Assembly: GCA_029246415.1 (NCBI GenBank)
Contig: JAQWNF010000008.1
Span: forward strand, 1-64,000
Direction: 5' to 3'
Source: Glaciecola sp.
GTDB taxonomy: Bacteria; Pseudomonadota; Gammaproteobacteria; Enterobacterales; Alteromonadaceae
DNA length: 64,000 bases
A model generated the notes under the pieces. The model was not told where the DNA came from. It saw only the letters and a program-made list of their open reading frames with translations, and searched no databases. The translations under genes and the position numbers were made by a program. Shown here in pieces: positions 1-64,000 of this stretch (positions are counted from its first letter, which is position 1; each line of letters begins with the position of its first letter).

Positions 1-462
1 TACCAAGATCCCAAAGATACGATAGTGAGAGCGATACAACCAATCCGCTTTAGGTTGACTGAGTACCTGCCAGAGTTGTTGGTTGATTAAAAAGCTGACC
101 GTATATTGCCAATCATTTGCTTGCGGTATGTTCTGATTATCTGGGGCAACAGTAGCATAGATCACCTGCCCATCGATACTAACGATAAACTCATGATCAA
201 ATTTTAAATGGGCGGGGATAGCATCAAAGGCATCAGTAATACTGCGATGTTGTTCAAGCTCCAGTTCATCTTGGATCAATACCGCGACACTGTTTGCGGT
301 GCTTTGGGTTAACCGTTCAATGTGATCACGACTTTGTTGTTCTAACGCGACTATAATGAAGCTGATAATGCCGATAACCAATAAACCGGAGATAATGGCA
401 TATAAACGCGGAGCACGGCGCGGAGCTGTAAAGATATTGAAATAGTGTTGAGTGAAGTGCAT
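1..462 (-). CDS. Membrane-anchored sensor protein, N-terminal 154 residues (runs off the window)
   Basis: The gene starts at an ATG at 462 on the minus strand and stays open to base 1, so only the N-terminus is present. A hydrophobic segment at about residues 21-42 is a transmembrane helix. It is followed by a roughly 100-residue, probably periplasmic region rich in acidic residues, and the visible part ends at the apparent start of a second hydrophobic stretch (RIFGILV). One helix, an extracytoplasmic sensing domain, then a second helix is the usual layout of histidine kinases, chemoreceptors and GGDEF/EAL proteins, but the output domain lies outside the window. The overlapping 73-aa open frame at 326-547 is a shadow. 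Family cannot be named from what is visible. Confidence 0.6.
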   Translation of the reverse strand, partial: MHFTQHYFNIFTAPRRAPRLYAIISGLLVIGIISFIIVALEQQSRDHIERLTQSTANSVAVLIQDELELEQHRSITDAFDAIPAHLKFDHEFIVSIDGQVIYATVAPDNQNIPQANDWQYTVSFLINQQLWQVLSQPKADWLYRSHYRIFGILV

Positions 463-508
463 GTAACGATTCCATTCGTTGCCAATGTTTAATTTTAATG
501 AATTTAAA

Positions 509-523
509 TGGGGTCAGACCCCA
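509..523. repeat. REP-like palindrome remnant next to yacL
   Basis: A perfect GGGGTC/GACCCC palindrome (GGGGTC-A-GACCCC) sits in an AT-rich setting just past the yacL stop codon. This core is familiar from short repeats scattered in marine and other gammaproteobacterial genomes and linked to REP-associated tyrosine transposases. No transposase gene is nearby. Calling it a repeat rests on my memory of the motif and on the related sequence at 32437-32460, not on a genome-wide count. Confidence 0.4.
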
Positions 524-536
524 ATTTATGCGCAAT

Positions 537-899
537 TTATCCCACAAACGCTTCCCACGAATCTAACACACTGACGAAATCTGCTAAGCCACAACCAGAC
601 ACACAACCATCATCACTAATTTCAGTCCCCTCTGGCATTTCATCCGGGATGTCAGCCTCTAAGCTGTCAGCCGTAATTTCGATTTCATCGTGATTGAGTA
701 TCATTGTCAGCGTATTGCCTTTAATGGTGTGCTCTAAGATAGCCCCCTCTTGAAGTTGACTAATCAATGTCTGAAGCTCGGCAATCTTTGCAGTATCAGT
801 GCCAATTTCATCACAAAACCACTGCGTAAATAACTCAAATCCCATCTCAAATTCAGCTTGAGGCGTGCCTTCAATGTCCCACACAAATTGATAATTCAT
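537..899 (-). CDS. yacL: UPF0231 family protein YacL
   Basis: About 120 residues, the usual length for the family, starting MNYQF like the E. coli YacL N-terminus (MDYEF). It matches the family pattern throughout: an early W-D-I-G-x-P segment, a G-hydrophobic-E-L-F-x-x-W-F segment and an acidic C-terminal half ending near D-F-V-x-V. The ATG at 899 is preferred to the adjacent one at 902 because of family alignment and because GAGA lies 8 bases upstream. The protein is small, acidic and cytosolic. Its biochemical role is not established. It is followed at once by a repeat remnant and lies downstream of the YgjP-like gene on the same strand, with 14 bases between them, so the two may be co-transcribed. 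Confidence 0.88.
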   Translation of the reverse strand: MNYQFVWDIEGTPQAEFEMGFELFTQWFCDEIGTDTAKIAELQTLISQLQEGAILEHTIKGNTLTMILNHDEIEITADSLEADIPDEMPEGTEISDDGCVSGCGLADFVSVLDSWEAFVG

Positions 900-913
900 C
901 ATTTTCTCAATTA

Positions 914-1450
914 TTAACGCGTTAATTTGGGTCGGTGTGAAGCATGCGCATACACTTCCCCTTTTTGTTCTAGATGGGTTAAGTATACTCTAACATCGAA
1001 CTCTATCTGATGATAATCGGGTAACATATGTTGGCAAAGTTGGTAAAACGCTTTGTTATGGTCCTTTTCCTTAAGATGCGCTAGCTCATGTACCACGATC
1101 ATGTGTAAAAAAGCCTCAGGGGTATGCTTAAATAACGTACTGATACGAATTTCATTTTTACTTTTGAGTTTACCGCCCTGCACTCGAGACACAAAACTGT
1201 GCAACCCTAATGCGTTATTCACAACATGGATTTTTTTATCAAACACTACTTTGCTCAAAGGCGGAGATTTTCTTAAGTACTGGTTTTTAAGATTAAGCAC
1301 ATACTCACGCAACGCACTATCATTGGGGACATTGTTAATGGTAGGGTATTTTTGTAATAAGTAATCAGTCAGGCGATCTTGCTCTAGCAAGCGCGCAATT
1401 TGGTCTTGTAATTGGGCTGAGTATGCGGATAAATAATTGGATGTAGACAC
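914..1450 (-). CDS. YgjP-like zinc metallopeptidase domain protein (DUF45)
   Basis: The 178-residue protein carries the gluzincin motif HELAH at residues 121-125 with a further histidine at 131 (HELAHLKEKDH). That spacing is typical of the YgjP/DUF45 group related to M48 peptidases. The region before it (VxRVQGGKLKSKNEIRIS) resembles the strand that precedes the active site in this family. There is no signal peptide or membrane helix, so it should be cytosolic. The physiological substrate of the family is not settled. The gene shares strand and close spacing with yacL downstream. Confidence 0.85.
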   Translation of the reverse strand: MSTSNYLSAYSAQLQDQIARLLEQDRLTDYLLQKYPTINNVPNDSALREYVLNLKNQYLRKSPPLSKVVFDKKIHVVNNALGLHSFVSRVQGGKLKSKNEIRISTLFKHTPEAFLHMIVVHELAHLKEKDHNKAFYQLCQHMLPDYHQIEFDVRVYLTHLEQKGEVYAHASHRPKLTR

Positions 1451-1707
1451 GGTTCACGGCTGGTTTACTAACATATTAAGATTGTACCGTGAGTACGAAT
1501 GATTGTCTTTACTCATCTCTACCCCCGTCTATCAACACAACTTATCATCATTAATAAAATCTATAAACTTGGATGATTAGCTCAACTCCCCTACTATCTT
1601 TAATACAGTTTAATATTTTTAATATTAATCAATTTTTCTTTCCATCAGTAGTGTACCCACCACTACTTTATGCATTGCATAAGCTGTGTGAAATAAGGCT
1701 ATATTTT

Positions 1708-3513
1708 ATGACGGATCCCATCTTAAACGACCGCGAAATTACATTTATATTGTACGAATTTTTGAATACACAAAAGGTTCTGTCACGCGCAAGATACGCT
1801 GAACATTCTCGTGAAATATTTGATGCGACAATTGCTACGGCAAAGACCATCGCAGAAAAATACTTCCTAAACCATAACGCTAAAGGTGATGCCAACGAAC
1901 CGGTGTTTGATGGCAAAGCAGTCACATTAATTCCAGAAGTTAAAGTGGCATGGGATCATTTTAGTGAAGCGGGATTTTTTGCAGCCCACTATGATTTTGA
2001 CGATGGCGGCATGCAATTACCTGAGGTGGTCCTCAGAGCATCTATGGCGTATTTTAACGCGGCGAATATTGCCACCGCAGGCTATCCTTTTTTGACCTTG
2101 GGTGCAGCCAATCTCATTAGTACGTTTGCAAGTCAAGCTCACCGCGATACGTTTTTAGCACCAATGCAAGATGGTCGTTTTGCGGGAACGATGGCGTTGA
2201 CAGAGCCTGGCCAAGGCTCAGCACTTGCTGATATAAAGACCATCGCCAAACCTGCTGATGATGGCAGTTATCGTATATTTGGCAATAAAATGTATATTTC
2301 AGGAGGTGATCAAAACATCACTGATAATATTGTTCACATGGTACTGGCTAAAATCGAAGGTGCGCCAAGTGGTGCAAAGGGTATCTCGTTGTTTATCTGC
2401 CCGAAGTTTTTGGTTAATCCTGATGGCTCATTAGGTGAACGCAATGATGTCGCATTGGCGGGATTAATTCACAAAATGGGATATCGCGGCACAACGTCAA
2501 CCGTTCTTAATTTTGGCGAAAAAGACGGTGCGATTGGTTATCTAGTCGGTGAGCCCCATTGTGGTCTTAAATATATGTTTCAGATGATGAATGAGGCGCG
2601 TATTGGCGTAGGTATGGGAGCAGCAGTACTTGGTTACCAAGGTTTTAGAGCGTCACTAGACTATGCAAAAGAACGACCTCAAGGTCGAAAACCTTCGAAT
2701 AAATCTTCTGATTCGACTCAAGTCAAAATCATCGAACACGCAGATGTCAAACGTATGCTGCTAGCGCAAAAAGTGTATTCCGAAGGGGCGTTAGCGATGT
2801 GCCTGTATGCTAGTGAGCTATTCGAAGATAGCCATCATGCTGAAACCGAAGATGAACGTCAGTGTGCAGCGCAAATTCTCGATTTGATTATTCCTATTGT
2901 CAAAAGCTATCCCTCTAAGTATTGCGTCAAAGCCAACGATTTAGCGATCCAAGTGCTCGGTGGCGCAGGTTATACGCGTGAATATCCCGTTGAACAGTAT
3001 TTTAGGGATAACCGCCTCAACCCCATCCATGAAGGTACTGAAGGAATACAAGGCCTCGATTTACTGGGTAGAAAAGTCATGGCTAATCGGGGACAAAATT
3101 TTGCACAATTTATCGCATTGATCCAAGCAACATGCGCTCAAATTGAGGCTGGTAGTATCTGTCATCAGTATATTGCACCGATGCAACATGCATGTGAACT
3201 GCTGCATACTGTCACCATAAAGTTAACCCAAGCGTTAGCACAAGATCCGGATGTGGCTACGGCAAATGCGACTGTGTATTTGGATATGTTTGGGCAAGTG
3301 ACTGTTGCATGGATTTGGTTAAGACAAGCGGTGATAGCGCATAAGGCACTGACAACAAACACGTGTACCAAGGATGATAACGCTTATTATCAAGGTAAGT
3401 TACAGGCTGCTAAGTTTTGTTTTGATTGGGAGCTACCCCGTATCGAGGCGCAAGCTGAATTATTGCTGAGTCTAAATCGTGTGACGGTAGATATGCAAGA
3501 AGATTGGTTTTAA
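1708..3513 (+). CDS. Acyl-CoA dehydrogenase, DmdC-like long form (602 aa)
   Basis: FAD-dependent acyl-CoA dehydrogenase that oxidises an acyl-CoA to the 2-enoyl-CoA. The frame is open from 1573, but the ATG at 1708 (MTDPILNDREI) fits the family N-terminus better, and the upstream AT-rich stretch looks non-coding. At about 600 residues it belongs to the long ACAD group that includes DmdC (3-methylmercaptopropionyl-CoA dehydrogenase). It shows the TEPGQGSALAD FAD/substrate segment, MNEARIGVGMGAA, YAKERPQGR, QVLGGAGYTREYPVEQ and IHEGTEGIQ, with candidate catalytic glutamates at 442/445. The C-terminal 150 residues form the extra helical domain. It stands alone and ends in a strong bidirectional terminator. 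Whether the substrate is a sulfur compound or an ordinary fatty acyl-CoA cannot be told from sequence; no other dmd genes are nearby. Confidence 0.85.
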   Translation: MTDPILNDREITFILYEFLNTQKVLSRARYAEHSREIFDATIATAKTIAEKYFLNHNAKGDANEPVFDGKAVTLIPEVKVAWDHFSEAGFFAAHYDFDDGGMQLPEVVLRASMAYFNAANIATAGYPFLTLGAANLISTFASQAHRDTFLAPMQDGRFAGTMALTEPGQGSALADIKTIAKPADDGSYRIFGNKMYISGGDQNITDNIVHMVLAKIEGAPSGAKGISLFICPKFLVNPDGSLGERNDVALAGLIHKMGYRGTTSTVLNFGEKDGAIGYLVGEPHCGLKYMFQMMNEARIGVGMGAAVLGYQGFRASLDYAKERPQGRKPSNKSSDSTQVKIIEHADVKRMLLAQKVYSEGALAMCLYASELFEDSHHAETEDERQCAAQILDLIIPIVKSYPSKYCVKANDLAIQVLGGAGYTREYPVEQYFRDNRLNPIHEGTEGIQGLDLLGRKVMANRGQNFAQFIALIQATCAQIEAGSICHQYIAPMQHACELLHTVTIKLTQALAQDPDVATANATVYLDMFGQVTVAWIWLRQAVIAHKALTTNTCTKDDNAYYQGKLQAAKFCFDWELPRIEAQAELLLSLNRVTVDMQEDWF

Positions 3514-3533
3514 CTTTTTTGCCTAGGATAGAT

Positions 3534-3578
3534 AACAAAATCAGCTCAAAAATAATGTGTGCACGAGCTGATTTTGTT
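3534..3578. terminator. Bidirectional hairpin between convergent genes
   Basis: Perfect 14-bp arms (AACAAAATCAGCTC and its reverse complement) enclose a 17-base loop. The A-rich start of the left arm and T-rich end of the right arm would serve transcripts from both the acyl-CoA dehydrogenase (+) and the convergent sulfatase gene (-). Confidence 0.85.
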
Positions 3579-3600
3579 AGTATTTATTGCCTACCCGGTA

Positions 3601-5580
3601 TTAAGGAGTGACGATATTAAACCAGAACGGAAATTCTTCTAACATTTGCAATATCGATGTAAATGCAGTGATATCACCATCAAATTGAATCGCCCCACTT
3701 TTAACTAATTCAGGAAAACTTTTTACCTTCATTAACATCAAGTTCAAGTCACTCCGGTTCATGGTAACCGTCACATCAGCACTTTGTGACTGTATTCCTT
3801 GAATATTATTTAAATGTGCATTTTTAAGTTCAAGTAAAAATGTCTCATCTTTGTCAGGAAATCTAATATTGATCGTGAGCGTTTTACCCAGCGCTAACTC
3901 AGTGTTTAATCTGACGCCTAGAAAATCGAATATCAATTCAGAGCTCATAGCGACAATCATATCAGGTCCAGCCTTTGCGGTATTTATTTGCTCTGGAAGT
4001 CCATGTCTTAACTCGTGTGCACCGGCTAAATACGTATTGCGCCAACCTGCACTTTCTGCCTGATAGCCCAGTTGCTCAAAAATATTTGCTTGTAACAAAC
4101 GAGCAGGAACATTATCTGGTTGGGCAAATATCACGTTATTGAGTAACTCGCCAGCCCAGCGATACTCGCCCTTATCATGTGCTGCTTGGGCCATTGCGAT
4201 GACTTTATCTGAACCGCCCATTGCCGCGACATATTTAGGTGCAGAATCAGCTGGACTAAGCTTGTCGAGGTTGGCAGGATTCATATCAAAGAAACCCAAA
4301 TAACGATTTAATACCCCTCTAACGTTATGCGAGTATGACCCGTGATATCCCCTGTTGTACCACTCATGTGCTAGCACATCAGGCACGGCTAATTCATTAT
4401 GAATTTCGTTTATTGTGACTCCTTTATTAGCCAAGTTGAGGGTTTTATCGTGTAAAAAACCATACAGATCGCGTTGTTTCTCTAGCACTTGTATCAGGTA
4501 TTCATTGCCCCATCGTGGCCAGCTATGTGAGGCAAACATGACATCTGCATTTTTAGCATAACTATGGATCAATGCATTAATATATTTGCTCCAACCTTGA
4601 GCATCGCGCACAGCTGCACCGCGCAAGGTATATACATTATGCATAGTACCAATGACATTTTCTGCCGTCCAAAGGGCTTTAAACTGGGGGAAATACGTGT
4701 TCATTTCCGAGGGTGATTCGGTATCAGGTGTGTTTTGAAACACCATTTCTACCCCATCTATCGTAATCGTTTCCTCATCAGCCTCAACAATATGAGTTGG
4801 GGCAATCAGCCCAATCGCACCATTTGAAATGCCTTTACCTATAGCGGCATCCACTAAACCAAACTCAGATTTAGGTAATATACTCCCGTATTGATAAGTC
4901 GCTCGACGTGTCATTGCATTGCCTGCTAACACGTTTTCTTTTATTGCATGCTCCATAAAATCACGTGGTGCGAGTATTTTTACCTCACCACTATCAACCT
5001 GTGCTTGAGATACAATCCCTCTGATGCCACCGAAATGGTCGGCATGTGCATGACTATAGACCACGGCCCTGATAGGTAACTCACCAAGCTCTTGTGTGAC
5101 TAATGCGAACGCCGCTTTTGCGGTAGGAGGGGTTAGCAACGTATCAAAAATGATCCAGCCAGTATCACCTTTAATTAAGGTCATGTTAGCTAAGTCATAC
5201 CCTCTAACTTGGTATATTCGGTCACTAACTTGGTATAAACCGTACAACATATTTAGTCTTGCTTGACGCTCTAATGATGGGTTAATACTGTCATGGTAGT
5301 TTTCAGAGAGTAAAAATTTGTAATTACCCAGCTCCCACACTACGTTGCCGTTGTCATCCAGTATTTCGACTTTTTCAGGACGTTTAATCAAGCCTTTTTC
5401 AGCTAATGTAAAATCCCTTGTATCGGCAAATGGAAGTGCGTTGGTAACACTTTTCTGGTATTCCAATGTAGCTTGAGACGCTGGTTTTGAAGATAGCTCG
5501 TCTGCACTTATCTGAAATATAAAAAATACGCCGACAAAGCTAATTATTTTGATCAAATTCATCTTATTATTATTCCTCAT
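3601..5580 (-). CDS. Secreted alkyl sulfatase (SdsA/YjcS family, metallo-beta-lactamase fold)
   Basis: The 659-residue protein has a Sec signal peptide (hydrophobic core about residues 9-24, cut near ISA-D). The zinc motif HAHADH is at residues 177-182, followed by FGG. Further ligand candidates are the Glu in TAENVIGTMHN and the His in ASHSWPRWGN, the same order as in SdsA-type sulfatases. The C-terminal 120 residues form an SCP2-like domain. Length and architecture match linear primary alkyl sulfatases, which release sulfate from detergents or natural alkyl sulfates in the periplasm. The start at 5580 has GAGGAG nine bases upstream. The gene is monocistronic and lies between the terminator at 3534 and a pseudogene. 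Confidence 0.88.
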   Translation of the reverse strand: MRNNNKMNLIKIISFVGVFFIFQISADELSSKPASQATLEYQKSVTNALPFADTRDFTLAEKGLIKRPEKVEILDDNGNVVWELGNYKFLLSENYHDSINPSLERQARLNMLYGLYQVSDRIYQVRGYDLANMTLIKGDTGWIIFDTLLTPPTAKAAFALVTQELGELPIRAVVYSHAHADHFGGIRGIVSQAQVDSGEVKILAPRDFMEHAIKENVLAGNAMTRRATYQYGSILPKSEFGLVDAAIGKGISNGAIGLIAPTHIVEADEETITIDGVEMVFQNTPDTESPSEMNTYFPQFKALWTAENVIGTMHNVYTLRGAAVRDAQGWSKYINALIHSYAKNADVMFASHSWPRWGNEYLIQVLEKQRDLYGFLHDKTLNLANKGVTINEIHNELAVPDVLAHEWYNRGYHGSYSHNVRGVLNRYLGFFDMNPANLDKLSPADSAPKYVAAMGGSDKVIAMAQAAHDKGEYRWAGELLNNVIFAQPDNVPARLLQANIFEQLGYQAESAGWRNTYLAGAHELRHGLPEQINTAKAGPDMIVAMSSELIFDFLGVRLNTELALGKTLTINIRFPDKDETFLLELKNAHLNNIQGIQSQSADVTVTMNRSDLNLMLMKVKSFPELVKSGAIQFDGDITAFTSILQMLEEFPFWFNIVTP

Positions 5581-5730
5581 AAAATTTGCTCCTCTTAACT
5601 TTCACTCCCCTTTTACCAGGGCAAAGTTACTGCTAACACGTTCAATAGTGTGTCTAAATTTTAAAGAATGTAAACTTCTTTTTTATGATGATAAGATAAA
5701 GTTATGAAAAAATCATATTAGATAAATCTC

Positions 5731-5947
5731 ATGAATTTTGATTACATAATAATTGGTGCTGGCGCACTGCAATCACCTCAAATTCTGATGCTTGTAATGT
5801 AGTTTGCGGTAAAGAACGCCTTGGCCTTGTTTACCACCCTGTTGGTACCTGTAAAATGGGTCAAGACGAATTGGCTGTGGTAATACTAACGCACCTACTA
5901 TTGCCATTGCGGAGAAAATCGCTGACACAATAATAGCCGGTATTTAA
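5731..5947 (+). pseudogene. GMC oxidoreductase (choline-dehydrogenase-like) remnant
   Basis: Three fragments of one family appear in order within 217 bases. The first is MNFDYIIIGAG, the N-terminal FAD dinucleotide-binding motif. It is fused directly to ALQSPQILML, a segment that normally lies some 250 residues later, and is closed by a TAG. The second is VYHPVGTCKMG, from near the C-terminal active site. After a frameshift the third is NTNAPTIAIAEKIAD, the usual GMC C-terminus, ending in TAA at 5945-5947. A functional enzyme has about 530 residues, so at least two large internal deletions and a frameshift have occurred. The fragment borders the fructan locus on its left side. Not expressible as an enzyme. 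Confidence 0.85.
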
Positions 5948-6033
5948 GATTAACCAGCGAAACGTACTACAAATTCATGTTATCGAACTCAATTTGACTA
6001 ATTCATGTAAATTGAAGGAACTCAATTTACTGA

Positions 6034-6996
6034 TTATTCTTTAACAATAAATTTTAATGACTCAACTTCAGCTTCTGTTGGTAGTGCCGTCATTGCACCT
6101 ATTTTAGAACAAACAAGACCACTTACTTTTTCTGAAAATTCAACAAACTCGCGTAGTTGAGATGCATAAAAATCGGCTCCTTGAGGTTTATTTGACATTT
6201 TATAAAGTACAGCACCGATAAAAGCATCACCCGCTCCAGTAGTATCAACTGCATCAATTTCAAAAGCTGGAACTAAATATTGCTGCCCATTTTGCGACAC
6301 AAAGCAGCCGCTACTTCCTAATGTTACTAATACAATTTTAATACCTTTTTCATGTAAAATTTGGCAGCCATCCTCCATAGTCGACGATTGAGTCAGTAAT
6401 ACGAGTTCTTCATCGCTTACCTTAACAATGTCAGCCAGTTGTAAATACTCATCACATTTCTGCCTAAATAGCGCTTCATTTCCACGCCACAGATCAACTC
6501 GATAATTAGGATCGAAAGAAATGATGTTGCCATTTTCTTTAGCAGCCAGTGCTATTTTACGATAACTTAAGGCCAGTTCTCCTCCCATCAATGCGGTGGC
6601 AGATCCTAAATGTAAGATGGCATTCTCGAGCAAAACATTAATAGTGTCGTTACTTAAATTCAGAAGCTCATCAGCACCTCGATTAAACGCAAACTCACGC
6701 TCCCCGTCATCTGCCAAAGAAACAAAAGCTAATGTGGTTGGTGTGTTAGCCGTTTCTACGAAATCAATATTTACCTGATAATGCGCAACTTCATTTTTCA
6801 AATAAGTACCGAATAAGTCATTACCTACTGCGGCAACGATCAGAGGCTCTCCTCCTAATTTACCAATGCACGCAGCAACATTAGCCGGTGCACCACCCGT
6901 TTTTTTGATAAAATTAACCCCATTTTCAATACCTGTATTCGTATCCAAACATACAAAATCAATCAGCATTTCACCTACACATACAACCTTTTTCAT
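6034..6996 (-). CDS. Fructokinase, PfkB family
   Basis: ATP-dependent sugar kinase, 320 residues. The N-terminus reads CVGEMLIDFV, followed by a GGAPANVAACIGKLGG segment (PfkB signature 1). The C-terminal signature is DTTGAGDAFIGAV, with the catalytic base Asp257. Together these fit bacterial fructokinases of the ScrK/ribokinase branch, converting fructose to fructose 6-phosphate in the cytosol. AGGA precedes the ATG. An 18-bp copy of the locus operator lies 63-80 bases upstream, between this gene and the divergent lacI-type gene. In this setting its job is to trap fructose released from fructan or sucrose. Confidence 0.9.
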   Translation of the reverse strand: MKKVVCVGEMLIDFVCLDTNTGIENGVNFIKKTGGAPANVAACIGKLGGEPLIVAAVGNDLFGTYLKNEVAHYQVNIDFVETANTPTTLAFVSLADDGEREFAFNRGADELLNLSNDTINVLLENAILHLGSATALMGGELALSYRKIALAAKENGNIISFDPNYRVDLWRGNEALFRQKCDEYLQLADIVKVSDEELVLLTQSSTMEDGCQILHEKGIKIVLVTLGSSGCFVSQNGQQYLVPAFEIDAVDTTGAGDAFIGAVLYKMSNKPQGADFYASQLREFVEFSEKVSGLVCSKIGAMTALPTEAEVESLKFIVKE

Positions 6997-7058
6997 TATA
7001 ACTATCCTGTAAAAAATTATCTTTCAACATACAACACAAAGTAACAGAATGAAGACAA

Positions 7059-7076
7059 AAAGACAACGTTGTTTAA
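7059..7076. promoter_or_regulatory. Predicted LacI-family operator upstream of fructokinase
   Basis: Reads (minus strand) TTAAACAACGTTGTCTTT, identical over 18 bases to the sites at 18281-18298 and 26384-26401. The centre ACAACGTTGT is a perfect palindrome with the CG step typical of LacI/PurR-family operators. It lies in the intergenic region shared with the regulator gene. Its orientation relative to the gene is opposite to that at the other two sites, and no clear -10 abuts it. Confidence 0.82.
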
Positions 7077-7144
7077 ATGATTTATGTGTTTGAACATGAA
7101 GTGAATTTTCACCTGCATTGCGCGTAACTAAACATCTGATACCG

Positions 7145-7159
7145 TTGTTTATCAAACAA
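7145..7159. promoter_or_regulatory. Inverted repeat in the fructokinase/lacI intergenic region, possible auxiliary operator
   Basis: TTGTTT-ATC-AAACAA is a perfect inverted repeat using the same half-site letters (AAACAA) as the main operator but in the opposite arrangement and with a three-base spacer. It could be a second regulator contact or chance in AT-rich DNA. Confidence 0.25.
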
Positions 7160-7278
7160 TAGTTTGTAATTAATGGTGACACCTTTTTTATATGGTAGTA
7201 TAAGATTATAATCAATATACACTTAATATTTGATTATTTACCCCATTATGAGTGTTATATGCATCTACGAGAATATCA

Positions 7279-8271
7279 ATGGTAACAATCAAGCAAGTCG
7301 CAACGCATGCTGGCGTATCCTTTAAGACTGTATCGCGAGTCGTTAATAACGACCCTACTGTAAAAAAAATTAATCGCGATAAAGTGGTTAACTCCATTAA
7401 AGAATTAGGATATCGCCCGAATCGAGCTGCAAGCATTACTCGACGAAAAAAGTCTGGAATTATTGGTTTTATTGCAGATGATTTATTAAAGGTACCTTAC
7501 ACCTTTGATCTTATAAGGGGGGCACAGAAAGTAGCTTGGGAACAAAACAAAGAACTAATGGTACTGAATGTCACTGAAGATCGTTACAGCGCTGAGTTAG
7601 CTGCCCAACACCTGATGGAGCACAGAGTAGAAGGTATCATCTATGCAGCAATGTATCACCATGAAGTTATTTTACCTGAAATATTACTTGAGTGTCCTAC
7701 CGTACTCGCTAATTGCTACTGTCAAAATACGCAATATCCAAGCATTGTTCCTGATGAGGTTAAAGCTGGCGAAACCGTGGCACTCGCATTGCTCGACGCC
7801 GGATATCGCAAAATCGCATTTCTCAACCTGAATGAACAAATCATCGCAGCACAAGATAGAAAGCAAGGCATAATTAATGCATTTATCCTTCGTGGCGTTC
7901 CATTGGAAAATTTGCATATTGAATCTGTTTTCCATGGGTCACCAGATAAAGAAGTTTCCAACTCACGAGAGGCGACCGCCAGAATTGCGCGTGAATTCAA
8001 ACCCGACGCCATTATTTGTGGACAAGATCCGATTGCAGTAGAAGCTTACTTTGTATTGCAGTCCATGGGAATCCAAGTGGGTAGAGATATGGGCATCGCA
8101 AGCTTTGATGATTGGGATACTATCCCAGCCTTACTACAACCCGCTTTATCTACAATGGCACTGCCACACTTTGATATGGGTAAATGGGCAATGGAATATC
8201 TGCTAGAGGAAAGGCAAGATATAGTGCACGAAAAACTTCCCTTCACCTTAGTTAAAAGAGGCTCTTATTGA
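7279..8271 (+). CDS. LacI-family transcriptional regulator of the fructan locus
   Basis: The 330-residue DNA-binding regulator has an N-terminal helix-turn-helix (VTIKQVATHAGVSFKTVSRV), a hinge region (YRPNRAA) and a periplasmic-binding-protein-like sugar domain beginning IIGFIADD. It ends with an AVEAYFVLQSMGIQVGRD/FDDWD segment typical of the family. The frame is open from 7252, but the ATG at 7279 gives the normal MVTIKQVA start. It is divergent from the fructokinase and convergent with the symporter gene, whose stop codon overlaps its own end (8265-8271). By position and by the palindromic sites upstream of four locus genes, it is the likely local repressor, with a fructan-derived sugar as inducer. 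Both are inferred. Confidence 0.88.
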   Translation: MVTIKQVATHAGVSFKTVSRVVNNDPTVKKINRDKVVNSIKELGYRPNRAASITRRKKSGIIGFIADDLLKVPYTFDLIRGAQKVAWEQNKELMVLNVTEDRYSAELAAQHLMEHRVEGIIYAAMYHHEVILPEILLECPTVLANCYCQNTQYPSIVPDEVKAGETVALALLDAGYRKIAFLNLNEQIIAAQDRKQGIINAFILRGVPLENLHIESVFHGSPDKEVSNSREATARIAREFKPDAIICGQDPIAVEAYFVLQSMGIQVGRDMGIASFDDWDTIPALLQPALSTMALPHFDMGKWAMEYLLEERQDIVHEKLPFTLVKRGSY

Positions 8272-9503
8272 GCTGTAGACTTTTTGTTAAGCACATCTTG
8301 CGTTGAACTGAGTAAAAAGTAAGAAACAATAGTAAAAAATAAAACTACCCCGCCTAAAATTTTGTATGAAAGTGGAAAACCTAAATTGTCATACATCATA
8401 CCGGCAAAAATAGACAATCCAGAAGCCATTAATTGTGTCGAAAACTGAAACCCGACAATATAAAGTGTTGCCGACATACGCGCGTCAAAGATTTGCGTTA
8501 TATATTTAAATATGGCTACCAACATTATGGGTAATTCAACCGCGTGAAGTAGTTTCATTAAAGAAATTGTGATTGTATCATCAGCATATCCTGAGCCAAT
8601 GATACGAATCGCCATAATCAAACCACTTAATATTAGACTATTTTTAGCGCCAATTTTGATTACCAGAAACGGTGCTAAAAACATTCCTCCAGCTTCCAAA
8701 AATACTTGGAATGAATTTAAGTAACCATAGGTTGCATTTCCATCTTGCTGATTTTCAAACATGGATGCAAAGTACACAGGGAACTGTTGGTCATAAACGG
8801 AATAGACGCAAGTCACTCCCATCACAAAAATCACAAATGCCCAAAATTCTCGCATGAATAACAAACTTGAAACCAACTTCAAATCAAATTTTTCTTCATG
8901 TTCCTCATTTATTTTCTTAACAATCTGGTCTGTCTGACTAAGCGCAAGTGAAAAAATTAAAACAATAAACACACAAGCACTCAATGACGCTAACCAAAAG
9001 TTAATGTCGGGTCCTTTGTTAAATAAGTAACCAGCACAAAAAGTAGCAACGGCCCACCCTAGTGAACCCCACATTCGAGCGCGTCCAAATTCAAAACCAC
9101 TTGTCCTGGCCACCCTCTCTACATAACTCTCAAGCACACCAATTGCAGCCCCAAAAGCAAGCGCAAAAAACAATCCGCCCAAAATAGCCGCTGAATAAAA
9201 ATGACTAAGTAACAGAGGACTGTATACAAAAATAAAAAAAGGACCGACCGCCAGTAAGAGTAAGGCAATAAAGAACAGTAAATTTTTGCGTAAGACAAGT
9301 TTGTCTTGCAGATAGCCATAACATGGCATAACAAACAGTGCCGCTATAGCATTACAACTGAAAATGATGCCAATCATTTCTCCTGTAAGCCCAACATGTT
9401 GACTGAGCCAAATGGGAAATAATGAGAATGAGAATGACCAACATAAAAAGAAGCTAAAAAAAGCACCACTTAAAATCCAGTAAGTTTTTTTCGAATTTAT
9501 CAC
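8265..9503 (-). CDS. CscB-like sucrose/oligosaccharide:H+ symporter (MFS)
   Basis: The 412-residue protein has 12 predicted transmembrane helices. It resembles E. coli CscB/LacY over its length: FSLFPIWLSQHVGLTG in helix 1-2, GYLQDKLVLRKNLLF in the first cytoplasmic loop, FEFGRARMWGSLGWA in helix 5, ANFWLASLSA-like helix 6, YDQQFPVYFASMFE and YGYLNSFQVFLEA in helices 7-8, and LLHAVELPIM in helix 10. That places it in the oligosaccharide:H+ symporter family, probably importing sucrose or short fructans across the inner membrane. Translation starts at GTG (9501-9503) with GAGAG upstream. No operator copy was found in its own upstream region, which follows a terminator. Confidence 0.85.
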   Translation of the reverse strand: MINSKKTYWILSGAFFSFFLCWSFSFSLFPIWLSQHVGLTGEMIGIIFSCNAIAALFVMPCYGYLQDKLVLRKNLLFFIALLLLAVGPFFIFVYSPLLLSHFYSAAILGGLFFALAFGAAIGVLESYVERVARTSGFEFGRARMWGSLGWAVATFCAGYLFNKGPDINFWLASLSACVFIVLIFSLALSQTDQIVKKINEEHEEKFDLKLVSSLLFMREFWAFVIFVMGVTCVYSVYDQQFPVYFASMFENQQDGNATYGYLNSFQVFLEAGGMFLAPFLVIKIGAKNSLILSGLIMAIRIIGSGYADDTITISLMKLLHAVELPIMLVAIFKYITQIFDARMSATLYIVGFQFSTQLMASGLSIFAGMMYDNLGFPLSYKILGGVVLFFTIVSYFLLSSTQDVLNKKSTAQ

Positions 9504-9640
9504 TGATACTGCTCTCTGTGTATGGATTAACTTGGCATTTGAAAGCTATGTTCTTAGCTATATTGCCGCTTAATGTTTAAAACATAAATAATATTTGCAA
9601 ATTTATAACACTAGATTTAGAAGCCAAATATGTTTGTTGT

Positions 9641-9677
9641 AAAAGACAGGCTATATTAAAAATAACCTGTCTTTTTT
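9641..9677. terminator. Hairpin after the 1631-aa GH32 gene
   Basis: GACAGG (9645-9650) and CCTGTC (9666-9671) form the stem, extended by flanking A/T pairs, with T runs on both strands. It lies 17 bases beyond the stop codon of the GH32 gene on the minus strand and separates it from the symporter gene. Confidence 0.75.
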
Positions 9678-9694
9678 AGATAAGCTCCCAATGA

Positions 9695-12600
9695 TTACTT
9701 AAAGCGTGTTATTCCAGAAACAGAAATATCATCACTTTGCGCATACACTCCTACTTCACTCGTTGCAAGATCATACAATCTAAAACTCAACGCTCTGAAG
9801 TCATTAACATAAACAGCACCAATTCCTTGCACAGGGTCAAGTAATATTTCGATATTAACTCCTAACAAAGGGTCTATAGTACTCAGCACCTGTGGGTTAG
9901 CTGTATTGCTGCGATCATCTTTATTATAAAAAGTGACCTCATTAGTTGTACCGTTAATTTCCACAAAATGCTCACTGTTATCTGAAGTGTCTTTAAATTG
10001 CACGCCAAATATCGCACTTTCATTGTCGCTATTGATGGTAAATGAGAGTCTATTTTTACTCGCTTCACTGGCTAGTAACATATGTGAACCCGCAGGTATA
10101 TTAACCTCGCCAGCATTTTCGGTCACATTACCAGAAGCTGAAGCAGACGAAGTAGACAGAACGTTCACCAATGCTTCTCGATATAGTTCAGGCATTTTAA
10201 CCGCAAGTTGGCCATCATTAGTAACATCTAATTGATGAGCCATAAAGTTTCCGCCAAATTCTTCACTACCAGAATCGCTTCGACCATCACTGCCAGCAAC
10301 CCATGCCATTAACAATTTATCAGTACTTGAACCAGCAGACTTAGCGGCATAGAATCTGCGCCCGTCTAAAGAGTCCATGGTCGGTTTTACCCAAACGCCA
10401 TTTTCTTTAACTAAATATTTCACCGTATGTTCTTCGTCTCGCTGGTCAGAATAAACAATAAATTCATGACCATCTAACTGGATAAAGTCAGTGACTTCTA
10501 AATTAAGCGGTGACGTTTCTGTATAAAGTGGTTCCTGCGGTGTCCAAACTGATAAGTCATTCGAGGTATAAAGTCCAATGGCTGCCTCATTGTTATAGCG
10601 AGTGGTAATGAGCATCCAATAGTTTCCTGTAGATTGATTCCAAAATACCATTGGATCTCGAAAGTCAAAATCACTATAGCCGCTGCTGCCAGAGAATATC
10701 TCGTCTTCTAGCACCGTCCAATTGTACAAACTCTTATCTTCTGCTATTGCATGATAGACCTGTTCAACTGGGCTAATTTGTCGGTTGTGGCCAGTAAAGA
10801 AGATGTGAGTTTTACCTTCTTGATCGACCAATACACTGCCCGAACCTAAAAACTGATCATGACGATTGTCATCGCCCGACGCTTTCAATACTTCAACAGG
10901 CGCGGTTGAACTGATCAGATCTTCAGTTTTTATAAGGCCCCAAGAATGGTATCCAACGTTTTGCAAATAAAACACGTGCAACACGCCATCTAGCATAATT
11001 GGGTTAGGATCGATCATGTCCAAATTTAGTATTTGACTGTAAGTTTGGACTGAAGACACTACGCTATCAGCTGCCGGTTGTGATGCAGCTTTATTTGCTT
11101 GACGAATTTGGTCAACAATAATAAAGGGGAAGCTTCCATCATCTTGTGCATTATCATGGTGATCCATGACTTCAATTTGAGCCTGCATACCTATTAATGC
11201 CGATACATTCCAAGAATCCCAGGATAATTCTTTTTCTAATCCATTACCACTCGCTTGGCGAACAATCTTACCATTAACACGCAAAACAATAGCTGTGGCA
11301 TTATCCATGTCAAAGGTATTAGTGCCCCCCCCCACTAAGAAATTGATGTAGGAAGCACTAATCATGAAACTGGGTGATTTTAGGGTACCGGTAGCTTCCC
11401 AACCTAAGAAACCAGCGTCAGTAGCATTGCTGTCGACAAACGATTCACCATAGGTAGCGAGCACCCTGTCACCAATATGGTTTGTGATATCAGCAGCCCA
11501 TTGGCCGCCGTTCAGGTAGATCATATCGCCAGTGGCAAAAAAGTCGTGCTCTTGATAGGTATTATATCCACCACAGCAAAACTCAAAACCGGCGATATTT
11601 TGTGCCTCTGCATTCAAACGAGTAAATGCCGGAGCACCTTCACTCTCAGGTGTACTTGTCAAAGCACTGGCGCTAAAACTAATGACGCTGTCTGATTTTG
11701 GCACCGCGGCAGGTTCATCTGACGCCCTAAATTCATCTGCTAGAACATAAGCAAGGCTATTGTCAGAATTATCATCTGCATGATTATCTATAATCATTAC
11801 TTGCGCACTTTCGCCTGCTAAATCTATCACATCCCAGGTTAGCCATTGCATGCTGTCATGCTCATTTTGTCCTGTCGCTTGACGAACAATATCCCCATTA
11901 ACTAACAGTACAATAGCTGTCGCATTTGCTTGATCAAAACGATTAACACCACCGCCAATCAAAAAGTTGATGTAATTAGCATCGATGATAAAGGCCGGTG
12001 TTTTAAGTGAACCTGTTGCGGCTAAACCAATGTGTTCAGCGCTGGTATCAGAATCATTATCGAAACCGTCACCGTAACTAGAAAAGACTCTTTCACCGAT
12101 TGTGCCAGCAACGCCAGCGCCCCAAAAACCACCATCGAGTTTCAGAAAATCACCAGTGACTTCCTCAAATTCATGCTCTTGATAGGTGTCGTAGCCACCA
12201 CAACAAAATTCAAACCCTGCTATATTTTGGCCCGGGTCAGATTGGCGGGCAAAAAGACTATGGCCTGAAGTACTTGGTGTTGTAGTTAATTGCACCTCAA
12301 ATACGGGCGTATTATCTGGATCAAGAGGGTTGCTATCATCAACATCATTGATGCCGTCACCATCATCATCTTCGTCTGCATTATTACCCACCCCATCATT
12401 ATCGGTATCAATTGTTTCGCTTGGATCGGTTGGGAAAACATCATCAATATCATCCACGCCATCGCCGTCGTCATCATTATCATTAATATCTAAGATGCCG
12501 TCAGAATCGGTGTCTCTTTGCGCTTCATATGGGTCTCTTGCCGCTTTATCTGCCCCACGGAATTCGTCAGCCAAAAGATATGGCACTGATGCATCGTTGC

Positions 12601-14590
12601 CATCATCACTATGTAAATCAATAAATTGGACAACAGCACTTTGGCCCTTAAATTCCCTTACATCCCAACTGGTCCATTGCATGCTATTAGCAACATTTTG
12701 TCCGCTGGCAGAGCGCACTACGTCACCGTTAATAAGCAATACAACGGCAGTTGCAGCAGCACTACTATAAGGGTTACTCCCGCCACCAACAAGAAAGTTA
12801 ATATAGTTGCTATCTATTACAAATGCTGGACTTAACATTGTGCCAACCGCGGCACCACCTAATTGAGCGACTTGATCAGAACCTTCGTTAGCACCATCAC
12901 CATAACTTGAAAAGACTCTTTCGCCTACATGACCGGCAACATCAGCTCCCCAAAATCCACCGTCTAATTTAGCAAAGTCACCCGTTATTTCAGTAAACTC
13001 ATGGACTTCGTACGTGCCAAACTTACCGCAGCAAAACTCAAACCCAGCAATATTCTGAAATTCATCAGCGGCGCGTAAAAATAAACTATTGCCCTCTGTA
13101 ATCGGCGTCATTGTTAGCTCAACAGGGGGTATTGTGGGTTCTACAACTGGACCCGTATCTTCAATTTCAGCTGCAGGAAGATTTGCGGCACGAAACTCAT
13201 CTGCTAACAAATATGACAAAGCACTGTCATTGCCATCATTACTATTCAAATCAATGAATTTAATTTGCGCAGTCTTTCCAATATATGACGAGACATCCCA
13301 GCTTGTCCACTGCATGGCGTTAGCTACGTCACTACCACTTGCATCGCGCACTATGTCGTCTTCAATTAACAGCGCCACCGCGGTTGCTTTATCACTATCA
13401 AATGAATGACTACCGCCACCCACTAAAAAGTTGATATATAGCGAATCAATTACAAAGGAAGGACTCAGCATTGTACCTACAGCTTCCCCACCTAATTGTG
13501 CAACTTGGTCAGACCCGTCCTCAGCACCATCGCCATAACTCGAGAACACGCGCTCGCCAATATGGCCTTCTACGTCAGCTCCCCAAAAACCACCGTCTAA
13601 CTTGGCAAAATCACCCGTTATTTCGGTAAACTCATGTACTGCATAGGTACCAAATTTTCCACAGCAAAATTCAAATCCAGCAATGTTCTGAGCGGCGTCT
13701 GCTTCACGAACAAACAAGCTGTGTCCCTCTGACTCTGGGGTCTGGGTCAATTCTTTGCTCAGCTTGGTCGGTATTGCTGCTGGAATATCTGCCGCACGAA
13801 ATTCATCTGCTAATAGATAAGGTAGGTGCGCATCGTTGCCATCATCATTGTGCATATCAATAAACTTTATGGCTGCTATTTGGCCTGTCATTTCTGATAC
13901 ATCCCAACTGGTCCAAACCATTTTGTCTGCAACATCGTCGCCACTAGCTGCTCGCACCACGACTCCATTTACAACCAAGGCAACTGCGGTGGCTTTATCA
14001 CTGTCATAAGGGTTGCTGCCCCCACCGACTAAAAAGTTAATGTAATTTGATTGAATTTCAAATTCAGGACTTTGCATTGTTCCCGTCGCAGCCCAACCTA
14101 GTTGTGCAACTTGATCGGAGCCATCTTCAGCACCATCGCCATAACTCGAGAAAACACGTTCTCCGATATGTCCATCAATTGCCGCGCCCCAAAAGCCGCC
14201 GTCTAACTTCGCAAAATCTCCCGTTATATCTGTAAATTCATGGGCTTCATAGGTACCAAATTTACCACAGCAAAACTCAAACCCTGCAATATTTTGAAAG
14301 ACATCACCTTGTCGAACAAATAGACTATTACCCTCAGTTGCAGGTTGGTCAGTAATTTCAATTACTGGGCCTGTCGGAGGTGTAGTTGTCGGTGGTGTAG
14401 TTGTCGGTGGTGTAACTACTGGACAACCTTGACTCGTTAACTCACAAGCATCTTGCCCAACTTCAAGAACAACAACTTCTATATCTGTGTCTTGTTTATT
14501 GTCCCCCGAACAGGCGCTTAAATTGACTAAAGCTCCTACGCCAATCATTGTTGATATCGCAATCTTTCTCAATTTTAATATATGCATCAT
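9695..14590 (-). CDS. Surface lipoprotein: five repeated beta-sandwich domains, calcium-type linker and C-terminal GH32-like domain (1631 aa)
   Basis: The signal peptide ends in lipobox LSAC, then comes a Thr/Pro stalk (TPPTTTPPT). Five copies of a roughly 195-residue domain follow, at about residues 85-280, 285-480, 497-690, 770-970 and 980-1170. Each has AGFEFCCG, FxxLDGGxWxA, an SYGDG segment, YINFLVGGG and SWDV. Copies 3 and 4 are separated by about 70 residues of thrombospondin-3-type DxDxDG repeats (about 690-760), which usually bind calcium. Residues about 1177-1631 form a GH32-type five-blade propeller plus C-terminal sandwich, with Asp1194 (IDPNP), Asp1312 (FRDP) and Glu1365 (LEVTD) at the nucleophile, stabiliser and acid/base positions. 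The motifs are diverged from WMNDPNG and ECP. The repeats are homologous to the domain inserted in the neighbouring 708-aa enzyme. Likely a fructan-binding surface protein with fructanase activity; activity is unproven. Confidence 0.85.
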   Translation of the reverse strand: MMHILKLRKIAISTMIGVGALVNLSACSGDNKQDTDIEVVVLEVGQDACELTSQGCPVVTPPTTTPPTTTPPTGPVIEITDQPATEGNSLFVRQGDVFQNIAGFEFCCGKFGTYEAHEFTDITGDFAKLDGGFWGAAIDGHIGERVFSSYGDGAEDGSDQVAQLGWAATGTMQSPEFEIQSNYINFLVGGGSNPYDSDKATAVALVVNGVVVRAASGDDVADKMVWTSWDVSEMTGQIAAIKFIDMHNDDGNDAHLPYLLADEFRAADIPAAIPTKLSKELTQTPESEGHSLFVREADAAQNIAGFEFCCGKFGTYAVHEFTEITGDFAKLDGGFWGADVEGHIGERVFSSYGDGAEDGSDQVAQLGGEAVGTMLSPSFVIDSLYINFLVGGGSHSFDSDKATAVALLIEDDIVRDASGSDVANAMQWTSWDVSSYIGKTAQIKFIDLNSNDGNDSALSYLLADEFRAANLPAAEIEDTGPVVEPTIPPVELTMTPITEGNSLFLRAADEFQNIAGFEFCCGKFGTYEVHEFTEITGDFAKLDGGFWGADVAGHVGERVFSSYGDGANEGSDQVAQLGGAAVGTMLSPAFVIDSNYINFLVGGGSNPYSSAAATAVVLLINGDVVRSASGQNVANSMQWTSWDVREFKGQSAVVQFIDLHSDDGNDASVPYLLADEFRGADKAARDPYEAQRDTDSDGILDINDNDDDGDGVDDIDDVFPTDPSETIDTDNDGVGNNADEDDDGDGINDVDDSNPLDPDNTPVFEVQLTTTPSTSGHSLFARQSDPGQNIAGFEFCCGGYDTYQEHEFEEVTGDFLKLDGGFWGAGVAGTIGERVFSSYGDGFDNDSDTSAEHIGLAATGSLKTPAFIIDANYINFLIGGGVNRFDQANATAIVLLVNGDIVRQATGQNEHDSMQWLTWDVIDLAGESAQVMIIDNHADDNSDNSLAYVLADEFRASDEPAAVPKSDSVISFSASALTSTPESEGAPAFTRLNAEAQNIAGFEFCCGGYNTYQEHDFFATGDMIYLNGGQWAADITNHIGDRVLATYGESFVDSNATDAGFLGWEATGTLKSPSFMISASYINFLVGGGTNTFDMDNATAIVLRVNGKIVRQASGNGLEKELSWDSWNVSALIGMQAQIEVMDHHDNAQDDGSFPFIIVDQIRQANKAASQPAADSVVSSVQTYSQILNLDMIDPNPIMLDGVLHVFYLQNVGYHSWGLIKTEDLISSTAPVEVLKASGDDNRHDQFLGSGSVLVDQEGKTHIFFTGHNRQISPVEQVYHAIAEDKSLYNWTVLEDEIFSGSSGYSDFDFRDPMVFWNQSTGNYWMLITTRYNNEAAIGLYTSNDLSVWTPQEPLYTETSPLNLEVTDFIQLDGHEFIVYSDQRDEEHTVKYLVKENGVWVKPTMDSLDGRRFYAAKSAGSSTDKLLMAWVAGSDGRSDSGSEEFGGNFMAHQLDVTNDGQLAVKMPELYREALVNVLSTSSASASGNVTENAGEVNIPAGSHMLLASEASKNRLSFTINSDNESAIFGVQFKDTSDNSEHFVEINGTTNEVTFYNKDDRSNTANPQVLSTIDPLLGVNIEILLDPVQGIGAVYVNDFRALSFRLYDLATSEVGVYAQSDDISVSGITRFK
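11325..11333. repeat. Nine-base C/G homopolymer inside the 1631-aa lipoprotein gene
   Basis: Nine consecutive C on the + strand (G in the coding strand) encode the Gly-Gly-Gly of YINFLVGGG in repeat 5. The other copies of this motif use mixed glycine codons. A tract of this length can slip. Confidence 0.7.
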
Positions 14591-14661
14591 TTCTTCCTAA
14601 TACCAATGTCATTATTGTCATATTGGCATGTAGATTTGGATACTGATTATTCACTCTCGGA

Positions 14662-14682
14662 TAAACAAACTTGTTTATTATA
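14662..14682 (-). promoter_or_regulatory. Relaxed operator copy with -10 element upstream of the 1631-aa GH32 gene
   Basis: TAAACAA-AC-TTGTTTA (14662-14677) has the same two seven-base half-site positions and two-base centre as the 18-bp operator, differing in the centre and in the outer right arm. On the minus strand a perfect TATAAT (14677-14682) abuts it, the same geometry seen at the SP-transporter gene. A -35 is not convincing. It lies about 70 bases before the start codon. Confidence 0.6.
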
Positions 14683-14783
14683 ATAAAGTTATCAGTAATG
14701 AAATCTGCAACCGTTTTAATTATTTTTTATATTTCAAAATAAACTCGAAATTCAGTTCATTCCCTAATTAGCATTCGCCTTAA

Positions 14784-16910
14784 TCATTTTTCGGCCTGCT
14801 CTGAAGAAACCCATACTGTCGAAAATTTAGCGATGCTAGCATCACTTACAGTAAAGTTTTCTAGTGACGATAGTGCTACGCCTGCCAATATAGATTGCGG
14901 AAAAACAAGCGCCGTCATTACGCTTTCGCCTTCATTGATGAAAATTTCAATTGAGGAATTATCTACAATAATATCGACGGTATCTTTGCTGCCTTGCGAA
15001 TGAAATGGAGCATATTGAATCCCTGCAAAACCCTCATGAAAGGATACGTCGCCTGATTTAGTGCGGTCGAGAGTAAGAGATGTGTTGACGGTATCAAGTG
15101 AGATTATCACTTTATCGCCAGCCAGATTGAACAGTTCAATCTCAATTATTTGCTGCTCTATATCGCTCAAAGCGAAATTCACTCTGAACGAATTATCAGA
15201 TATGGAAGGAGAACTAAGTAGATACTTATTTTGACCCATAAACGGACCTAGTTCATCAATCACTTGCTCAGCAGCACTCACTTCTTTTACGGGTGACGAC
15301 ACTAACCTTACTCCTTCACTCGTGGTTTTCAGTGACAAGGTCCGAGGTATCGTCATTGCACTGCGAAACGACTTAGTAGGTACTTGATTAGCGTATTGCC
15401 AATTACTCATCCAGCCCATTAGAATCGAACGACCGTCGGTTTTGGGCATATCAGAAAACGTTACTCCAGCATAATTATCCGTTCCAGTGTCAAGCCAAAC
15501 TGCTGGTTCAATCCGGTTTGTTGCAAGCTCATCAGAAAAAACAATTTGATCAATATAGGTGTGTCCCCAACTGCCACTTTCTGAGTCGATTATTTTTATA
15601 CTAGCTGTTTTCCCGATGTACTCATTGACATCCCATCCAGCAAATCTGAATTGTTCACTGTTTATTCCTGTCGCAGAGCGCACCACAACATTATCTATGA
15701 TAAGTTGCATGCCAACTTTGTTGAGGTGCTGTCCACCACCAATGTAAAAATTGATAAACCCTTTGCTGATAATAAATGATTCAGATAACAGAGAACCTAC
15801 GGATGAATCACCGTCGCTAAAACTATTGATTAAATGATCGCCTAAATATCCGCTTAAGGGCGTCTGGTTAAGATGATGGCCTTGCGTTGGTGCGGCCGCA
15901 AAAGCTTCACCTGTTGATTGCCACTTTTCTAGACCATTTTCAAAATCATCAAACACCTCTCCTTCAGGAAAAAACGCTGGTATTTGTTTCAGCGCTTGCT
16001 CAAATGTTGGATCCAGCACGAATTTGCTGCCATCAAAGTCACCAATGAAATACTGTGTTGCTGAGCCGCCGTTAGGACCACCAGAACCAATACTAACGAT
16101 TAAAACGTCCTTACGATTTCCGCTTTCATCTACCTGCAACGAAATTAGATCAGGACACTCCCAAACACCAGAGTGATTACCCCAGCCTTCACCAAAGTAG
16201 CTCTCAAACTTCCAATTGATTAGATTGTCAGATGAATAAAACCCAATCTGCTGGCCCTCGGCCAAGACCATAACCCATTTGTTCGCTGTGCTGTTCCAGC
16301 TCACTTTGGGGTCTCTAAAATCACGTATACCAGGGTTAAGCATTACGGGGTTATTGGCATATTTCTTCCAAGTACGACCGTTATCCAAACTGTAGGCCAG
16401 CCCTTGAGTTTGAAAATCTATCGCTCCCGTTTTTTCAGCCTTGGCATCATGATAAGTAAAAATAGCGACCATTGCCGGATTCTCAAGAGATCCTAGACCG
16501 GAGGTGTTGTTCCAGTCGATAACTGCACTACCTGAGAAAATAGTGCCAAATTCATCGGGATATAATGCAATGGGTAATTCTTCCCAATTAACTAAGTCCT
16601 TGCTTACCGCATGTCCCCAGTGCATTGGACCCCACACTGTCGACTCAGGGTGATATTGATAAAATAGATGATATTCACCTCGATAATAAACCATACCATT
16701 TGGGTCATTCATCCAGTAATTTTGCGGACTAAAGTGAATTTGTGGCCGATACTGTTCGTGATATTCACTTGCATCCCACACACTTTGTGACACCGCGTTT
16801 TGGTTAACTGATTTTGTATCTAAACTCTTTTGAATCATTGAATTACATCCCGCTAGTAAAGTAATAGCTAAGAAGCCTGTAGTAAGTATTTTATTATTTG
16901 AAATTGACAT
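14784..16910 (-). CDS. GH32 beta-fructosidase lipoprotein with an inserted beta-sandwich domain (levanase/inulinase type)
   Basis: 708 residues; signal peptide with lipobox LLAGC (Cys22), so membrane-anchored and probably surface-exposed. All three GH32 catalytic residues are present: Asp69 in WMNDPNG (nucleophile), Asp200 in FRDP (transition-state stabiliser) and Glu251 in WECPD (acid/base). FSGSAV is also present. About residues 316-458 form an extra domain (GDHLINSFSDGD, FINFYIGGG, VVRSATG, GWDVNEYIGKT, WGHTYIDQI) inserted late in the propeller, a layout known from several bacterial fructanases. The C-terminal beta-sandwich starts around residue 530. It hydrolyses beta-fructan (levan or inulin) or sucrose; linkage specificity cannot be read from sequence. 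It begins only about 20 bases after the SP transporter stop and is probably co-transcribed with it. Confidence 0.92.
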   Translation of the reverse strand: MSISNNKILTTGFLAITLLAGCNSMIQKSLDTKSVNQNAVSQSVWDASEYHEQYRPQIHFSPQNYWMNDPNGMVYYRGEYHLFYQYHPESTVWGPMHWGHAVSKDLVNWEELPIALYPDEFGTIFSGSAVIDWNNTSGLGSLENPAMVAIFTYHDAKAEKTGAIDFQTQGLAYSLDNGRTWKKYANNPVMLNPGIRDFRDPKVSWNSTANKWVMVLAEGQQIGFYSSDNLINWKFESYFGEGWGNHSGVWECPDLISLQVDESGNRKDVLIVSIGSGGPNGGSATQYFIGDFDGSKFVLDPTFEQALKQIPAFFPEGEVFDDFENGLEKWQSTGEAFAAAPTQGHHLNQTPLSGYLGDHLINSFSDGDSSVGSLLSESFIISKGFINFYIGGGQHLNKVGMQLIIDNVVVRSATGINSEQFRFAGWDVNEYIGKTASIKIIDSESGSWGHTYIDQIVFSDELATNRIEPAVWLDTGTDNYAGVTFSDMPKTDGRSILMGWMSNWQYANQVPTKSFRSAMTIPRTLSLKTTSEGVRLVSSPVKEVSAAEQVIDELGPFMGQNKYLLSSPSISDNSFRVNFALSDIEQQIIEIELFNLAGDKVIISLDTVNTSLTLDRTKSGDVSFHEGFAGIQYAPFHSQGSKDTVDIIVDNSSIEIFINEGESVMTALVFPQSILAGVALSSLENFTVSDASIAKFSTVWVSSEQAEK

Positions 16911-16929
16911 TATTTCGTCTCGTGTATCG

Positions 16930-18234
16930 TTAGTATTTAGTTGCCAGCTGTTCTAATGTTTTACCTTTTGTTTCAGGCATTAAAAAGATTACAAACAGAA
17001 GTTGTAAAAACATCATAAACGCAAAGAAGGTAAACACTGCTCCTGGCGTATATTGCTGCAGAAAAAATGGCATAAATAAGGTAATTAGTGCGGCGAATAC
17101 CCAGTGAGTCCCAGACCCTAAAGATTGACCTTTTGAGCGCACACTGTTGGGGAATATCTCGGCAATAAATACCCAAATAACCGCACCTTGCCCAATCGCA
17201 TGAGAGGCAATAAACATAAAGACAAAGAATACCACTACCATCCCTCCTTGATCTGTATTGAATGCCCACGCCACCACAGCCAAAGAAACGATGTAACCCA
17301 ATGAGCCTAAATACATCAAGGTTTTACGTCCCGCTTTATCAATGAGGTATATGCCGATCATGGTAAATACTAAATTAATGACACCTATCCCCGCTGATGA
17401 CAAAAGCGAAGAACTGGCATCTAATCCGGCTAGTTCAAACACTCGAGGTGCATAATAAATGATGAAGTTTATTCCTGATAACTGGTTAAATGCCGCCAGT
17501 AAAAAGGCTAAGGTAATTGGGAAGTTAAAAGTACCAGAGAACAGTTTATCAGTTTTGTGTTGACCAGCTTCGGCCTGAACAGCGGCGACAATCGCCTCTG
17601 CATCTTTTTCTCCAAGGTCTAACAGTATTTCTTTTGCTTTTTCAGCTTTATTGCCATGCAACACTAGCCAGCGAGGGCTCTCTGGTGCTTTAAGTATAAA
17701 GAGCAAGTAAATAAATGCAGGGACAGCTTCGACTCCCAACATAAGTCGCCAATCAAAGCTGGAAGTACCGGCAATAAGATAATTTGATAAAAACGCAATC
17801 AAAATTCCAAATACAATCTGAAATTGATAAATAGCGACTAATCGACCGCGATGTTTTGCCGGTGCAATTTCGGAAATATAAGCAGGCACCACTATCGATG
17901 AAATCCCTACACCCAAACCTCCGATGAAACGCAAAATAGCGAAGGTATAAGGGTCTTGAGCGATCGCCGAACCAATTGCAGATACTAAATATAATATTCC
18001 TATCAAGACCAAAGTAGGTTTACGACCAAATTTATCACAAGGATAGTTTCCTGCTAAAGCACCAATTACAGTACCCCACAGTGCTGATGACATAACAAAC
18101 ATGCCATGCATCAGCGGGCTTGTTTGCCAAAGCGTCTGAATTGGCTTGTCTGCCCCCGAAATAACAGCAGTATCAAAGCCAAATAAAAATCCGGCTACGG
18201 CTACTGTGATTGACCAAAATGCGATTTTATTCAT
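16930..18234 (-). CDS. MFS sugar:H+ symporter, SP family
   Basis: 434-residue sugar porter. The frame is open from 18288, but the ATG at 18234 has GAGA upstream and gives the usual MNKIAFWSITVAVAGFLFGF start; the longer frame would run into the operator-proximal leader. Sugar-porter signatures are present: GFDTAVISG in helix 1, DKFGRKPTL in loop 2-3, a PESPRWLV-type segment after helix 6 (APESPRWLV), QLSGINFIIYYAP in helix 7, DKAGRKTL and the terminal PETKGKTLEQL. Twelve transmembrane segments. It probably carries fructose or glucose across the inner membrane. The promoter carries the 18-bp operator. Confidence 0.9.
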   Translation of the reverse strand: MNKIAFWSITVAVAGFLFGFDTAVISGADKPIQTLWQTSPLMHGMFVMSSALWGTVIGALAGNYPCDKFGRKPTLVLIGILYLVSAIGSAIAQDPYTFAILRFIGGLGVGISSIVVPAYISEIAPAKHRGRLVAIYQFQIVFGILIAFLSNYLIAGTSSFDWRLMLGVEAVPAFIYLLFILKAPESPRWLVLHGNKAEKAKEILLDLGEKDAEAIVAAVQAEAGQHKTDKLFSGTFNFPITLAFLLAAFNQLSGINFIIYYAPRVFELAGLDASSSLLSSAGIGVINLVFTMIGIYLIDKAGRKTLMYLGSLGYIVSLAVVAWAFNTDQGGMVVVFFVFMFIASHAIGQGAVIWVFIAEIFPNSVRSKGQSLGSGTHWVFAALITLFMPFFLQQYTPGAVFTFFAFMMFLQLLFVIFLMPETKGKTLEQLATKY

Positions 18235-18280
18235 ATAAATCTCTATTTCAAAATTAGCAAGCGCAACTAACTTGCACAAA

Positions 18281-18298
18281 TTAAACAACGTTGTCTTT
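18281..18298. promoter_or_regulatory. Predicted LacI-family operator at the SP-transporter promoter
   Basis: TTAAACAACGTTGTCTTT, identical to the sites at 26384-26401 and (reverse) 7059-7076. It is centred about 55 bases before the transporter start and touches the -10 element, so bound repressor would block open-complex formation. Confidence 0.85.
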
Positions 18299-18326
18299 TT
18301 ATACCTTATGATTTAATTATATTCAA
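18298..18326 (-). promoter_or_regulatory. Sigma-70-type promoter of the SP-transporter/GH32 unit
   Basis: On the minus strand TTGAAT (18321-18326) and TATAAA (18298-18303) are separated by exactly 17 bases. The -10 abuts the operator. Confidence 0.7.
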
Positions 18327-18377
18327 CATATTTCAACATTTAAGTCGAATAAAGTTAACATTCATCCGTTTACCTGC

Positions 18378-21300
18378 TCATTCTTTGTAGGTAATCATCA
18401 TATGTTTGTTTGCTGGAACATTCTTAAGTTGCTGTTTTTGTCCATCAGGCCAAATAACAGTCAGTTTATCAACAACACTATTTAACCCTAGCCCAAAATG
18501 CGCAACTAAAGGGTCATTAGACAGATAGTTTGAGCCCAATCTGATTTCACGCAATTGTTGCATTTGTCCAGTTTGCACAATAATCTTAGCCCCTACTCCA
18601 TCAGGATTGCCTAGTTTACCCACTAACTTTACGGATAAGTAGCCACTGCCTGATAAGTTATTATTACTGTACAGGGTTGGTCCAGCCCCATTGTTGGCGA
18701 TAATGATATCTACATCTCCATCATTGTCGAAATCCAGACAGCTAATTCCTCTACCCTGACCAGTGTGGGTAATTCCCCAATCAAGCGACTTCTCACTAAA
18801 GGTCCCATCTTGATTGTTGATAAATAGGCGGCTGGGATCCTCATAAAATTGCCCTACCTGCGACTCTTCAGCAATCTGCCCAGTGCGCATGCCATTGGTA
18901 TGAAAAATGTCTAACCAGCCGTCATTATTAAAGTCGGCAAAACAAGCTCCCCAGCCCCAATAACCTTGTCGAACACCAGCCCTATCGGTGGCATCCGAGA
19001 AATTACCTTGACCATCGTTATTATAAAGACGGTTTCCAGTTGTTCCGCCTTTATAGGCCTTTTGCTCAATGGGATTCCAAATAGAGCTGACAAACCAATC
19101 TAAGTCACCATCGTTATCGTAGTCCCCAAGGGCCGAGCCCATCCCATTTTCATCATTTATGATTGGACTTGTTGCATCAACAAATTTCTTGTCCTCATTA
19201 AGCAAGACTTGCGTCGTTAAATAATCTGCTGCTATGAGTAAATCCAGATCATTATCATTATCGATATCACTAAAAACAGGTACGAAATTTACATCTAAAT
19301 CAGGATAAAGTGGTGATATTCTAGTTTGAGGTAGCAATGCACTAACGTCTTCAAACATGCCTTTTGCGCTGTTATTCCAAAGATACCCCTGACGCACAGT
19401 GGTTGTTACATCTCCCCAATGTGCAGCAAACAGATCCAAATCACCATCACCGTCATAATCACCAGCGGATAAGGAATGAGTGAATCGCTCAAAGCTTATG
19501 CCTGCCTTGTTAAACGAGGGACGCATAACACCACTTGGAAATTGAGTAAAGAGTCTGAAATATCCTTGATTAATGTCATCCTCTACCAGTAATAAATCTT
19601 TATCACCATCTTGGTCATAGTCCATAAACAATGCGCCCAATTGCCTACCGCTGAAATTGCCTAGTATTTTGGTGGTAACATCAACAAAGCCTCCTTTCTT
19701 GTTATTCACAAAAAGTTTACCTGGTTGCATAGAATGGCTGATAAATAAATCCTCCCAGCCGTCTGCATTAAAATCATCTACGGCAACGCCCCCCCCCATT
19801 AAATGGTATTCATCTGAAAAAGTAGGGGCCGCTAATTTATAATCCAAACCACTTTGCTGAGTGACATCGCTAAACCAGCTAGCTCGCGGGTCTGTTTTTG
19901 GTAAATCACTGAGGGGACTTAATGCTTTAAATGCAGCGGGTGTGTAGGTATCAGCTTGCTCAGAAAAGTTGGCAAAAACGCCCTGTAGCAAGTTTCCATC
20001 GGGTCCCTTGTCGTCGTTACTGGGTAACCATTTCTTTATACAGCTTGGGGTTTGTATACAAGGATCGGTGAGCGTAAATAAAAAGGCTTCCAGCAATAGA
20101 GCATCTTGTTCTGGCGTCGATGTATTCACGAGTTTTTTTGCATCAGGCGTGGCTAAAAAGGTTTGCAGTACCTCTGCGTTTATTGCCTTAGCACGATCGG
20201 GGCGTGCTGCAATATGACTAAATTGGGATAAGTGCTCGAGTCCAAAATTATAATTTGCTAACGACGTTGATGGGTTAAAGTGATGTTTAATAACTTGCTT
20301 AAGATCCGCAAATGCACCGGCATGACTCCAAGGACCCGTTACCTGAACATTTAGCAACATGGGAGTGCGAAACTTGTATTTGTCGGTAATGATCGAAGTA
20401 TTTAAGAGTCGGCCATGGTCGGTACCGCTAGAGTCTTTACCGCGCCCAATTTGCGGTGCTGCGATAGTATAGAACTTCTCATCACTCAAACCAGGGCCTG
20501 AATGGCAAGAATTACAAGCTAGCCCCCCTTGTTTTGGAGTACTAAAAAATAACAAGGCACCTTTTTTAGCTTGTTCTGAAATGGCCTTTTTATTACCGGC
20601 TACATAGTCAAACCAAGGGTTAGTCGTCAGCACCAGTGACTTTTGATAGTGAGACAAGGCCTTAGTTACCCTATCAATGGTGATCACAGTTTCAACATTT
20701 TTCTGAGTATCCTCAAATGCGTTTTGAAACAAAGGCAACCATGGAGAGCTTTTGCTTATTTCGTCTGCTTTTAGCAGATTATTTAACACCAACCGTCGTT
20801 TTTGACTATTGCTGTCAAGTTTATTAGGACCATGACCAAACATCTCATGGATTGCAATAATTGGAAATCTGGCTTGTGCCTGAATAAAGTCATTACCCGC
20901 ATTCAAATCAGGCAAGTTCTTTACACTATCAGGGGTGCGCAAACGGATAGTCTTATTCTTGTTGTTTTGCCCTTCGCTGAGCTCTTCGTTTATTACTTCT
21001 ACACGGCCATCCCAAAATGCCGCTTGTTTCAATAAGTGAAGATTAAAGATAGATGATGCATTTCGTGGCGCATTAGGACCACCATCAGCGCGGGGATCGA
21101 CAAGTCGGTTGCCATCATGTACTCGTCCTGGTCCCAGTATGGATGGATCCAATGCATTGACACCAACGGATAATGACAGTCCATCACCACCACCGAGCAT
21201 GGGATGATGACATGACACACAGGCGACATCATTGTTCATACTCAAAGATTTGCTGAAAAAAAGTTGTTGACCTAGTTGCCATAGAGCACCATTTGTCAAT

Positions 21301-21530
21301 GTATCTGTGTTTAAGTGACTGAGTTGCTTTTGCAGTTCAAGTTCTTTAATGCGGACACTTAGTAGCTTATCTAGCTCTGGTTCGCTAAGCTCACTGGTGT
21401 CAAAACCTGATGCTTTTATTAGAATGTCTTCACTAGCCTGAACCACATTTAAAGTGCAAAACACACAGAAAACACAGTAAATAAGAAAGCGATGGCATTT
21501 GTTAATAGTCTGAAATTGATAACTTAACAT
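18378..21530 (-). CDS. Di-haem cytochrome c peroxidase (MauG/CCP) fused to FG-GAP repeats and a C-terminal ASPIC/UnbV domain (1050 aa)
   Basis: Secreted: hydrophobic signal at about residues 14-31, cut near VQA-S. Residues about 80-520 form a di-haem peroxidase with two CxxCH sites, CVSCH at 104-108 and CNSCH near 338-342. Supporting segments include FWDGR, MLLNVQVTGPWSHAGAF and the LxxFLxTLTDP-type end. From about residue 565 there are seven DxDxDGxxD-type FG-GAP/VCBS motifs (first DFNADGWEDLF near 582), which normally bind calcium in beta-propellers. The last 95 residues form an ASPIC/UnbV domain (GNPDGVGAKI, REIRLGSNYLS, HFGLG, VTVIWPDG-like LTVIWPDGQ). The redox partner and substrate are unknown. 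It lies directly after susD but is separated by a hairpin, has no obvious ribosome-binding site and contains a nine-G tract. FG-GAP/UnbV proteins are common beside SusCD in Bacteroidota; fusion to a CCP inside a fructan locus is unusual. Confidence 0.85.
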   Translation of the reverse strand: MLSYQFQTINKCHRFLIYCVFCVFCTLNVVQASEDILIKASGFDTSELSEPELDKLLSVRIKELELQKQLSHLNTDTLTNGALWQLGQQLFFSKSLSMNNDVACVSCHHPMLGGGDGLSLSVGVNALDPSILGPGRVHDGNRLVDPRADGGPNAPRNASSIFNLHLLKQAAFWDGRVEVINEELSEGQNNKNKTIRLRTPDSVKNLPDLNAGNDFIQAQARFPIIAIHEMFGHGPNKLDSNSQKRRLVLNNLLKADEISKSSPWLPLFQNAFEDTQKNVETVITIDRVTKALSHYQKSLVLTTNPWFDYVAGNKKAISEQAKKGALLFFSTPKQGGLACNSCHSGPGLSDEKFYTIAAPQIGRGKDSSGTDHGRLLNTSIITDKYKFRTPMLLNVQVTGPWSHAGAFADLKQVIKHHFNPSTSLANYNFGLEHLSQFSHIAARPDRAKAINAEVLQTFLATPDAKKLVNTSTPEQDALLLEAFLFTLTDPCIQTPSCIKKWLPSNDDKGPDGNLLQGVFANFSEQADTYTPAAFKALSPLSDLPKTDPRASWFSDVTQQSGLDYKLAAPTFSDEYHLMGGGVAVDDFNADGWEDLFISHSMQPGKLFVNNKKGGFVDVTTKILGNFSGRQLGALFMDYDQDGDKDLLLVEDDINQGYFRLFTQFPSGVMRPSFNKAGISFERFTHSLSAGDYDGDGDLDLFAAHWGDVTTTVRQGYLWNNSAKGMFEDVSALLPQTRISPLYPDLDVNFVPVFSDIDNDNDLDLLIAADYLTTQVLLNEDKKFVDATSPIINDENGMGSALGDYDNDGDLDWFVSSIWNPIEQKAYKGGTTGNRLYNNDGQGNFSDATDRAGVRQGYWGWGACFADFNNDGWLDIFHTNGMRTGQIAEESQVGQFYEDPSRLFINNQDGTFSEKSLDWGITHTGQGRGISCLDFDNDGDVDIIIANNGAGPTLYSNNNLSGSGYLSVKLVGKLGNPDGVGAKIIVQTGQMQQLREIRLGSNYLSNDPLVAHFGLGLNSVVDKLTVIWPDGQKQQLKNVPANKHMMITYKE
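19789..19797. repeat. Nine-base C/G homopolymer inside the CCP/FG-GAP gene
   Basis: Nine consecutive C on the + strand encode Gly-Gly-Gly in MGGGVAVDDF, at the first FG-GAP repeat and just after the peroxidase part. Slippage here would leave a peroxidase without the propeller and UnbV domain. Confidence 0.7.
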
Positions 21531-21547
21531 ATTAATTTAATCGTAAG

Positions 21548-21578
21548 AGCAGGTCTGTCAAAATAAGACAGGCCTGCT
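21548..21578. terminator. Intercistronic stem-loop between susD and the CCP fusion gene
   Basis: Twelve-base arms (21548-21559 and 21567-21578) with one imperfect pair and a seven-base loop. There is no T run on the minus strand, so it may be a partial terminator or an mRNA-stabilising 3' structure for susCD rather than a full stop. Confidence 0.5.
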
Positions 21579-21597
21579 AAATTACATTTAATCGAGC

Positions 21598-23310
21598 TTA
21601 ATAACCGGGATTTTGTACATAGATCCCACCACTTAAGTTGATTTGTTGGTTAGGTATAGGTAAATACTCGTGTTTACCTTTCGTAAATGCTGCTGCTTCA
21701 AGATATGGCTTTCTGATGAGTTCAATCTCAAAATAAGCATCTAATGTTTCTTTTGTTACTCCCCAGCGCACTAAATCGAAGAAACGATGCCCCTCTAAAC
21801 CCAGCTCTAAACGACGTTCCCAACGTAACGCATTAAAAGCTTCTTCTTTACTAGCAAAACTACTGTAGGTATTGATGTTATAGATACTGGCATCATTTAA
21901 CATACCTGTGCTATTAGCAGCTCGGGTGCGTAGACTATTGATAATTGGTAATGCTTCCTCATAACGGTCTAATTGAATTAACGCTTCTGCTTTCCACAAC
22001 AATACATCAGCATAGCGAACCAAAACAGTGTTCATTGACCAAATTGGGAATGGACCATTTTCACCACGGCAATCGCAATCAGGATGTTCCAATTCTTTCA
22101 TGCTAGTAAAATTTCCATAGATGCCCGGTGCGCGTGACCAAGAATCACCACCATGAATTAATGTAGGATCATATTTAAAGGGTTTACCTTCCATTGCAAC
22201 AGTATGGTCCAAACGTGGATCAACATTATCAGACAACATATCGTAATTAGCATCATTATAATTTACAAATAATGGTAGACCATTGTTGTTAGTTTTAAAG
22301 GCGTTGACGAAATTATCTGTAGGAACATGAAATCCGCAGCAGCCGAACCCACCAGCCTGAGGTGCATTCAACGCAGTTGGCCATGAACCACGACCATCAG
22401 GTGAGCCGTCATCTAATGAACGCTGTATAGCGAAGACTGATTCTTTGCTATTATCAAAGGCTGCCTGAAAGTTGTTTCCATAGTCATCAAGCAAACCGTA
22501 AATACCGGAAGCTTCAATTTCACTCACCAACGTAACAACTTCATTCAGTTTATCACTATCAATAGACACGATCTCGTGCTTGTCATTTTGCACATACGCT
22601 TGATTCAACAATGTTTTTGCTAGGTAAGCTTTGGCAGAAAGGGCTGAAGCACGGCCTACATCTTGCTGCACATCAGGTAAATTTTGTGAGGCAAAGCGGA
22701 AATCTTCAGCAATTTTATTCCATAATTGTTGATCAGTGAGATCACGGTTAGTGGTCGCTAATATTTCTTCTTGTGTCATATTTTCATCAATCCATGGAAT
22801 ATGCTTATGATGAATTTTCAAGTCAAAATAAAAAATAGAGCGTATAAAACGTAGTTCTGCCTGCTTCTCTTTTGCATTAGGAATACTTGCAGCATCGGCA
22901 TTAGCAATAACTTGTAATCCGGCATTAGCTCGAGATATACCAGTATAATTCCGTGTCCATTTTTTATTGTTAAGATCAATTAGGTCAGGTGGAAAAGATT
23001 CCATATCTGGCACTAAAGGCGCAAACATTGATAGAGCATGATAGGCAAAGATATCACTTGGCCCATTACCCCCTTTATGTGCATCTCCTGCACGTAAATT
23101 ACCAGTTGGCCACAAAAACATAGGCGATGTGTAATGATCATTGCCTAAATAAGAATAGGCTGCAATGACCAAACCATCTATATTCTCAGCACTGGTGACC
23201 TGCGCTTGGGTTAATACGGCTTTGGGTGGAACATCAAGGTCGCCGCTGCCGCAAGATATAACGGACATAGCTATTAAACTACTTGCAAATAATTGATACA
23301 TTTTTTTCAT
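21598..23310 (-). CDS. SusD/RagB-family glycan-binding outer-membrane lipoprotein
   Basis: 570 residues from the ATG at 23310, which has AGAG eight bases upstream; the frame is open to 23364 but the extra residues spoil the signal peptide. Lipobox VISC near residue 17. SusD hallmarks are present: RFIRSIFYFDLK in the tetratricopeptide part, RYADVLLWKAEALIQLD, LRTRAAN, and the C-terminal WERRLELGLEGHRFFDLVRWG and YLPIPNQQINL. SusD caps the SusC barrel on the cell surface and presents oligosaccharide for import. It follows susC by 54 bases in the usual susC-susD order. Finding it outside Bacteroidota is rare. A GCCGFHVP segment near residue 330 is not one I recognise from the family. Confidence 0.92.
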   Translation of the reverse strand: MKKMYQLFASSLIAMSVISCGSGDLDVPPKAVLTQAQVTSAENIDGLVIAAYSYLGNDHYTSPMFLWPTGNLRAGDAHKGGNGPSDIFAYHALSMFAPLVPDMESFPPDLIDLNNKKWTRNYTGISRANAGLQVIANADAASIPNAKEKQAELRFIRSIFYFDLKIHHKHIPWIDENMTQEEILATTNRDLTDQQLWNKIAEDFRFASQNLPDVQQDVGRASALSAKAYLAKTLLNQAYVQNDKHEIVSIDSDKLNEVVTLVSEIEASGIYGLLDDYGNNFQAAFDNSKESVFAIQRSLDDGSPDGRGSWPTALNAPQAGGFGCCGFHVPTDNFVNAFKTNNNGLPLFVNYNDANYDMLSDNVDPRLDHTVAMEGKPFKYDPTLIHGGDSWSRAPGIYGNFTSMKELEHPDCDCRGENGPFPIWSMNTVLVRYADVLLWKAEALIQLDRYEEALPIINSLRTRAANSTGMLNDASIYNINTYSSFASKEEAFNALRWERRLELGLEGHRFFDLVRWGVTKETLDAYFEIELIRKPYLEAAAFTKGKHEYLPIPNQQINLSGGIYVQNPGY

Positions 23311-23364
23311 AATTTTTCTCTGATTTTTCATCTTTAATCTGTCTATACTATGGAATAAATACAC

Positions 23365-26349
23365 TTAGAAACTCACATCTATGCCGATAGTGATTCGTCG
23401 AGGAACCGGAAAGACCTCATTTGGAGCCTCAGGATCTTGGCTCAAGGTTCCGTTTGGAGTAATGGTTAATAAATTTGATCCCTGAAGATAAATACGGGCA
23501 TCCTGAATACCATAGTCATCTAACACTGTGTCCTCAAATCTGTAACCCACCGACAAGTTTCGTAATTTCAAGTAGCTTCCATCTTCCCAAAAGAAACTCG
23601 ACTGTCTACCTTCACCATTGTTGTCGACTAATGTTAACGCCGGTACTGTCGAGTCAGTATTAGCAAGTGACCATGCATCTAATACTCGCGAACCATAATT
23701 CGAACCAATATTTAATGAGGTGAAATCAGTAAATAGACGCCAGTTATTTCTGACAGACCCGCCTTTTACTCCTTGCCAAAACATATTGAAGTCCCATTGT
23801 TTATGATTAAGAGTAAAGTTGAAGCCGTAGATGAAATCAGGATCAGGGTTAACAAAATAATCCTGATCATTTTCATCAATAATGCCGTTATTATCTAAGT
23901 CTGCCCAACGAATTCGTCCAAGCCCAGCAGCTGATTGAGCAGCGTGCTCTTCTATTTCTTGAAGGCTTTGAAATAATCCATCAGCAACATACCCATAGAC
24001 AGAATTTATAGAGTTACCTAAAATAGTTTTATCTTGACCGTTACCGCCAAATGAATTCACCACATCTTCAGGTAAAGCAATGACCTTGTTGTCTGCTTTA
24101 GAAATGTTAAAACTCATATCAACTTTCAATTCTTCATCCAAGAAATCAAAATCTAAATAATCTTCGTATCCTATAATGAATTCGAAGCCACTATTATCGA
24201 TAGTCCCGCCATTTACCCATTGCTGAGCTCCTTCGCCAAGCGTCGCAAGTGGTTGAGTTAAGGTGAGTATATCTTTGGTTTCTTTTTTGAAATAATCCAA
24301 GCTACCATAAACTGTTGTGTTTAAGAGCTGGAAATCTAGACCTACATTACTTTGAGTCGACGTCTCCCACTTCAAATCAGGATTGCCAGTTTGTGCTCTT
24401 ACAAAACCAGAAGGTAACGTGCCACCATTGGCTCCAGCAATATCGTAAGCGGTACCCTCATCTTGTCTATCCGTGAACAAAGATTGAGTTGCATAGCGAG
24501 GTTGATAAGTCGTGTTTGTAGCAGTTGTTGGAATCTCCTGATTACCTGTTTTACCATAACTAGCACGCAATTTAAGCGTCGATACAAACTCGATATCAAA
24601 GAAATCTTCGTTGCTAATTACCCATCCGGCCGAGGCTGCAGGGAAATTACCATATTGGTTGTTTTGACCAAACTTAGATGAACCATCTCTACGCATAGTC
24701 AAGCTAGCTAGATAACGTTGATCGTAACTATAATCGACCCGACCAAATATAGAATCTAAAGTCCATTCGTCGCCATAACCCTCGACCCTTACATTGTCAG
24801 TTGCTTGTGATAAGAATGCGAAATCACGATCATCCGATGCAAAACCAGACCCGATACCTCTTGATAATTCGGTTTCAAAATCAATTTGTTCTATACCTGC
24901 TAAGAAAGTAAATTTGTGCTTATCATCCAACAACAATTTGTATTCTGCGGTAGTAGCTAACACAATACTTCGATTCCAATTGTTTTCAACCGAAAGGTTA
25001 TCGCTAAAATTTAGCGTGCCCGCCTGATATCCACGCTGGAAATTTCTAAAATTGAACTGCCCATAGTCAATGCCAACACTACTGCGTAATTTTAGGTCTT
25101 CAATCGGCGAATATTCTAGAAAGAAACTACCTTGAAATTTGTTAAACGTATGATTATTATCTCTATTTCTTTCAATTATACCTACTGGATTATCTCTATC
25201 AGTAATGCCTGGAACCGGGCCACCCCATCCGCCTGCATCATTATATACCGGTACGATCGATTGCTGTTCAATGGAAAGCCCTAGTATACTTCCTGCTAAA
25301 TCATTTATTAGATTAGCTCGTTGATTAGTAACAAGTAAGGTTTGCCCAACCTTAAGTTTATTTTCAATAAGATCATGATCAGAATTGACCCTAAACGCAA
25401 TCCGTTCAAATTTTGAGCCATCAACAACTCCTTCAGCATTAAAATAACCTAATGAAGTATAAAATCGAGAACTGTCACTGCCTCCTGACAAAGATAAATT
25501 AAGGTCTCTTACTTGAGATGAGCGTGTTACTTCATTAAACCAATCCGTATCAGCTGGTCTTTGTACACCGTTTGGATCTGTAAAAGCTGGCAAGATCACC
25601 TTGTACAATTCAGGATTATCATAATCCTTATTCCAATCGTAGGTATACAAAGCACTTGCTCGATCAGGATTTGAACCATCATTAATAGCCGCTTGCCATA
25701 CCGATTGTGCACGTTGCGCAGTGTTAAGAGGTCGTAGATCATAGTCAAAATCTTCAAAAGTTTGATTGAATCTAAAGTTAAAGTCTAAACCCTCTCTACC
25801 CTTTTTAGTAGTTACTACAATTACGCCATTACCAGATCTAGCACCATAAATGCTGGCTGCTGCTGCATCCCTTAACACCTGTATGTCTTCAATGTCATTA
25901 CTGTTAATTTCGTGCAAACCACTTTTTGACGGAATACCGTCAATAATATAAAGGGGATCATTGTTACCCAATGGGCCTAAACCCTGACCACGAATGCGTA
26001 CTGTCGCGGTGGAACTAGGGTTACCATTTGTAGTAATTTGCAAGCCAGGAACCCTGCCTTGTAGATTTTGCATGACGTTACCCGCGGGTAAATCAATTAC
26101 GTCTTCTAATTTCACCGTTGATATCGCACCGGTCAAGTCTGATTTTTCAACAGAGCTGTAACCATAACTAACTTCTATTATTTCAATATCGTTATTTTTT
26201 TTAGCTACTTCACTGACAAGTAAATTAGGTGATTCTTTATTCTCAACGTCTTGTGCTTGCGCCATACTTGGAATCATTAGCATTAATGAACAGTTAAATA
26301 ATACTGCCCTAATGCTAAATGAAAGTTGATTTAGTTTTAGATTTTTCAT
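23365..26349 (-). CDS. SusC/RagA-family TonB-dependent oligosaccharide transporter
   Basis: 994 residues; signal peptide cut near AQA-QDV (about residue 32). The plug has the SusC signature: NVMQNLQGRVPGLQI, VRIRGQG, PLYIIDGIP, INSNDIEDIQVLRDAAAASIYG and NGVIVVTTKKG. The barrel ends with YLQGSNLLTI, DPEAPNEVFPVPRRITIGI and a terminal Phe. The N-terminal carboxypeptidase-regulatory-like extension usual in Bacteroidota SusC is missing: only about 25 residues separate the signal peptide from IEIIEVSYGY, which may serve as the TonB box. It imports the fructan oligosaccharides presented by SusD, powered by TonB-ExbBD. AGGATGG lies upstream of the start. The promoter carries a full operator copy. 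Confidence 0.93.
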   Translation of the reverse strand: MKNLKLNQLSFSIRAVLFNCSLMLMIPSMAQAQDVENKESPNLLVSEVAKKNNDIEIIEVSYGYSSVEKSDLTGAISTVKLEDVIDLPAGNVMQNLQGRVPGLQITTNGNPSSTATVRIRGQGLGPLGNNDPLYIIDGIPSKSGLHEINSNDIEDIQVLRDAAAASIYGARSGNGVIVVTTKKGREGLDFNFRFNQTFEDFDYDLRPLNTAQRAQSVWQAAINDGSNPDRASALYTYDWNKDYDNPELYKVILPAFTDPNGVQRPADTDWFNEVTRSSQVRDLNLSLSGGSDSSRFYTSLGYFNAEGVVDGSKFERIAFRVNSDHDLIENKLKVGQTLLVTNQRANLINDLAGSILGLSIEQQSIVPVYNDAGGWGGPVPGITDRDNPVGIIERNRDNNHTFNKFQGSFFLEYSPIEDLKLRSSVGIDYGQFNFRNFQRGYQAGTLNFSDNLSVENNWNRSIVLATTAEYKLLLDDKHKFTFLAGIEQIDFETELSRGIGSGFASDDRDFAFLSQATDNVRVEGYGDEWTLDSIFGRVDYSYDQRYLASLTMRRDGSSKFGQNNQYGNFPAASAGWVISNEDFFDIEFVSTLKLRASYGKTGNQEIPTTATNTTYQPRYATQSLFTDRQDEGTAYDIAGANGGTLPSGFVRAQTGNPDLKWETSTQSNVGLDFQLLNTTVYGSLDYFKKETKDILTLTQPLATLGEGAQQWVNGGTIDNSGFEFIIGYEDYLDFDFLDEELKVDMSFNISKADNKVIALPEDVVNSFGGNGQDKTILGNSINSVYGYVADGLFQSLQEIEEHAAQSAAGLGRIRWADLDNNGIIDENDQDYFVNPDPDFIYGFNFTLNHKQWDFNMFWQGVKGGSVRNNWRLFTDFTSLNIGSNYGSRVLDAWSLANTDSTVPALTLVDNNGEGRQSSFFWEDGSYLKLRNLSVGYRFEDTVLDDYGIQDARIYLQGSNLLTITPNGTLSQDPEAPNEVFPVPRRITIGIDVSF

Positions 26350-26383
26350 ACATCCATCCTGTGTGTGTGTTTGGATAACTCAT

Positions 26384-26401
26384 TTAAACAACGTTGTCTT
26401 T
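26384..26401. promoter_or_regulatory. Predicted LacI-family operator at the susC promoter
   Basis: TTAAACAACGTTGTCTTT, identical over 18 bases to the two other sites, centred about 43 bases before the susC start codon and just downstream of the promoter elements, at or near the expected transcription start. Confidence 0.85.
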
Positions 26402-26435
26402 ATACATTAATATAACGTTCATGTACAACTGTCAA
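26399..26435 (-). promoter_or_regulatory. Sigma-70-type promoter of susCD
   Basis: On the minus strand a perfect TTGACA (26430-26435) is followed after 17 bases by TATTAA (26407-26412). A second possible -10, TATAAA (26399-26404), abuts the operator as in the SP-transporter promoter. Either reading gives a strong gammaproteobacterial promoter, not the Bacteroidota -33/-7 type. Confidence 0.75.
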
Positions 26436-26594
26436 CATATATTTAACAAAAGTTCTACTGTTTCGATCAGTTAATCAGGATTTAATAAGATTTGTTTATC
26501 AATCACAAGACGAATTGGCTTTACGCGATCATAATTACGATTGCTAAAAGCGGTAGATTTAACTTAAATGCTCTGTGATATTTGGACATAAAAA
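26436..26594. other. Right boundary of the fructan locus, no gene seen
   Basis: AT-rich spacer between the susC promoter and the gcvP terminator. Short frames on both strands have no recognisable product. No inverted repeats, tRNA end or direct repeat that would mark an integration junction was seen. Confidence 0.5.
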
Positions 26595-26631
26595 GACCCC
26601 CAGTAATTGGATAGTCCAACTATTGGGGGTC
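26595..26631 (-). terminator. Rho-independent terminator of gcvTHP
   Basis: GACCCCCA...TGGGGGTC stem of 17 bases per arm with two G-T type positions and a three-base loop, followed on the minus strand by TTTTTAT. It lies about 115 bases after the gcvP stop. Confidence 0.85.
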
Positions 26632-26681
26632 ACTTCACCATTTCTGGTTCGCTTTTTTGATCTCAATGAATGCTTGTACCG

Positions 26682-26710
26682 GTTGCAAACTTTATTTGAG
26701 TTGCAAACTT
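26682..26710. repeat. Short direct repeat between gcvP and its terminator
   Basis: GTTGCAAACTT occurs at 26682-26692 and again at 26700-26710, 18 bases apart. It lies in the gcvP 3' untranslated region; function unknown. Confidence 0.4.
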
Positions 26711-26746
26711 AATTCCGATAGTTGCATTCTTTATTCATGCTCTACA

Positions 26747-29722
26747 CTATTCTAAGATCTCTCGATAACTATCCAAATCAGGACAGCTACATACCAAGTT
26801 ACGATCCCCGTACACATCATCGATACGGTTCACTGATGGCCAGAACTTATTACGAGCTACCGCTGCCACTGGATACGCTGCGAGTTCACGCGTATAGCTG
26901 CGCTCCCAGTTAGCATCACAGATATCAGCCAACGTATGCGGCGCATTATGTAATGGATTATCAATCGCATCCCACTCACCCGATTGCACTTTAGCAATCT
27001 CATGACGAATACCAATCATCGCTTCGATAAATCTATCAAGTTCAACTTTCGCTTCTGATTCAGTCGGCTCAATCATCAACGTACCCGCTACTGGGAATGA
27101 CATCGTTGGCGCATGGAAACCATAATCGTTCAAACGCTTAGCCACATCCATCTCAGTGACGCCTGAGGCTTCTTTGAGTGGACGTAAATCAATAATACAT
27201 TCGTGAGCGACGCGGCCATTCATCCCTTTGTACAAAATAGGATAATGCGCTTCAAGTTGCTGTGCGACATAGTTAGCATTTAATATCGCCACCTCTGTTG
27301 CACGCTTTAAGCCTTCACTGCCCATCATTTTGATATACATATAGCTGATCGGTAATATTGATGCACTGCCCCACGGCGCTGCTGATACAGCACCATTACG
27401 CGCATCTGATGCACCTAACTGTTCACCTGTACCACCGGCAACCACTTCCACTTGTGAGTGATTTGGTAAAAACGGCGCTAAATGCGCTTTAACACCAATT
27501 GGTCCCATACCAGGACCGCCACCACCATGTGGGATACAGAATGTCTTGTGTAAGTTCAAGTGTGATACATCTGAGCCAATTAAGCCTGGCGATGTGATCC
27601 CCACTTGCGCATTCATGTTCGCGCCATCCATGTACACCTGACCACCAAATTCGTGGACAATATCACAGATCTCTTTAACCGTTTCTTCATACACACCGTG
27701 CGTCGATGGGTACGTAATCATGGCACATGCTAGGTTATCAGCGACTTCTTCAGCCTTGCTGCGTAAATCCACTAAATCCACGTTACCCGCTTCATCACAG
27801 TTGACCACGACCACTTTATAGCTCACCATCTGCGCTGACGCGGGGTTAGTCCCGTGCGCTGATTGTGGAATTAACACCACATCACGATGATCATCACCAC
27901 GGCTTGCATGGTAGCGTTTAATCGCTAACAAACCGGCGTATTCACCTTGTGCACCTGAGTTAGGCTGCATCGACATCGCATCATAACCAGTAATATCAAT
28001 TAACCAATCTGACAACACGTCGATCATGGTTTTGTAACCACCGGCTTGTTCTATTGGCGCAAATGGGTGTAACTGACCAAATTCAGGCCAAGTCACGGGG
28101 ATCATCTCCGCTACTGCATTAAGCTTCATCGTACATGAACCTAATGAAATCATAGAGTGGTTCAACGCTAAATCTTTGTCTTCTAAAGATTTAATATAAC
28201 GCAGCATTTCAGTTTCGGAGTGATATGAATTAAACACATCATGGGTCAAAAACTCACTTTCACGTACCAAACTATCAGGAATACCATGCGTACCCGTTTG
28301 GGTTAACTGCGCATCAATCTGTGCGATGGTCTCAGCATAAAAACTGGCATCAGCTTGAGCACCCAAGAATACCGATAACAAATCAGCTAAGTCTTCACGC
28401 GTTGATGTTTCATCAAAAGCAACCGATACCGCACCATCTAAATCAGAGCGTAAGTTAATATCTAATGCTTGTGCTGCGGCAATAATGCCCGCCTTATCCG
28501 CGACATCGACTGTCACCGTATCAAAGAAAGTGTTGTGACGAACGCTTACGCCTTGCTTAGCGCTTTGTGCATTACCTTCGGCATTTGCGGTATTTAACGC
28601 CGTCACGAAGATATTCGCTAATCGATGAATCCGTGACGCTATTTGCGTTAAACCAATAGGACCATGATATACCGCATAGAATGATGCCATATTCGCTAAT
28701 AAGACTTGAGCCGTACAAATGTTGGAATTAGCTTTTTCACGACGGATATGTTGTTCACGAGTTTGCAATGCCATGCGCAAAGCTGGACGACCACGTGTAT
28801 CTTTAGACACACCAATAATACGACCAGGTAATGAACGCTTATAGCTTTCACGAGTTGCAAAAAACGCCGCATGAGGACCGCCGTACCCCATAGGTACACC
28901 AAAGCGCTGTGCAGAACCAAAGACCACATCCGCGCCTAGCTCTCCAGGTGGCTTAAGCAAGGTTAAACCTAGTAGGTCAGTTGCAACCGATACAATCGCT
29001 TTATTGGCTTGCAAGGCGGCAATGATTTCAGAGATATCATTAAGCTCCCCTTCCGTACCAGGGTATTGTAATAATGCCCCAAATACATCGTGCTCAGCAG
29101 CATTAATCGCATCACCATAAATCACTTCAAAACCAAACATATCAGCGCGAGTTTGTACCACGTCTTTGGTTTGTGGGTGTACGTTGTTGGCAACAAAAAA
29201 CGCATCGCATTTTTTATTTTTAGACACACGCTTGGCTAATGCCATTGCTTCAGCTGCCGCCGTCGCTTCATCGAGTAACGAAGCAGAGGCCAGCTCCATT
29301 CCCGTTAAATCAATCGTGGTTTGTTGGAAATTCAAAATCGCTTCTAAACGACCTTGCGCTATCTCTGGCTGATAAGGCGTATATGCCGTGTACCAACCTG
29401 GATTTTCTAATACGTTACGTAAAATCACGTTCGGTGTATGCGTATTATAATAGCCCATACCGATGAAAGAGCGTTTGATTTGGTTTTGACTCGCTATTTC
29501 TTTTAACGCAGCAAGGGCTTGCACTTCGGTAAAGGCTTCACCGACATGCAATCCTTCCGAGCGGATGCTCGCAGGCACAGTTTGCGTCATAAGATCGTCT
29601 AAAGACTCCGCGCCCACCACATCAAGCATTGCTTGAATTTCAGGACGGCCAGGGCCAATATGGCGACGGATAAAATCGTTATTATTCTCAAGTTCATTGA
29701 GTGATAGGTTACTAAATGGCAT
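26747..29722 (-). CDS. gcvP: Glycine dehydrogenase (decarboxylating), P protein
   Basis: 991 residues, slightly longer than the usual 950-965. PLP-dependent P protein that decarboxylates glycine and passes the aminomethyl group to the lipoyl arm of GcvH. Visible markers: the N-terminal [35 protein letters not shown], the glycine-rich loop [13 protein letters not shown] preceded by the PLP-binding lysine in LNLHKTF, and the C-terminus [15 protein letters not shown] (here [10 protein letters not shown]). Third gene of the gcvTHP operon, 122 bases after gcvH and followed by its terminator. Confidence 0.97.
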
Positions 29723-29844
29723 AAGTTAAGCGCTTCTTTGAATAAACAGTTTCCAGTCACAGTAGGTATTAACAGTGACCAAATCTGATCGCATCTTGTC
29801 CACGGCAAACAGACAAGACGCCATCGTTATTTTATGTTCGAGAC

Positions 29845-30234
29845 TTACTCGTCTTCGATACTTTCTGCATATCCATCTGCATCTAACAAACTTTCTACTT
29901 CGCTGATATCGTCAGCTTTGACTTTAAATAACCAACCGTCACCGTATGGGTCAGAGTTAACTAGCTCTGGTGAGTCTTCTAAATCTTCATTAACTTCGAT
30001 AACTTCGCCAGTGATCGGCGCGTAAACGTCAGAAGCCGCTTTAACCGACTCAGCAACGGCAACATCGTCACCCATTGCGATTTGATCACCTTCATCAGGC
30101 AGATCCAAAAATACCATGTCGCCTAATAACTCTTGGGCATGTTCTGTAATGCCCACGGTATAGACGCCGTTACCTTCTGGACGAACCCACTCGTGGCTAG
30201 CTGCATATCGTAATTCTGCTGGAATGTTGCTCAT
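29845..30234 (-). CDS. gcvH: Glycine cleavage system H protein
   Basis: 129-residue lipoyl carrier. The lipoylated lysine is Lys65 in [12 protein letters not shown], followed by [12 protein letters not shown] and the C-terminal [11 protein letters not shown]. It shuttles intermediates between GcvP, GcvT and lipoamide dehydrogenase. AGGAACG precedes the start. It lies 54 bases after gcvT. Confidence 0.97.
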
Positions 30235-30288
30235 AATCGTTCCTAAATGTTGGTTTGTTTTGATTTAATCAATTTTTCTAAAAAATAC

Positions 30289-31368
30289 TTATAAAACGCT
30301 TTTGCCGTTACGCACAAAACTTGGCTTAACTACATCTACTGTAACCCACTTTTTGCGCATTTCAACCTCGGCGTGATCCGTCACTGAACTCGCAACGCGT
30401 GCAAGTGCCACAGAATGCCCTAATGTTGGCGAAAACGTCCCCGAAGTAATGATCCCTTCACCGCCTGCTACGGTTACTTTTTGGCCTGCGCGCAACACGC
30501 CTTTTTCACGCATTACTAAACCAACTAACTTGTCAGTCCCTGCTGCTTTTTGTGCAGTTAATATGTCACGGCCAACAAAATCACGATCCGTTGGCTCCCA
30601 CGTGATTGTCCATCCCATGTTGGCTTCAAGTGGCGAAATCGTCTCGTCCATATCTTGACCATACAAGTTCATGCCCGCTTCTAGGCGCAATGTATCACGC
30701 GCACCTAAACCACAAGGGGCAACACCTAAATCTAATAATGCTTGCCAAAAATCAGCCGCTTGATCATTAGGTACCATGATTTCATATCCGGCTTCACCCG
30801 TGTAACCTGTGGTCGCAATAAACAAGTCTTCTGCTTGTACGCCATAAAACGGCTTCATGCCCGCGACCGCTTCGTTTTGTGCAGCACTAAACAACTGCCC
30901 CGCTTTTGCTTTGGCATTTGGACCTTGTACCGCAATCATCGCAAATTCATCACGCTCAGTAATGGTCACAGTGAAACCTTCGGCTTTAGCCGCTAACCAA
31001 TCTAAATCTTTTTGCTTAGTCGCAGAATTGACCACCAAACGGTAGTTAGTATCGTCGAAAAAATATACAATCAAGTCATCCACTACACCGCCTGCTTCAT
31101 TCAGCATACCCGAATATAGTGCCTTGCCTTTGTCTTGTAACTTCGCCACATCATTGGCTAACAAATAACGTAAGTAGGCTTGAGCTTGCGGCCCTTTGAC
31201 ATCCACAATCGTCATGTGCGATACGTCAAACATACCGGCATCACGACGTACTGCATGGTGTTCCTCGATTTGTGAGCCGTAGTTAATTGGCATATCCCAA
31301 CCAAAAAAATCAACCATTTTAGCTCCCGCTTCAAGGTGTTTTGCGTGTAATACCGTCTTATTTGTCAT
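30289..31368 (-). CDS. gcvT: Aminomethyltransferase, T protein
   Basis: 359 residues; the ATG at 31368 (MTNKTVLH) is better placed after AGG than the in-frame ATG six bases upstream. Tetrahydrofolate-dependent T protein that transfers the C1 unit to folate and releases ammonia. Motifs: [34 protein letters not shown] at the N-terminus (shown in part), [30 protein letters not shown] and [16 protein letters not shown]. First gene of the operon. In the 176-base region divergent to the lysR gene I see no structure that I can call a glycine riboswitch. Confidence 0.96.
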
Positions 31369-31544
31369 GTCCATGCCTATTGTTGAGGTTGCAGACTTAA
31401 TGTCATTTTATGGGTCGATACTAGCGAGGTGATAGCAGTAAATCTAATTTGAAAGTTTAATTTATATATAAGTTTTTTAAATGTATAATCAACCAAACAT
31501 CAGCTTAACTTATATTTAACACTCACTTCTCGGAGGATAAACAG

Positions 31545-32399
31545 ATGCAACAACTCTCTTTGGATGCCGTGCGCATGTTTGTCACCGTACATGATGTGGG
31601 TGGCTATGCTAAAGCTGGTGAGGTGATAGGCCGCTCGCAGCCTGCTATCTCCTTGCAAATCAAGAAACTCGAAACCCAATTAGGCAAAAAACTCTTTACC
31701 AAATCAGGGCAACGCCATGTGTTATCCCTCGATGGCGAATGGTTTTTGACTCATGCACGTGAGCTATTAGCGCTGAATGATAAGATCTTACAAAGTGTTC
31801 AGGCCAACTCTCTCAAAGGGCGTTTGCGCTTGGGGATCCCTTCTGAGTTTGCCTCCACCTTGTTACCTAGCTTGATTGGTGAGTTTTCGCAGCGCTATCC
31901 CGATGTCTCATTGGACGTGACCTCTGCCTTGTCGCGACATTTGTTATCTAGCGCACGCAAAGATGATTTTGATTTGGTGTTGGCGTTAGTGCCTCCGGAT
32001 CAAGCCACGACGGGTGAAGTTATTCGCAAAGATGAACTGGTGTGGGTGGGTGATGACTCCTACCCGATTAAACCGGATATGTTGTCATTAGTCCTCGCCC
32101 CAGATGGTTGCGTGTATCGCAGTCGTGCCATTGAACTGCTCAAACAACAAACCCAAATGTGGAAAATTCGCTACACCAACCCTGATTTATACGGATTAAT
32201 TGCCGCGATGCAACAAGGCTTAGGGGTCACGCCACTAGCTCGTTCATCGGTGCCTGATGCCCTACAAATCATTCGCAGTCCGTTACTGCCCAAACTCGGA
32301 AAAATTAATATTTGCTTATTTAACTTCGATACCCAGCACCCCGAAGTCAGTAAAACCTTGTCTACATTTATTCGCCAACGATTACGCGCAAAAACCTAG
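31545..32399 (+). CDS. LysR-family transcriptional regulator
   Basis: 284 residues with an N-terminal winged helix-turn-helix (LDAVRMFVTVHDVGGYAKAG, RSQPAISLQIKKLE) and a LysR substrate-binding domain starting at GRLRLGIPSEFA. A strong GGAGG lies upstream. It is divergent from gcvT, so regulation of the glycine cleavage operon is possible, but it is shorter and different in sequence from what I recall of GcvA. LysR genes often regulate their divergent neighbour, but the effector is not evident. Confidence 0.85.
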   Translation: MQQLSLDAVRMFVTVHDVGGYAKAGEVIGRSQPAISLQIKKLETQLGKKLFTKSGQRHVLSLDGEWFLTHARELLALNDKILQSVQANSLKGRLRLGIPSEFASTLLPSLIGEFSQRYPDVSLDVTSALSRHLLSSARKDDFDLVLALVPPDQATTGEVIRKDELVWVGDDSYPIKPDMLSLVLAPDGCVYRSRAIELLKQQTQMWKIRYTNPDLYGLIAAMQQGLGVTPLARSSVPDALQIIRSPLLPKLGKINICLFNFDTQHPEVSKTLSTFIRQRLRAKT

Positions 32400-32436
32400 T
32401 CAAGATTGTCCTGATTCGCTACACTCAAATTGGTAA

Positions 32437-32460
32437 TAATTTGGCTCTGACCCTATTTTA
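32437..32460. repeat. Short repeat remnant (GGGTCAGAGCC type)
   Basis: AATTTGGCTCTGACCCTATTTT is a single copy, between lysR and elbB, of a short sequence I associate with dispersed REP-like elements in gammaproteobacteria. It resembles the palindrome at 509-523 (core TCAGA/TCTGA with GACCC). It directly precedes the elbB ribosome-binding site. Confidence 0.35.
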
Positions 32461-32475
32461 TATGGAGAAACGGAT

Positions 32476-33132
32476 ATGGCAAAAGTAGCAGTGATTTTAG
32501 CGGGATGCGGCGTATATGATGGCGCAGAAATTAACGAAGCAGTACTCACCTTATTACACCTAGCGAAAGCAGGTGCGCAAGTACAGTGCTTTGCTCCTGA
32601 TCAAAACCAGTACCACACCATCAATCATATGACCGGTGAAGCAATGCCTGAAACGCGCAATGTCATGGTCGAAGCCTCGCGCATCACCCGTGGTGATATA
32701 CAGCCACTCACTGCGCTCAATGCCGACGATTTTGATGCCTTGATTGTGCCAGGTGGATTTGGCGCGGCTAAAAACCTTTGTGATTTTGCACTTAAAGGCA
32801 CCGAGGCAACCATTAATAATGCCATGTTTGATGCCTGCGCACAGTTTGCCAAAGCAGCCAAACCTGCCGGGTATATGTGCATCGCGCCGGCAATGATCCC
32901 TATGGTTTATGGCAGTGATGCCAAAGTGTTAGTCACTATTGGCAATGATGCAGATACCGCCGCGGCTATTACTCAATTAGGCAGTGTGCATGTTGATTGT
33001 GCGGTCGATGATATTGTGATTGATGAAGCGCACAAAGTCGTGACAACCCCTGCATATATGTTGGCATCTAACTTGGTTGAAGCAGATGCCGGTATCAGTA
33101 AGTTGGTGGCCGCTACGCTGGCACTGATTTAA
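32476..33132 (+). CDS. elbB: Isoprenoid biosynthesis glyoxalase ElbB (DJ-1/PfpI fold)
   Basis: 218 residues, normal length. The start VAVILAGCGVYDGAEINEAV, the PGGFGAAKNLCDFA segment and the CIAPAMIP segment that follows match ElbB. The family has weak glyoxalase activity in vitro; its influence on isoprenoid production was noted through lycopene yields. Cytosolic. In E. coli elbB sits next to arcB and gltBD; here those genes lie 16 kb away. GGAG precedes the ATG. Confidence 0.92.
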   Translation: MAKVAVILAGCGVYDGAEINEAVLTLLHLAKAGAQVQCFAPDQNQYHTINHMTGEAMPETRNVMVEASRITRGDIQPLTALNADDFDALIVPGGFGAAKNLCDFALKGTEATINNAMFDACAQFAKAAKPAGYMCIAPAMIPMVYGSDAKVLVTIGNDADTAAAITQLGSVHVDCAVDDIVIDEAHKVVTTPAYMLASNLVEADAGISKLVAATLALI

Positions 33133-33172
33133 TATTATTGGAAATACTGCAAGGTTTTCGCTCTGATAACGA

Positions 33173-33571
33173 TTATGACGCATGCGCTATCGTGTGCGGC
33201 ATAGTCAATTCACGCGCTAATAACTTATGCGTTAAATAATGTAATAACTCGGTTTCATGCTCAGAACGTTCACCATCAACGCCGGTTATTTCCATTGCTA
33301 CTTCTACGACTTTTGCAGCATCAAAATTAAGCTCATCGGATTGAGATTTCAAAAAGCCCATCGCATCGCCTGCATCATTGGCAACTCGGGCTTCATGGAT
33401 GGCTTGAGTTAAAAACGCATCGCGACAAATTGGACTCTGCCATTTTAAATCGTCAATCACTTCTTCTAGATAGTCTTGCTCAGTTAAACTGACCATGCCG
33501 TCTACTTGATACAACAATACAGCAGTCTTGATTAAAGCTTCGTTAAAACGTTGATTCGGAGATAATTGCAT
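33173..33571 (-). CDS. TerB-like family protein
   Basis: 132 residues, all helical and acidic in character. Two TerB-type metal-binding-like segments (YQVDGMVSLTEQDYLEEV and ITGVDGERSEHETELLHYL) repeat the pattern D-G-x-x-S/x-x-E found in TerB/DUF533-type proteins. No signal peptide. AGAGGTG ribosome-binding site. No other tellurite genes are nearby, so a resistance role is not implied. Function unknown. Confidence 0.75.
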   Translation of the reverse strand: MQLSPNQRFNEALIKTAVLLYQVDGMVSLTEQDYLEEVIDDLKWQSPICRDAFLTQAIHEARVANDAGDAMGFLKSQSDELNFDAAKVVEVAMEITGVDGERSEHETELLHYLTHKLLARELTMPHTIAHAS

Positions 33572-33732
33572 GTTTCACCTCTTTATTTTTCATTCGGGTT
33601 TAAGACCAGAAAACGCATAGAAAGTTTCACAAATATTAGTCGAAAGACTAAATTAGTATAGATGGTAACTGTGAGTTAATTATAGAATTTAATAACATTA
33701 CGTTAACATGCTGAATCATCAGAAAATTTTCT

Positions 33733-34647
33733 TTACTTACCAGCACCAGGTGCAATCGCTAAATTTTCAATTGTTTGTAATACTTCTAAATTCGCTAAGG
33801 CTAACTGACACCCTTGCCCACTAAACCTTGCTCCTTTAGAGCAATCCACTTGCCATTGACGCAACACATATGCAGCAACACAAGCACGAACACTAATATC
33901 GACTTTCCCTTCGACCATTGCATAATCCATCTCAACCGCCAAAGAAGACGTTAAGCTCGGGTGTGGCACCAACTGCAATGTCACAAACTCATTAAACTGG
34001 GTATCTGCAGCACTTCGCTCGTGCGGATTGACCGGCTCATCCGTTTCGGCAATATAGGTAAAACGCGTGCACACAAAATCTCGAAACGCTTGATGCATGC
34101 GATCATACGCACGCACATGCCAACGGTGTCCATTATTAATTAATGAATGCGGGACCAGATCACGCTCACCTTCGCCTGATGCCACAGAGACATACTGGCA
34201 ATTCATCACACTTCCTTGGTGAATAGCACGCATCAATGCGGCAATAATCTCTGCGTCAGGATGAATCAAGCGCACCGCATCAAAACATTGTTCCGATGCT
34301 AAAGTCCCTAAGTTACCACTGGCAATACCATTGCCAAAGCCTTGTGACAGTGCAGTTAAGATTTGTTGTGGTTCATGCACAAACACAGATGTAAATTCAT
34401 ACGTACGATAATAGGATTTGGTTTGATGGATCAGTACTAAGTTGTGTGGGGCGATGGCTTTGTATTGAGCAAAATCGCGCGTTGCCGCAGCTAACCCAGT
34501 ACGAAAGCGCGCAATTAACTCGCTGCGAGAGATATGCCCAAAGTACTGCAAACTAAAATCGATAAAGGCTAAACGTTCTTTTTGTGCGTGCGGTAGATCA
34601 TCAATTTGTTGTTGCAAAGTGTGTGAAAAATCAGGGTTAATGTCCAT
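33733..34647 (-). CDS. WYL-domain transcriptional regulator, BrxR/CapW-like
   Basis: 304 residues. The N-terminal winged helix (LQYFGHISRSELIARF, AATRDFAQYKAI) is followed by a WYL domain with DLVPHSLINNGHRWHVRAYD and FRDFVCTRFT. That wording is typical of the stand-alone WYL repressors (BrxR, CapW) that control phage-defence operons. The C-terminal part (about residues 220-304) corresponds to the WCX extension. AGGAG lies upstream. No defence genes adjoin it: the next gene on the strand is TerB-like and the previous one a deacetylase-like enzyme. It may be a housekeeping paralogue or the relic of a lost defence island. Confidence 0.8.
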   Translation of the reverse strand: MDINPDFSHTLQQQIDDLPHAQKERLAFIDFSLQYFGHISRSELIARFRTGLAAATRDFAQYKAIAPHNLVLIHQTKSYYRTYEFTSVFVHEPQQILTALSQGFGNGIASGNLGTLASEQCFDAVRLIHPDAEIIAALMRAIHQGSVMNCQYVSVASGEGERDLVPHSLINNGHRWHVRAYDRMHQAFRDFVCTRFTYIAETDEPVNPHERSAADTQFNEFVTLQLVPHPSLTSSLAVEMDYAMVEGKVDISVRACVAAYVLRQWQVDCSKGARFSGQGCQLALANLEVLQTIENLAIAPGAGK

Positions 34648-34728
34648 AGTACAAAGCTCCTATTGTTACGTATGTCACTGGTCTAAATAGAGTGTAGCCT
34701 AGCCACAGTAAGCATGCAATCATTTTGA

Positions 34729-35625
34729 TTATACCACGCCAGCAGATCGAAATAGCTGCAGATGCACATCGACTAAGGCATCGATATCTCTTTGATAACC
34801 ACCGCCAATTACCGCAGCCACTGGCACACCAGCTGCAGCACATTTTGCATAAACCATGCGATCGCGTGCTAGTACACCTTGTGTCGTAATAGCCAAATGT
34901 CCCAAATCATCATCAATATGAATGTCCACTCCAGCGTCATAAATCACGGCATCAGGACGTGCTTGAATAAACGCTAAATGCAATGCACTATCTACGGCCT
35001 CTAGGTATTCATCATCTCCGGTACCTTTAGCCAAACCAATATCCATATCCGACACTTGTTTGCGGTGTGGGAAATTTTTTTCACCATGTAATGACACAGT
35101 AAAAATGTGCGGGTTTCCTTGGGCCAGTTTTGCCGTGCCATCACCTTGATGCACATCACAATCAAAAATTAAAACCGAATCAATCCCCGGTTGTGTCAAC
35201 ATTGACAGGGCGGCCAAATACAAGTCATTCACCATGCAAAAACCCGATCCAAAATCAGCAAACGCATGATGATAGCCGCCGGTTAGATTTAATGCTTTAC
35301 CGTGTTCAAGTGCAAGCTGTGCCGTCAATACTGTCCCACCGGCCGCGGTTAAGGTGCGTTGGATCAGTTGTTCTGACCAGGGAAAGCCAATACGCCGCAT
35401 CGCTTTGGGATCTAATTTACCTGCACACAATTCAGAGACATAAGTTTTGTCATAAACCTGACTTAATTTGATTGGTTCTAGGGGCACAGGTGTGTAAAAA
35501 TCAGATTCATCGACCCCTTGAGCGATCAATGCATCATAAATACCTTGGTATTTTTCAATGGGAAATCGGTGCCTGTATGGCAAATCGAGTTGTGAATAGA
35601 TTGGATGAAATACCAAAGGAATCAT
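34729..35625 (-). CDS. Histone-deacetylase-superfamily amidohydrolase
   Basis: 298 residues, zinc-dependent deacetylase fold. Metal and catalytic segments: TGGYHHAFADFGSGFCMVND (the HH pair), FDCDVHQGDGTA (Asp/His ligands) and YDAGVDIHIDDDLG (third ligand Asp), then GGGYQRDI. It fits the class IV-like bacterial group, which act on acetylated small amines or unknown substrates. Cytosolic. The WYL gene follows on the same strand about 80 bases on. Confidence 0.87.
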   Translation of the reverse strand: MIPLVFHPIYSQLDLPYRHRFPIEKYQGIYDALIAQGVDESDFYTPVPLEPIKLSQVYDKTYVSELCAGKLDPKAMRRIGFPWSEQLIQRTLTAAGGTVLTAQLALEHGKALNLTGGYHHAFADFGSGFCMVNDLYLAALSMLTQPGIDSVLIFDCDVHQGDGTAKLAQGNPHIFTVSLHGEKNFPHRKQVSDMDIGLAKGTGDDEYLEAVDSALHLAFIQARPDAVIYDAGVDIHIDDDLGHLAITTQGVLARDRMVYAKCAAAGVPVAAVIGGGYQRDIDALVDVHLQLFRSAGVV

Positions 35626-35678
35626 GACATCACTCTTATTGTTTTTTTTATTTTGTTTGATACTAAAAGGCGCTTACC

Positions 35679-35939
35679 TTGTCAGATAGTTTATCTTATT
35701 ACGAGTTAGGGTTTATTACGATCACTGATCCAAGTGTATTGGCGATATCACAACAAAATCAGCACACTATCATTCATTTTTCAGGTAATCCGAATGACAA
35801 GGTCAATGGTGTCGTGTTAAAAATAACCGAAGCAGAGCTCCTCAATTTTGATAAATATGAAACATCTGATTATCAACGTGTATCAGTATGCCTAGATTCA
35901 GGTATTACTTGTTATGCGTATGTAGCAAGTACCCAATAA
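35679..35939 (+). CDS. AIG2/gamma-glutamylcyclotransferase-like protein, N-terminally truncated, TTG start
   Basis: 86 residues from TTG at 35679, with AAAGG eight bases before it and an in-frame stop just upstream (35664-35666). The sequence aligns in order with the later two thirds of AIG2-like proteins: YELGFITITDPSVL, VNGVVLKITEAELLNFDKYE and YQRVSVCLDSGITCYAYVA. The conserved N-terminal part with the Y-G-T-L glycine loop, about 35 residues, is absent. Either a shortened protein is made or this is a decayed gene. I cannot find the missing segment in other frames upstream. Confidence 0.6.
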   Translation: MSDSLSYYELGFITITDPSVLAISQQNQHTIIHFSGNPNDKVNGVVLKITEAELLNFDKYETSDYQRVSVCLDSGITCYAYVASTQ

Positions 35940-35979
35940 GCTTAGCCTTACCATTTGTTAAACAATCAGTCGGGCATTA

Positions 35980-36963
35980 TTAACTAAGCTGTTTGAGCGC
36001 CTTTTTCAATGCTTTTTGCAGCTGTTTGTCATCATCAGCTTGAATACTTTTATAGAGTTGAGACGCATTAGCCTTATCACCCATGGCTTGCACAATATTA
36101 GCCTTTCTAAACGTCGCCCAATCGATACTAGGCATACCATTGCCAATCGTAGCATTAGCAATATAATTATCTAACGCCGCCAATCCCACTGGGTAAAAAT
36201 CTTCAGCTAAAATAGCTGTTTTTCCTATTTGATATTGCGCAGAAAAATACCGCTGTTGAAACTCTTCATTTTCAGCATCTAACGGCACCTGACTCAACAG
36301 CCCTATCGCTTGGCCGTATTCTTGATTATTTTGTTTAATCATACCCGCGTTAAACAAAAACCAAGGATCGTTACTGTGTTGGGCTAACCCTTCTTGTAAC
36401 AACCGATCTAACCCCGCTTTATCCTCTAACGCGGAATACACCATAATATTGGCTTTGAGTCCCTCTACGGGATCGAGTGCACTAATCGTTTGGGCAACCT
36501 GTTTAGCTTTGTCCTTATCTCCACCGGCAATGCTAGGCGCTTGAAGATAAAAGCTTAACAACCCTAATTGGTAAGCAATATTGCTCGGCTCTAAAACCAC
36601 CGCTTGCTCAAAACTATCAAGCGACTTACCCGCATAGCTCAACGCAGAAAAAATACTGTTTGCTGCTTGCTGCCCCATAATACTGCCACGCGTAAAATGC
36701 ATGCGTGGATCTTGGTTATCTTGCTTCCGCGCCAGCTCAATCCACTCTTCCGCTTCGTCTAAATCGAAGCCCATATACACCTGAGCAAGTTTGATTTTAG
36801 CTAATATTTCAGATTCTTGGGACTGATAAAACGCAATCGCTTGGGTCTTATTACCAGCGGCTAATGCGCTATCCCCTTTACTGATATCTGCATAAGCTTG
36901 TGAACTGAACAATAAACAAGAGGTTAGGATCGTGGCGCCGATTATAGTGCATTGGCGTAGCAT
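35980..36963 (-). CDS. Exported tetratricopeptide-repeat protein
   Basis: 327 residues from the ATG at 36963, which has AAGGA upstream (the frame is open to 36987). Signal peptide with the core TIIGATILTSCLLFSSQAYA, cut before DIS. The mature protein is built of helical pairs typical of TPR/Sel1 repeats (AGNKTQAIAFYQ, GFDLDEAEEWIELA, DSFEQAVVLEPSNIAYQLG, NQEYGQAIGLLSQ). Likely periplasmic scaffold. No specific partner is evident from neighbours. Confidence 0.8.
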   Translation of the reverse strand: MLRQCTIIGATILTSCLLFSSQAYADISKGDSALAAGNKTQAIAFYQSQESEILAKIKLAQVYMGFDLDEAEEWIELARKQDNQDPRMHFTRGSIMGQQAANSIFSALSYAGKSLDSFEQAVVLEPSNIAYQLGLLSFYLQAPSIAGGDKDKAKQVAQTISALDPVEGLKANIMVYSALEDKAGLDRLLQEGLAQHSNDPWFLFNAGMIKQNNQEYGQAIGLLSQVPLDAENEEFQQRYFSAQYQIGKTAILAEDFYPVGLAALDNYIANATIGNGMPSIDWATFRKANIVQAMGDKANASQLYKSIQADDDKQLQKALKKALKQLS

Positions 36964-37054
36964 AATGTTCCTTATCAACTCTGACATAAATGTAAGTAAA
37001 GTTCCTGCAAACAGTGCTGTCGATAATTTTCTTTAATTGCGTAATTTCACTTTA

Positions 37055-38623
37055 TTATTTACGTAATTTTACAAGGGTGTTTAATACATTATTGGCTAAT
37101 TTACCATACGGAGGCGCCAAGAATTTAATCGTAGAAAAACTCGCCTGCTTAAATACAGGGCGTAACTTTGAAAACGTTAAAAACCCTTCATAGCCATGAT
37201 AATGTCCCATCCCACTTGGCCCTATACCACCAAATGGCAAATCATGTTGCGCTACATGAAATAAGGCATCATTGATGGACACCCCACCTGACATCACATT
37301 TTCTATATAAAAATCAGCAAGGCGTGTGTCATTGGTAAATGGATAGAAGGCTAATGGACGATCTTTAGCTTGTACATACTCGACAATTTCTTGTTTGTCT
37401 TGATATGGCATGACTAACAACAAAGGTCCAAACGTTTCGCGATTGGCAATGGTCATCTCTTCGGTGACATCTAAAATCAATGTCAGCGGGAACTTACGTA
37501 AATCAGATTGCGGTTCTTGATTGTTGAGGTTGATCACTCGCGCACCTTTGGCTTTGGCATCTTCGACCGTTGCACTAATGCGGTTAAATGACACATCATC
37601 GATAATCGAGGTGTAATCAACTGAACCAATATCCGGTACGTGTTTTTTAGTCCACTCTGTTGCAGTAAGAATAAAATGCTCAAGTTGCGATTCATGTACG
37701 AACAAATAATCAACATTGGTACATATTTGCCCAGCATTGTATTGCTTAGCAAACATAATACGCTCTACGCCTTTTTCTAAATCATAATCAGGGCATAATA
37801 CTGCAGGTGATTTGCCACCTAGCTCTAGGGTAACTGGCGTTAAGTTTTTAGCAGCATTCGCCATGACTTTTCGCCCCGTAGCACCGGAGCCGGTAAACAT
37901 TAAATGATCAAATGGGACACTGGAAAACTGCTGACCGACCATCCCTGTTTCATCAAAGAATTGGAGTTTTTCTGGCGTAAAATATTTAGGGGTGAGTTCA
38001 ATGAGTAGTTTGCATAATGTCCGCGAGTTTTCTGACATTTTTACCATCGCGCGATTTCCCGCAGCAAATGCAGCAGCCAGCCCCATGAAAGAAAGGTTAA
38101 TCGGGAAGTTCCAAGGAATAATCAATCCAATTACACCAATAGGCTGTGGAATAACCTTATTTTTAGCGCCAAAAAACATCGTCATATCGACATGACGCTT
38201 TTGTACTTTCATCCATTTTTTGACTTTTTTACGTGAAGAAATAATATCGTCAACCGCCACTAATATTTCAGCTAACATAGATTCTTGACGTGAACGATTG
38301 CCATAATCAGCATTAATCGCAGCGACTATCGCCTCTGAATTATCCATTAACATGGCTTTTAAATTTGAAAGGTGTGTCTGACGCTCATCTAAAGATTCGT
38401 AAGGATGTTGATCGAAAGAGCGGCGCTGAAGCGTAAAGTGATCGTTTAAATGCGTGAAGATACTATCGGCATCTGCAGGATTGTAACCAAGTTCGCTGTG
38501 CTTAGGAGCATCAGTTGCAGGATTTTTTGCAGTTAAAGGCTCTTTCTCAGCTGAAGGCTCTTGCTCAGCTGAAGGCTCTGCAGTATTGCTATTGTCGTCG
38601 TTGATTAGTTCCTGCTCAAACAT
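37055..38623 (-). CDS. Coniferyl-aldehyde-dehydrogenase-type aldehyde dehydrogenase
   Basis: 522 residues from the ATG at 38623 (AGGA eight bases upstream; a GTG precedes it). NAD(P)-dependent ALDH of the CalB/fatty-aldehyde group: IGVIGLIIPWNFPINLSF, FTGSGATGRKVM, the catalytic Glu in LELGGKSP, the catalytic Cys in NAGQICTNVDY and ETFGPLLLVMPY. The C-terminal hydrophobic tail (FLAPPYGKLANNVLNTLVK) resembles membrane-associated fatty aldehyde dehydrogenases. The first 45 residues are an added low-complexity Glu/Pro-rich segment with an internal tandem repeat (PSAEQE/PSAEKE). Substrate is not certain: aromatic or medium/long-chain aldehydes. Confidence 0.88.
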   Translation of the reverse strand: MFEQELINDDNSNTAEPSAEQEPSAEKEPLTAKNPATDAPKHSELGYNPADADSIFTHLNDHFTLQRRSFDQHPYESLDERQTHLSNLKAMLMDNSEAIVAAINADYGNRSRQESMLAEILVAVDDIISSRKKVKKWMKVQKRHVDMTMFFGAKNKVIPQPIGVIGLIIPWNFPINLSFMGLAAAFAAGNRAMVKMSENSRTLCKLLIELTPKYFTPEKLQFFDETGMVGQQFSSVPFDHLMFTGSGATGRKVMANAAKNLTPVTLELGGKSPAVLCPDYDLEKGVERIMFAKQYNAGQICTNVDYLFVHESQLEHFILTATEWTKKHVPDIGSVDYTSIIDDVSFNRISATVEDAKAKGARVINLNNQEPQSDLRKFPLTLILDVTEEMTIANRETFGPLLLVMPYQDKQEIVEYVQAKDRPLAFYPFTNDTRLADFYIENVMSGGVSINDALFHVAQHDLPFGGIGPSGMGHYHGYEGFLTFSKLRPVFKQASFSTIKFLAPPYGKLANNVLNTLVKLRK

Positions 38624-38777
38624 CACTATTTCCTTAAATATAAATTATATTTATTTATACCTTAAAAGGAGTGCTTGGTTCAAACTAAACAACATTTATT
38701 TAACAAATAGTGAGCTATAACTGGTAGTTTACTTTGATGAGTAATGCGCTATGACAAATAACGCATTATAAATAAAG

Positions 38778-39134
<357 letters not shown>

Positions 39135-39188
39135 CGACGAACATTGTACGCTGTTAGTCACGCCTACGCTAGCTAATCATGCGAAGAT

Positions 39189-41963
39189 TTATTCAGCGGA
39201 TGCATTCGCCTTTGTCATATCGCCGGCTTTGATAATCGTAAAATCTTCAACTGACATATACTTCTTAATGACCTTATGGACTTGTTCAGCCGTTAGCGCT
39301 GTCATTCGTGCTTCATAATCACTGTACCATTGCATCGAACGTTCACGCAGAATGTTACGACGCAATAACGCAACTAACTCACCATCTTTAGCTCGGCTAA
39401 TTTTATTATCTTGCAACAAGCCTGACTTAGCACTGGTGATTTCTTCATCCGTAAAGCCGTCTTTGATAACTCTGGCTATTTCTTCTTTAAAGCCCACTTC
39501 CACTTTGGCTAAATTTTGTGGTGCGGTGATCGCATAAGCGCCAAACGTTGATTTATCATCCAATGGTAATTGCGTGATAAATGAACCTGCACCGTAACTC
39601 AGACCATCTTGTTGACGTAAACGGGTTGCCAAGCGACTATTTAAAAAGCCACCACCAATAATGTAATTGGCCAATTCCAGTGCTGCAGCATCTTCGTGTG
39701 AACCACCTACAGGTAACATTAACGCAGCTACAAATGTCGCATTTTCTTTATCTGGTGTATCAAACGTGATCGTTTGTGCAGTGACTCGTTGATAAGCATC
39801 AGCAATGCGAGCATAGCGAGTGTTGCTGTTCCATTTGCCAAATAATTGTTTAACTTGGCTCGCAACAGCATCAGCGTCAAAATCACCGACAATCCCGACA
39901 TGCAGGTTATCAGCACCATAATACGCTTTATGGAACGCATGCAAATCAGCAAGGGTTAATTGCTCAATATCAGCCAATAACTCAGTATATGTCGGTTGGT
40001 AATTGGGATGACCTTTGGCCACTGGATTTTGTACGCGACGATATTCATTAAATGCTAAGCGTTGTGGATCTTGTAGATTTTGTTCAACATCGACTTTTAA
40101 GGTACTTTTGTATTGAGTAAATTCTTGCTTATCAAAACTCGGCTGCTGCAACACCGCAGTGACTAATTTTAATACCGCTGGCAAATTCTCTTTGGTGGTA
40201 TTAATACCGACATAAGCGTATTCAGAACCACCCGATACAGATACTTGGGCTTTGAGTTTATCAAATTCATCTTGAATAGCCTGACGAGAAAGACCCGCCG
40301 CGCCACGCATTAACATATCACCCGTTGCTGAAGACACTAACGCTTTGCCGTTAAGGCTCTCAGCCGACCCATAACTCATCAACATGTTGACCACGACCGT
40401 TTCACCGCGCGTCTTCTTCGGTAACAACGCTAAGGTCGTGCCATTATCTAAACGTACTGTCTGAGTGCGTTTATCAATATTACTAAATGATGGATCAAAG
40501 ACTTCGCCTTGGGCAATCGCGGCGCGTCCTTCATAACCCTCAACCATCTCTTCGACTGAAGCAACTTGCGGTATAACGACTCGTTCAGGCTTATCGGTTG
40601 GGATAAACAATCCCAAGGTGCGGTTATTACGAACTAAATACTGTTCAGCAACACGTTGAACATCAGCCACAGTGACCGCTTCAATGCGATCTCGGTGTAA
40701 AAAATACAAGCGCCAATCACCCATTCCCAGCCATTCACTGAGTTGCAACGCAATACGTTCTGACGAGTTAAATGATAACTCGATGTTTTTTAGCAAGTTA
40801 CGTTTAATTCTATCGACTTCATCTTGGGTAATACCATTATCCACAATCTGTTCGATTTGTGACAGTAATGCTGTTTGTGTAGCCTTGATATCGTTGGCTT
40901 TATCCACTTCCGCAAAGTAAAACGCCAAACCGGGATCTTGCCACTGGAAATTAAACCCATACACACGACTGGCGAGTTTTTGTTCTACTAAGCTTTTGTG
41001 TAAACGACCACTAGGCGTATCTCCAAGAATATTTGTTAACACCTCTATCGCCGCGAAATCAGGATGTGAGCCTGCCGGAATATGATACCCTGCGGCAACT
41101 AACTGTGCATCCCCGACGCGTCTGATGGTCACACTGCGCTCACCTGCTTTAGCAGGATCCATTGTATATAAGGTCGGTAATACCCGCTCAGGCTTAGGAA
41201 TAGGGCCAAAATACTGCTGGATTTTTTTGAGCATCACCGCAGGTTCAAACTTGCCTGCAACAATCAAGGTCGCATTGTCAGGTTGGTAATATTTTTTATA
41301 AAAAGCCTGTAAACGGTCAATGGGTACATTTTCTAAATCAGCGCGTGAACCAATTGTCGATTTACCGTAGTTATGCCAATCATATGCAACACTCGCCATT
41401 TTTTGCAAAGTCACACGAAACGGGCTGTTTTCACCGCTTTCAAATTCGTTGCGCACCACGGTCATTTCACTATCTAAATCTTTTTTCGCAATAAACGAAT
41501 CCACCATGCGGCTCGATTCTAAAGACAATGCCCAATTAATATTGTCCTCTGTCGCGGCAAATGTTTCATAGTAATTTGTGCGGTCAGTCCAAGTTGTGCC
41601 ATTCGGACGCGCGCCGCGAGCACTGAGCTCTGCAGGAATATCAGGATGCTTTGGCGTGCCTTTAAACACCAAGTGCTCTAATAGGTGTGCCATACCCGTC
41701 TCGCCATAGTTTTCATGTTTGGAGCCAACGCGATACGTGACATTTACCGTCACCGTCTCTTTACTTTGGTCGGGAAATAACAAAACCTGTAACCCGTTAG
41801 CAAGTTGATACTCAGTGATCCCCTCGACGGCATTGACTGGCGCAAGAGACGCATGCGCAACCGTTGACGAGTCATTTGCAGCCAGCGCCACTGTTGACAC
41901 GGGGGTGAAACTGACCAACAGTCCGGTAAACACAACTTTGGTCAAAGAATTTAGTTTTATCAT
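39189..41963 (-). CDS. M16-family zinc metalloprotease (pitrilysin type), exported
   Basis: 924 residues with a signal peptide (cut after VALA-A, about residue 29). The inverted zinc motif HLLEH is at residues 93-97 (MAHLLEHLVFKGTP), with the distal glutamate in the EMTVVRNEFESGENSP segment. The N- and C-terminal halves are both M16 domains; the second lacks HxxEH, as usual. Periplasmic peptide degradation is the family role. AGGATAACC precedes the ATG. Confidence 0.92.
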   Translation of the reverse strand: MIKLNSLTKVVFTGLLVSFTPVSTVALAANDSSTVAHASLAPVNAVEGITEYQLANGLQVLLFPDQSKETVTVNVTYRVGSKHENYGETGMAHLLEHLVFKGTPKHPDIPAELSARGARPNGTTWTDRTNYYETFAATEDNINWALSLESSRMVDSFIAKKDLDSEMTVVRNEFESGENSPFRVTLQKMASVAYDWHNYGKSTIGSRADLENVPIDRLQAFYKKYYQPDNATLIVAGKFEPAVMLKKIQQYFGPIPKPERVLPTLYTMDPAKAGERSVTIRRVGDAQLVAAGYHIPAGSHPDFAAIEVLTNILGDTPSGRLHKSLVEQKLASRVYGFNFQWQDPGLAFYFAEVDKANDIKATQTALLSQIEQIVDNGITQDEVDRIKRNLLKNIELSFNSSERIALQLSEWLGMGDWRLYFLHRDRIEAVTVADVQRVAEQYLVRNNRTLGLFIPTDKPERVVIPQVASVEEMVEGYEGRAAIAQGEVFDPSFSNIDKRTQTVRLDNGTTLALLPKKTRGETVVVNMLMSYGSAESLNGKALVSSATGDMLMRGAAGLSRQAIQDEFDKLKAQVSVSGGSEYAYVGINTTKENLPAVLKLVTAVLQQPSFDKQEFTQYKSTLKVDVEQNLQDPQRLAFNEYRRVQNPVAKGHPNYQPTYTELLADIEQLTLADLHAFHKAYYGADNLHVGIVGDFDADAVASQVKQLFGKWNSNTRYARIADAYQRVTAQTITFDTPDKENATFVAALMLPVGGSHEDAAALELANYIIGGGFLNSRLATRLRQQDGLSYGAGSFITQLPLDDKSTFGAYAITAPQNLAKVEVGFKEEIARVIKDGFTDEEITSAKSGLLQDNKISRAKDGELVALLRRNILRERSMQWYSDYEARMTALTAEQVHKVIKKYMSVEDFTIIKAGDMTKANASAE

Positions 41964-42331
41964 TGGTTATCCTAATTAAAGAAACATGCATTGAGCAAAA
42001 TATACCTCAGTGTAAAATAATGTAAGGCCTTATAACCGCTCAAATTTGTTACATTTTGTATCTATTAAGCTGGTTACTCTTGCGGTATAGAACGAATTAA
42101 TGCACCGATTAAGATAAATTCGATATATTTTTCTTAAAATTCATAATTAATTCCCTTATTAGTTTATTTAGCTGCTTTTCGTACGAAGTCAGTGGTGCTA
42201 ACGTTTTCAAGGGTTTTCCACCTTATTCTTCACATTATTATTGATTAATTTGGACTCATTTTGAAAATGATGCTATTTACTTTGGTTTTTTCATGTACAA
42301 TGGATTTTCTGGATATAGAATAAAGTTCCTA
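41964..42331. other. Intergenic region between M16 protease and a small unknown gene
   Basis: AT-rich, 368 bases between divergent genes. Short poly-T and AT runs could hold promoters for both directions, but I find no convincing -35/-10 pair, hairpin or small gene. Confidence 0.4.
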
Positions 42332-42640
42332 ATGAAAGCATACGCTGATATTTCTGAATTAATAAATAATTTAGAAACAGAGATACAATCACTGAGTCAT
42401 ACGATTACGACCCTCAAAAAAGCACCTTCAAGTGTAAACGAGCAAATCATTCTCAAATATATCGATACCGCTAGTACAGGTAAAACGAAAGATTACGTTC
42501 GTTCTCTTGAAATAATGTCTGACCGCGGAACCTTGTTTTCCTCGGGTGATGTGACTAAGCTTATCAAAGAAGGGGCTGATGATATCTCTACTGATTTACT
42601 CGAGATTGCGAGAAAAGTAGTGAACATCAAAAAACGATAA
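42332..42640 (+). CDS. Small protein of unknown function
   Basis: 102 residues from the ATG at 42332 (MKAYADISELINNLE); the frame is open from an ATG at 42293, which also lacks a clear ribosome-binding site. The first 40 residues (ISELINNLETEIQSLSHTITTLKKAP) form heptads suitable for a coiled coil. The C-terminus is lysine-rich (VVNIKKR). No family recognised and no signal peptide. It precedes the cold-shock gene on the same strand by about 80 bases. Confidence 0.5.
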   Translation: MKAYADISELINNLETEIQSLSHTITTLKKAPSSVNEQIILKYIDTASTGKTKDYVRSLEIMSDRGTLFSSGDVTKLIKEGADDISTDLLEIARKVVNIKKR

Positions 42641-42722
42641 TCCAATTAAATTCAATGTCTGATTTGTAATGGTGATAACAAATCAGAATTTTTATTTTCA
42701 CCATAGTAAAAAAGAGAACATC

Positions 42723-42929
42723 ATGAGTAAAGGTACAGTTAAGTGGTTTAACGCAGATAAAGGTTTCGGTTTTATCACTCCAGAAGACGGCAGCAAAGAT
42801 TTATTTGTTCACCATTCTGAAATTCAATCTGGCGGCGGTTATGCAACATTAAACGACGGTCAAGAAGTTGAATTCGAAGTTGGCCAAGGCCAAAAAGGTC
42901 CATGTGCAAATAAAGTTGTTCCATTATAA
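42723..42929 (+). CDS. CspA-family cold-shock protein
   Basis: 68 residues, a single cold-shock domain. Both RNA-binding motifs are present: RNP1 as KGFGFITP and RNP2 as LFVHHSEI, with GTVKWFN at the start. It binds single-stranded nucleic acid and may act as an RNA chaperone. The frame continues upstream to 42669, but the ATG at 42723 gives the universal MSKGTVKWF start. It ends in a strong terminator. Confidence 0.95.
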
Positions 42930-42983
42930 GCTTTATTAACTAAGCGTTAGCCTAACCGCTCTCGCAAATTTAGTTACGCACAT

Positions 42984-43022
42984 AAAAAAAGCAGCATGAG
43001 GAAACTCTCGCTGCTTTTTTTT
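42984..43022. terminator. Bidirectional terminator between csp and yeeN
   Basis: A-rich run, GCAGC...GAG-GAAA-CTC...GCTGC hairpin with a GAAA tetraloop and two central mismatches, then eight T. It serves the cold-shock gene and, from the other side, the convergent YeeN gene. Confidence 0.85.
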
Positions 43023-43084
43023 ATGCCTAAATTATGTTGAAAAGCGTGGCACTTGCGCACCACCCCACATAATTTATTTAGGTA

Positions 43085-43807
43085 TTACTCAGGTAATACC
43101 GCGTTGTGATAAACATTTTGCACATCATCACAATCTTCTAGCATATCCATAAACTTCTGGAACATTGGTAAGTCTTCTTCGCTGATCGGAGCTTCGACTT
43201 GCGGTAAGAAAGTAATTTCTTCAATTTCGATATCTAGCTCGGGAAAAGCTTCAGCTAACGCAGTTTTAACTTTGAAAAATTCAGTATTAGGCGCAATGAC
43301 TGTGATTTTCCCGCCACCACTTTCCACATCAGTCACATCGACATCTGCTTCCATTAATGTTTCTAAAATGAGATCTTCATCATCACCAGCAAAACCAAAC
43401 AAAGCGGCATGATCAAACATATGCGCTGCAGTACCTGGTGCACCAATTTTAGAATTCGTTTTGGTAAAACAGTTACGTACATCTGTAATCGTGCGGTTAG
43501 CATTATCGGTTAGACAATCAACAATCACCATGCAACTACCTGGACCAAATCCCTCATAACGCGCTGGAGAATAATCTTCACCCGCGCCACCTGTGGCTTT
43601 TTCGATTGCTTTATCAATAACATGCCCTGGCACTTGGTCTTTTTTGGCTTTTTCGATTAAGCGCTTAAGTGATAAGTTAGTGTCTGGGTCCGGACCGCCA
43701 CTTTTGGCTACCACATAAATTTCTTTACCGTATTTTGAATATACTTTGGTTTTTTGTCCTGCCGTTTTCGCCATCGCGTTTTTACGGACTTCAAATGCTC
43801 TTCCCAT
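43085..43807 (-). CDS. yeeN: YebC/PmpR-family protein, YeeN branch
   Basis: 240 residues from the ATG at 43807 (GAGA upstream; the frame extends a few codons further). Starts [16 protein letters not shown] with [31 protein letters not shown] and [19 protein letters not shown], the YeeN form of the YebC fold. YebC proteins have been described as DNA-binding regulators and as factors acting on stalled ribosomes. This branch is uncharacterised. Single gene, convergent with csp. Confidence 0.88.
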
Positions 43808-43870
43808 TAGAATTCTCTTTTTTATCAAATAAGTAATTAGGTTATTGTAACCGAAATTGATGTGCTCCGG

Positions 43871-44986
43871 CTACGGAATATGTTGTGAAGCTAAATAATC
43901 ATGCGACTGCATCTCTTGTAAACGCGACAAACAGCGCTTAAATTCAAAAGTTAAGCGGCCGTCGGTATACAACTCTTCGAGTGGCACTTCAGCTGACATA
44001 ATCAACTTCACATTGCGTTCATAAAATTCATCTACCATCGCAATGAAACGTCGGGCAATGTCATCCGTTGTCTGTCCCATTTGTTCTACATCGGCCACTA
44101 ACACGCTGTGATAGCAACGACTCAATTCCATATAATCGGTCTGTGAACGAGGGCCATCGCACAACGCTCTGAAGCTGATCATCAGCACGCCGTCGGCATC
44201 ACGCAAGCAAGGGATATGACGATTTTCAATTTCGATCGTAGTATTGTGTCGTCCCTCATCGGGTGCCAACTGCGTAAAATACGAATGCAAATTAGCTAAC
44301 GCATCCTCATCTAATGGATAATGATATATCTCTGCTTGTTTTAAAGTACGCAGGCGATAATCCACGCCACTATCAACATTGACGATGCGCGTATTTTGGT
44401 TGATTAGCTCAATAGCAGGCAAAAAACGCGCGCGTTGTAATCCATTGCGATATAACTCATCAGGAATGATGTTAGACGTCGCAACCAATACGATACCGTG
44501 TCCAAATAGCGCCTCCATCAGCGTACCCAAAATCATAGCATCAGTAATATCGGAAACAAAAAACTCATCAAAACAAATGACTCGCGTCTCTTCCGCTAAG
44601 CGTTGTGCAACGATTTTAAGAGGGTCAGATTGCCCACTTAGGGTCTTTAATTCGGTATGCACACGGTGCATAAAACGGTGAAAGTGAATGCGCATTTTTT
44701 GTTCAAAGGGCAAACAATCATAAAACGTATCAACTAAGTAAGTTTTTCCACGTCCAACCCCACCCCAAAAATATATCCCTTGGATCGAAGGCTTGGACAT
44801 CCCTTTGCCAAATTTAGAACGAATTTTTACCCGCCAAGTGAGTTTTTTAGATGGTTGGGTCAGTTCATCATATAATCGCTGTAGTTCACGCACTGCGTTT
44901 TCTTGAGCAAGATCATGGGCAAAGCCAGCTTGTTGTAAGTCAGCTTGATATTTTTCCCAAGGTGTCATGTTATTGGTTTGCGGCAC
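43871..44986 (-). CDS. zapE: Cell division ATPase ZapE (AFG1 family)
   Basis: 371 residues. Walker A GGVGRGKT at 75-82, Walker B VICFDEFFVSD, sensor VATSNIIPDELY and the C-terminal FEFKRCLSRLQEM. It is an AAA-type ATPase that destabilises FtsZ rings. The start is a GTG at 44986 with AGGA upstream; the ATG six codons in is possible. It is divergent from zapG, the same arrangement as in E. coli (zapE, zapG, degQ, degS). Confidence 0.93.
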   Translation of the reverse strand: MPQTNNMTPWEKYQADLQQAGFAHDLAQENAVRELQRLYDELTQPSKKLTWRVKIRSKFGKGMSKPSIQGIYFWGGVGRGKTYLVDTFYDCLPFEQKMRIHFHRFMHRVHTELKTLSGQSDPLKIVAQRLAEETRVICFDEFFVSDITDAMILGTLMEALFGHGIVLVATSNIIPDELYRNGLQRARFLPAIELINQNTRIVNVDSGVDYRLRTLKQAEIYHYPLDEDALANLHSYFTQLAPDEGRHNTTIEIENRHIPCLRDADGVLMISFRALCDGPRSQTDYMELSRCYHSVLVADVEQMGQTTDDIARRFIAMVDEFYERNVKLIMSAEVPLEELYTDGRLTFEFKRCLSRLQEMQSHDYLASQHIP

Positions 44987-45133
44987 CGCTTTTCCTACGT
45001 CTTGAATATTTATAAAACTGCCCTATATCTTACAATGTTTTTGCTTTATTATGAAATGATACTCATGTAGCAGAGATCTGTTGTAAGTTATTTGCTATTG
45101 TTAATTTATTGTTATTTTATTGGTTGTCATTAT

Positions 45134-45547
45134 ATGCAAGATATCATTATTTACGTTGCTCTTTTAATCGTTGGTTTAGTTATCGGTTTGGTTATCGCTA
45201 AAGCGTCGTTTGCGTCAGATAATCCTGCCCAACAACAATCTGCGAAAGCTGAGCAAGAACAAGTAATGCTTGCACAATTACGCAATCAACTTGCCGCAGC
45301 GCAAGAGTCAATTAAAGCAATTGATGCGCAGAGCGCGCAGTTACAATCACAAATTACCGAGTTTGATTACATTTTAACGTCATATGAAACACAAGACGAA
45401 CAGCCTAAAATCACCTTCTTCGGTGAACACGCTTCGCCTTACCTACGTATGCAAAATAAAGCGAAACGTGATAAGTCCAATGCAGAGTCGCAACCGCGTG
45501 ATTTTTCAAATTCCGGTTCGGGTTTATTTGACGGAAACAAAAAATAA
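45134..45547 (+). CDS. zapG: ZapG (YhcB, DUF1043) inner-membrane division protein
   Basis: 137 residues from the ATG at 45134; the frame upstream of it adds an unlikely extra leader. One N-terminal transmembrane helix (IIIYVALLIVGLVIGLVIA) is followed by a cytoplasmic coiled coil (EQEQVMLAQLRNQLAAAQE...) and a family-typical HASPYLRM-type segment (GEHASPYLRMQ), ending with SGLF. Takes part in cell envelope growth and division in enterics. Followed by degQ. Confidence 0.88.
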   Translation: MQDIIIYVALLIVGLVIGLVIAKASFASDNPAQQQSAKAEQEQVMLAQLRNQLAAAQESIKAIDAQSAQLQSQITEFDYILTSYETQDEQPKITFFGEHASPYLRMQNKAKRDKSNAESQPRDFSNSGSGLFDGNKK

Positions 45548-45638
45548 ACCAAATAACAGGGAACTAAAATTCCTCGCCCTGACTCTGTTTAGTTAAATAG
45601 CATTATTTAATTTTTGTTGAACAGGAGCGTTACCCTAT

Positions 45639-47030
45639 ATGAAAGTATTTTTTAAACGAGTTGCCGTTGTCTGCACCGTAGTCAGTGCAACATTGCTTGT
45701 CAATTTGCCAGTCCAAGCGACAGCTACCGCGGGCTTTCCATTCTTTTCCGCCACTAACAGTGACACTATGCCATCCCTAGCGCCTATGCTAGAAACGGCC
45801 ATGCCTGCAGTTGTCAGTATCAATGTTGAAGGCACACAAGTATCACGTCAACGCGTGCCTGAAATGTTTCGTAATTTTTTTGGCGGTCAAGGTGAGCAAG
45901 TCCAAGAGCGTCCATTTCGTAGTTTAGGTTCTGGTGTCATCATTGATGCAAAAAAGGGCTACATAGTCACTAATGCCCATGTCGTAAAAGATGCTGACGA
46001 GATTTTAGTTACTCTAACCGATGGACGCGAGTTTACAGGTAAAAAACTTGGGGCTGATGAGCAGTCCGATATAGCATTACTCAAAATCGAGCCAACTAAC
46101 CTTGCAGCCATGCCATTAGCTGATTCAGATAAATTACGGGTTGGTGACTTCGTGATCGCTATTGGTAATCCATTTGGTTTATCACAAACAGTGACATCTG
46201 GCATTGTCAGTGCTTTAGGTCGAACTGGTATTAATATGGGTGGCTATGAAAACTTCATCCAAACCGATGCAGCAATTAACCGTGGTAACTCAGGTGGCGC
46301 ATTAGTCAACCTTAAAGGTGAGTTAGTCGGGATCAATGCTGCGATATTCTCACCGGGTCGCGATGCCGGCAATGTTGGAATTGGCTTTGCTATTCCAAGC
46401 AATATGATGAAAAATCTAGTTGATCAAATCAGTGAATTTGGCGAAGTCCGTCGTGGCTTACTCGGGATTATTGGCAATGATGTGGATGCTGGTTTGGCTG
46501 AAGCTTTCAACTCAGATGTCAACAAAGGTGCTTTTGTTGCTGAAGTCACACCTGATTCTGCGGCTCAAAAGGCAGGCATTGAAGCGGGAGATATCATTAC
46601 CGCCATCAATGGTAAAACCTTAGGTAGTTTTGCTGAATTACGTGCCAAAGTAGCTAGTATGGGAGCAGGTGCGGATCTGGAATTAACCCTCATTCGCCAA
46701 GGTAAATCAATGAACGTTGAGGTCACGTTAGGTGATGCCGGGATAACCGTTAAAACTGCAGCAGAAATTCATCCAGCCTTCACCGGTGCGACGTTTGCTG
46801 ATGGCACCGATATAGCAGGTAATCGCGGCGTAACCGTCAGTGATATTGAAGCTGCGAGTCCAGCATTGCGCTTTGGCTTACGTAAAGATGACGTGATCAT
46901 CGGGGTCAATCGTCAACGTGTTAATAACATAAAAGAACTGACTGAACGCCTTGCCAACAGCGAAGATGAAGTCATGGCGATCAATGTTCGTCGTGGTGAT
47001 ACCACTTTATATTTGGTGATCAGAAAGTAA
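45639..47030 (+). CDS. degQ: Periplasmic serine endoprotease DegQ/DegP (HtrA)
   Basis: 463 residues. Signal peptide cut near VQATA. Trypsin-like domain with His114 (TNAHVV), Asp144 (SDIALL) and Ser218 (NRGNSGGAL). The LA loop is short (MFRNFFGGQGEQ), as in DegQ. Two PDZ domains follow (about 270-350 and 380-463). It degrades and chaperones misfolded periplasmic proteins. AGGAG upstream. It precedes degS with a terminator between them. Confidence 0.93.
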   Translation: MKVFFKRVAVVCTVVSATLLVNLPVQATATAGFPFFSATNSDTMPSLAPMLETAMPAVVSINVEGTQVSRQRVPEMFRNFFGGQGEQVQERPFRSLGSGVIIDAKKGYIVTNAHVVKDADEILVTLTDGREFTGKKLGADEQSDIALLKIEPTNLAAMPLADSDKLRVGDFVIAIGNPFGLSQTVTSGIVSALGRTGINMGGYENFIQTDAAINRGNSGGALVNLKGELVGINAAIFSPGRDAGNVGIGFAIPSNMMKNLVDQISEFGEVRRGLLGIIGNDVDAGLAEAFNSDVNKGAFVAEVTPDSAAQKAGIEAGDIITAINGKTLGSFAELRAKVASMGAGADLELTLIRQGKSMNVEVTLGDAGITVKTAAEIHPAFTGATFADGTDIAGNRGVTVSDIEAASPALRFGLRKDDVIIGVNRQRVNNIKELTERLANSEDEVMAINVRRGDTTLYLVIRK

Positions 47031-47079
47031 TCTGTCGTTGTTAAACACCCTATATCAGCCTAAATAGGACTGATAGATC

Positions 47080-47117
47080 GAGCTGACGAATGCAATATGT
47101 GTTCGTCAGCTTTTTTA
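47080..47117 (+). terminator. Terminator of degQ
   Basis: AGCTGACGAA (47081-47090), 10-base loop, TTCGTCAGCT then a T run. It separates degQ from the degS start at 47178; a smaller hairpin (TATCAG/CTGATA) precedes it. Confidence 0.85.
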
Positions 47118-47177
47118 TCTCCCATGCCTTGTGATACACTTCGACGCAATTATAAGATTTATATATTGAAAACCGCT

Positions 47178-48254
47178 ATGCCTGGACAACGTATTCTTTG
47201 GTTCTTTTTTCGCTCTATTGTTATTGGCGCAATTGTCGCCTCCCTAATTTTATTACTCGTTCCTGAGTTAAGACAAGGCAGTGGTATTGATTTAAAACGT
47301 CTATTTGAAAGTGAGCCTGCATCTAATCGTCAATCATATTATGATGCGATTTCTCGTTCAGCTCCTTCTGTAGTCAACATCTATAGCGTCAGTATCGAAT
47401 CCAACAGTTTATTTAGTAATACCTCACGTGAACGCACCAACCTTGGCTCTGGTGTCATTATGACTGAAGATGGTTATATTTTAACTTGTCATCACGTTAT
47501 CAATAATGCATCCAGTATTTATGTTGCCATGCAAGATAGCCGTTTATTTGAAGCACAAATTGTAGGCTATGATTTATTTACTGATTTGGCAGTCTTAAAA
47601 ATTAATGCCGATAACTTACATGCAATACCGCAACTGGCTAAAACAAATACCCGTGTTGGTGATGTCGTCATGGCTATTGGTAATCCCTACAACTTGGGAC
47701 AGACCATTACACAAGGTATTGTGTCACGCACAGGACGTAATGGCTTGGCCAATTATGTTGATTTCATTCAGACTGATGCCGTGTTAAATCAGGGTAACTC
47801 AGGCGGAGCCTTAGTCGACTCTGAGGGGTATTTGATGGGCATTACTAATGCCAATTTTAAAACCTTTGATGCGCAGCGTCGTGTGCGTGATGTCAATGGC
47901 GTAAACTTTGCGGTGCCTTATGAATTAGCGAGTCGCGTCATGTCTGACATTATTACCCATGGTAAAGTGACTCGTGGTCAACTTGGATTTTCTGGAAACG
48001 AATATCAAGGTCAAGATGGGATAATTATTGCAAATATTGTGAGTGGTAGCCCTGCTGATCTGGCCGGTTTGCAAGTCAATGACGTTTTACTAGCTATTGA
48101 TAATCGTCCTATATCTGGTGCGTCTGACGCATTGGACATGATAGCTGAAACGCCGCCTGGCACACAGATTTTACTACAGATTCAACGCCAAGAAGCATTT
48201 TTGACGATACAAGTGACTGTCGGCGAGTTAACACTCGACACACCTACCCGCTAA
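47178..48254 (+). CDS. degS: Outer-membrane-stress sensor protease DegS
   Basis: 358 residues from the ATG at 47178 (E. coli DegS has 355). The longer frame from 47097 overlaps the degQ terminator and is unlikely. N-terminal membrane anchor (ILWFFFRSIVIGAIVASLILLL, about residues 5-26). Protease domain with His106 (CHHVI), Asp136 (FTDLAVL) and Ser208 (NQGNSGGAL), then one PDZ domain. It starts the sigma-E cascade by cutting RseA when misfolded porin C-termini bind the PDZ domain. The stop codon overlaps the idi start (TAATG). Confidence 0.95.
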   Translation: MPGQRILWFFFRSIVIGAIVASLILLLVPELRQGSGIDLKRLFESEPASNRQSYYDAISRSAPSVVNIYSVSIESNSLFSNTSRERTNLGSGVIMTEDGYILTCHHVINNASSIYVAMQDSRLFEAQIVGYDLFTDLAVLKINADNLHAIPQLAKTNTRVGDVVMAIGNPYNLGQTITQGIVSRTGRNGLANYVDFIQTDAVLNQGNSGGALVDSEGYLMGITNANFKTFDAQRRVRDVNGVNFAVPYELASRVMSDIITHGKVTRGQLGFSGNEYQGQDGIIIANIVSGSPADLAGLQVNDVLLAIDNRPISGASDALDMIAETPPGTQILLQIQRQEAFLTIQVTVGELTLDTPTR

Positions 48255-48799
48255 TGCAAAGTACCCAATATGTCGTGTTATGCGATAAGCAAGGTAGAAC
48301 AATTGCGACAAAGGACAAACTACAAGCGCATATTGATGGTGATTTACACCTCGCGTTTTCGGTGCAAATTTGTCGACCAGCACAAGATAGTCGCAGCGGT
48401 TATGAGTGGTTATTACAACAACGAGCCATAGACAAATATCACTCGGGAGGCCTCTGGGCTAACACGTGTTGCTCCCATCCACTCTTAGAAGAAAGCCTAG
48501 AACAAGCTTGTCATCGCCGTGTACAAGAAGAACTAAACATCAGCATAGCGTCTCGTGTTCAGACCTTATCCCATTTCATCTACCATGCCCAATTAGATAA
48601 TCAATTGATTGAGCACGAATATGATTTCATCTTGTTAGTAGAGCAGGATGTATCGGCGGTTTCACCTAACCCAGATGAGGTGATGGCTACACAGTGGTGT
48701 CATACTGATGAGATCCAGGCTTGGCTTGAAACCAAGCCCGAACAGTTTGCGGTGTGGTTTAAGGAAGTGTTTACTCGGGTGAGCAAACACCTTAAATAA
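48254..48799 (+). CDS. idi: Isopentenyl-diphosphate delta-isomerase, type 1
   Basis: 181 residues, Nudix fold. Converts IPP to DMAPP in isoprenoid synthesis. The catalytic Cys is Cys73 in WANTCCSHP, the metal-binding Nudix region follows (EESLEQACHRRVQEELNI), and the acid is in LIEHEYDFIL. The start codon shares a base with the degS stop, so the two are translationally coupled. This linkage is not found in E. coli and joins isoprenoid supply to an envelope-stress gene. Confidence 0.93.
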   Translation: MQSTQYVVLCDKQGRTIATKDKLQAHIDGDLHLAFSVQICRPAQDSRSGYEWLLQQRAIDKYHSGGLWANTCCSHPLLEESLEQACHRRVQEELNISIASRVQTLSHFIYHAQLDNQLIEHEYDFILLVEQDVSAVSPNPDEVMATQWCHTDEIQAWLETKPEQFAVWFKEVFTRVSKHLK

Positions 48800-48807
48800 C
48801 TTTGCAG

Positions 48808-51162
48808 CTAGTCCTCAAAGCTTTGTTCTTTGATCCAATCTTCAAACAGACCGACATCATTGCTAATGGCAGCGTCTAATTGATCAACCCATTCGTGGAC
48901 GTTTTTCCACCATGTAGGATGATCACCTTGTTGTATTTCATTTGCCACTTTTTGAATCCGGCTAAGGCCGATTGAACTCGCTGCGCCTTTAATTTTATGC
49001 GCTTGAGAACACACATCATCTTTATCTTTAGCTGTTAAACTCAAATGTAGACTTTCCATGTACTCCGGGATCTTATCCTTAAATACGCCTAAACTGGTTG
49101 TCACCATTTCATGCCCAATCGTATCAACCAACGTTTGGATAAACTCTAAATCCATCGTTTTGTTTAGTGGGTTTTCAGTTTCAACTTCTGGGATCTCAAT
49201 CGGTTCAAAGGTATCTTCTTGATGCGCAAACAATTCATTGAAAACCTTGATAACGCGCGATTTTTTGATCGGTTTAGCAATAATATCGTCCATTCCATTT
49301 TGCAGATATTCTTCGCGCTTTTTAATCACATTAGCCGTCAAAGCGACGATAGGAGTTTGCATAACTAAGTCTTCTTGGATAACCGTATCTGCAACATCAA
49401 AACCCGTCATATCTGGCAACTGAATATCTAATAATATTAAATCGTATGTCGTAGAGCGGATTTTTTCTATTGCTTCTTTACCCGTCATTGCGACGTCAAC
49501 GTGTTGATCTAACTTTTCTAGTAAGGCTTTTGCCACCATCACGTTCAATTCGATATCTTCGACTAATAAGATATTCAATCCCTTCACTTTTAACTCTTCA
49601 CGCACACGTGGTTTTTGACTTATTTTTAGTGGAATTGTGATGATAAAACGCGTGCCTCTGCCTACTTCAGACACCACTTCAATATTACCATTCATGCGAT
49701 CCACCATCTCTTTACAGATAGCTAAGCCAATCCCCGTACCGGTTGCAGATTGATGATCGGGATGATCAACTTGGTAATACATCGCAAAAATCTTATCAAT
49801 ATCTGCTTGCGGGATCCCTACACCCGTATCCTCAATCTCAAAACATACATTCGCAGTCTTTTTATCAGGGAGAGTGGTCGCGGACACAGATAAACTGACA
49901 TGGCCTTTTTGTGTGAATTTAACGGCATTAAATAGCATGTTCCACAAAATTTGGCGTAAGCGAGTGCCATCTACTTGCACATATTCGGGGATAGGTTGAG
50001 CCACCTTAGAGACAAACTTTAAGTTTTTATCAGCCGCGAGTAGCTCGATGACACTGCTAAGTTCATCAGTAAATTTCTCTAATGATAAAGTCTTGAATGA
50101 GAGTTCAATTTTGTCACGCTCTAGTTTATCTAAATCAATGATGTCATTAAAAATATTACCTAGCGTAATAGCACTCGCATAAATGGTGCTTACCCAAGTA
50201 AACTGTTCTTTATTTAGTTTTGTATCTCGTAACATACGCGATAGACCGACAATACCATTTAAGGGTGTACGTAACTCATGGCTGATAGTGGCGATGAATT
50301 TGGTTTTATCTTTACTGGCTTTTTCTGCTGCTTTTTCTGCTTTGATCCGCTCAGTCATATCACGACCAAACGCCAGTAGACCTAAACGCTCACCTTCGTG
50401 ATCAAAGAAAGGCACTTTGCGCATTTCAAAGTAACGATGTTTTCCGTCCGGGAAACGCAGCCATAACTCTTCGGTCACGCTGATATTTTTTTCTAATACT
50501 TCACTATCTGAACGTGCAACTTGCGTGGCAAGCTCTTCGTCATACACTTCATGAGGCGTCAATCCAAGTAACTCATCTTGGCTGCGTCCGGTTAACTCTT
50601 CGGCAACACGGTTACAACCTGCAAACTGCCCTTCTTCATTGCGGAAATAAATCAAATCAGGCGAAGCATCAATAATGGAACGCAATAAGGTGGATAAACG
50701 ACGAGCTTGAATTTCTTGTTCGGATTTATCTCTAATTTCGATTTCAAGCTCTTTAAATACACGTTCGCGCTCTAGTTGTGCTTCTTTGCGTTGTTCGATC
50801 TCAAAGTTAAGTTGCTTGATATTGTTCTGCAGTTCACGATTCAACAACACGTCTTCTTCACGCAAACTTTCTAATTCTTCAATGACTTCTTTTAGATGTA
50901 CCCGAGATAACTCAAGCTGTTTCACCAACTCACTAAAGAAGTACAAGATCCAAGGTGCAGATAGCATGGTGAGGATGACTGCACTAACAAAATCTTCTAA
51001 TAATGGCTCGGTACCCAAGCTAAGGCGAATAATATATGACCCGCAAATAGTAAATACTAGAGTGACCAGCACGAAAAATAAGCTGAGTTTGACGGTTCCA
51101 TGGTGCTCCACAAAGCGTGAAAAGCGAAATGCCCATGAATTAGTTGAATGTTCTGGATGCAT
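48808..51162 (-). CDS. arcB: Aerobic respiration control hybrid sensor kinase ArcB
   Basis: 784 residues (E. coli 778). Two N-terminal membrane helices (about 25-50 and 58-78), a leucine-rich coiled coil (about 80-165), a PAS domain (about 165-275), and a histidine kinase with His295 in ISHELRTPLNG, N box and GTGIGLAI. Then come a receiver with Asp579 (LILLDIQLPDM) and an HPt domain with His722 (AHKIKGAASSIG). These match ArcB His292/Asp576/His717. It senses quinone redox state and phosphorylates ArcA under low oxygen. The usual pair of ArcB redox cysteines in the linker is not evident, which would suggest a different signal input. Divergent from gltB. Confidence 0.93.
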   Translation of the reverse strand: MHPEHSTNSWAFRFSRFVEHHGTVKLSLFFVLVTLVFTICGSYIIRLSLGTEPLLEDFVSAVILTMLSAPWILYFFSELVKQLELSRVHLKEVIEELESLREEDVLLNRELQNNIKQLNFEIEQRKEAQLERERVFKELEIEIRDKSEQEIQARRLSTLLRSIIDASPDLIYFRNEEGQFAGCNRVAEELTGRSQDELLGLTPHEVYDEELATQVARSDSEVLEKNISVTEELWLRFPDGKHRYFEMRKVPFFDHEGERLGLLAFGRDMTERIKAEKAAEKASKDKTKFIATISHELRTPLNGIVGLSRMLRDTKLNKEQFTWVSTIYASAITLGNIFNDIIDLDKLERDKIELSFKTLSLEKFTDELSSVIELLAADKNLKFVSKVAQPIPEYVQVDGTRLRQILWNMLFNAVKFTQKGHVSLSVSATTLPDKKTANVCFEIEDTGVGIPQADIDKIFAMYYQVDHPDHQSATGTGIGLAICKEMVDRMNGNIEVVSEVGRGTRFIITIPLKISQKPRVREELKVKGLNILLVEDIELNVMVAKALLEKLDQHVDVAMTGKEAIEKIRSTTYDLILLDIQLPDMTGFDVADTVIQEDLVMQTPIVALTANVIKKREEYLQNGMDDIIAKPIKKSRVIKVFNELFAHQEDTFEPIEIPEVETENPLNKTMDLEFIQTLVDTIGHEMVTTSLGVFKDKIPEYMESLHLSLTAKDKDDVCSQAHKIKGAASSIGLSRIQKVANEIQQGDHPTWWKNVHEWVDQLDAAISNDVGLFEDWIKEQSFED

Positions 51163-51830
51163 AATAACAACACGTAAAGACTTAATAGCTGAATCATATC
51201 AATGATTGATTCTAGAGACACATATTATTTTCACTCGACATTGTGATCAAAACAGGATATTTATGCATATAATTAGCGTAAATAATCAAAAATATGCAAT
51301 TTGTAAAAGAATTGTTATGAACATACGATAGGATATTTATACCGCTTATAGAAAATTTTAATTCCTAATAAGTGTGTAATAAAATGTCCACGAAATTAAT
51401 AAGTCATTGTTATATATGATATAAATATTTTAATGCGATTATTTGCTATTCAGGACAAACAAACTAATATTTGATCTATGAGCCACAAAATAGTATTTTA
51501 CGGCATCTGCTAAGATAAATTGCATAAAAATTCTAATATCTGCTGGTTGCCGAACACGACATTGAAGTCACTTGTTAACACCCTACATAGCATTATATAT
51601 AAGTTCATGGTTTGAATGGAACAAACCGCCGTTTAGTTTTTGTGTTGAACATATACTGAACAAACATTGAACGCTTCTCATGACAGTAAGAAGCTTTTAT
51701 AAGAAATATTTACCAAGATTGATGTTATATCAACATCGTCGTGGTTTTTGTCGTTTTAATTTTTTTATTAGCTAATGTCTGCATTGCTAATGCATGGCTC
51801 AATTGAGCGAATAAAAATGGAGAGATTCAT
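51163..51830. other. Long arcB-gltB intergenic region
   Basis: 668 bases, AT-rich, between divergent arcB and gltB. Short frames are shadows or chance. The 3' third holds a hairpin followed by T (51673-51698) and a second small inverted repeat GATGTT/AACATC at 51721-51737, which suggest a gltB leader. I see no clear ORF or known riboswitch. Confidence 0.5.
51673..51698 (+). terminator. Terminator- or attenuator-like hairpin in the gltB leader
   Basis: GCTTCT, a 10-base loop and AGAAGC followed by TTTT, about 130 bases before the gltB start codon. The six-pair stem is short. It could act as an attenuator or terminate a small leader RNA. Confidence 0.45.
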
Positions 51831-54800
51831 ATGAGTTTATATCACCCAAACGATTCCAAAGATAACTGTGGTTTTGGATTGATTGCACACACCCAAGGTG
51901 AGGCGAGTCATCGCTTAGTTTCTACAGCAATTGAAGGTCTTGACCGTATGCAACATCGCGGTGGTATCGCTGCTGATGGTAAAACGGGTGACGGTTGTGG
52001 TCTATTAATTGCCAAGCCAGATTCATTTTTTAGAACTGTTGCTGAGCAAGCTGGATGGCGTCTAGGAACTAACTATGCTGTTGGTATGGTGTTTTTATCC
52101 CAAGACCCAGTATTAGCGCAACAAGCCCGTGAAGTGTTAAATGAAGAATTAACTAAAGAAACCTTAACCGTTGCTGGATGGCGCGAAGTGCCTGTCGACA
52201 AATCAGTACTAGGTGAACTTGCTCTTAGTGGCGTGCCACAAATTGAGCAAGTCTTTGTTAATGCACCGAACGGTTGGCCTACATCTGATATCGAACGCCG
52301 CTTATTCATGGTTCGTCGTCGCGCTGAAAAACGTCTTATAGACGATCCAGATTTCTATGTAGCCTGCCTATCTGGTTTAGTGACTATTTATAAAGGCCTA
52401 GTCATGCCCAAAGATCTGCCTGCTTTTTATAAAGATCTTGCAGATGATCGTCTTGAATCCAGTATTTGTGTATTCCACCAGCGTTTTTCGACCAACACAT
52501 TACCTCGTTGGCCTCTCGCGCAACCTTTCCGTTATTTAGCGCACAATGGTGAAATCAATACAATCAAAGGTAACCGAGATTGGGCTAAAGCACGTATGTC
52601 CAAATTCGCTACTCCATTAATTCCTGATCTAAAAGACGCAGCACCATTTGTTAATACAACGGGTTCTGATTCTTCGTCATTAGATAACATGCTAGAACTG
52701 TTCTTAGCTGGCGGTATGGATTTATTCCGTGCGATGCGTTTGCTCGTGCCACCTGCCTATCAAAACAACGCTACCATGGACGATGAACTACGTGCATTTT
52801 ATGAGTTTAACTCAATGCACATGGAGCCGTGGGATGGTCCTGCAGGGATCGTACTGACCAATGGTCGTCATGTCGCTTGTAACCTTGACCGTAATGGTTT
52901 ACGTCCTGCTCGTTATGTCATCACTAACGATGGCTTAATCACACTTGCTTCAGAAATCGGCATCTGGGATTACGAACAAAGCGATGTCGTCGAAAAAGGT
53001 CGTGTTGGTCCAGGTGAAATGCTAGCCGTTGATACGCAAGAAGGTAAAATCTGGCGTTCGACTGAAATTGACGACGTTTTAAAAACACAGCATCCTTACA
53101 AAGAGTGGTTATCTGAACATATTCGCCACCTTAAACCAATTGAAGAATGTGACGCCGTATTAATCGGTAAACGCGCAATTGATGATGAGCAAATGGCTGT
53201 TTTTCATAAATTGTTTAACTACTCTTATGAAGAAATCCAACAAGTTGTTAAGGTTTTAGCAAAAGACGGACAAGAAGCAGTTGGCTCTATGGGTGATGAT
53301 ACCCCTATGGCGGTTATGTCTTCACGTGTGCGTACGTTATATGATTATTTCCGCCAACAATTTGCACAAGTTACGAATCCACCTATCGACCCGTTACGTG
53401 AAAACCACGTTATGTCGTTAGCAACCTGCATTGGGCGTGAGCAAAACGTATTTAATGAAACGGGCGGCCATGCTGACCGTGTCATCTTTAAATCGCCGAT
53501 ATTAATGTACACGGATCTAAAACAGTTACGTGAACTTGATCAAGAACATTACTATTCAGAAAAAGTATCATTAAATTACTTACCTGAAGAAGGCTTGAAG
53601 GCCGCTATTGTCCGCATCTGTGATGAAGTAGTTGCGTTAGTACGTGAAAAACGCGCTGCGTTTGTGATTCTTTCTGACCGTAACATTGAGCCATCGCACT
53701 TGCCTATTCCAGCGGCAATGGCAGTGGGCGCGGTACAAAAACGCCTTGTAGATGAGCAACTACGTTGTGATGCCAACATTGTGGTAGAAACCGCTTCTGC
53801 TCGTGACCCACATCATTTTGCTGTATTAATTGGTTTAGGTGCTACAGCCGTATATCCGTTCTTGGCATATGAAACCATTGAGCAATTAGTAGCAAATAAA
53901 GAATTAGACATCGATGCGATGACAGCTATGTTGAACTACCGTAAAGGGATCAACAAAGGCTTATTCAAAATCATGTCAAAAATGGGTATCAGTACGGTTG
54001 CTTCTTACCGTTCTTCAAAATTATTTGAAGGAATTGGGATCAACGAAGACGTCATGGACTTATGCTTCCAAGGTGTGACGAGTCGATTACAAGGTGCGGG
54101 TTTTGAAGAGTTCCAACAAGACACATTAAATAATCAACGTATTGCTTGGCTCAAACGTAAGCCTGTTAGCCACGGTGGATTATTAAAATACGTCCATGAT
54201 GGTGAATACCATGCGTATAACCCTGATGTCGTGAAAACATTGCAAACCGCAGTCGTCAGCGGTGATTATGAAGATTACAAAGTGTTCTCTTCGTTAGTCA
54301 ACGATCGCTCACCATCACACTTGCGTGATTTGCTAGGCTTAAAATACGCTAATAACAGCATTGATATCAGTGAAGTAGAATCTGCTGAAACCTTGTATCG
54401 TCGTTTTGATACTGCGGCAATGTCTATCGGTGCATTATCACCAGAGGCGCATGAAGCATTAGCGATTGCGATGAACCGCTTAGGTGGTCAATCAAACTCA
54501 GGTGAAGGTGGTGAAGATCCTGCCCGCTTCAATACTGAGAAAAACTCTAAAATTAAACAAGTCGCCTCAGGTCGCTTTGGTGTAACTCCGCATTACTTAA
54601 TGAATGCGACGATCATCCAGATCAAAGTTGCTCAAGGTGCAAAACCAGGTGAAGGTGGTCAATTACCAGGTGACAAAGTCAACCAATACATCGCTGAATT
54701 ACGCTTTTCAGTGCCTGGTGTGACATTAATTTCGCCTCCACCGCATCACGATATTTATTCGATTGAAGATTTAGCCCAGCTAATATTCGATTTAAAACAA

Positions 54801-56297
54801 GTCAATCCAAAAGCGCTTATTTCAGTGAAACTTGTATCTGAACCAGGTGTTGGAACGATTGCATGTGGTGTAGCTAAAGCTTATGCTGATTTGATTACCA
54901 TTTCTGGTTATGACGGTGGTACTGCAGCAAGTCCTTTAACCTCGGTTAAATATGCAGGTAGCCCATTTGAACTTGGTCTTGCCGAAACACAACAAGCCTT
55001 GATTGAAAATGGTTTACGTCACAAAGTTCGAGTACAAACCGATGGTGGCTTAAAAACCGGTCTTGATGTCGTTAAAGCCGCATTATTAGGAGCTGAAAGC
55101 TTCGGTTTTGGTACCGGCCCAATGGTTGCATTAGGGTGTAAATTCTTACGTATTTGTCACTTAAATAACTGTGCGACAGGTGTAGCAACACAAGACGAAA
55201 AGTTACGTGAAAACTATTTCATTGGCTTGCCAGATATGGTGATGAACTACTTTAAGTTTATCGCACAAGAAATCCGTGAAACTATGGCATTAATGGGCGT
55301 ACGTAAATTTGAAGATTTAATTGGTCAAACTGAGTATTTGGAAATGTTAACGGGACAAACCGCAAAACAAGCGCGTTTGGATTTATCTCCGTTACTACAT
55401 AAACCTGAAGCGGGTGTCCATACCAAACTATTTTGCTCTGAAGGTGCCAATAACCCGATTGATAATGGTGACTTAAACCGTAAGATGGCTGTAGATGCTG
55501 CGTCCGCAATCGAGTCAAACTCAGGCATGAAACTAAGCTACCCTGTGCGTAACACTGACCGTTCAGTTGGAGCGACATTATCGGGAATGATTGCAGCTAA
55601 ACATGGCAACCATGGTGCCGATGACTTCCCAATTAATATCGCGCTTAAAGGTACCGTTGGTCAAAGCTTCGGTGTCTGGAATGCAGGTGGTCTAAATATG
55701 ACCCTCGAAGGCGATGCGAACGATTATGTGGGTAAAGGGATGACTGGCGGTGAGTTAGTTATTTATCCAGAGCACAAAGTGAAATTTGACGCACACGAAT
55801 CCGCCATTATGGGTAATACCTGTTTATATGGTGCAACCGGCGGAAAATTATTAGCCGCAGGCCGTGCTGGTGAACGTTTTGCAGTACGTAACTCTGGCGC
55901 AATTGCAGTTATTGAAGGCTGTGGTGATAACGGTTGTGAATATATGACCGGTGGTATTGTTGCAGTTCTAGGTAGTGTAGGCGTTAACTTCGGTGCAGGT
56001 ATGACAGGTGGTTTTGCGTACATTTTAGATGAGCACAACGACATCGAACACCGCATCAATGCTGAATTAGTCGATGTGTTAAATATCGAAGATAAAGGCA
56101 TTTTATCAGAGCATTTACGTGGACTCATCAACGAGCATTATGAAAAAACCGGTTCAGAACACTCATTGAATTTATTATCTAATTTCAGTGACATGTTAGG
56201 TTCGTTCCGTTTAATTAAACCAAAAACAAGTGATGTGAAGAACTTATTGGGGCATATTAGTCGCTCCAGTGCTGAACTTCGTGTTCAAGCACAATAA
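51831..56297 (+). CDS. gltB: Glutamate synthase (NADPH), large subunit
   Basis: 1488 residues. N-terminal amidotransferase made after cleavage of a 12-residue propeptide, catalytic Cys13 in DNCGFGLI. Central domain, then the FMN-binding synthase domain ([38 protein letters not shown]). The 3Fe-4S cysteines are in [19 protein letters not shown]. The C-terminal GXGXG beta-helix covers about residues 1240-1488. It makes two glutamates from 2-oxoglutarate and glutamine. GGAGA upstream. It is followed by gltD after 14 bases. Confidence 0.97.
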
Positions 56298-56308
56298 GAT
56301 AGGGGTAA

Positions 56309-57727
<1,419 letters not shown>

Positions 57728-57773
57728 GCGTTTTACTATTTAATCTTTAGTTACAAACGATACTAACAAGTTT

Positions 57774-57804
57774 AAAGCGATGTATTAATTACATCGCTTT
57801 TTTT
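57774..57804 (+). terminator. Terminator of gltBD
   Basis: AAAGCGATGTA, five-base loop and TACATCGCTTT with a T run: an 11-bp perfect stem about 45 bases after gltD. Confidence 0.92.
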
Positions 57805-57917
57805 GTTTTTGTCGCATGAATTAATCATTATGGCACTGCAATTGCTTTCTTAGACTCAGTGACAGGTTTATCTCAAACCAGTCAAAAAACTGACCTTAGT
57901 ATTGTGAGGAGTCAAAG

Positions 57918-58508
57918 ATGGAATTAGCAATTATATTAACCATAGTCATGATCGTAATGGCACTGGCGGTCATTAAAATGAGTCAACCGGATATCAACGT
58001 CCCGTTTCAACGTAAATCACAATTATTTACGCCGGTTGAACGTTCTTTTATTCAATTGCTAGAACAAGCAGTCGGTAACGAATTTCGGATATTATGTCGG
58101 GTTCGCTTAGCTGATGTCCTCGCGCCTCGCAGTCAGTCCAAACAATCAAAAGCCGCTCAACAAAAAGCGAGTACCAAGCAACTTGATTTTGTATTGTGCG
58201 ACAAAGAAGATATGCGCCCGTTAATCGCCATTGATTTGGTTAGCGCAAAAGGCCCTGTCATCAAAGGACAAGAACAAAAAGAAGGCTATAAAACTCAGCG
58301 TGATTGGTTTGTATCTGGCGCGTTAGAATCAGCCAGTGTGGCGCATGTTCGCATTAAGGTAAAACCTGGGTACACCGCTTCTGATATTCGTGAGTGTATC
58401 GAATCAAAATTAGTGGAATACCGTAAATTAAAAACCAAACAACCGATTTTAACCACACAAAAACGCCCTACTCGACCGCTTCGCTCAAGTAAAGCCGCTG
58501 CGGCATAA
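57918..58508 (+). CDS. DUF2726 membrane-anchored protein
   Basis: 196 residues. One N-terminal transmembrane helix (LAIILTIVMIVMALAVI) followed by a cytoplasmic DUF2726 domain: FTPVERSFIQLLEQAVG, LCRVRLADVL, KQLDFVLCDKEDMRPLIAIDL. The fold is related to nuclease-like domains, but function is unknown. Basic C-terminal tail. GAGGAG upstream. Terminated by the hairpin at 58530. Confidence 0.8.
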   Translation: MELAIILTIVMIVMALAVIKMSQPDINVPFQRKSQLFTPVERSFIQLLEQAVGNEFRILCRVRLADVLAPRSQSKQSKAAQQKASTKQLDFVLCDKEDMRPLIAIDLVSAKGPVIKGQEQKEGYKTQRDWFVSGALESASVAHVRIKVKPGYTASDIRECIESKLVEYRKLKTKQPILTTQKRPTRPLRSSKAAAA

Positions 58509-58529
58509 CTCTTTTACTTCCCCCGACTC

Positions 58530-58566
58530 GCCACGTGTTTGCTTTTTACGGTCACGTGGCTTTTTT
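58530..58566 (+). terminator. Terminator after the DUF2726 gene
   Basis: GCCACGTG, 15-base loop, CACGTGGC followed by six T. Confidence 0.9.
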
Positions 58567-58632
58567 ATGATATGATCAGGTTATTATTTATTCCAAGCAT
58601 CGACTGATGCTTGTTTAGCAGAGTTTTTTACT

Positions 58633-59325
58633 ATGAAATTTTTAATCTTAGGGGCGATGGAGCAAGAGATCACCCTTCTTACGCAATCGTTAGCACAATC
58701 AAGCACCTCCACAATTCAGCACTTAGAATGCCACGTTGGCCAATTTACAGGTCATGAAGTCATGATTGCGCGTTGTGGGATTGGTAAAGTGGCCTCAGCA
58801 CTAGCTGTCGGAGTATTGACTCAAGCATTTGCCCCTGATGTTGTGATTAACACTGGCTCTGCAGGTGGATATGACAAACAACTACAAGTTGGCGATATTG
58901 TTATTGCAGATGAGTTAGTCCAGTTTGATGTAGATTTAACGAATTTTGGCTACGCGCCAGGCCAACCTGCAGGCATGCCAGCTCGATTTGAATGCGATGC
59001 ACAACTTATCGATTTAGCGTTAACTCAAGTGGCTGGATTTGCAGATATCAATGCTATCAAAGGATTAATTGGTACCAGTGATAAATTTATTTGTGAAGCG
59101 GCAGATACTCAGCATATTGCTAGTTTATTTCCAACCGTTGCAGCAGTAGAAATGGAAGGTGCCGCCATCGCTCAAGCTTGTCATATGGCGAATACCCGCT
59201 GTGTGGTGATCCGTTGCATTTCTGATCTCGCCAATGAAGAATCCACACATACCTTTGAAGAATATCTAGAAAAAGCAGCCGTCAACTCTGCTAATCTTGT
59301 TATGGCCTTGATCAAGGCGGCATAA
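58633..59325 (+). CDS. mtnN: 5'-methylthioadenosine/S-adenosylhomocysteine nucleosidase
   Basis: 230 residues. Removes adenine from MTA, SAH and 5'-deoxyadenosine; Glu12 (GAMEQEI), the VNTGSAGG loop, AVEMEGAAIAQ and the catalytic Asp in CISDLANEES fit the family. It feeds methionine salvage and AI-2 synthesis. Overlap-level spacing (3 bases) to the next gene makes an mtnN-cbiB-btuF operon, an arrangement that suggests joint handling of SAM- and cobalamin-linked metabolism. Confidence 0.95.
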   Translation: MKFLILGAMEQEITLLTQSLAQSSTSTIQHLECHVGQFTGHEVMIARCGIGKVASALAVGVLTQAFAPDVVINTGSAGGYDKQLQVGDIVIADELVQFDVDLTNFGYAPGQPAGMPARFECDAQLIDLALTQVAGFADINAIKGLIGTSDKFICEAADTQHIASLFPTVAAVEMEGAAIAQACHMANTRCVVIRCISDLANEESTHTFEEYLEKAAVNSANLVMALIKAA

Positions 59326-59328
59326 CAC

Positions 59329-60285
59329 TTGTTAGATTCGCTAATACCTCACTGGCTAACCCACCCTGCATTTTTAGTATTGGGGATAATCAGTGTTGCT
59401 GTATTACTCGAATATCAGGTTACTTGGCGCAAAGCCGTTCATCCCATTGCCCTCCTCAATCTTTTGAATGTGCGTTTAGGACAGCTTATTATTGCGCAAC
59501 CTAATCGTGCTAATGGCGTATTGGCATTGGGTAGCGCGTTGTTGTTGCTTGTGCCTTTTGTGGCAATTTTGTGGTTTATTATTCAAATCGCCGAATTTCA
59601 ACATATACTGATTGGCGTATTGTTGTGGGTAAGCCTCGGTCAATGGCGCTTGCGTCATGCTGCAAAGCGTATCTATCACTATATTGCCCAAGACAAAAAG
59701 CAACTTGCCAGAGATACACTAAATAGCTTTGTGTTGCGCGATACGGCACAACTCTCCCCCTTAGGTATCGCTAAAGCGACAACTGAGATGTTAATTTTAC
59801 GCCACGTCTATCAACAGATCGTGGTCATTTTTTGGTTTGCATTTACTAATATCTGGGTCGCACTAAGCTATCGTTTATTATACGAGTTAGCAGCTTGCTG
59901 GAATCCAAAACATGCACAATGGCTAGGCATAGGTAAACTAACCAGTACCTTAACTCGGATATTACAATGGCCCGCGGTGATCTTATACAGCCTAATGATC
60001 ATTGTGTTTAATCCTAACAAGCAGATGCTACAGCAGATCATAACTAGTAAAAATACCACTCCAGCTACCTGGTTACTTGCTTTATATGGTTGGGTTATCG
60101 ATGCGCAATTGTCTGGTGCCTACAGCTATGCAGGGCAACGTATTCGTAAACCCAAACTTGGCAGTCACGATGCATTAAAACTCGATCATATAAAACGCGT
60201 GTTATTTTTACAGCCGATTTGGTTGTGTGCTTATATTTTATTATGCTCATTGATAGTATGGTTATTAACTGGAGTCGCTTTTTAA
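59329..60285 (+). CDS. CobD/CbiB-type adenosylcobinamide-phosphate synthase-like membrane protein
   Basis: 318 residues from a TTG at 59329, with four to five predicted transmembrane helices. N-terminal WRKAVHPIALLN matches the CbiB HP-motif, and RDTAQLSPLGIAKATTEML plus FTNIWVALSYRLLYELAA match the central signature (family R-D-x-x-x-L-s-x-x-x-I-A-x-A). The C-terminal part (GALYGWVIDAQLSGAYSYAGQ-like) is conserved. Should act in corrinoid assembly, attaching aminopropanol-phosphate, at the inner membrane. No other cobalamin synthesis genes are in the window, so salvage is likely. Its stop shares a base with the btuF start. Confidence 0.8.
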   Translation: MLDSLIPHWLTHPAFLVLGIISVAVLLEYQVTWRKAVHPIALLNLLNVRLGQLIIAQPNRANGVLALGSALLLLVPFVAILWFIIQIAEFQHILIGVLLWVSLGQWRLRHAAKRIYHYIAQDKKQLARDTLNSFVLRDTAQLSPLGIAKATTEMLILRHVYQQIVVIFWFAFTNIWVALSYRLLYELAACWNPKHAQWLGIGKLTSTLTRILQWPAVILYSLMIIVFNPNKQMLQQIITSKNTTPATWLLALYGWVIDAQLSGAYSYAGQRIRKPKLGSHDALKLDHIKRVLFLQPIWLCAYILLCSLIVWLLTGVAF

Positions 60286-61109
60286 TGCGCTTTGTTATTA
60301 TCATTTTTTGCTTATTGAGCATTAGCCATTCTGCATTTTCAGCGAGTAACAAGCGTATTATTACCCTTGCACCCCACTTGACTGAATTGGTCTTTTTATT
60401 AGAACAAGAATCACAACTTGTTGCCGTCAGCGATTACTCAGACTATCCCGCTGCGGCTCAAGACTTTCCCTCCGTGGCAAGTTATACCGGATTAGATTTT
60501 GCTGCTATATTGGCGCTGCAACCCACGCATATCATTGCTTGGCAAGGTGGAAATAAACCACAAGATATCGCTAAATTAGAAGCATTAGGCTTGCATGTAT
60601 TAAGCTTACATACACTGACATTAGATGATATTGCACAAAATATCACAGACTTAGGTAAGTTTTTGGATATGCCAGAAAAGGCAGGTACAGCCAACGCTGT
60701 TGCGCAAAGCTATAGACAAGACTTGCAGCAACTGCGACAACAATATGCCCAGCGTGACGCACAATCGGTGTTTTATTATTCGTGGGCGACCCCACTCATG
60801 TCTATCGGTAAAGGAGCATGGGCCAATCAAGCATTAGCAGTGTGTCAATTAACACAGATATTTGCTCATAGTGAGATTGCATACCCACAAGTATCTTTAG
60901 CGCACGTTCTACGTCAACAACCCGACTATATTATTAATGTGGCCAAAGAGCCACTTGCCAGTATTGAGGCATTTTGGGCGCCACATAGACATGTTATTAA
61001 GGCTCCAATAGTGCAATTGAACCCTGATCTATTACACCGATTTACGCCTCGTATTTTGACCGAAATAAAGCGGATGTGTGAAGCAACCAAGGGTAACAAC
61101 TTTGTGTAG
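60285..61109 (+). CDS. Cobalamin-type ABC transporter substrate-binding protein (BtuF-like)
   Basis: 274 residues from the ATG at 60285, overlapping the previous stop by one base. Signal peptide (VIIIFCLLSISHSAFSA). Two-lobe class III binding fold: RIITLAPHLTELVFLL, YPSVASYTGLDFAAILAL-like segment (FPSVASYTGLD), HIIAWQGG, and FYYSWATPLMSIGKGAWANQ. It captures vitamin B12 or a related corrinoid in the periplasm for a BtuCD permease that is not in the window. The pairing with cbiB supports B12 over iron-siderophore as ligand. Confidence 0.87.
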   Translation: MRFVIIIFCLLSISHSAFSASNKRIITLAPHLTELVFLLEQESQLVAVSDYSDYPAAAQDFPSVASYTGLDFAAILALQPTHIIAWQGGNKPQDIAKLEALGLHVLSLHTLTLDDIAQNITDLGKFLDMPEKAGTANAVAQSYRQDLQQLRQQYAQRDAQSVFYYSWATPLMSIGKGAWANQALAVCQLTQIFAHSEIAYPQVSLAHVLRQQPDYIINVAKEPLASIEAFWAPHRHVIKAPIVQLNPDLLHRFTPRILTEIKRMCEATKGNNFV

Positions 61110-61189
61110 CAGGTTATTGCAATGACATTTAAGCCGAAAAGTGGTACTTTTAAGTAGCTCATTAGTCAACTCAAAGACATCATTCAAAT

Positions 61190-61600
61190 ATGGAACTTAG
61201 TATTACCACGCCCGCCATGTTATTTCCGGCAATCAGTTTATTATTATTAGCATTTACCAATCGCTTTTTGGCGCTCTCAAGCCTGACAAGACAGTTTTCG
61301 CAAAACCATGAACACGAAACCGTCATGCTCCAAATTCAAAATTTTCGAAAACGCATCAAACTAATTCGCTGGATGCAAGAAACCGGTGTGTTGAGCTTTT
61401 TCTTTTGTGTGCTGACCATGTTATTTATTTACATGGATTATATGTTTATTGCCAACTGGGTATTTGGCGTGAGTTTAGTCTTGTTGTTAGTGTCTTTGGT
61501 ACTGTCGGTACGCGAGATCCACATATCTATGGAAGCCCTTAACGTTCACTTAAACCAAGTGTTGAATGAGCGTAAACAACAGACCAAAGAGACAGAATAA
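61190..61600 (+). CDS. DUF2721 membrane protein
   Basis: 136 residues. Starts with TTPAMLFPAISLLLLAFTNRFLALSSLTR, then an amphipathic RKRIKLIRWMQE segment and two further transmembrane helices (VLSFFFCVLTMLFIYM, YMFIANWVFGVSLVLLLVSLVLS shown in part). C-terminal cytosolic charged helix. Function unknown. Confidence 0.82.
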   Translation: MELSITTPAMLFPAISLLLLAFTNRFLALSSLTRQFSQNHEHETVMLQIQNFRKRIKLIRWMQETGVLSFFFCVLTMLFIYMDYMFIANWVFGVSLVLLLVSLVLSVREIHISMEALNVHLNQVLNERKQQTKETE

Positions 61601-61637
61601 AAGACTATTGAGTCATTTATTTTCTTAATGATACATC

Positions 61638-63128
61638 TTAGCCATTAGCTTGTGCAAACAACAATGTGCTTTGAACCGCAGCTTGCCAACGGGCTAAACA
61701 AGCTTTTCTGATGTGCGGATCGATACTCGGTGTAAATACTCGTTCGATTGCTTTTAGCTCTGAGATTTCTTCGACATTCGCATACAGGCCTAACTGTAGT
61801 CCTGCTAAAAAAGCTGCCCCCAATGCGGTTGACTCCATATTAACTGGACGCTGGATATCCACTTGCAAAATATCCGCTAAGAACTGACAGAACCAATCGT
61901 TCGCGACCATTCCTCCATCCACTAACACGGAAGTACTTTGCACACCATCTTGTGCCATAGCATGTAACAAATCGTTAGTTTGATAACACACGGCTTCTAA
62001 TGCTGCACGAGCAAAATGGGCATTGGATGTATCGCGTGTCATACCATAAATGGCTGCACGAGCATTAGGTTTCCAGTGCGGAGCACCTAGACCCGCAAAT
62101 GCAGGCACTAGTACTACGCCGTGATCATAATCCAGCGACTCAGCAAGCACTTGCGACGCCTTAGCATTATCGATAACTTGGATACCATCGCGTAACCATT
62201 GTACATTCGCGCCGGCAGTGAATATAGAACCTTCAAGCGCGTAATAAGCCTGACCATTTAATGAATAACCCACAGTCGTCAATAACTTAGATGTCGATGC
62301 AAGAGGCTCTGTGCCGGTATTTAATAATGCAAAACACCCTGTGCCATACGTACTTTTTAATGCGCCTTTATTAAAACCACATTGACCCACTAACGCAGCT
62401 TGCTGATCACCTGCTACACCTGCTATGGGCAGTGATAGTGGCAGCACTCCCGGCGCACTAGTCCCAAAATCAGCAGCACAATCAAGCACTCTCGGCAACA
62501 CACTTGATGGTACGTTAAACCACGCACACAACGAATCATCCCATGCCATTGTATGAATATTAAATAGATTGGTACGTGAAGCATTGGTGGTATCTGTGAC
62601 GTGTGCCTGACCTTGGGTCAAACGCCAGATAAGGAAACTATCAATAGTACCGAATGCAAGCTCCCCTTGCTCCGCTTGGCTGCGAGCATTAGGGACATGA
62701 TCTAAGATCCATGCAATCTTAGTAGCAGAAAAATACGGATCGAGTAACAAGCCTGTCTTAGCAGTAATTTGCTCGCCTTTTGCCGCAAGATCAGCACACA
62801 TTGCTGCCGTTCGGCGGTCTTGCCACACAATCGCATTATAAATAGGTTTACCCGTCGCACGATCCCATACTAACGTCGTTTCTCTTTGATTAGTAATACC
62901 AATCCCTTCAACCGTCACCCCCAACGCTTGGGCTTGATCTAACACTGAGTGACAGACCGTTAAGGTGCTTTGCCAAATTTCTTCGGGATCATGTTCGACC
63001 CAACCATTTTTTGGAAAATATTGAGTAAATTCTTGTTGAGCACTGCATAGGGCTTTGCCTTGCTTATCAAATACTATCGCACGAGTCGAAGTCGTACCCT
63101 GATCAATAGATAAAATACCTTGTGTCAT
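61638..63128 (-). CDS. glpK: Glycerol kinase
   Basis: 496 residues. FGGY-family kinase: [53 protein letters not shown] and [19 protein letters not shown]. Converts glycerol to glycerol 3-phosphate in the cytosol. The divergent neighbour is the glycerol-3-phosphate dehydrogenase, next step in the same pathway. Confidence 0.96.
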
Positions 63129-63323
63129 GTTGAACCTTTACCTGAATCTTTACTTGGATATTAAAAGAAAGCCACAGCCGTGTTTATAACAAATAATTTA
63201 CACTCAAATCAGTTTTTTTGTACAAAAATGGCTAAAATAGTTTAAAAAATAGTAAATCTGGTTTAAATTATATGATAAATATGAAAAATAGAAAGTCTTT
63301 GTTTACAAGGTAGCTATATCTAA

Positions 63324-64000
63324 ATGCAGAACTCCATGAATTTACGCGATACCAATCTTACTCAATTATCTGCTCGCACTTACGATGTATTGGTCGTCGG
63401 CGCAGGTATTAATGGCGCTGTGAGCGCTGCTGCATTATCAAAAAAAGGCCTATCAGTGGCTGTTATTGATAAAGGTGATTTTGCTGGAGAAACCAGTTCA
63501 CATTCATCAAATTTAGCTTGGGGTGGGATCAAGTATCTTGAATCCCACGAATACTTGCTGGTCAATAAACTGTGTAAAAGCCGCAATCATTTAATGCAAT
63601 CTTATCCTTCTACTGTGCAAGAGATCCGATTTTTGACCACGCTACAAAAAGGCTTTCGCTTTCCGGCATTGTTTGTCTATTTAGGCACGTTATTGTATTG
63701 GGTAATGGGTCGGTTTTTTACGCGTTTTCCTGAGTTTTTGTCTTCTGCAGCTATCGAATCCCGAGAGCCGGTGATCGATACCAGTAACGCACAAGGTGGG
63801 TTTGAATACTCTGATGCATTTTTACATGATAATGATGCACGCTTTGTGTTTAACTTTGTTCGTGGCGCTATGGATAATGGTGCGGTAGTAACAAACTATG
63901 TGTCAGCACAAGATGCGCAGTTTGACGACAATCTATGGCATGTATCAGCCAAAGATGAAATCACCGGTGCACCGATTACGATTAAAGCCAAAAGTATCAT
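63324..64000 (+). CDS. glpD: FAD-dependent glycerol-3-phosphate dehydrogenase, N-terminal part (runs off the window)
   Basis: 226 codons from the ATG at 63324 to the end. Dinucleotide-binding VLVVGAGINGAVSAAALSK, then VIDKGDFAGETSSHSSNLAWGG and KYLESHEYLLV typify the GlpD/GlpA family. It would oxidise glycerol 3-phosphate at the membrane with electrons going to quinone. Divergent from glpK with 195 bases between. Some segments (an AGETSSHSSNL loop and a membrane-like LFVYLGTLLYWVMGRFF stretch) differ from enterobacterial GlpD, so a close paralogue is possible. Confidence 0.85.
   Translation, partial: MQNSMNLRDTNLTQLSARTYDVLVVGAGINGAVSAAALSKKGLSVAVIDKGDFAGETSSHSSNLAWGGIKYLESHEYLLVNKLCKSRNHLMQSYPSTVQEIRFLTTLQKGFRFPALFVYLGTLLYWVMGRFFTRFPEFLSSAAIESREPVIDTSNAQGGFEYSDAFLHDNDARFVFNFVRGAMDNGAVVTNYVSAQDAQFDDNLWHVSAKDEITGAPITIKAKSI

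Follow-up and report, generated by a model that had tools for sequence, protein, structure and literature searches.

How a SusC/SusD importer came to lie in the fructan locus of a Glaciecola-like chromosome is the question raised by the window, a 64,000-nucleotide stretch of contig JAQWNF010000008.1. The pair is present there, in a marine bacterium, on the minus strand of a GH32 fructan locus flanked by gcvP, gcvH and gcvT and by genes for an alkyl sulfatase, an acyl-CoA dehydrogenase and a UPF0231 protein (Table 1). Several papers, in the portions of their text available to us, describe SusD as unique to Bacteroidetes and as lost on transfer. The available text of PMC11678492 calls susD 'unique to the order Alteromonadales' with reference to another work, which from the sense of the argument we take as a slip for Bacteroidetes. 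We found no report of a gammaproteobacterial SusCD in the text available from the literature searched, a search with subscription journals outside its scope. Public annotation already labels such genes, as on a Catenovulum plasmid, and the novelty lies in the synthesis rather than in the gene label. We propose, with a probability of roughly 0.85, that this fructan locus is built around an SusCD importer which a gammaproteobacterial ancestor acquired from such a locus in Bacteroidota and which later moved among gammaproteobacteria.

The identity of both proteins, described as unambiguous in the first-pass annotation, is confirmed by models above their cut-offs: TIGR04056 at 683.8 bits (cut-off 368.25) and TIGR04057 at 55.5 bits (46.2) for SusC, PF07980 at 129.6 bits (23.1) and PF14322 at 41.2 bits (27) for SusD. 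SusC has the plug and beta-barrel of a TonB-dependent transporter (PF07715, PF00593), and the top PDB matches are the SusC homologue 5t3r_D (E 7.3e-240) and the SusD homologue 5lx8_A (E 1.8e-124). The two ORFs abut at 23364/23365. SusD, the only PF07980 match in its genome, is a lipoprotein by its lipobox SVISC/GSGDLDV, located by eye and by script, and its true start is probably an ATG at residue 12 or 19 rather than the listed GTG. The interval 18378–26435, earlier presented as the pair, does hold it but also takes in a third gene that is neither, the MauG-like fusion with two CxxCH motifs and a TIGR03981 match of 193.8 bits, under the cut-off of 340. The companions named earlier (GH32 lipoproteins, two carriers, a fructokinase and a LacI regulator) are as described by domain matches among the nine locus proteins scanned, namely SusC, SusD, the MauG-like fusion, two MFS carriers, two GH32 proteins, LacI and PfkB; the top NCBIfam match of the kinase is fructokinase, at 193.8 bits under a cut-off of 450. 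The SusCD, GH32, MFS carrier and fructokinase components of a Bacteroides thetaiotaomicron-type fructan PUL are all present, whereas the domain scan of the nine proteins found no hybrid two-component fructose sensor, in whose place stands LacI.

Table 1. Features of the fructan locus and of its junction with gcvP, in window coordinates.
Feature	Position	Strand	Evidence and remarks
PfkB fructokinase-like kinase	6034..6996	-	PF00294 211.6 bits
Putative LacI operator between kinase and lacI	7062..7073		
LacI-family regulator	7252..8271	+	PF00356, PF00532; true start probably ATG at 7279
LacY-type sugar:H+ symporter	8265..9503	-	PF01306 437 bits; NF007077 523.1 bits
GH32 lipoprotein, 1631 aa	9695..14590	-	PF00251 94.7 bits, residues 1192-1439
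GH32 beta-fructosidase-type lipoprotein	14784..16910	-	PF00251 313.8 bits; WMNDPN, RDP, ECPD motifs
Sugar-porter MFS carrier	16930..18288	-	PF00083 362.4 bits; TIGR00879 367.1 bits; true start probably ATG at 18234
Putative LacI operator just upstream of sugar-porter ATG	18284..18295		
MauG-like diheme peroxidase/FG-GAP/ASPIC-UnbV fusion, 1050 aa	18378..21530	-	PF03150, PF13517, PF07593
SusD lipoprotein, 588 aa from listed GTG	21598..23364	-	PF07980, PF14322
SusC-type TonB-dependent transporter, 994 aa, without N-terminal extension (NTE)	23365..26349	-	TIGR04056, TIGR04057
Palindrome GACAACGTTGTT, putative LacI operator, 37 bases upstream of susC ATG	26387..26398		
Fragment of one IS3-family element end, gcvP-susC junction	26562..26637		Plasmid DNA matches

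The 1631-aa GH32 lipoprotein consists of five modules of about 195 aa followed by the GH32 domain. A sequence search of the PDB returned no match for the module. A first module model was discarded (mean pLDDT 52; nothing at E 0.001 in the fold search), and a second (pLDDT 86.1) gave weak matches to CBM4-type and other jelly-roll domains (best E 1.2e-4, TM 0.48). The list of fold matches also holds non-carbohydrate domains, including reelin repeats and gingipain adhesin domains.

The trees place the origin of the pair at the phylum level. In the SusC+SusD tree, with the root set on Bacteroidota by choice, the 28 gammaproteobacterial rows group in a single clade (100/100) that is sister to three loci from Bacteroidota MAGs, L016–L018 (100/100). 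These were the closest outside Gammaproteobacteria among the best 80 of 124 kept in a scan seeded with six short peptides. A SusD-only tree rooted on nine other SusDs likewise joins the gammaproteobacterial and sister loci (support 100) beside other Bacteroidota fructan SusDs; this quick tree did not recover the gammaproteobacterial rows as a single clade (support 14). For the sugar porter, 22 of 23 gammaproteobacterial PUL sequences fall inside the Bacteroidota PUL porters, and the non-PUL porters of relatives (23 used of 28 fetched) lie apart from them in 22 of 23 cases. In the same tree the Marinimicrobium porter is outside the gammaproteobacterial group, and two Bacteroidota PUL porters are found among host-type ones. 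Here and below, the 31 gammaproteobacterial loci leave out L003 (near-identical to the window), L137 (genome G708, see below) and six loci on contigs that are the same as those of named loci, sharing 500-base words (L119, L120, L121, L123, L135, L136). The 28-row tree further omits L116, L124 and L131 (near-duplicates and a split susC) and the porter tree L116 and L131, while 18, 23 and 17 of the 64 other loci entered the SusC+SusD, SusD-only and porter trees, respectively. We consider a Bacteroidota origin of SusC and SusD well supported by these placements, and the sugar porter shares this ancestry, as a phylum-level placement rather than an assignment to a particular donor.

The gammaproteobacterial loci have common changes in both proteins. 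The NTE (PF13715) has been described as present in SusC proteins. A Pfam scan gave no PF13715 match in the window SusC, and an NTE profile built here matched none of 31 gammaproteobacterial SusC proteins, in contrast to 3/3 sister loci and 60/64 other loci, the four misses being rows of 170–568 aa. Judged by its sequence, the window SusC is an NTE-less variant, and TIGR04056 can be passed without the NTE. The Bacteroidetes lipoprotein export signal, as given in the available text of PMC5080379, is a polar residue followed by acidic residues right after the Cys, and the window SusD does not show it. Gly directly follows the lipid Cys in 30 of 31 gammaproteobacterial rows versus 1 of 64 others, and an acidic residue at +2 or +3 occurs in 4/31 gammaproteobacterial, 3/3 sister and 53/64 other rows, the sister loci all keeping it at +3. 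The mean acidic count over +2 to +6 differs less (1.52, 2.0 and 1.83, respectively). With its signal altered in this way, SusD may not be exposed on the cell surface.

A third common feature is a palindrome, first noticed by eye in the sequence. Its 12-base form, searched afterwards, matches the window exactly at three sites, each of them within the locus (0.02 expected); a 10-base form with one mismatch was no rarer there than chance predicts (5 matches versus 3.3 expected). The core lies upstream of susC in 25 of the 31 gammaproteobacterial loci versus none of the 67 from Bacteroidota and their relatives, and the six gammaproteobacterial loci without it are also without a detected LacI gene. 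The palindrome is probably a LacI operator. The earlier suggestion that the system had become functional with a different TonB and regulation gains direct sequence support from the palindrome as far as regulatory rewiring is concerned; function and TonB partner are what we infer. A sigma-70-like promoter pattern, written after viewing the sequences, was found in 12 of 25 operator-bearing loci compared with 0.25% of random 62-base windows, and a plain TTGAC test gave 2/25 against a background of 5.7%. General promoter (47 versus 54.5 shuffled) and terminator (15 versus 15.4) scans stayed at shuffle level.

Based on these features, we propose the following hypothetical sequence of events, in which (i) one or more surface GH32 lipoproteins would cut fructan; (ii) SusD would form a lid closing on SusC, and together they would import fructo-oligosaccharides via the host TonB; (iii) the second GH32 would finish hydrolysis; (iv) the sugar porter, together with the LacY-type carrier, would move fructose and sucrose-size sugars inward; (v) PfkB would phosphorylate fructose; and (vi) LacI would repress at the three putative operators until a substrate-derived inducer appears. 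A quite unlikely alternative is that the pair has decayed or been repurposed and is not a working lidded importer. The missing NTE and the changed SusD signal are in its favour, as is the finding that NTE deletion abolished growth of B. thetaiotaomicron on levan, by analogy with which a SusC lacking the NTE might be impaired. However, SusC frames span 979–1021 aa in 29 of 31 gammaproteobacterial loci (of the other two, one is split and has 585 aa, and the other, of 921 aa, lies on a 4.8-kb contig), SusD frames span 559–629 aa in all 31, the palindrome is kept in most of them and the block has moved repeatedly. The common changes look like adaptation to new hosts. Tentatively, and with the odds somewhat against it, we also suggest that the crossing required a rebuild in which SusC shed its NTE and the SusD signal became Lol-compatible, resulting in a minimal portable SusCD. 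On this view the NTE may serve for docking in a way specific to Bacteroidota, while SusD may reach the surface by a route new to it, such as together with SusC via the barrel-assembly machine of the host, or alternatively work from the periplasmic side.

The distribution of the pair bears on its later history. SusD was found in 3/398 phylum-wide, 2/369 class-wide and 6/394 order-wide sampled genomes (the own genome counted each time), in 26/395 of the family and in 2/10 of the genus (the own genome and G005). The clade spans about ten genera, eight in the family sample plus Cellvibrio and Marinimicrobium. Since named isolates (Pseudoalteromonas haloplanktis ATCC 14393, Rheinheimera pacifica DSM 17616 and Marinimicrobium agarilyticum DSM 16975) carry the pair, a binning error is excluded. 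The SusD of G708, from the class sample and outside the family, was set aside as probable contamination (5-kb contig, genome 7% contaminated, SusC 29% identical). In a plasmid collection, one gammaproteobacterial SusD is among the 20 of 35 records listed, and the seven records in a phage collection are all unannotated human faecal contigs. Vertical inheritance within Gammaproteobacteria with very many losses is a very unlikely explanation: SusD and GcvP identities do correlate (r 0.73; 276 pairs, 24 genomes), and the history is therefore partly vertical, but SusD is rare in the three broadest samples, some intergenus pairs have SusDs 98–99% identical with GcvPs at 79%, and a block 91–99% identical between genera has no match past its end on one side. 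The clade is rare and patchy in these samples and has since moved between species and genera. By the first-pass annotation, transfer would be refuted if the trees put the two proteins far inside a gammaproteobacterial clade that is widespread and inherited vertically; the window pair does lie inside a gammaproteobacterial clade, but one that is neither widespread nor purely vertical.

That the three Bacteroidota loci instead took the locus back from Gammaproteobacteria is highly improbable. They are the only Bacteroidota loci near the gammaproteobacterial clade (SusD 63–64%, SusC 55–56% and porter 58% identical to the window, within the best 80 of 124), and their place beside the gammaproteobacterial groups is not settled in the SusD-only tree. 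Against this, they fall outside that clade at 100/100 in the SusC+SusD tree, their porters group with flavobacterial and not gammaproteobacterial ones, and all three keep the acidic +3 and the SusC NTE that the window SusC lacks. An HTCS-type sensor is encoded in L016 and L018, and PF13715, a DUF4960 protein and T9SS-tailed GH32s (Por_Secre_tail) in L018; the domain scan reported none of these for the nine window proteins. Their genomes contain 15, 10 and 20 PF07980 matches, compared with one each in three gammaproteobacterial genomes. By these features the sister loci resemble typical Bacteroidota loci. A recent transfer straight from Bacteroidota into Glaciecola, for which the sparse occurrence in the genus (2/10) could speak, is barely credible against the nesting of the window pair in the gammaproteobacterial clade (92% to Paraglaciecola MAG_65), its sharing of the NTE loss, Gly+2 and palindrome of that clade, and the slight GC contrast. 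Of the transfer from Bacteroidota claimed earlier, the origin stands in the trees, while entry directly into this chromosome does not; the phylum jump is older than Glaciecola, and the immediate source of the window copy was probably another gammaproteobacterium.

The insertion site adds little to this picture. GC content is 40.6% in 6034–26349 versus 42.2% elsewhere in the window, and composition, proposed earlier as a check, was dropped as transfer evidence because this contrast is too weak. The empty site sought at gcvP in six same-genus relatives did not materialise in clean form: the UPF0231/acyl-CoA dehydrogenase/alkyl sulfatase side was not near gcvP in the stretch fetched from these genomes, which in G004 reached no more than about 1.4 kb downstream of gcvP. 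The fructan locus of G385 is on the opposite side of the gcv genes, a placement from which we do not read a gcv hot spot. The IS3 fragment at the gcvP–susC junction is 83–90% identical over 48–76 bases to nine plasmid records, in one of which the match runs into an HTH CDS and then an annotated IS3 transposase.

The gammaproteobacterial clade, which includes culturable isolates, is a counter-example to a Bacteroidota-only SusCD and offers a natural test of what an SusCD importer needs to work in another phylum. The common changes point to the NTE, the lipoprotein export signal and the sensor as candidate incompatibilities, and two questions become genetically testable, namely the role of the NTE and the means by which a SusD lid gets to the cell surface when the Bacteroidota pathway is absent.

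Among known systems, the window pair has its nearest solved relatives, as judged by homology, in the levan SusCD of B. thetaiotaomicron (Bt1763/Bt1762; PDB entry 6z8i according to the available text of PMC7782687). The homology extends from the plug through to the C-terminal end of SusC and over nearly the whole length of SusD. In a raw count from a by-hand alignment reading, five of eleven levan SusCD ligand contacts are identical and two conservative, with no clear conservation of the stacking Trp; we therefore make no claim for levan versus inulin, and infer a fructan substrate. The levan locus Bt1754-65, as described in the available text of PMC7782687, combines GH32s, an MFS carrier and a fructokinase in one locus, as the window does. 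In contrast to the levan system, the window has a SusC without NTE, a SusD with Gly after the Cys and LacI rather than a hybrid two-component sensor, and adds a LacY-type carrier, the MauG/ASPIC gene and the five-module GH32. Gammaproteobacterial alginate, carrageenan and agar PULs likewise place a TonB-dependent receptor beside CAZymes; in the available text of PMC5943477 and PMC5698469 they are described without a SusC/SusD pair, whereas the window possesses one.

We regard susC, susD and the sugar porter of the fructan locus in the window as being of Bacteroidota ancestry because of their placements in three trees. In the SusD tree (quick method, 66 rows, nine other SusDs as outgroup), the 31 gammaproteobacterial rows and three Bacteroidota MAG loci (L016, L017 and L018, hereafter sister loci) formed one group (support 100) beside 23 other fructan SusDs; the tree did not resolve the order within this combined group, the gammaproteobacterial rows alone receiving 14. 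The joint SusC and SusD tree (49 rows, IQ-TREE with a mixture model and bootstraps, the part of SusC before the plug excluded, root placed on the other 18 rows; a quick version was also made) recovered the 28 gammaproteobacterial rows as one clade (100/100), and these together with the three MAG loci as another (100/100). In a domain scan covering L018 and part of L016, both loci encoded an HTCS-type sensor, and L018 also had a SusC bearing PF13715, a DUF4960 protein and GH32s with a T9SS tail; by sequence, all three MAG loci resemble Bacteroidota loci. In the sugar-porter tree (quick method, 66 rows), 22 of 23 porters from gammaproteobacterial SusCD polysaccharide loci (PULs) grouped together (98), nested in a wider assemblage of PUL porters from Bacteroidota (99), and 22 of 23 porters from relatives of the window were placed elsewhere. 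As exceptions, the Marinimicrobium porter lay outside the gammaproteobacterial group, one porter of an order-level relative (G037) lay within the Bacteroidota part, the host-type porters had two PUL porters from Bacteroidota among them, and the porters of the three sister loci joined flavobacterial rather than gammaproteobacterial ones.

A SusD scan of named genomes, of which the best 80 of 124 loci were taken, placed at 66–100% identity Glaciecola, a Paraglaciecola MAG, five Pseudoalteromonas genomes, three Rheinheimera genomes with an adjoining gammaproteobacterial MAG, a Cellvibrio MAG and Marinimicrobium agarilyticum, followed by three Bacteroidota MAGs (63–64%) and 64 loci including Bacteroidota and one Balneolota (42–48%), the ranks being named for those in the SusD tree. 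SusD occurred in 26 of 395 sampled genomes of the window's family (8 of 52 genera), in 6/394 at order level and 3/398 at phylum level, every one of these within that family, and in 2/369 at class level; the samples overlap and the window's own genome is counted in each. The other class-level genome, G708, is probably a case of contamination. A GH32 match was present in the fetched stretch of all examined gammaproteobacterial SusD loci except the doubtful G708 and L004/L136, a 4.8-kb contig ending at susD. The three sister MAGs had 15, 10 and 20 PF07980 matches per genome; Cellvibrio, Marinimicrobium and P. haloplanktis had one each, and no second match was found in the window's genome. Catenovulum adriaticum (L207) has a fructan SusCD locus on its 672-kb plasmid pCadTS8_1, publicly annotated as SusC/RagA and RagB/SusD; close to it lie genes for ABC transporters and for two LacI proteins. 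In the available text of earlier papers, SusD is confined to Bacteroidetes or missing from gammaproteobacterial PULs (PMC5698469, PMC8319329, PMC6262041, PMC12175321, PMC7874173), and our search of such text found no published account of gammaproteobacterial SusCD, though public annotation labels such genes.

The window covers the first 64 kb of contig C25; the Glaciecola-like genome to which it belongs measures 2.96 Mb and is 99% complete, with 0.3% contamination. The susC and susD ORFs abut and are followed on the same strand by the MauG/FG-GAP/ASPIC fusion, an MFS carrier of the sugar-porter type, a GH32, the large GH32 and a LacY-type symporter, and then by lacI on the opposite strand and a PfkB kinase. 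The locus is flanked by gcvP-gcvH-gcvT on one side and by alkyl sulfatase, acyl-CoA dehydrogenase and UPF0231 genes on the other. From the protein families, we infer import, substrate, surface exposure and LacI binding.

Features located in the window
Feature	Position	Strand	Evidence or remark
GH32 protein, 1631 aa	9695-14590	-	five tandem modules of ~195 aa
MauG-like diheme/FG-GAP/ASPIC-UnbV fusion	18378-21530	-	two CxxCH
SusD	21598-23364	-	PF07980, 129.6 bits
SusC	23365-26349	-	SusC/RagA model, 683.8 bits; signature, 55.5
IS3-type element, end fragment	26562-26637		between gcvP and susC
Bacterial RNase P class A RNA gene	38776-39134	-	334.1 bits

The modules of the large GH32 contain an invariant FEFCCG motif, and the other four are 48–74% identical to the reference module; the domain scan reported no Pfam family over this part. 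A module model built from 14 sequences (pLDDT 86.1) weakly resembled jelly-roll carbohydrate-binding modules such as CBM4, and the modules, predicted jelly-rolls, are perhaps a fructan-binding family. The MauG/ASPIC fusion also lies beside fructan SusCD in G005 (a same-genus relative), G385, G204, G219 and G234 (loci including L133, L115, L116 and L117), with two CxxCH motifs in all six rows, the window included. ASPIC proteins devoid of CxxCH and of the heme part are encoded in L016 and L018, and one in L017 is recognised by similarity.

After the crossing, the locus appears to have moved further. Between 1 and 28 kb, the window and contig C4 of G005 share 98.6–100% identity per kb, and in the first kb 83%; beyond 28 kb, identity falls over gcvP-gcvT to 98.5, 97.0, 92.6 and 87.6%, and then to 79–87% up to ~42.7 kb, where the comparison ends. 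A mixed assembly retains a slight chance, G005 being a MAG with 2% contamination, but the gradual drop argues against a simple chimera. We read the sequence pattern as a ~28-kb tract that recombination in the shared flanks swapped between the two lineages. Across genera, the SusDs of G120 (g5) and G158 (g24) are 99.3% identical but their GcvPs only 79.2%; the two genomes share a block (91–99% per kb) past one edge of which nothing matches, and its other end was not reached. The susC of G120 (L124, 5963–8925) consists of two overlapping frames and may be broken or mis-sequenced. In G250 (g5) and G385 (g24), identity reaches 91–98% only in ~3 kb that span susD with a portion of susC (L133/L134), versus 71–84% for the rest of the fructan locus, a patch suggestive of gene-conversion-like exchange of the lid gene. 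The fructan locus of G385 (L206/L133) is also near the gcv genes, on the opposite side, past gcvT and a LysR gene. Inheritance is thus mixed, since SusD is more alike than GcvP in 60 of 233 intergenus pairs (24 genomes), yet the two identities correlate over all 276 pairs (r 0.73). No second copy of the IS3-type fragment was found in the window's genome.

The 12-base palindrome GACAACGTTGTT, a putative LacI operator, occurs exactly three times in the window (7062, 18284 and 26387), always within the fructan locus and close to gene starts (0.02 expected; three copies in 0 of 100 shuffles). Its core ACAACGTTGT lies near the susC start in 25/31 gammaproteobacterial loci versus 0/67 others. Of the stretches of these 25 loci, 21 also held a detected gene resembling the window's lacI, the exceptions being L004, L122, L129 and L132; no locus compared had lacI without the palindrome, and six (the Rheinheimera group, Cellvibrio and Marinimicrobium) had neither.

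The SusD lipoprotein signal also differs. At position +2, 30 of the 31 gammaproteobacterial SusDs have G and one has K, versus S 44, K 6, E 6, D 5, G 1, Q 1 and N 1 in the 64 others and Q 2, K 1 in the sister loci. An acidic residue at +2 or +3 occurs in 4/31, 53/64 and 3/3, respectively; mean acidic counts over +2 to +6 are closer (1.52, 1.83 and 2.0). The Bacteroidetes lipoprotein export signal is described, in the text available, as sitting next to the cysteine, with SDDFE as the consensus for one organism, F. (PMC5080379).

Counted stop to stop, 62–114 residues precede the plug in 30 gammaproteobacterial SusCs, 117–177 in the sister loci and at least 112 in 60 other loci, the ranges overlapping at L128 (114 residues). 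A profile of the SusC N-terminal extension (NTE), built from non-sister rows and also run on 450 upstream bases in three frames, matched 0/31 gammaproteobacterial SusCs, 3/3 sister loci and 60/64 others, the four misses being SusC rows of 170–568 aa. Because the rows are related, the NTE, SusD-signal and palindrome differences may each represent one or few events rather than 31 independent ones.

By sequence, the best PDB match of both SusD (E 1.8e-124) and SusC (E 7.3e-240) is the levan transporter of B. thetaiotaomicron, identified via entry 6z8i, which the accessible text gives as Bt1762-63 (PMC7782687). According to the same text, deletion of the NTE abolished growth of B. thetaiotaomicron on levan, a point against reading NTE-less SusCD as an importer. 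It names as fructo-oligosaccharide contacts D41, N43, D67, W85, C298/C299, R368 and Y395 in SusD and T380, D383, D406 and N901 in SusC. In alignments whose numbering offset was derived from these same residues, we read D67, C298, R368, D406 and N901 as identical in the window proteins, F for Y395 and E for D383 as conservative replacements, and the other named contacts as altered, W85 lying within a gapped stretch. This pattern fits a related fructan as ligand, whatever its linkage.
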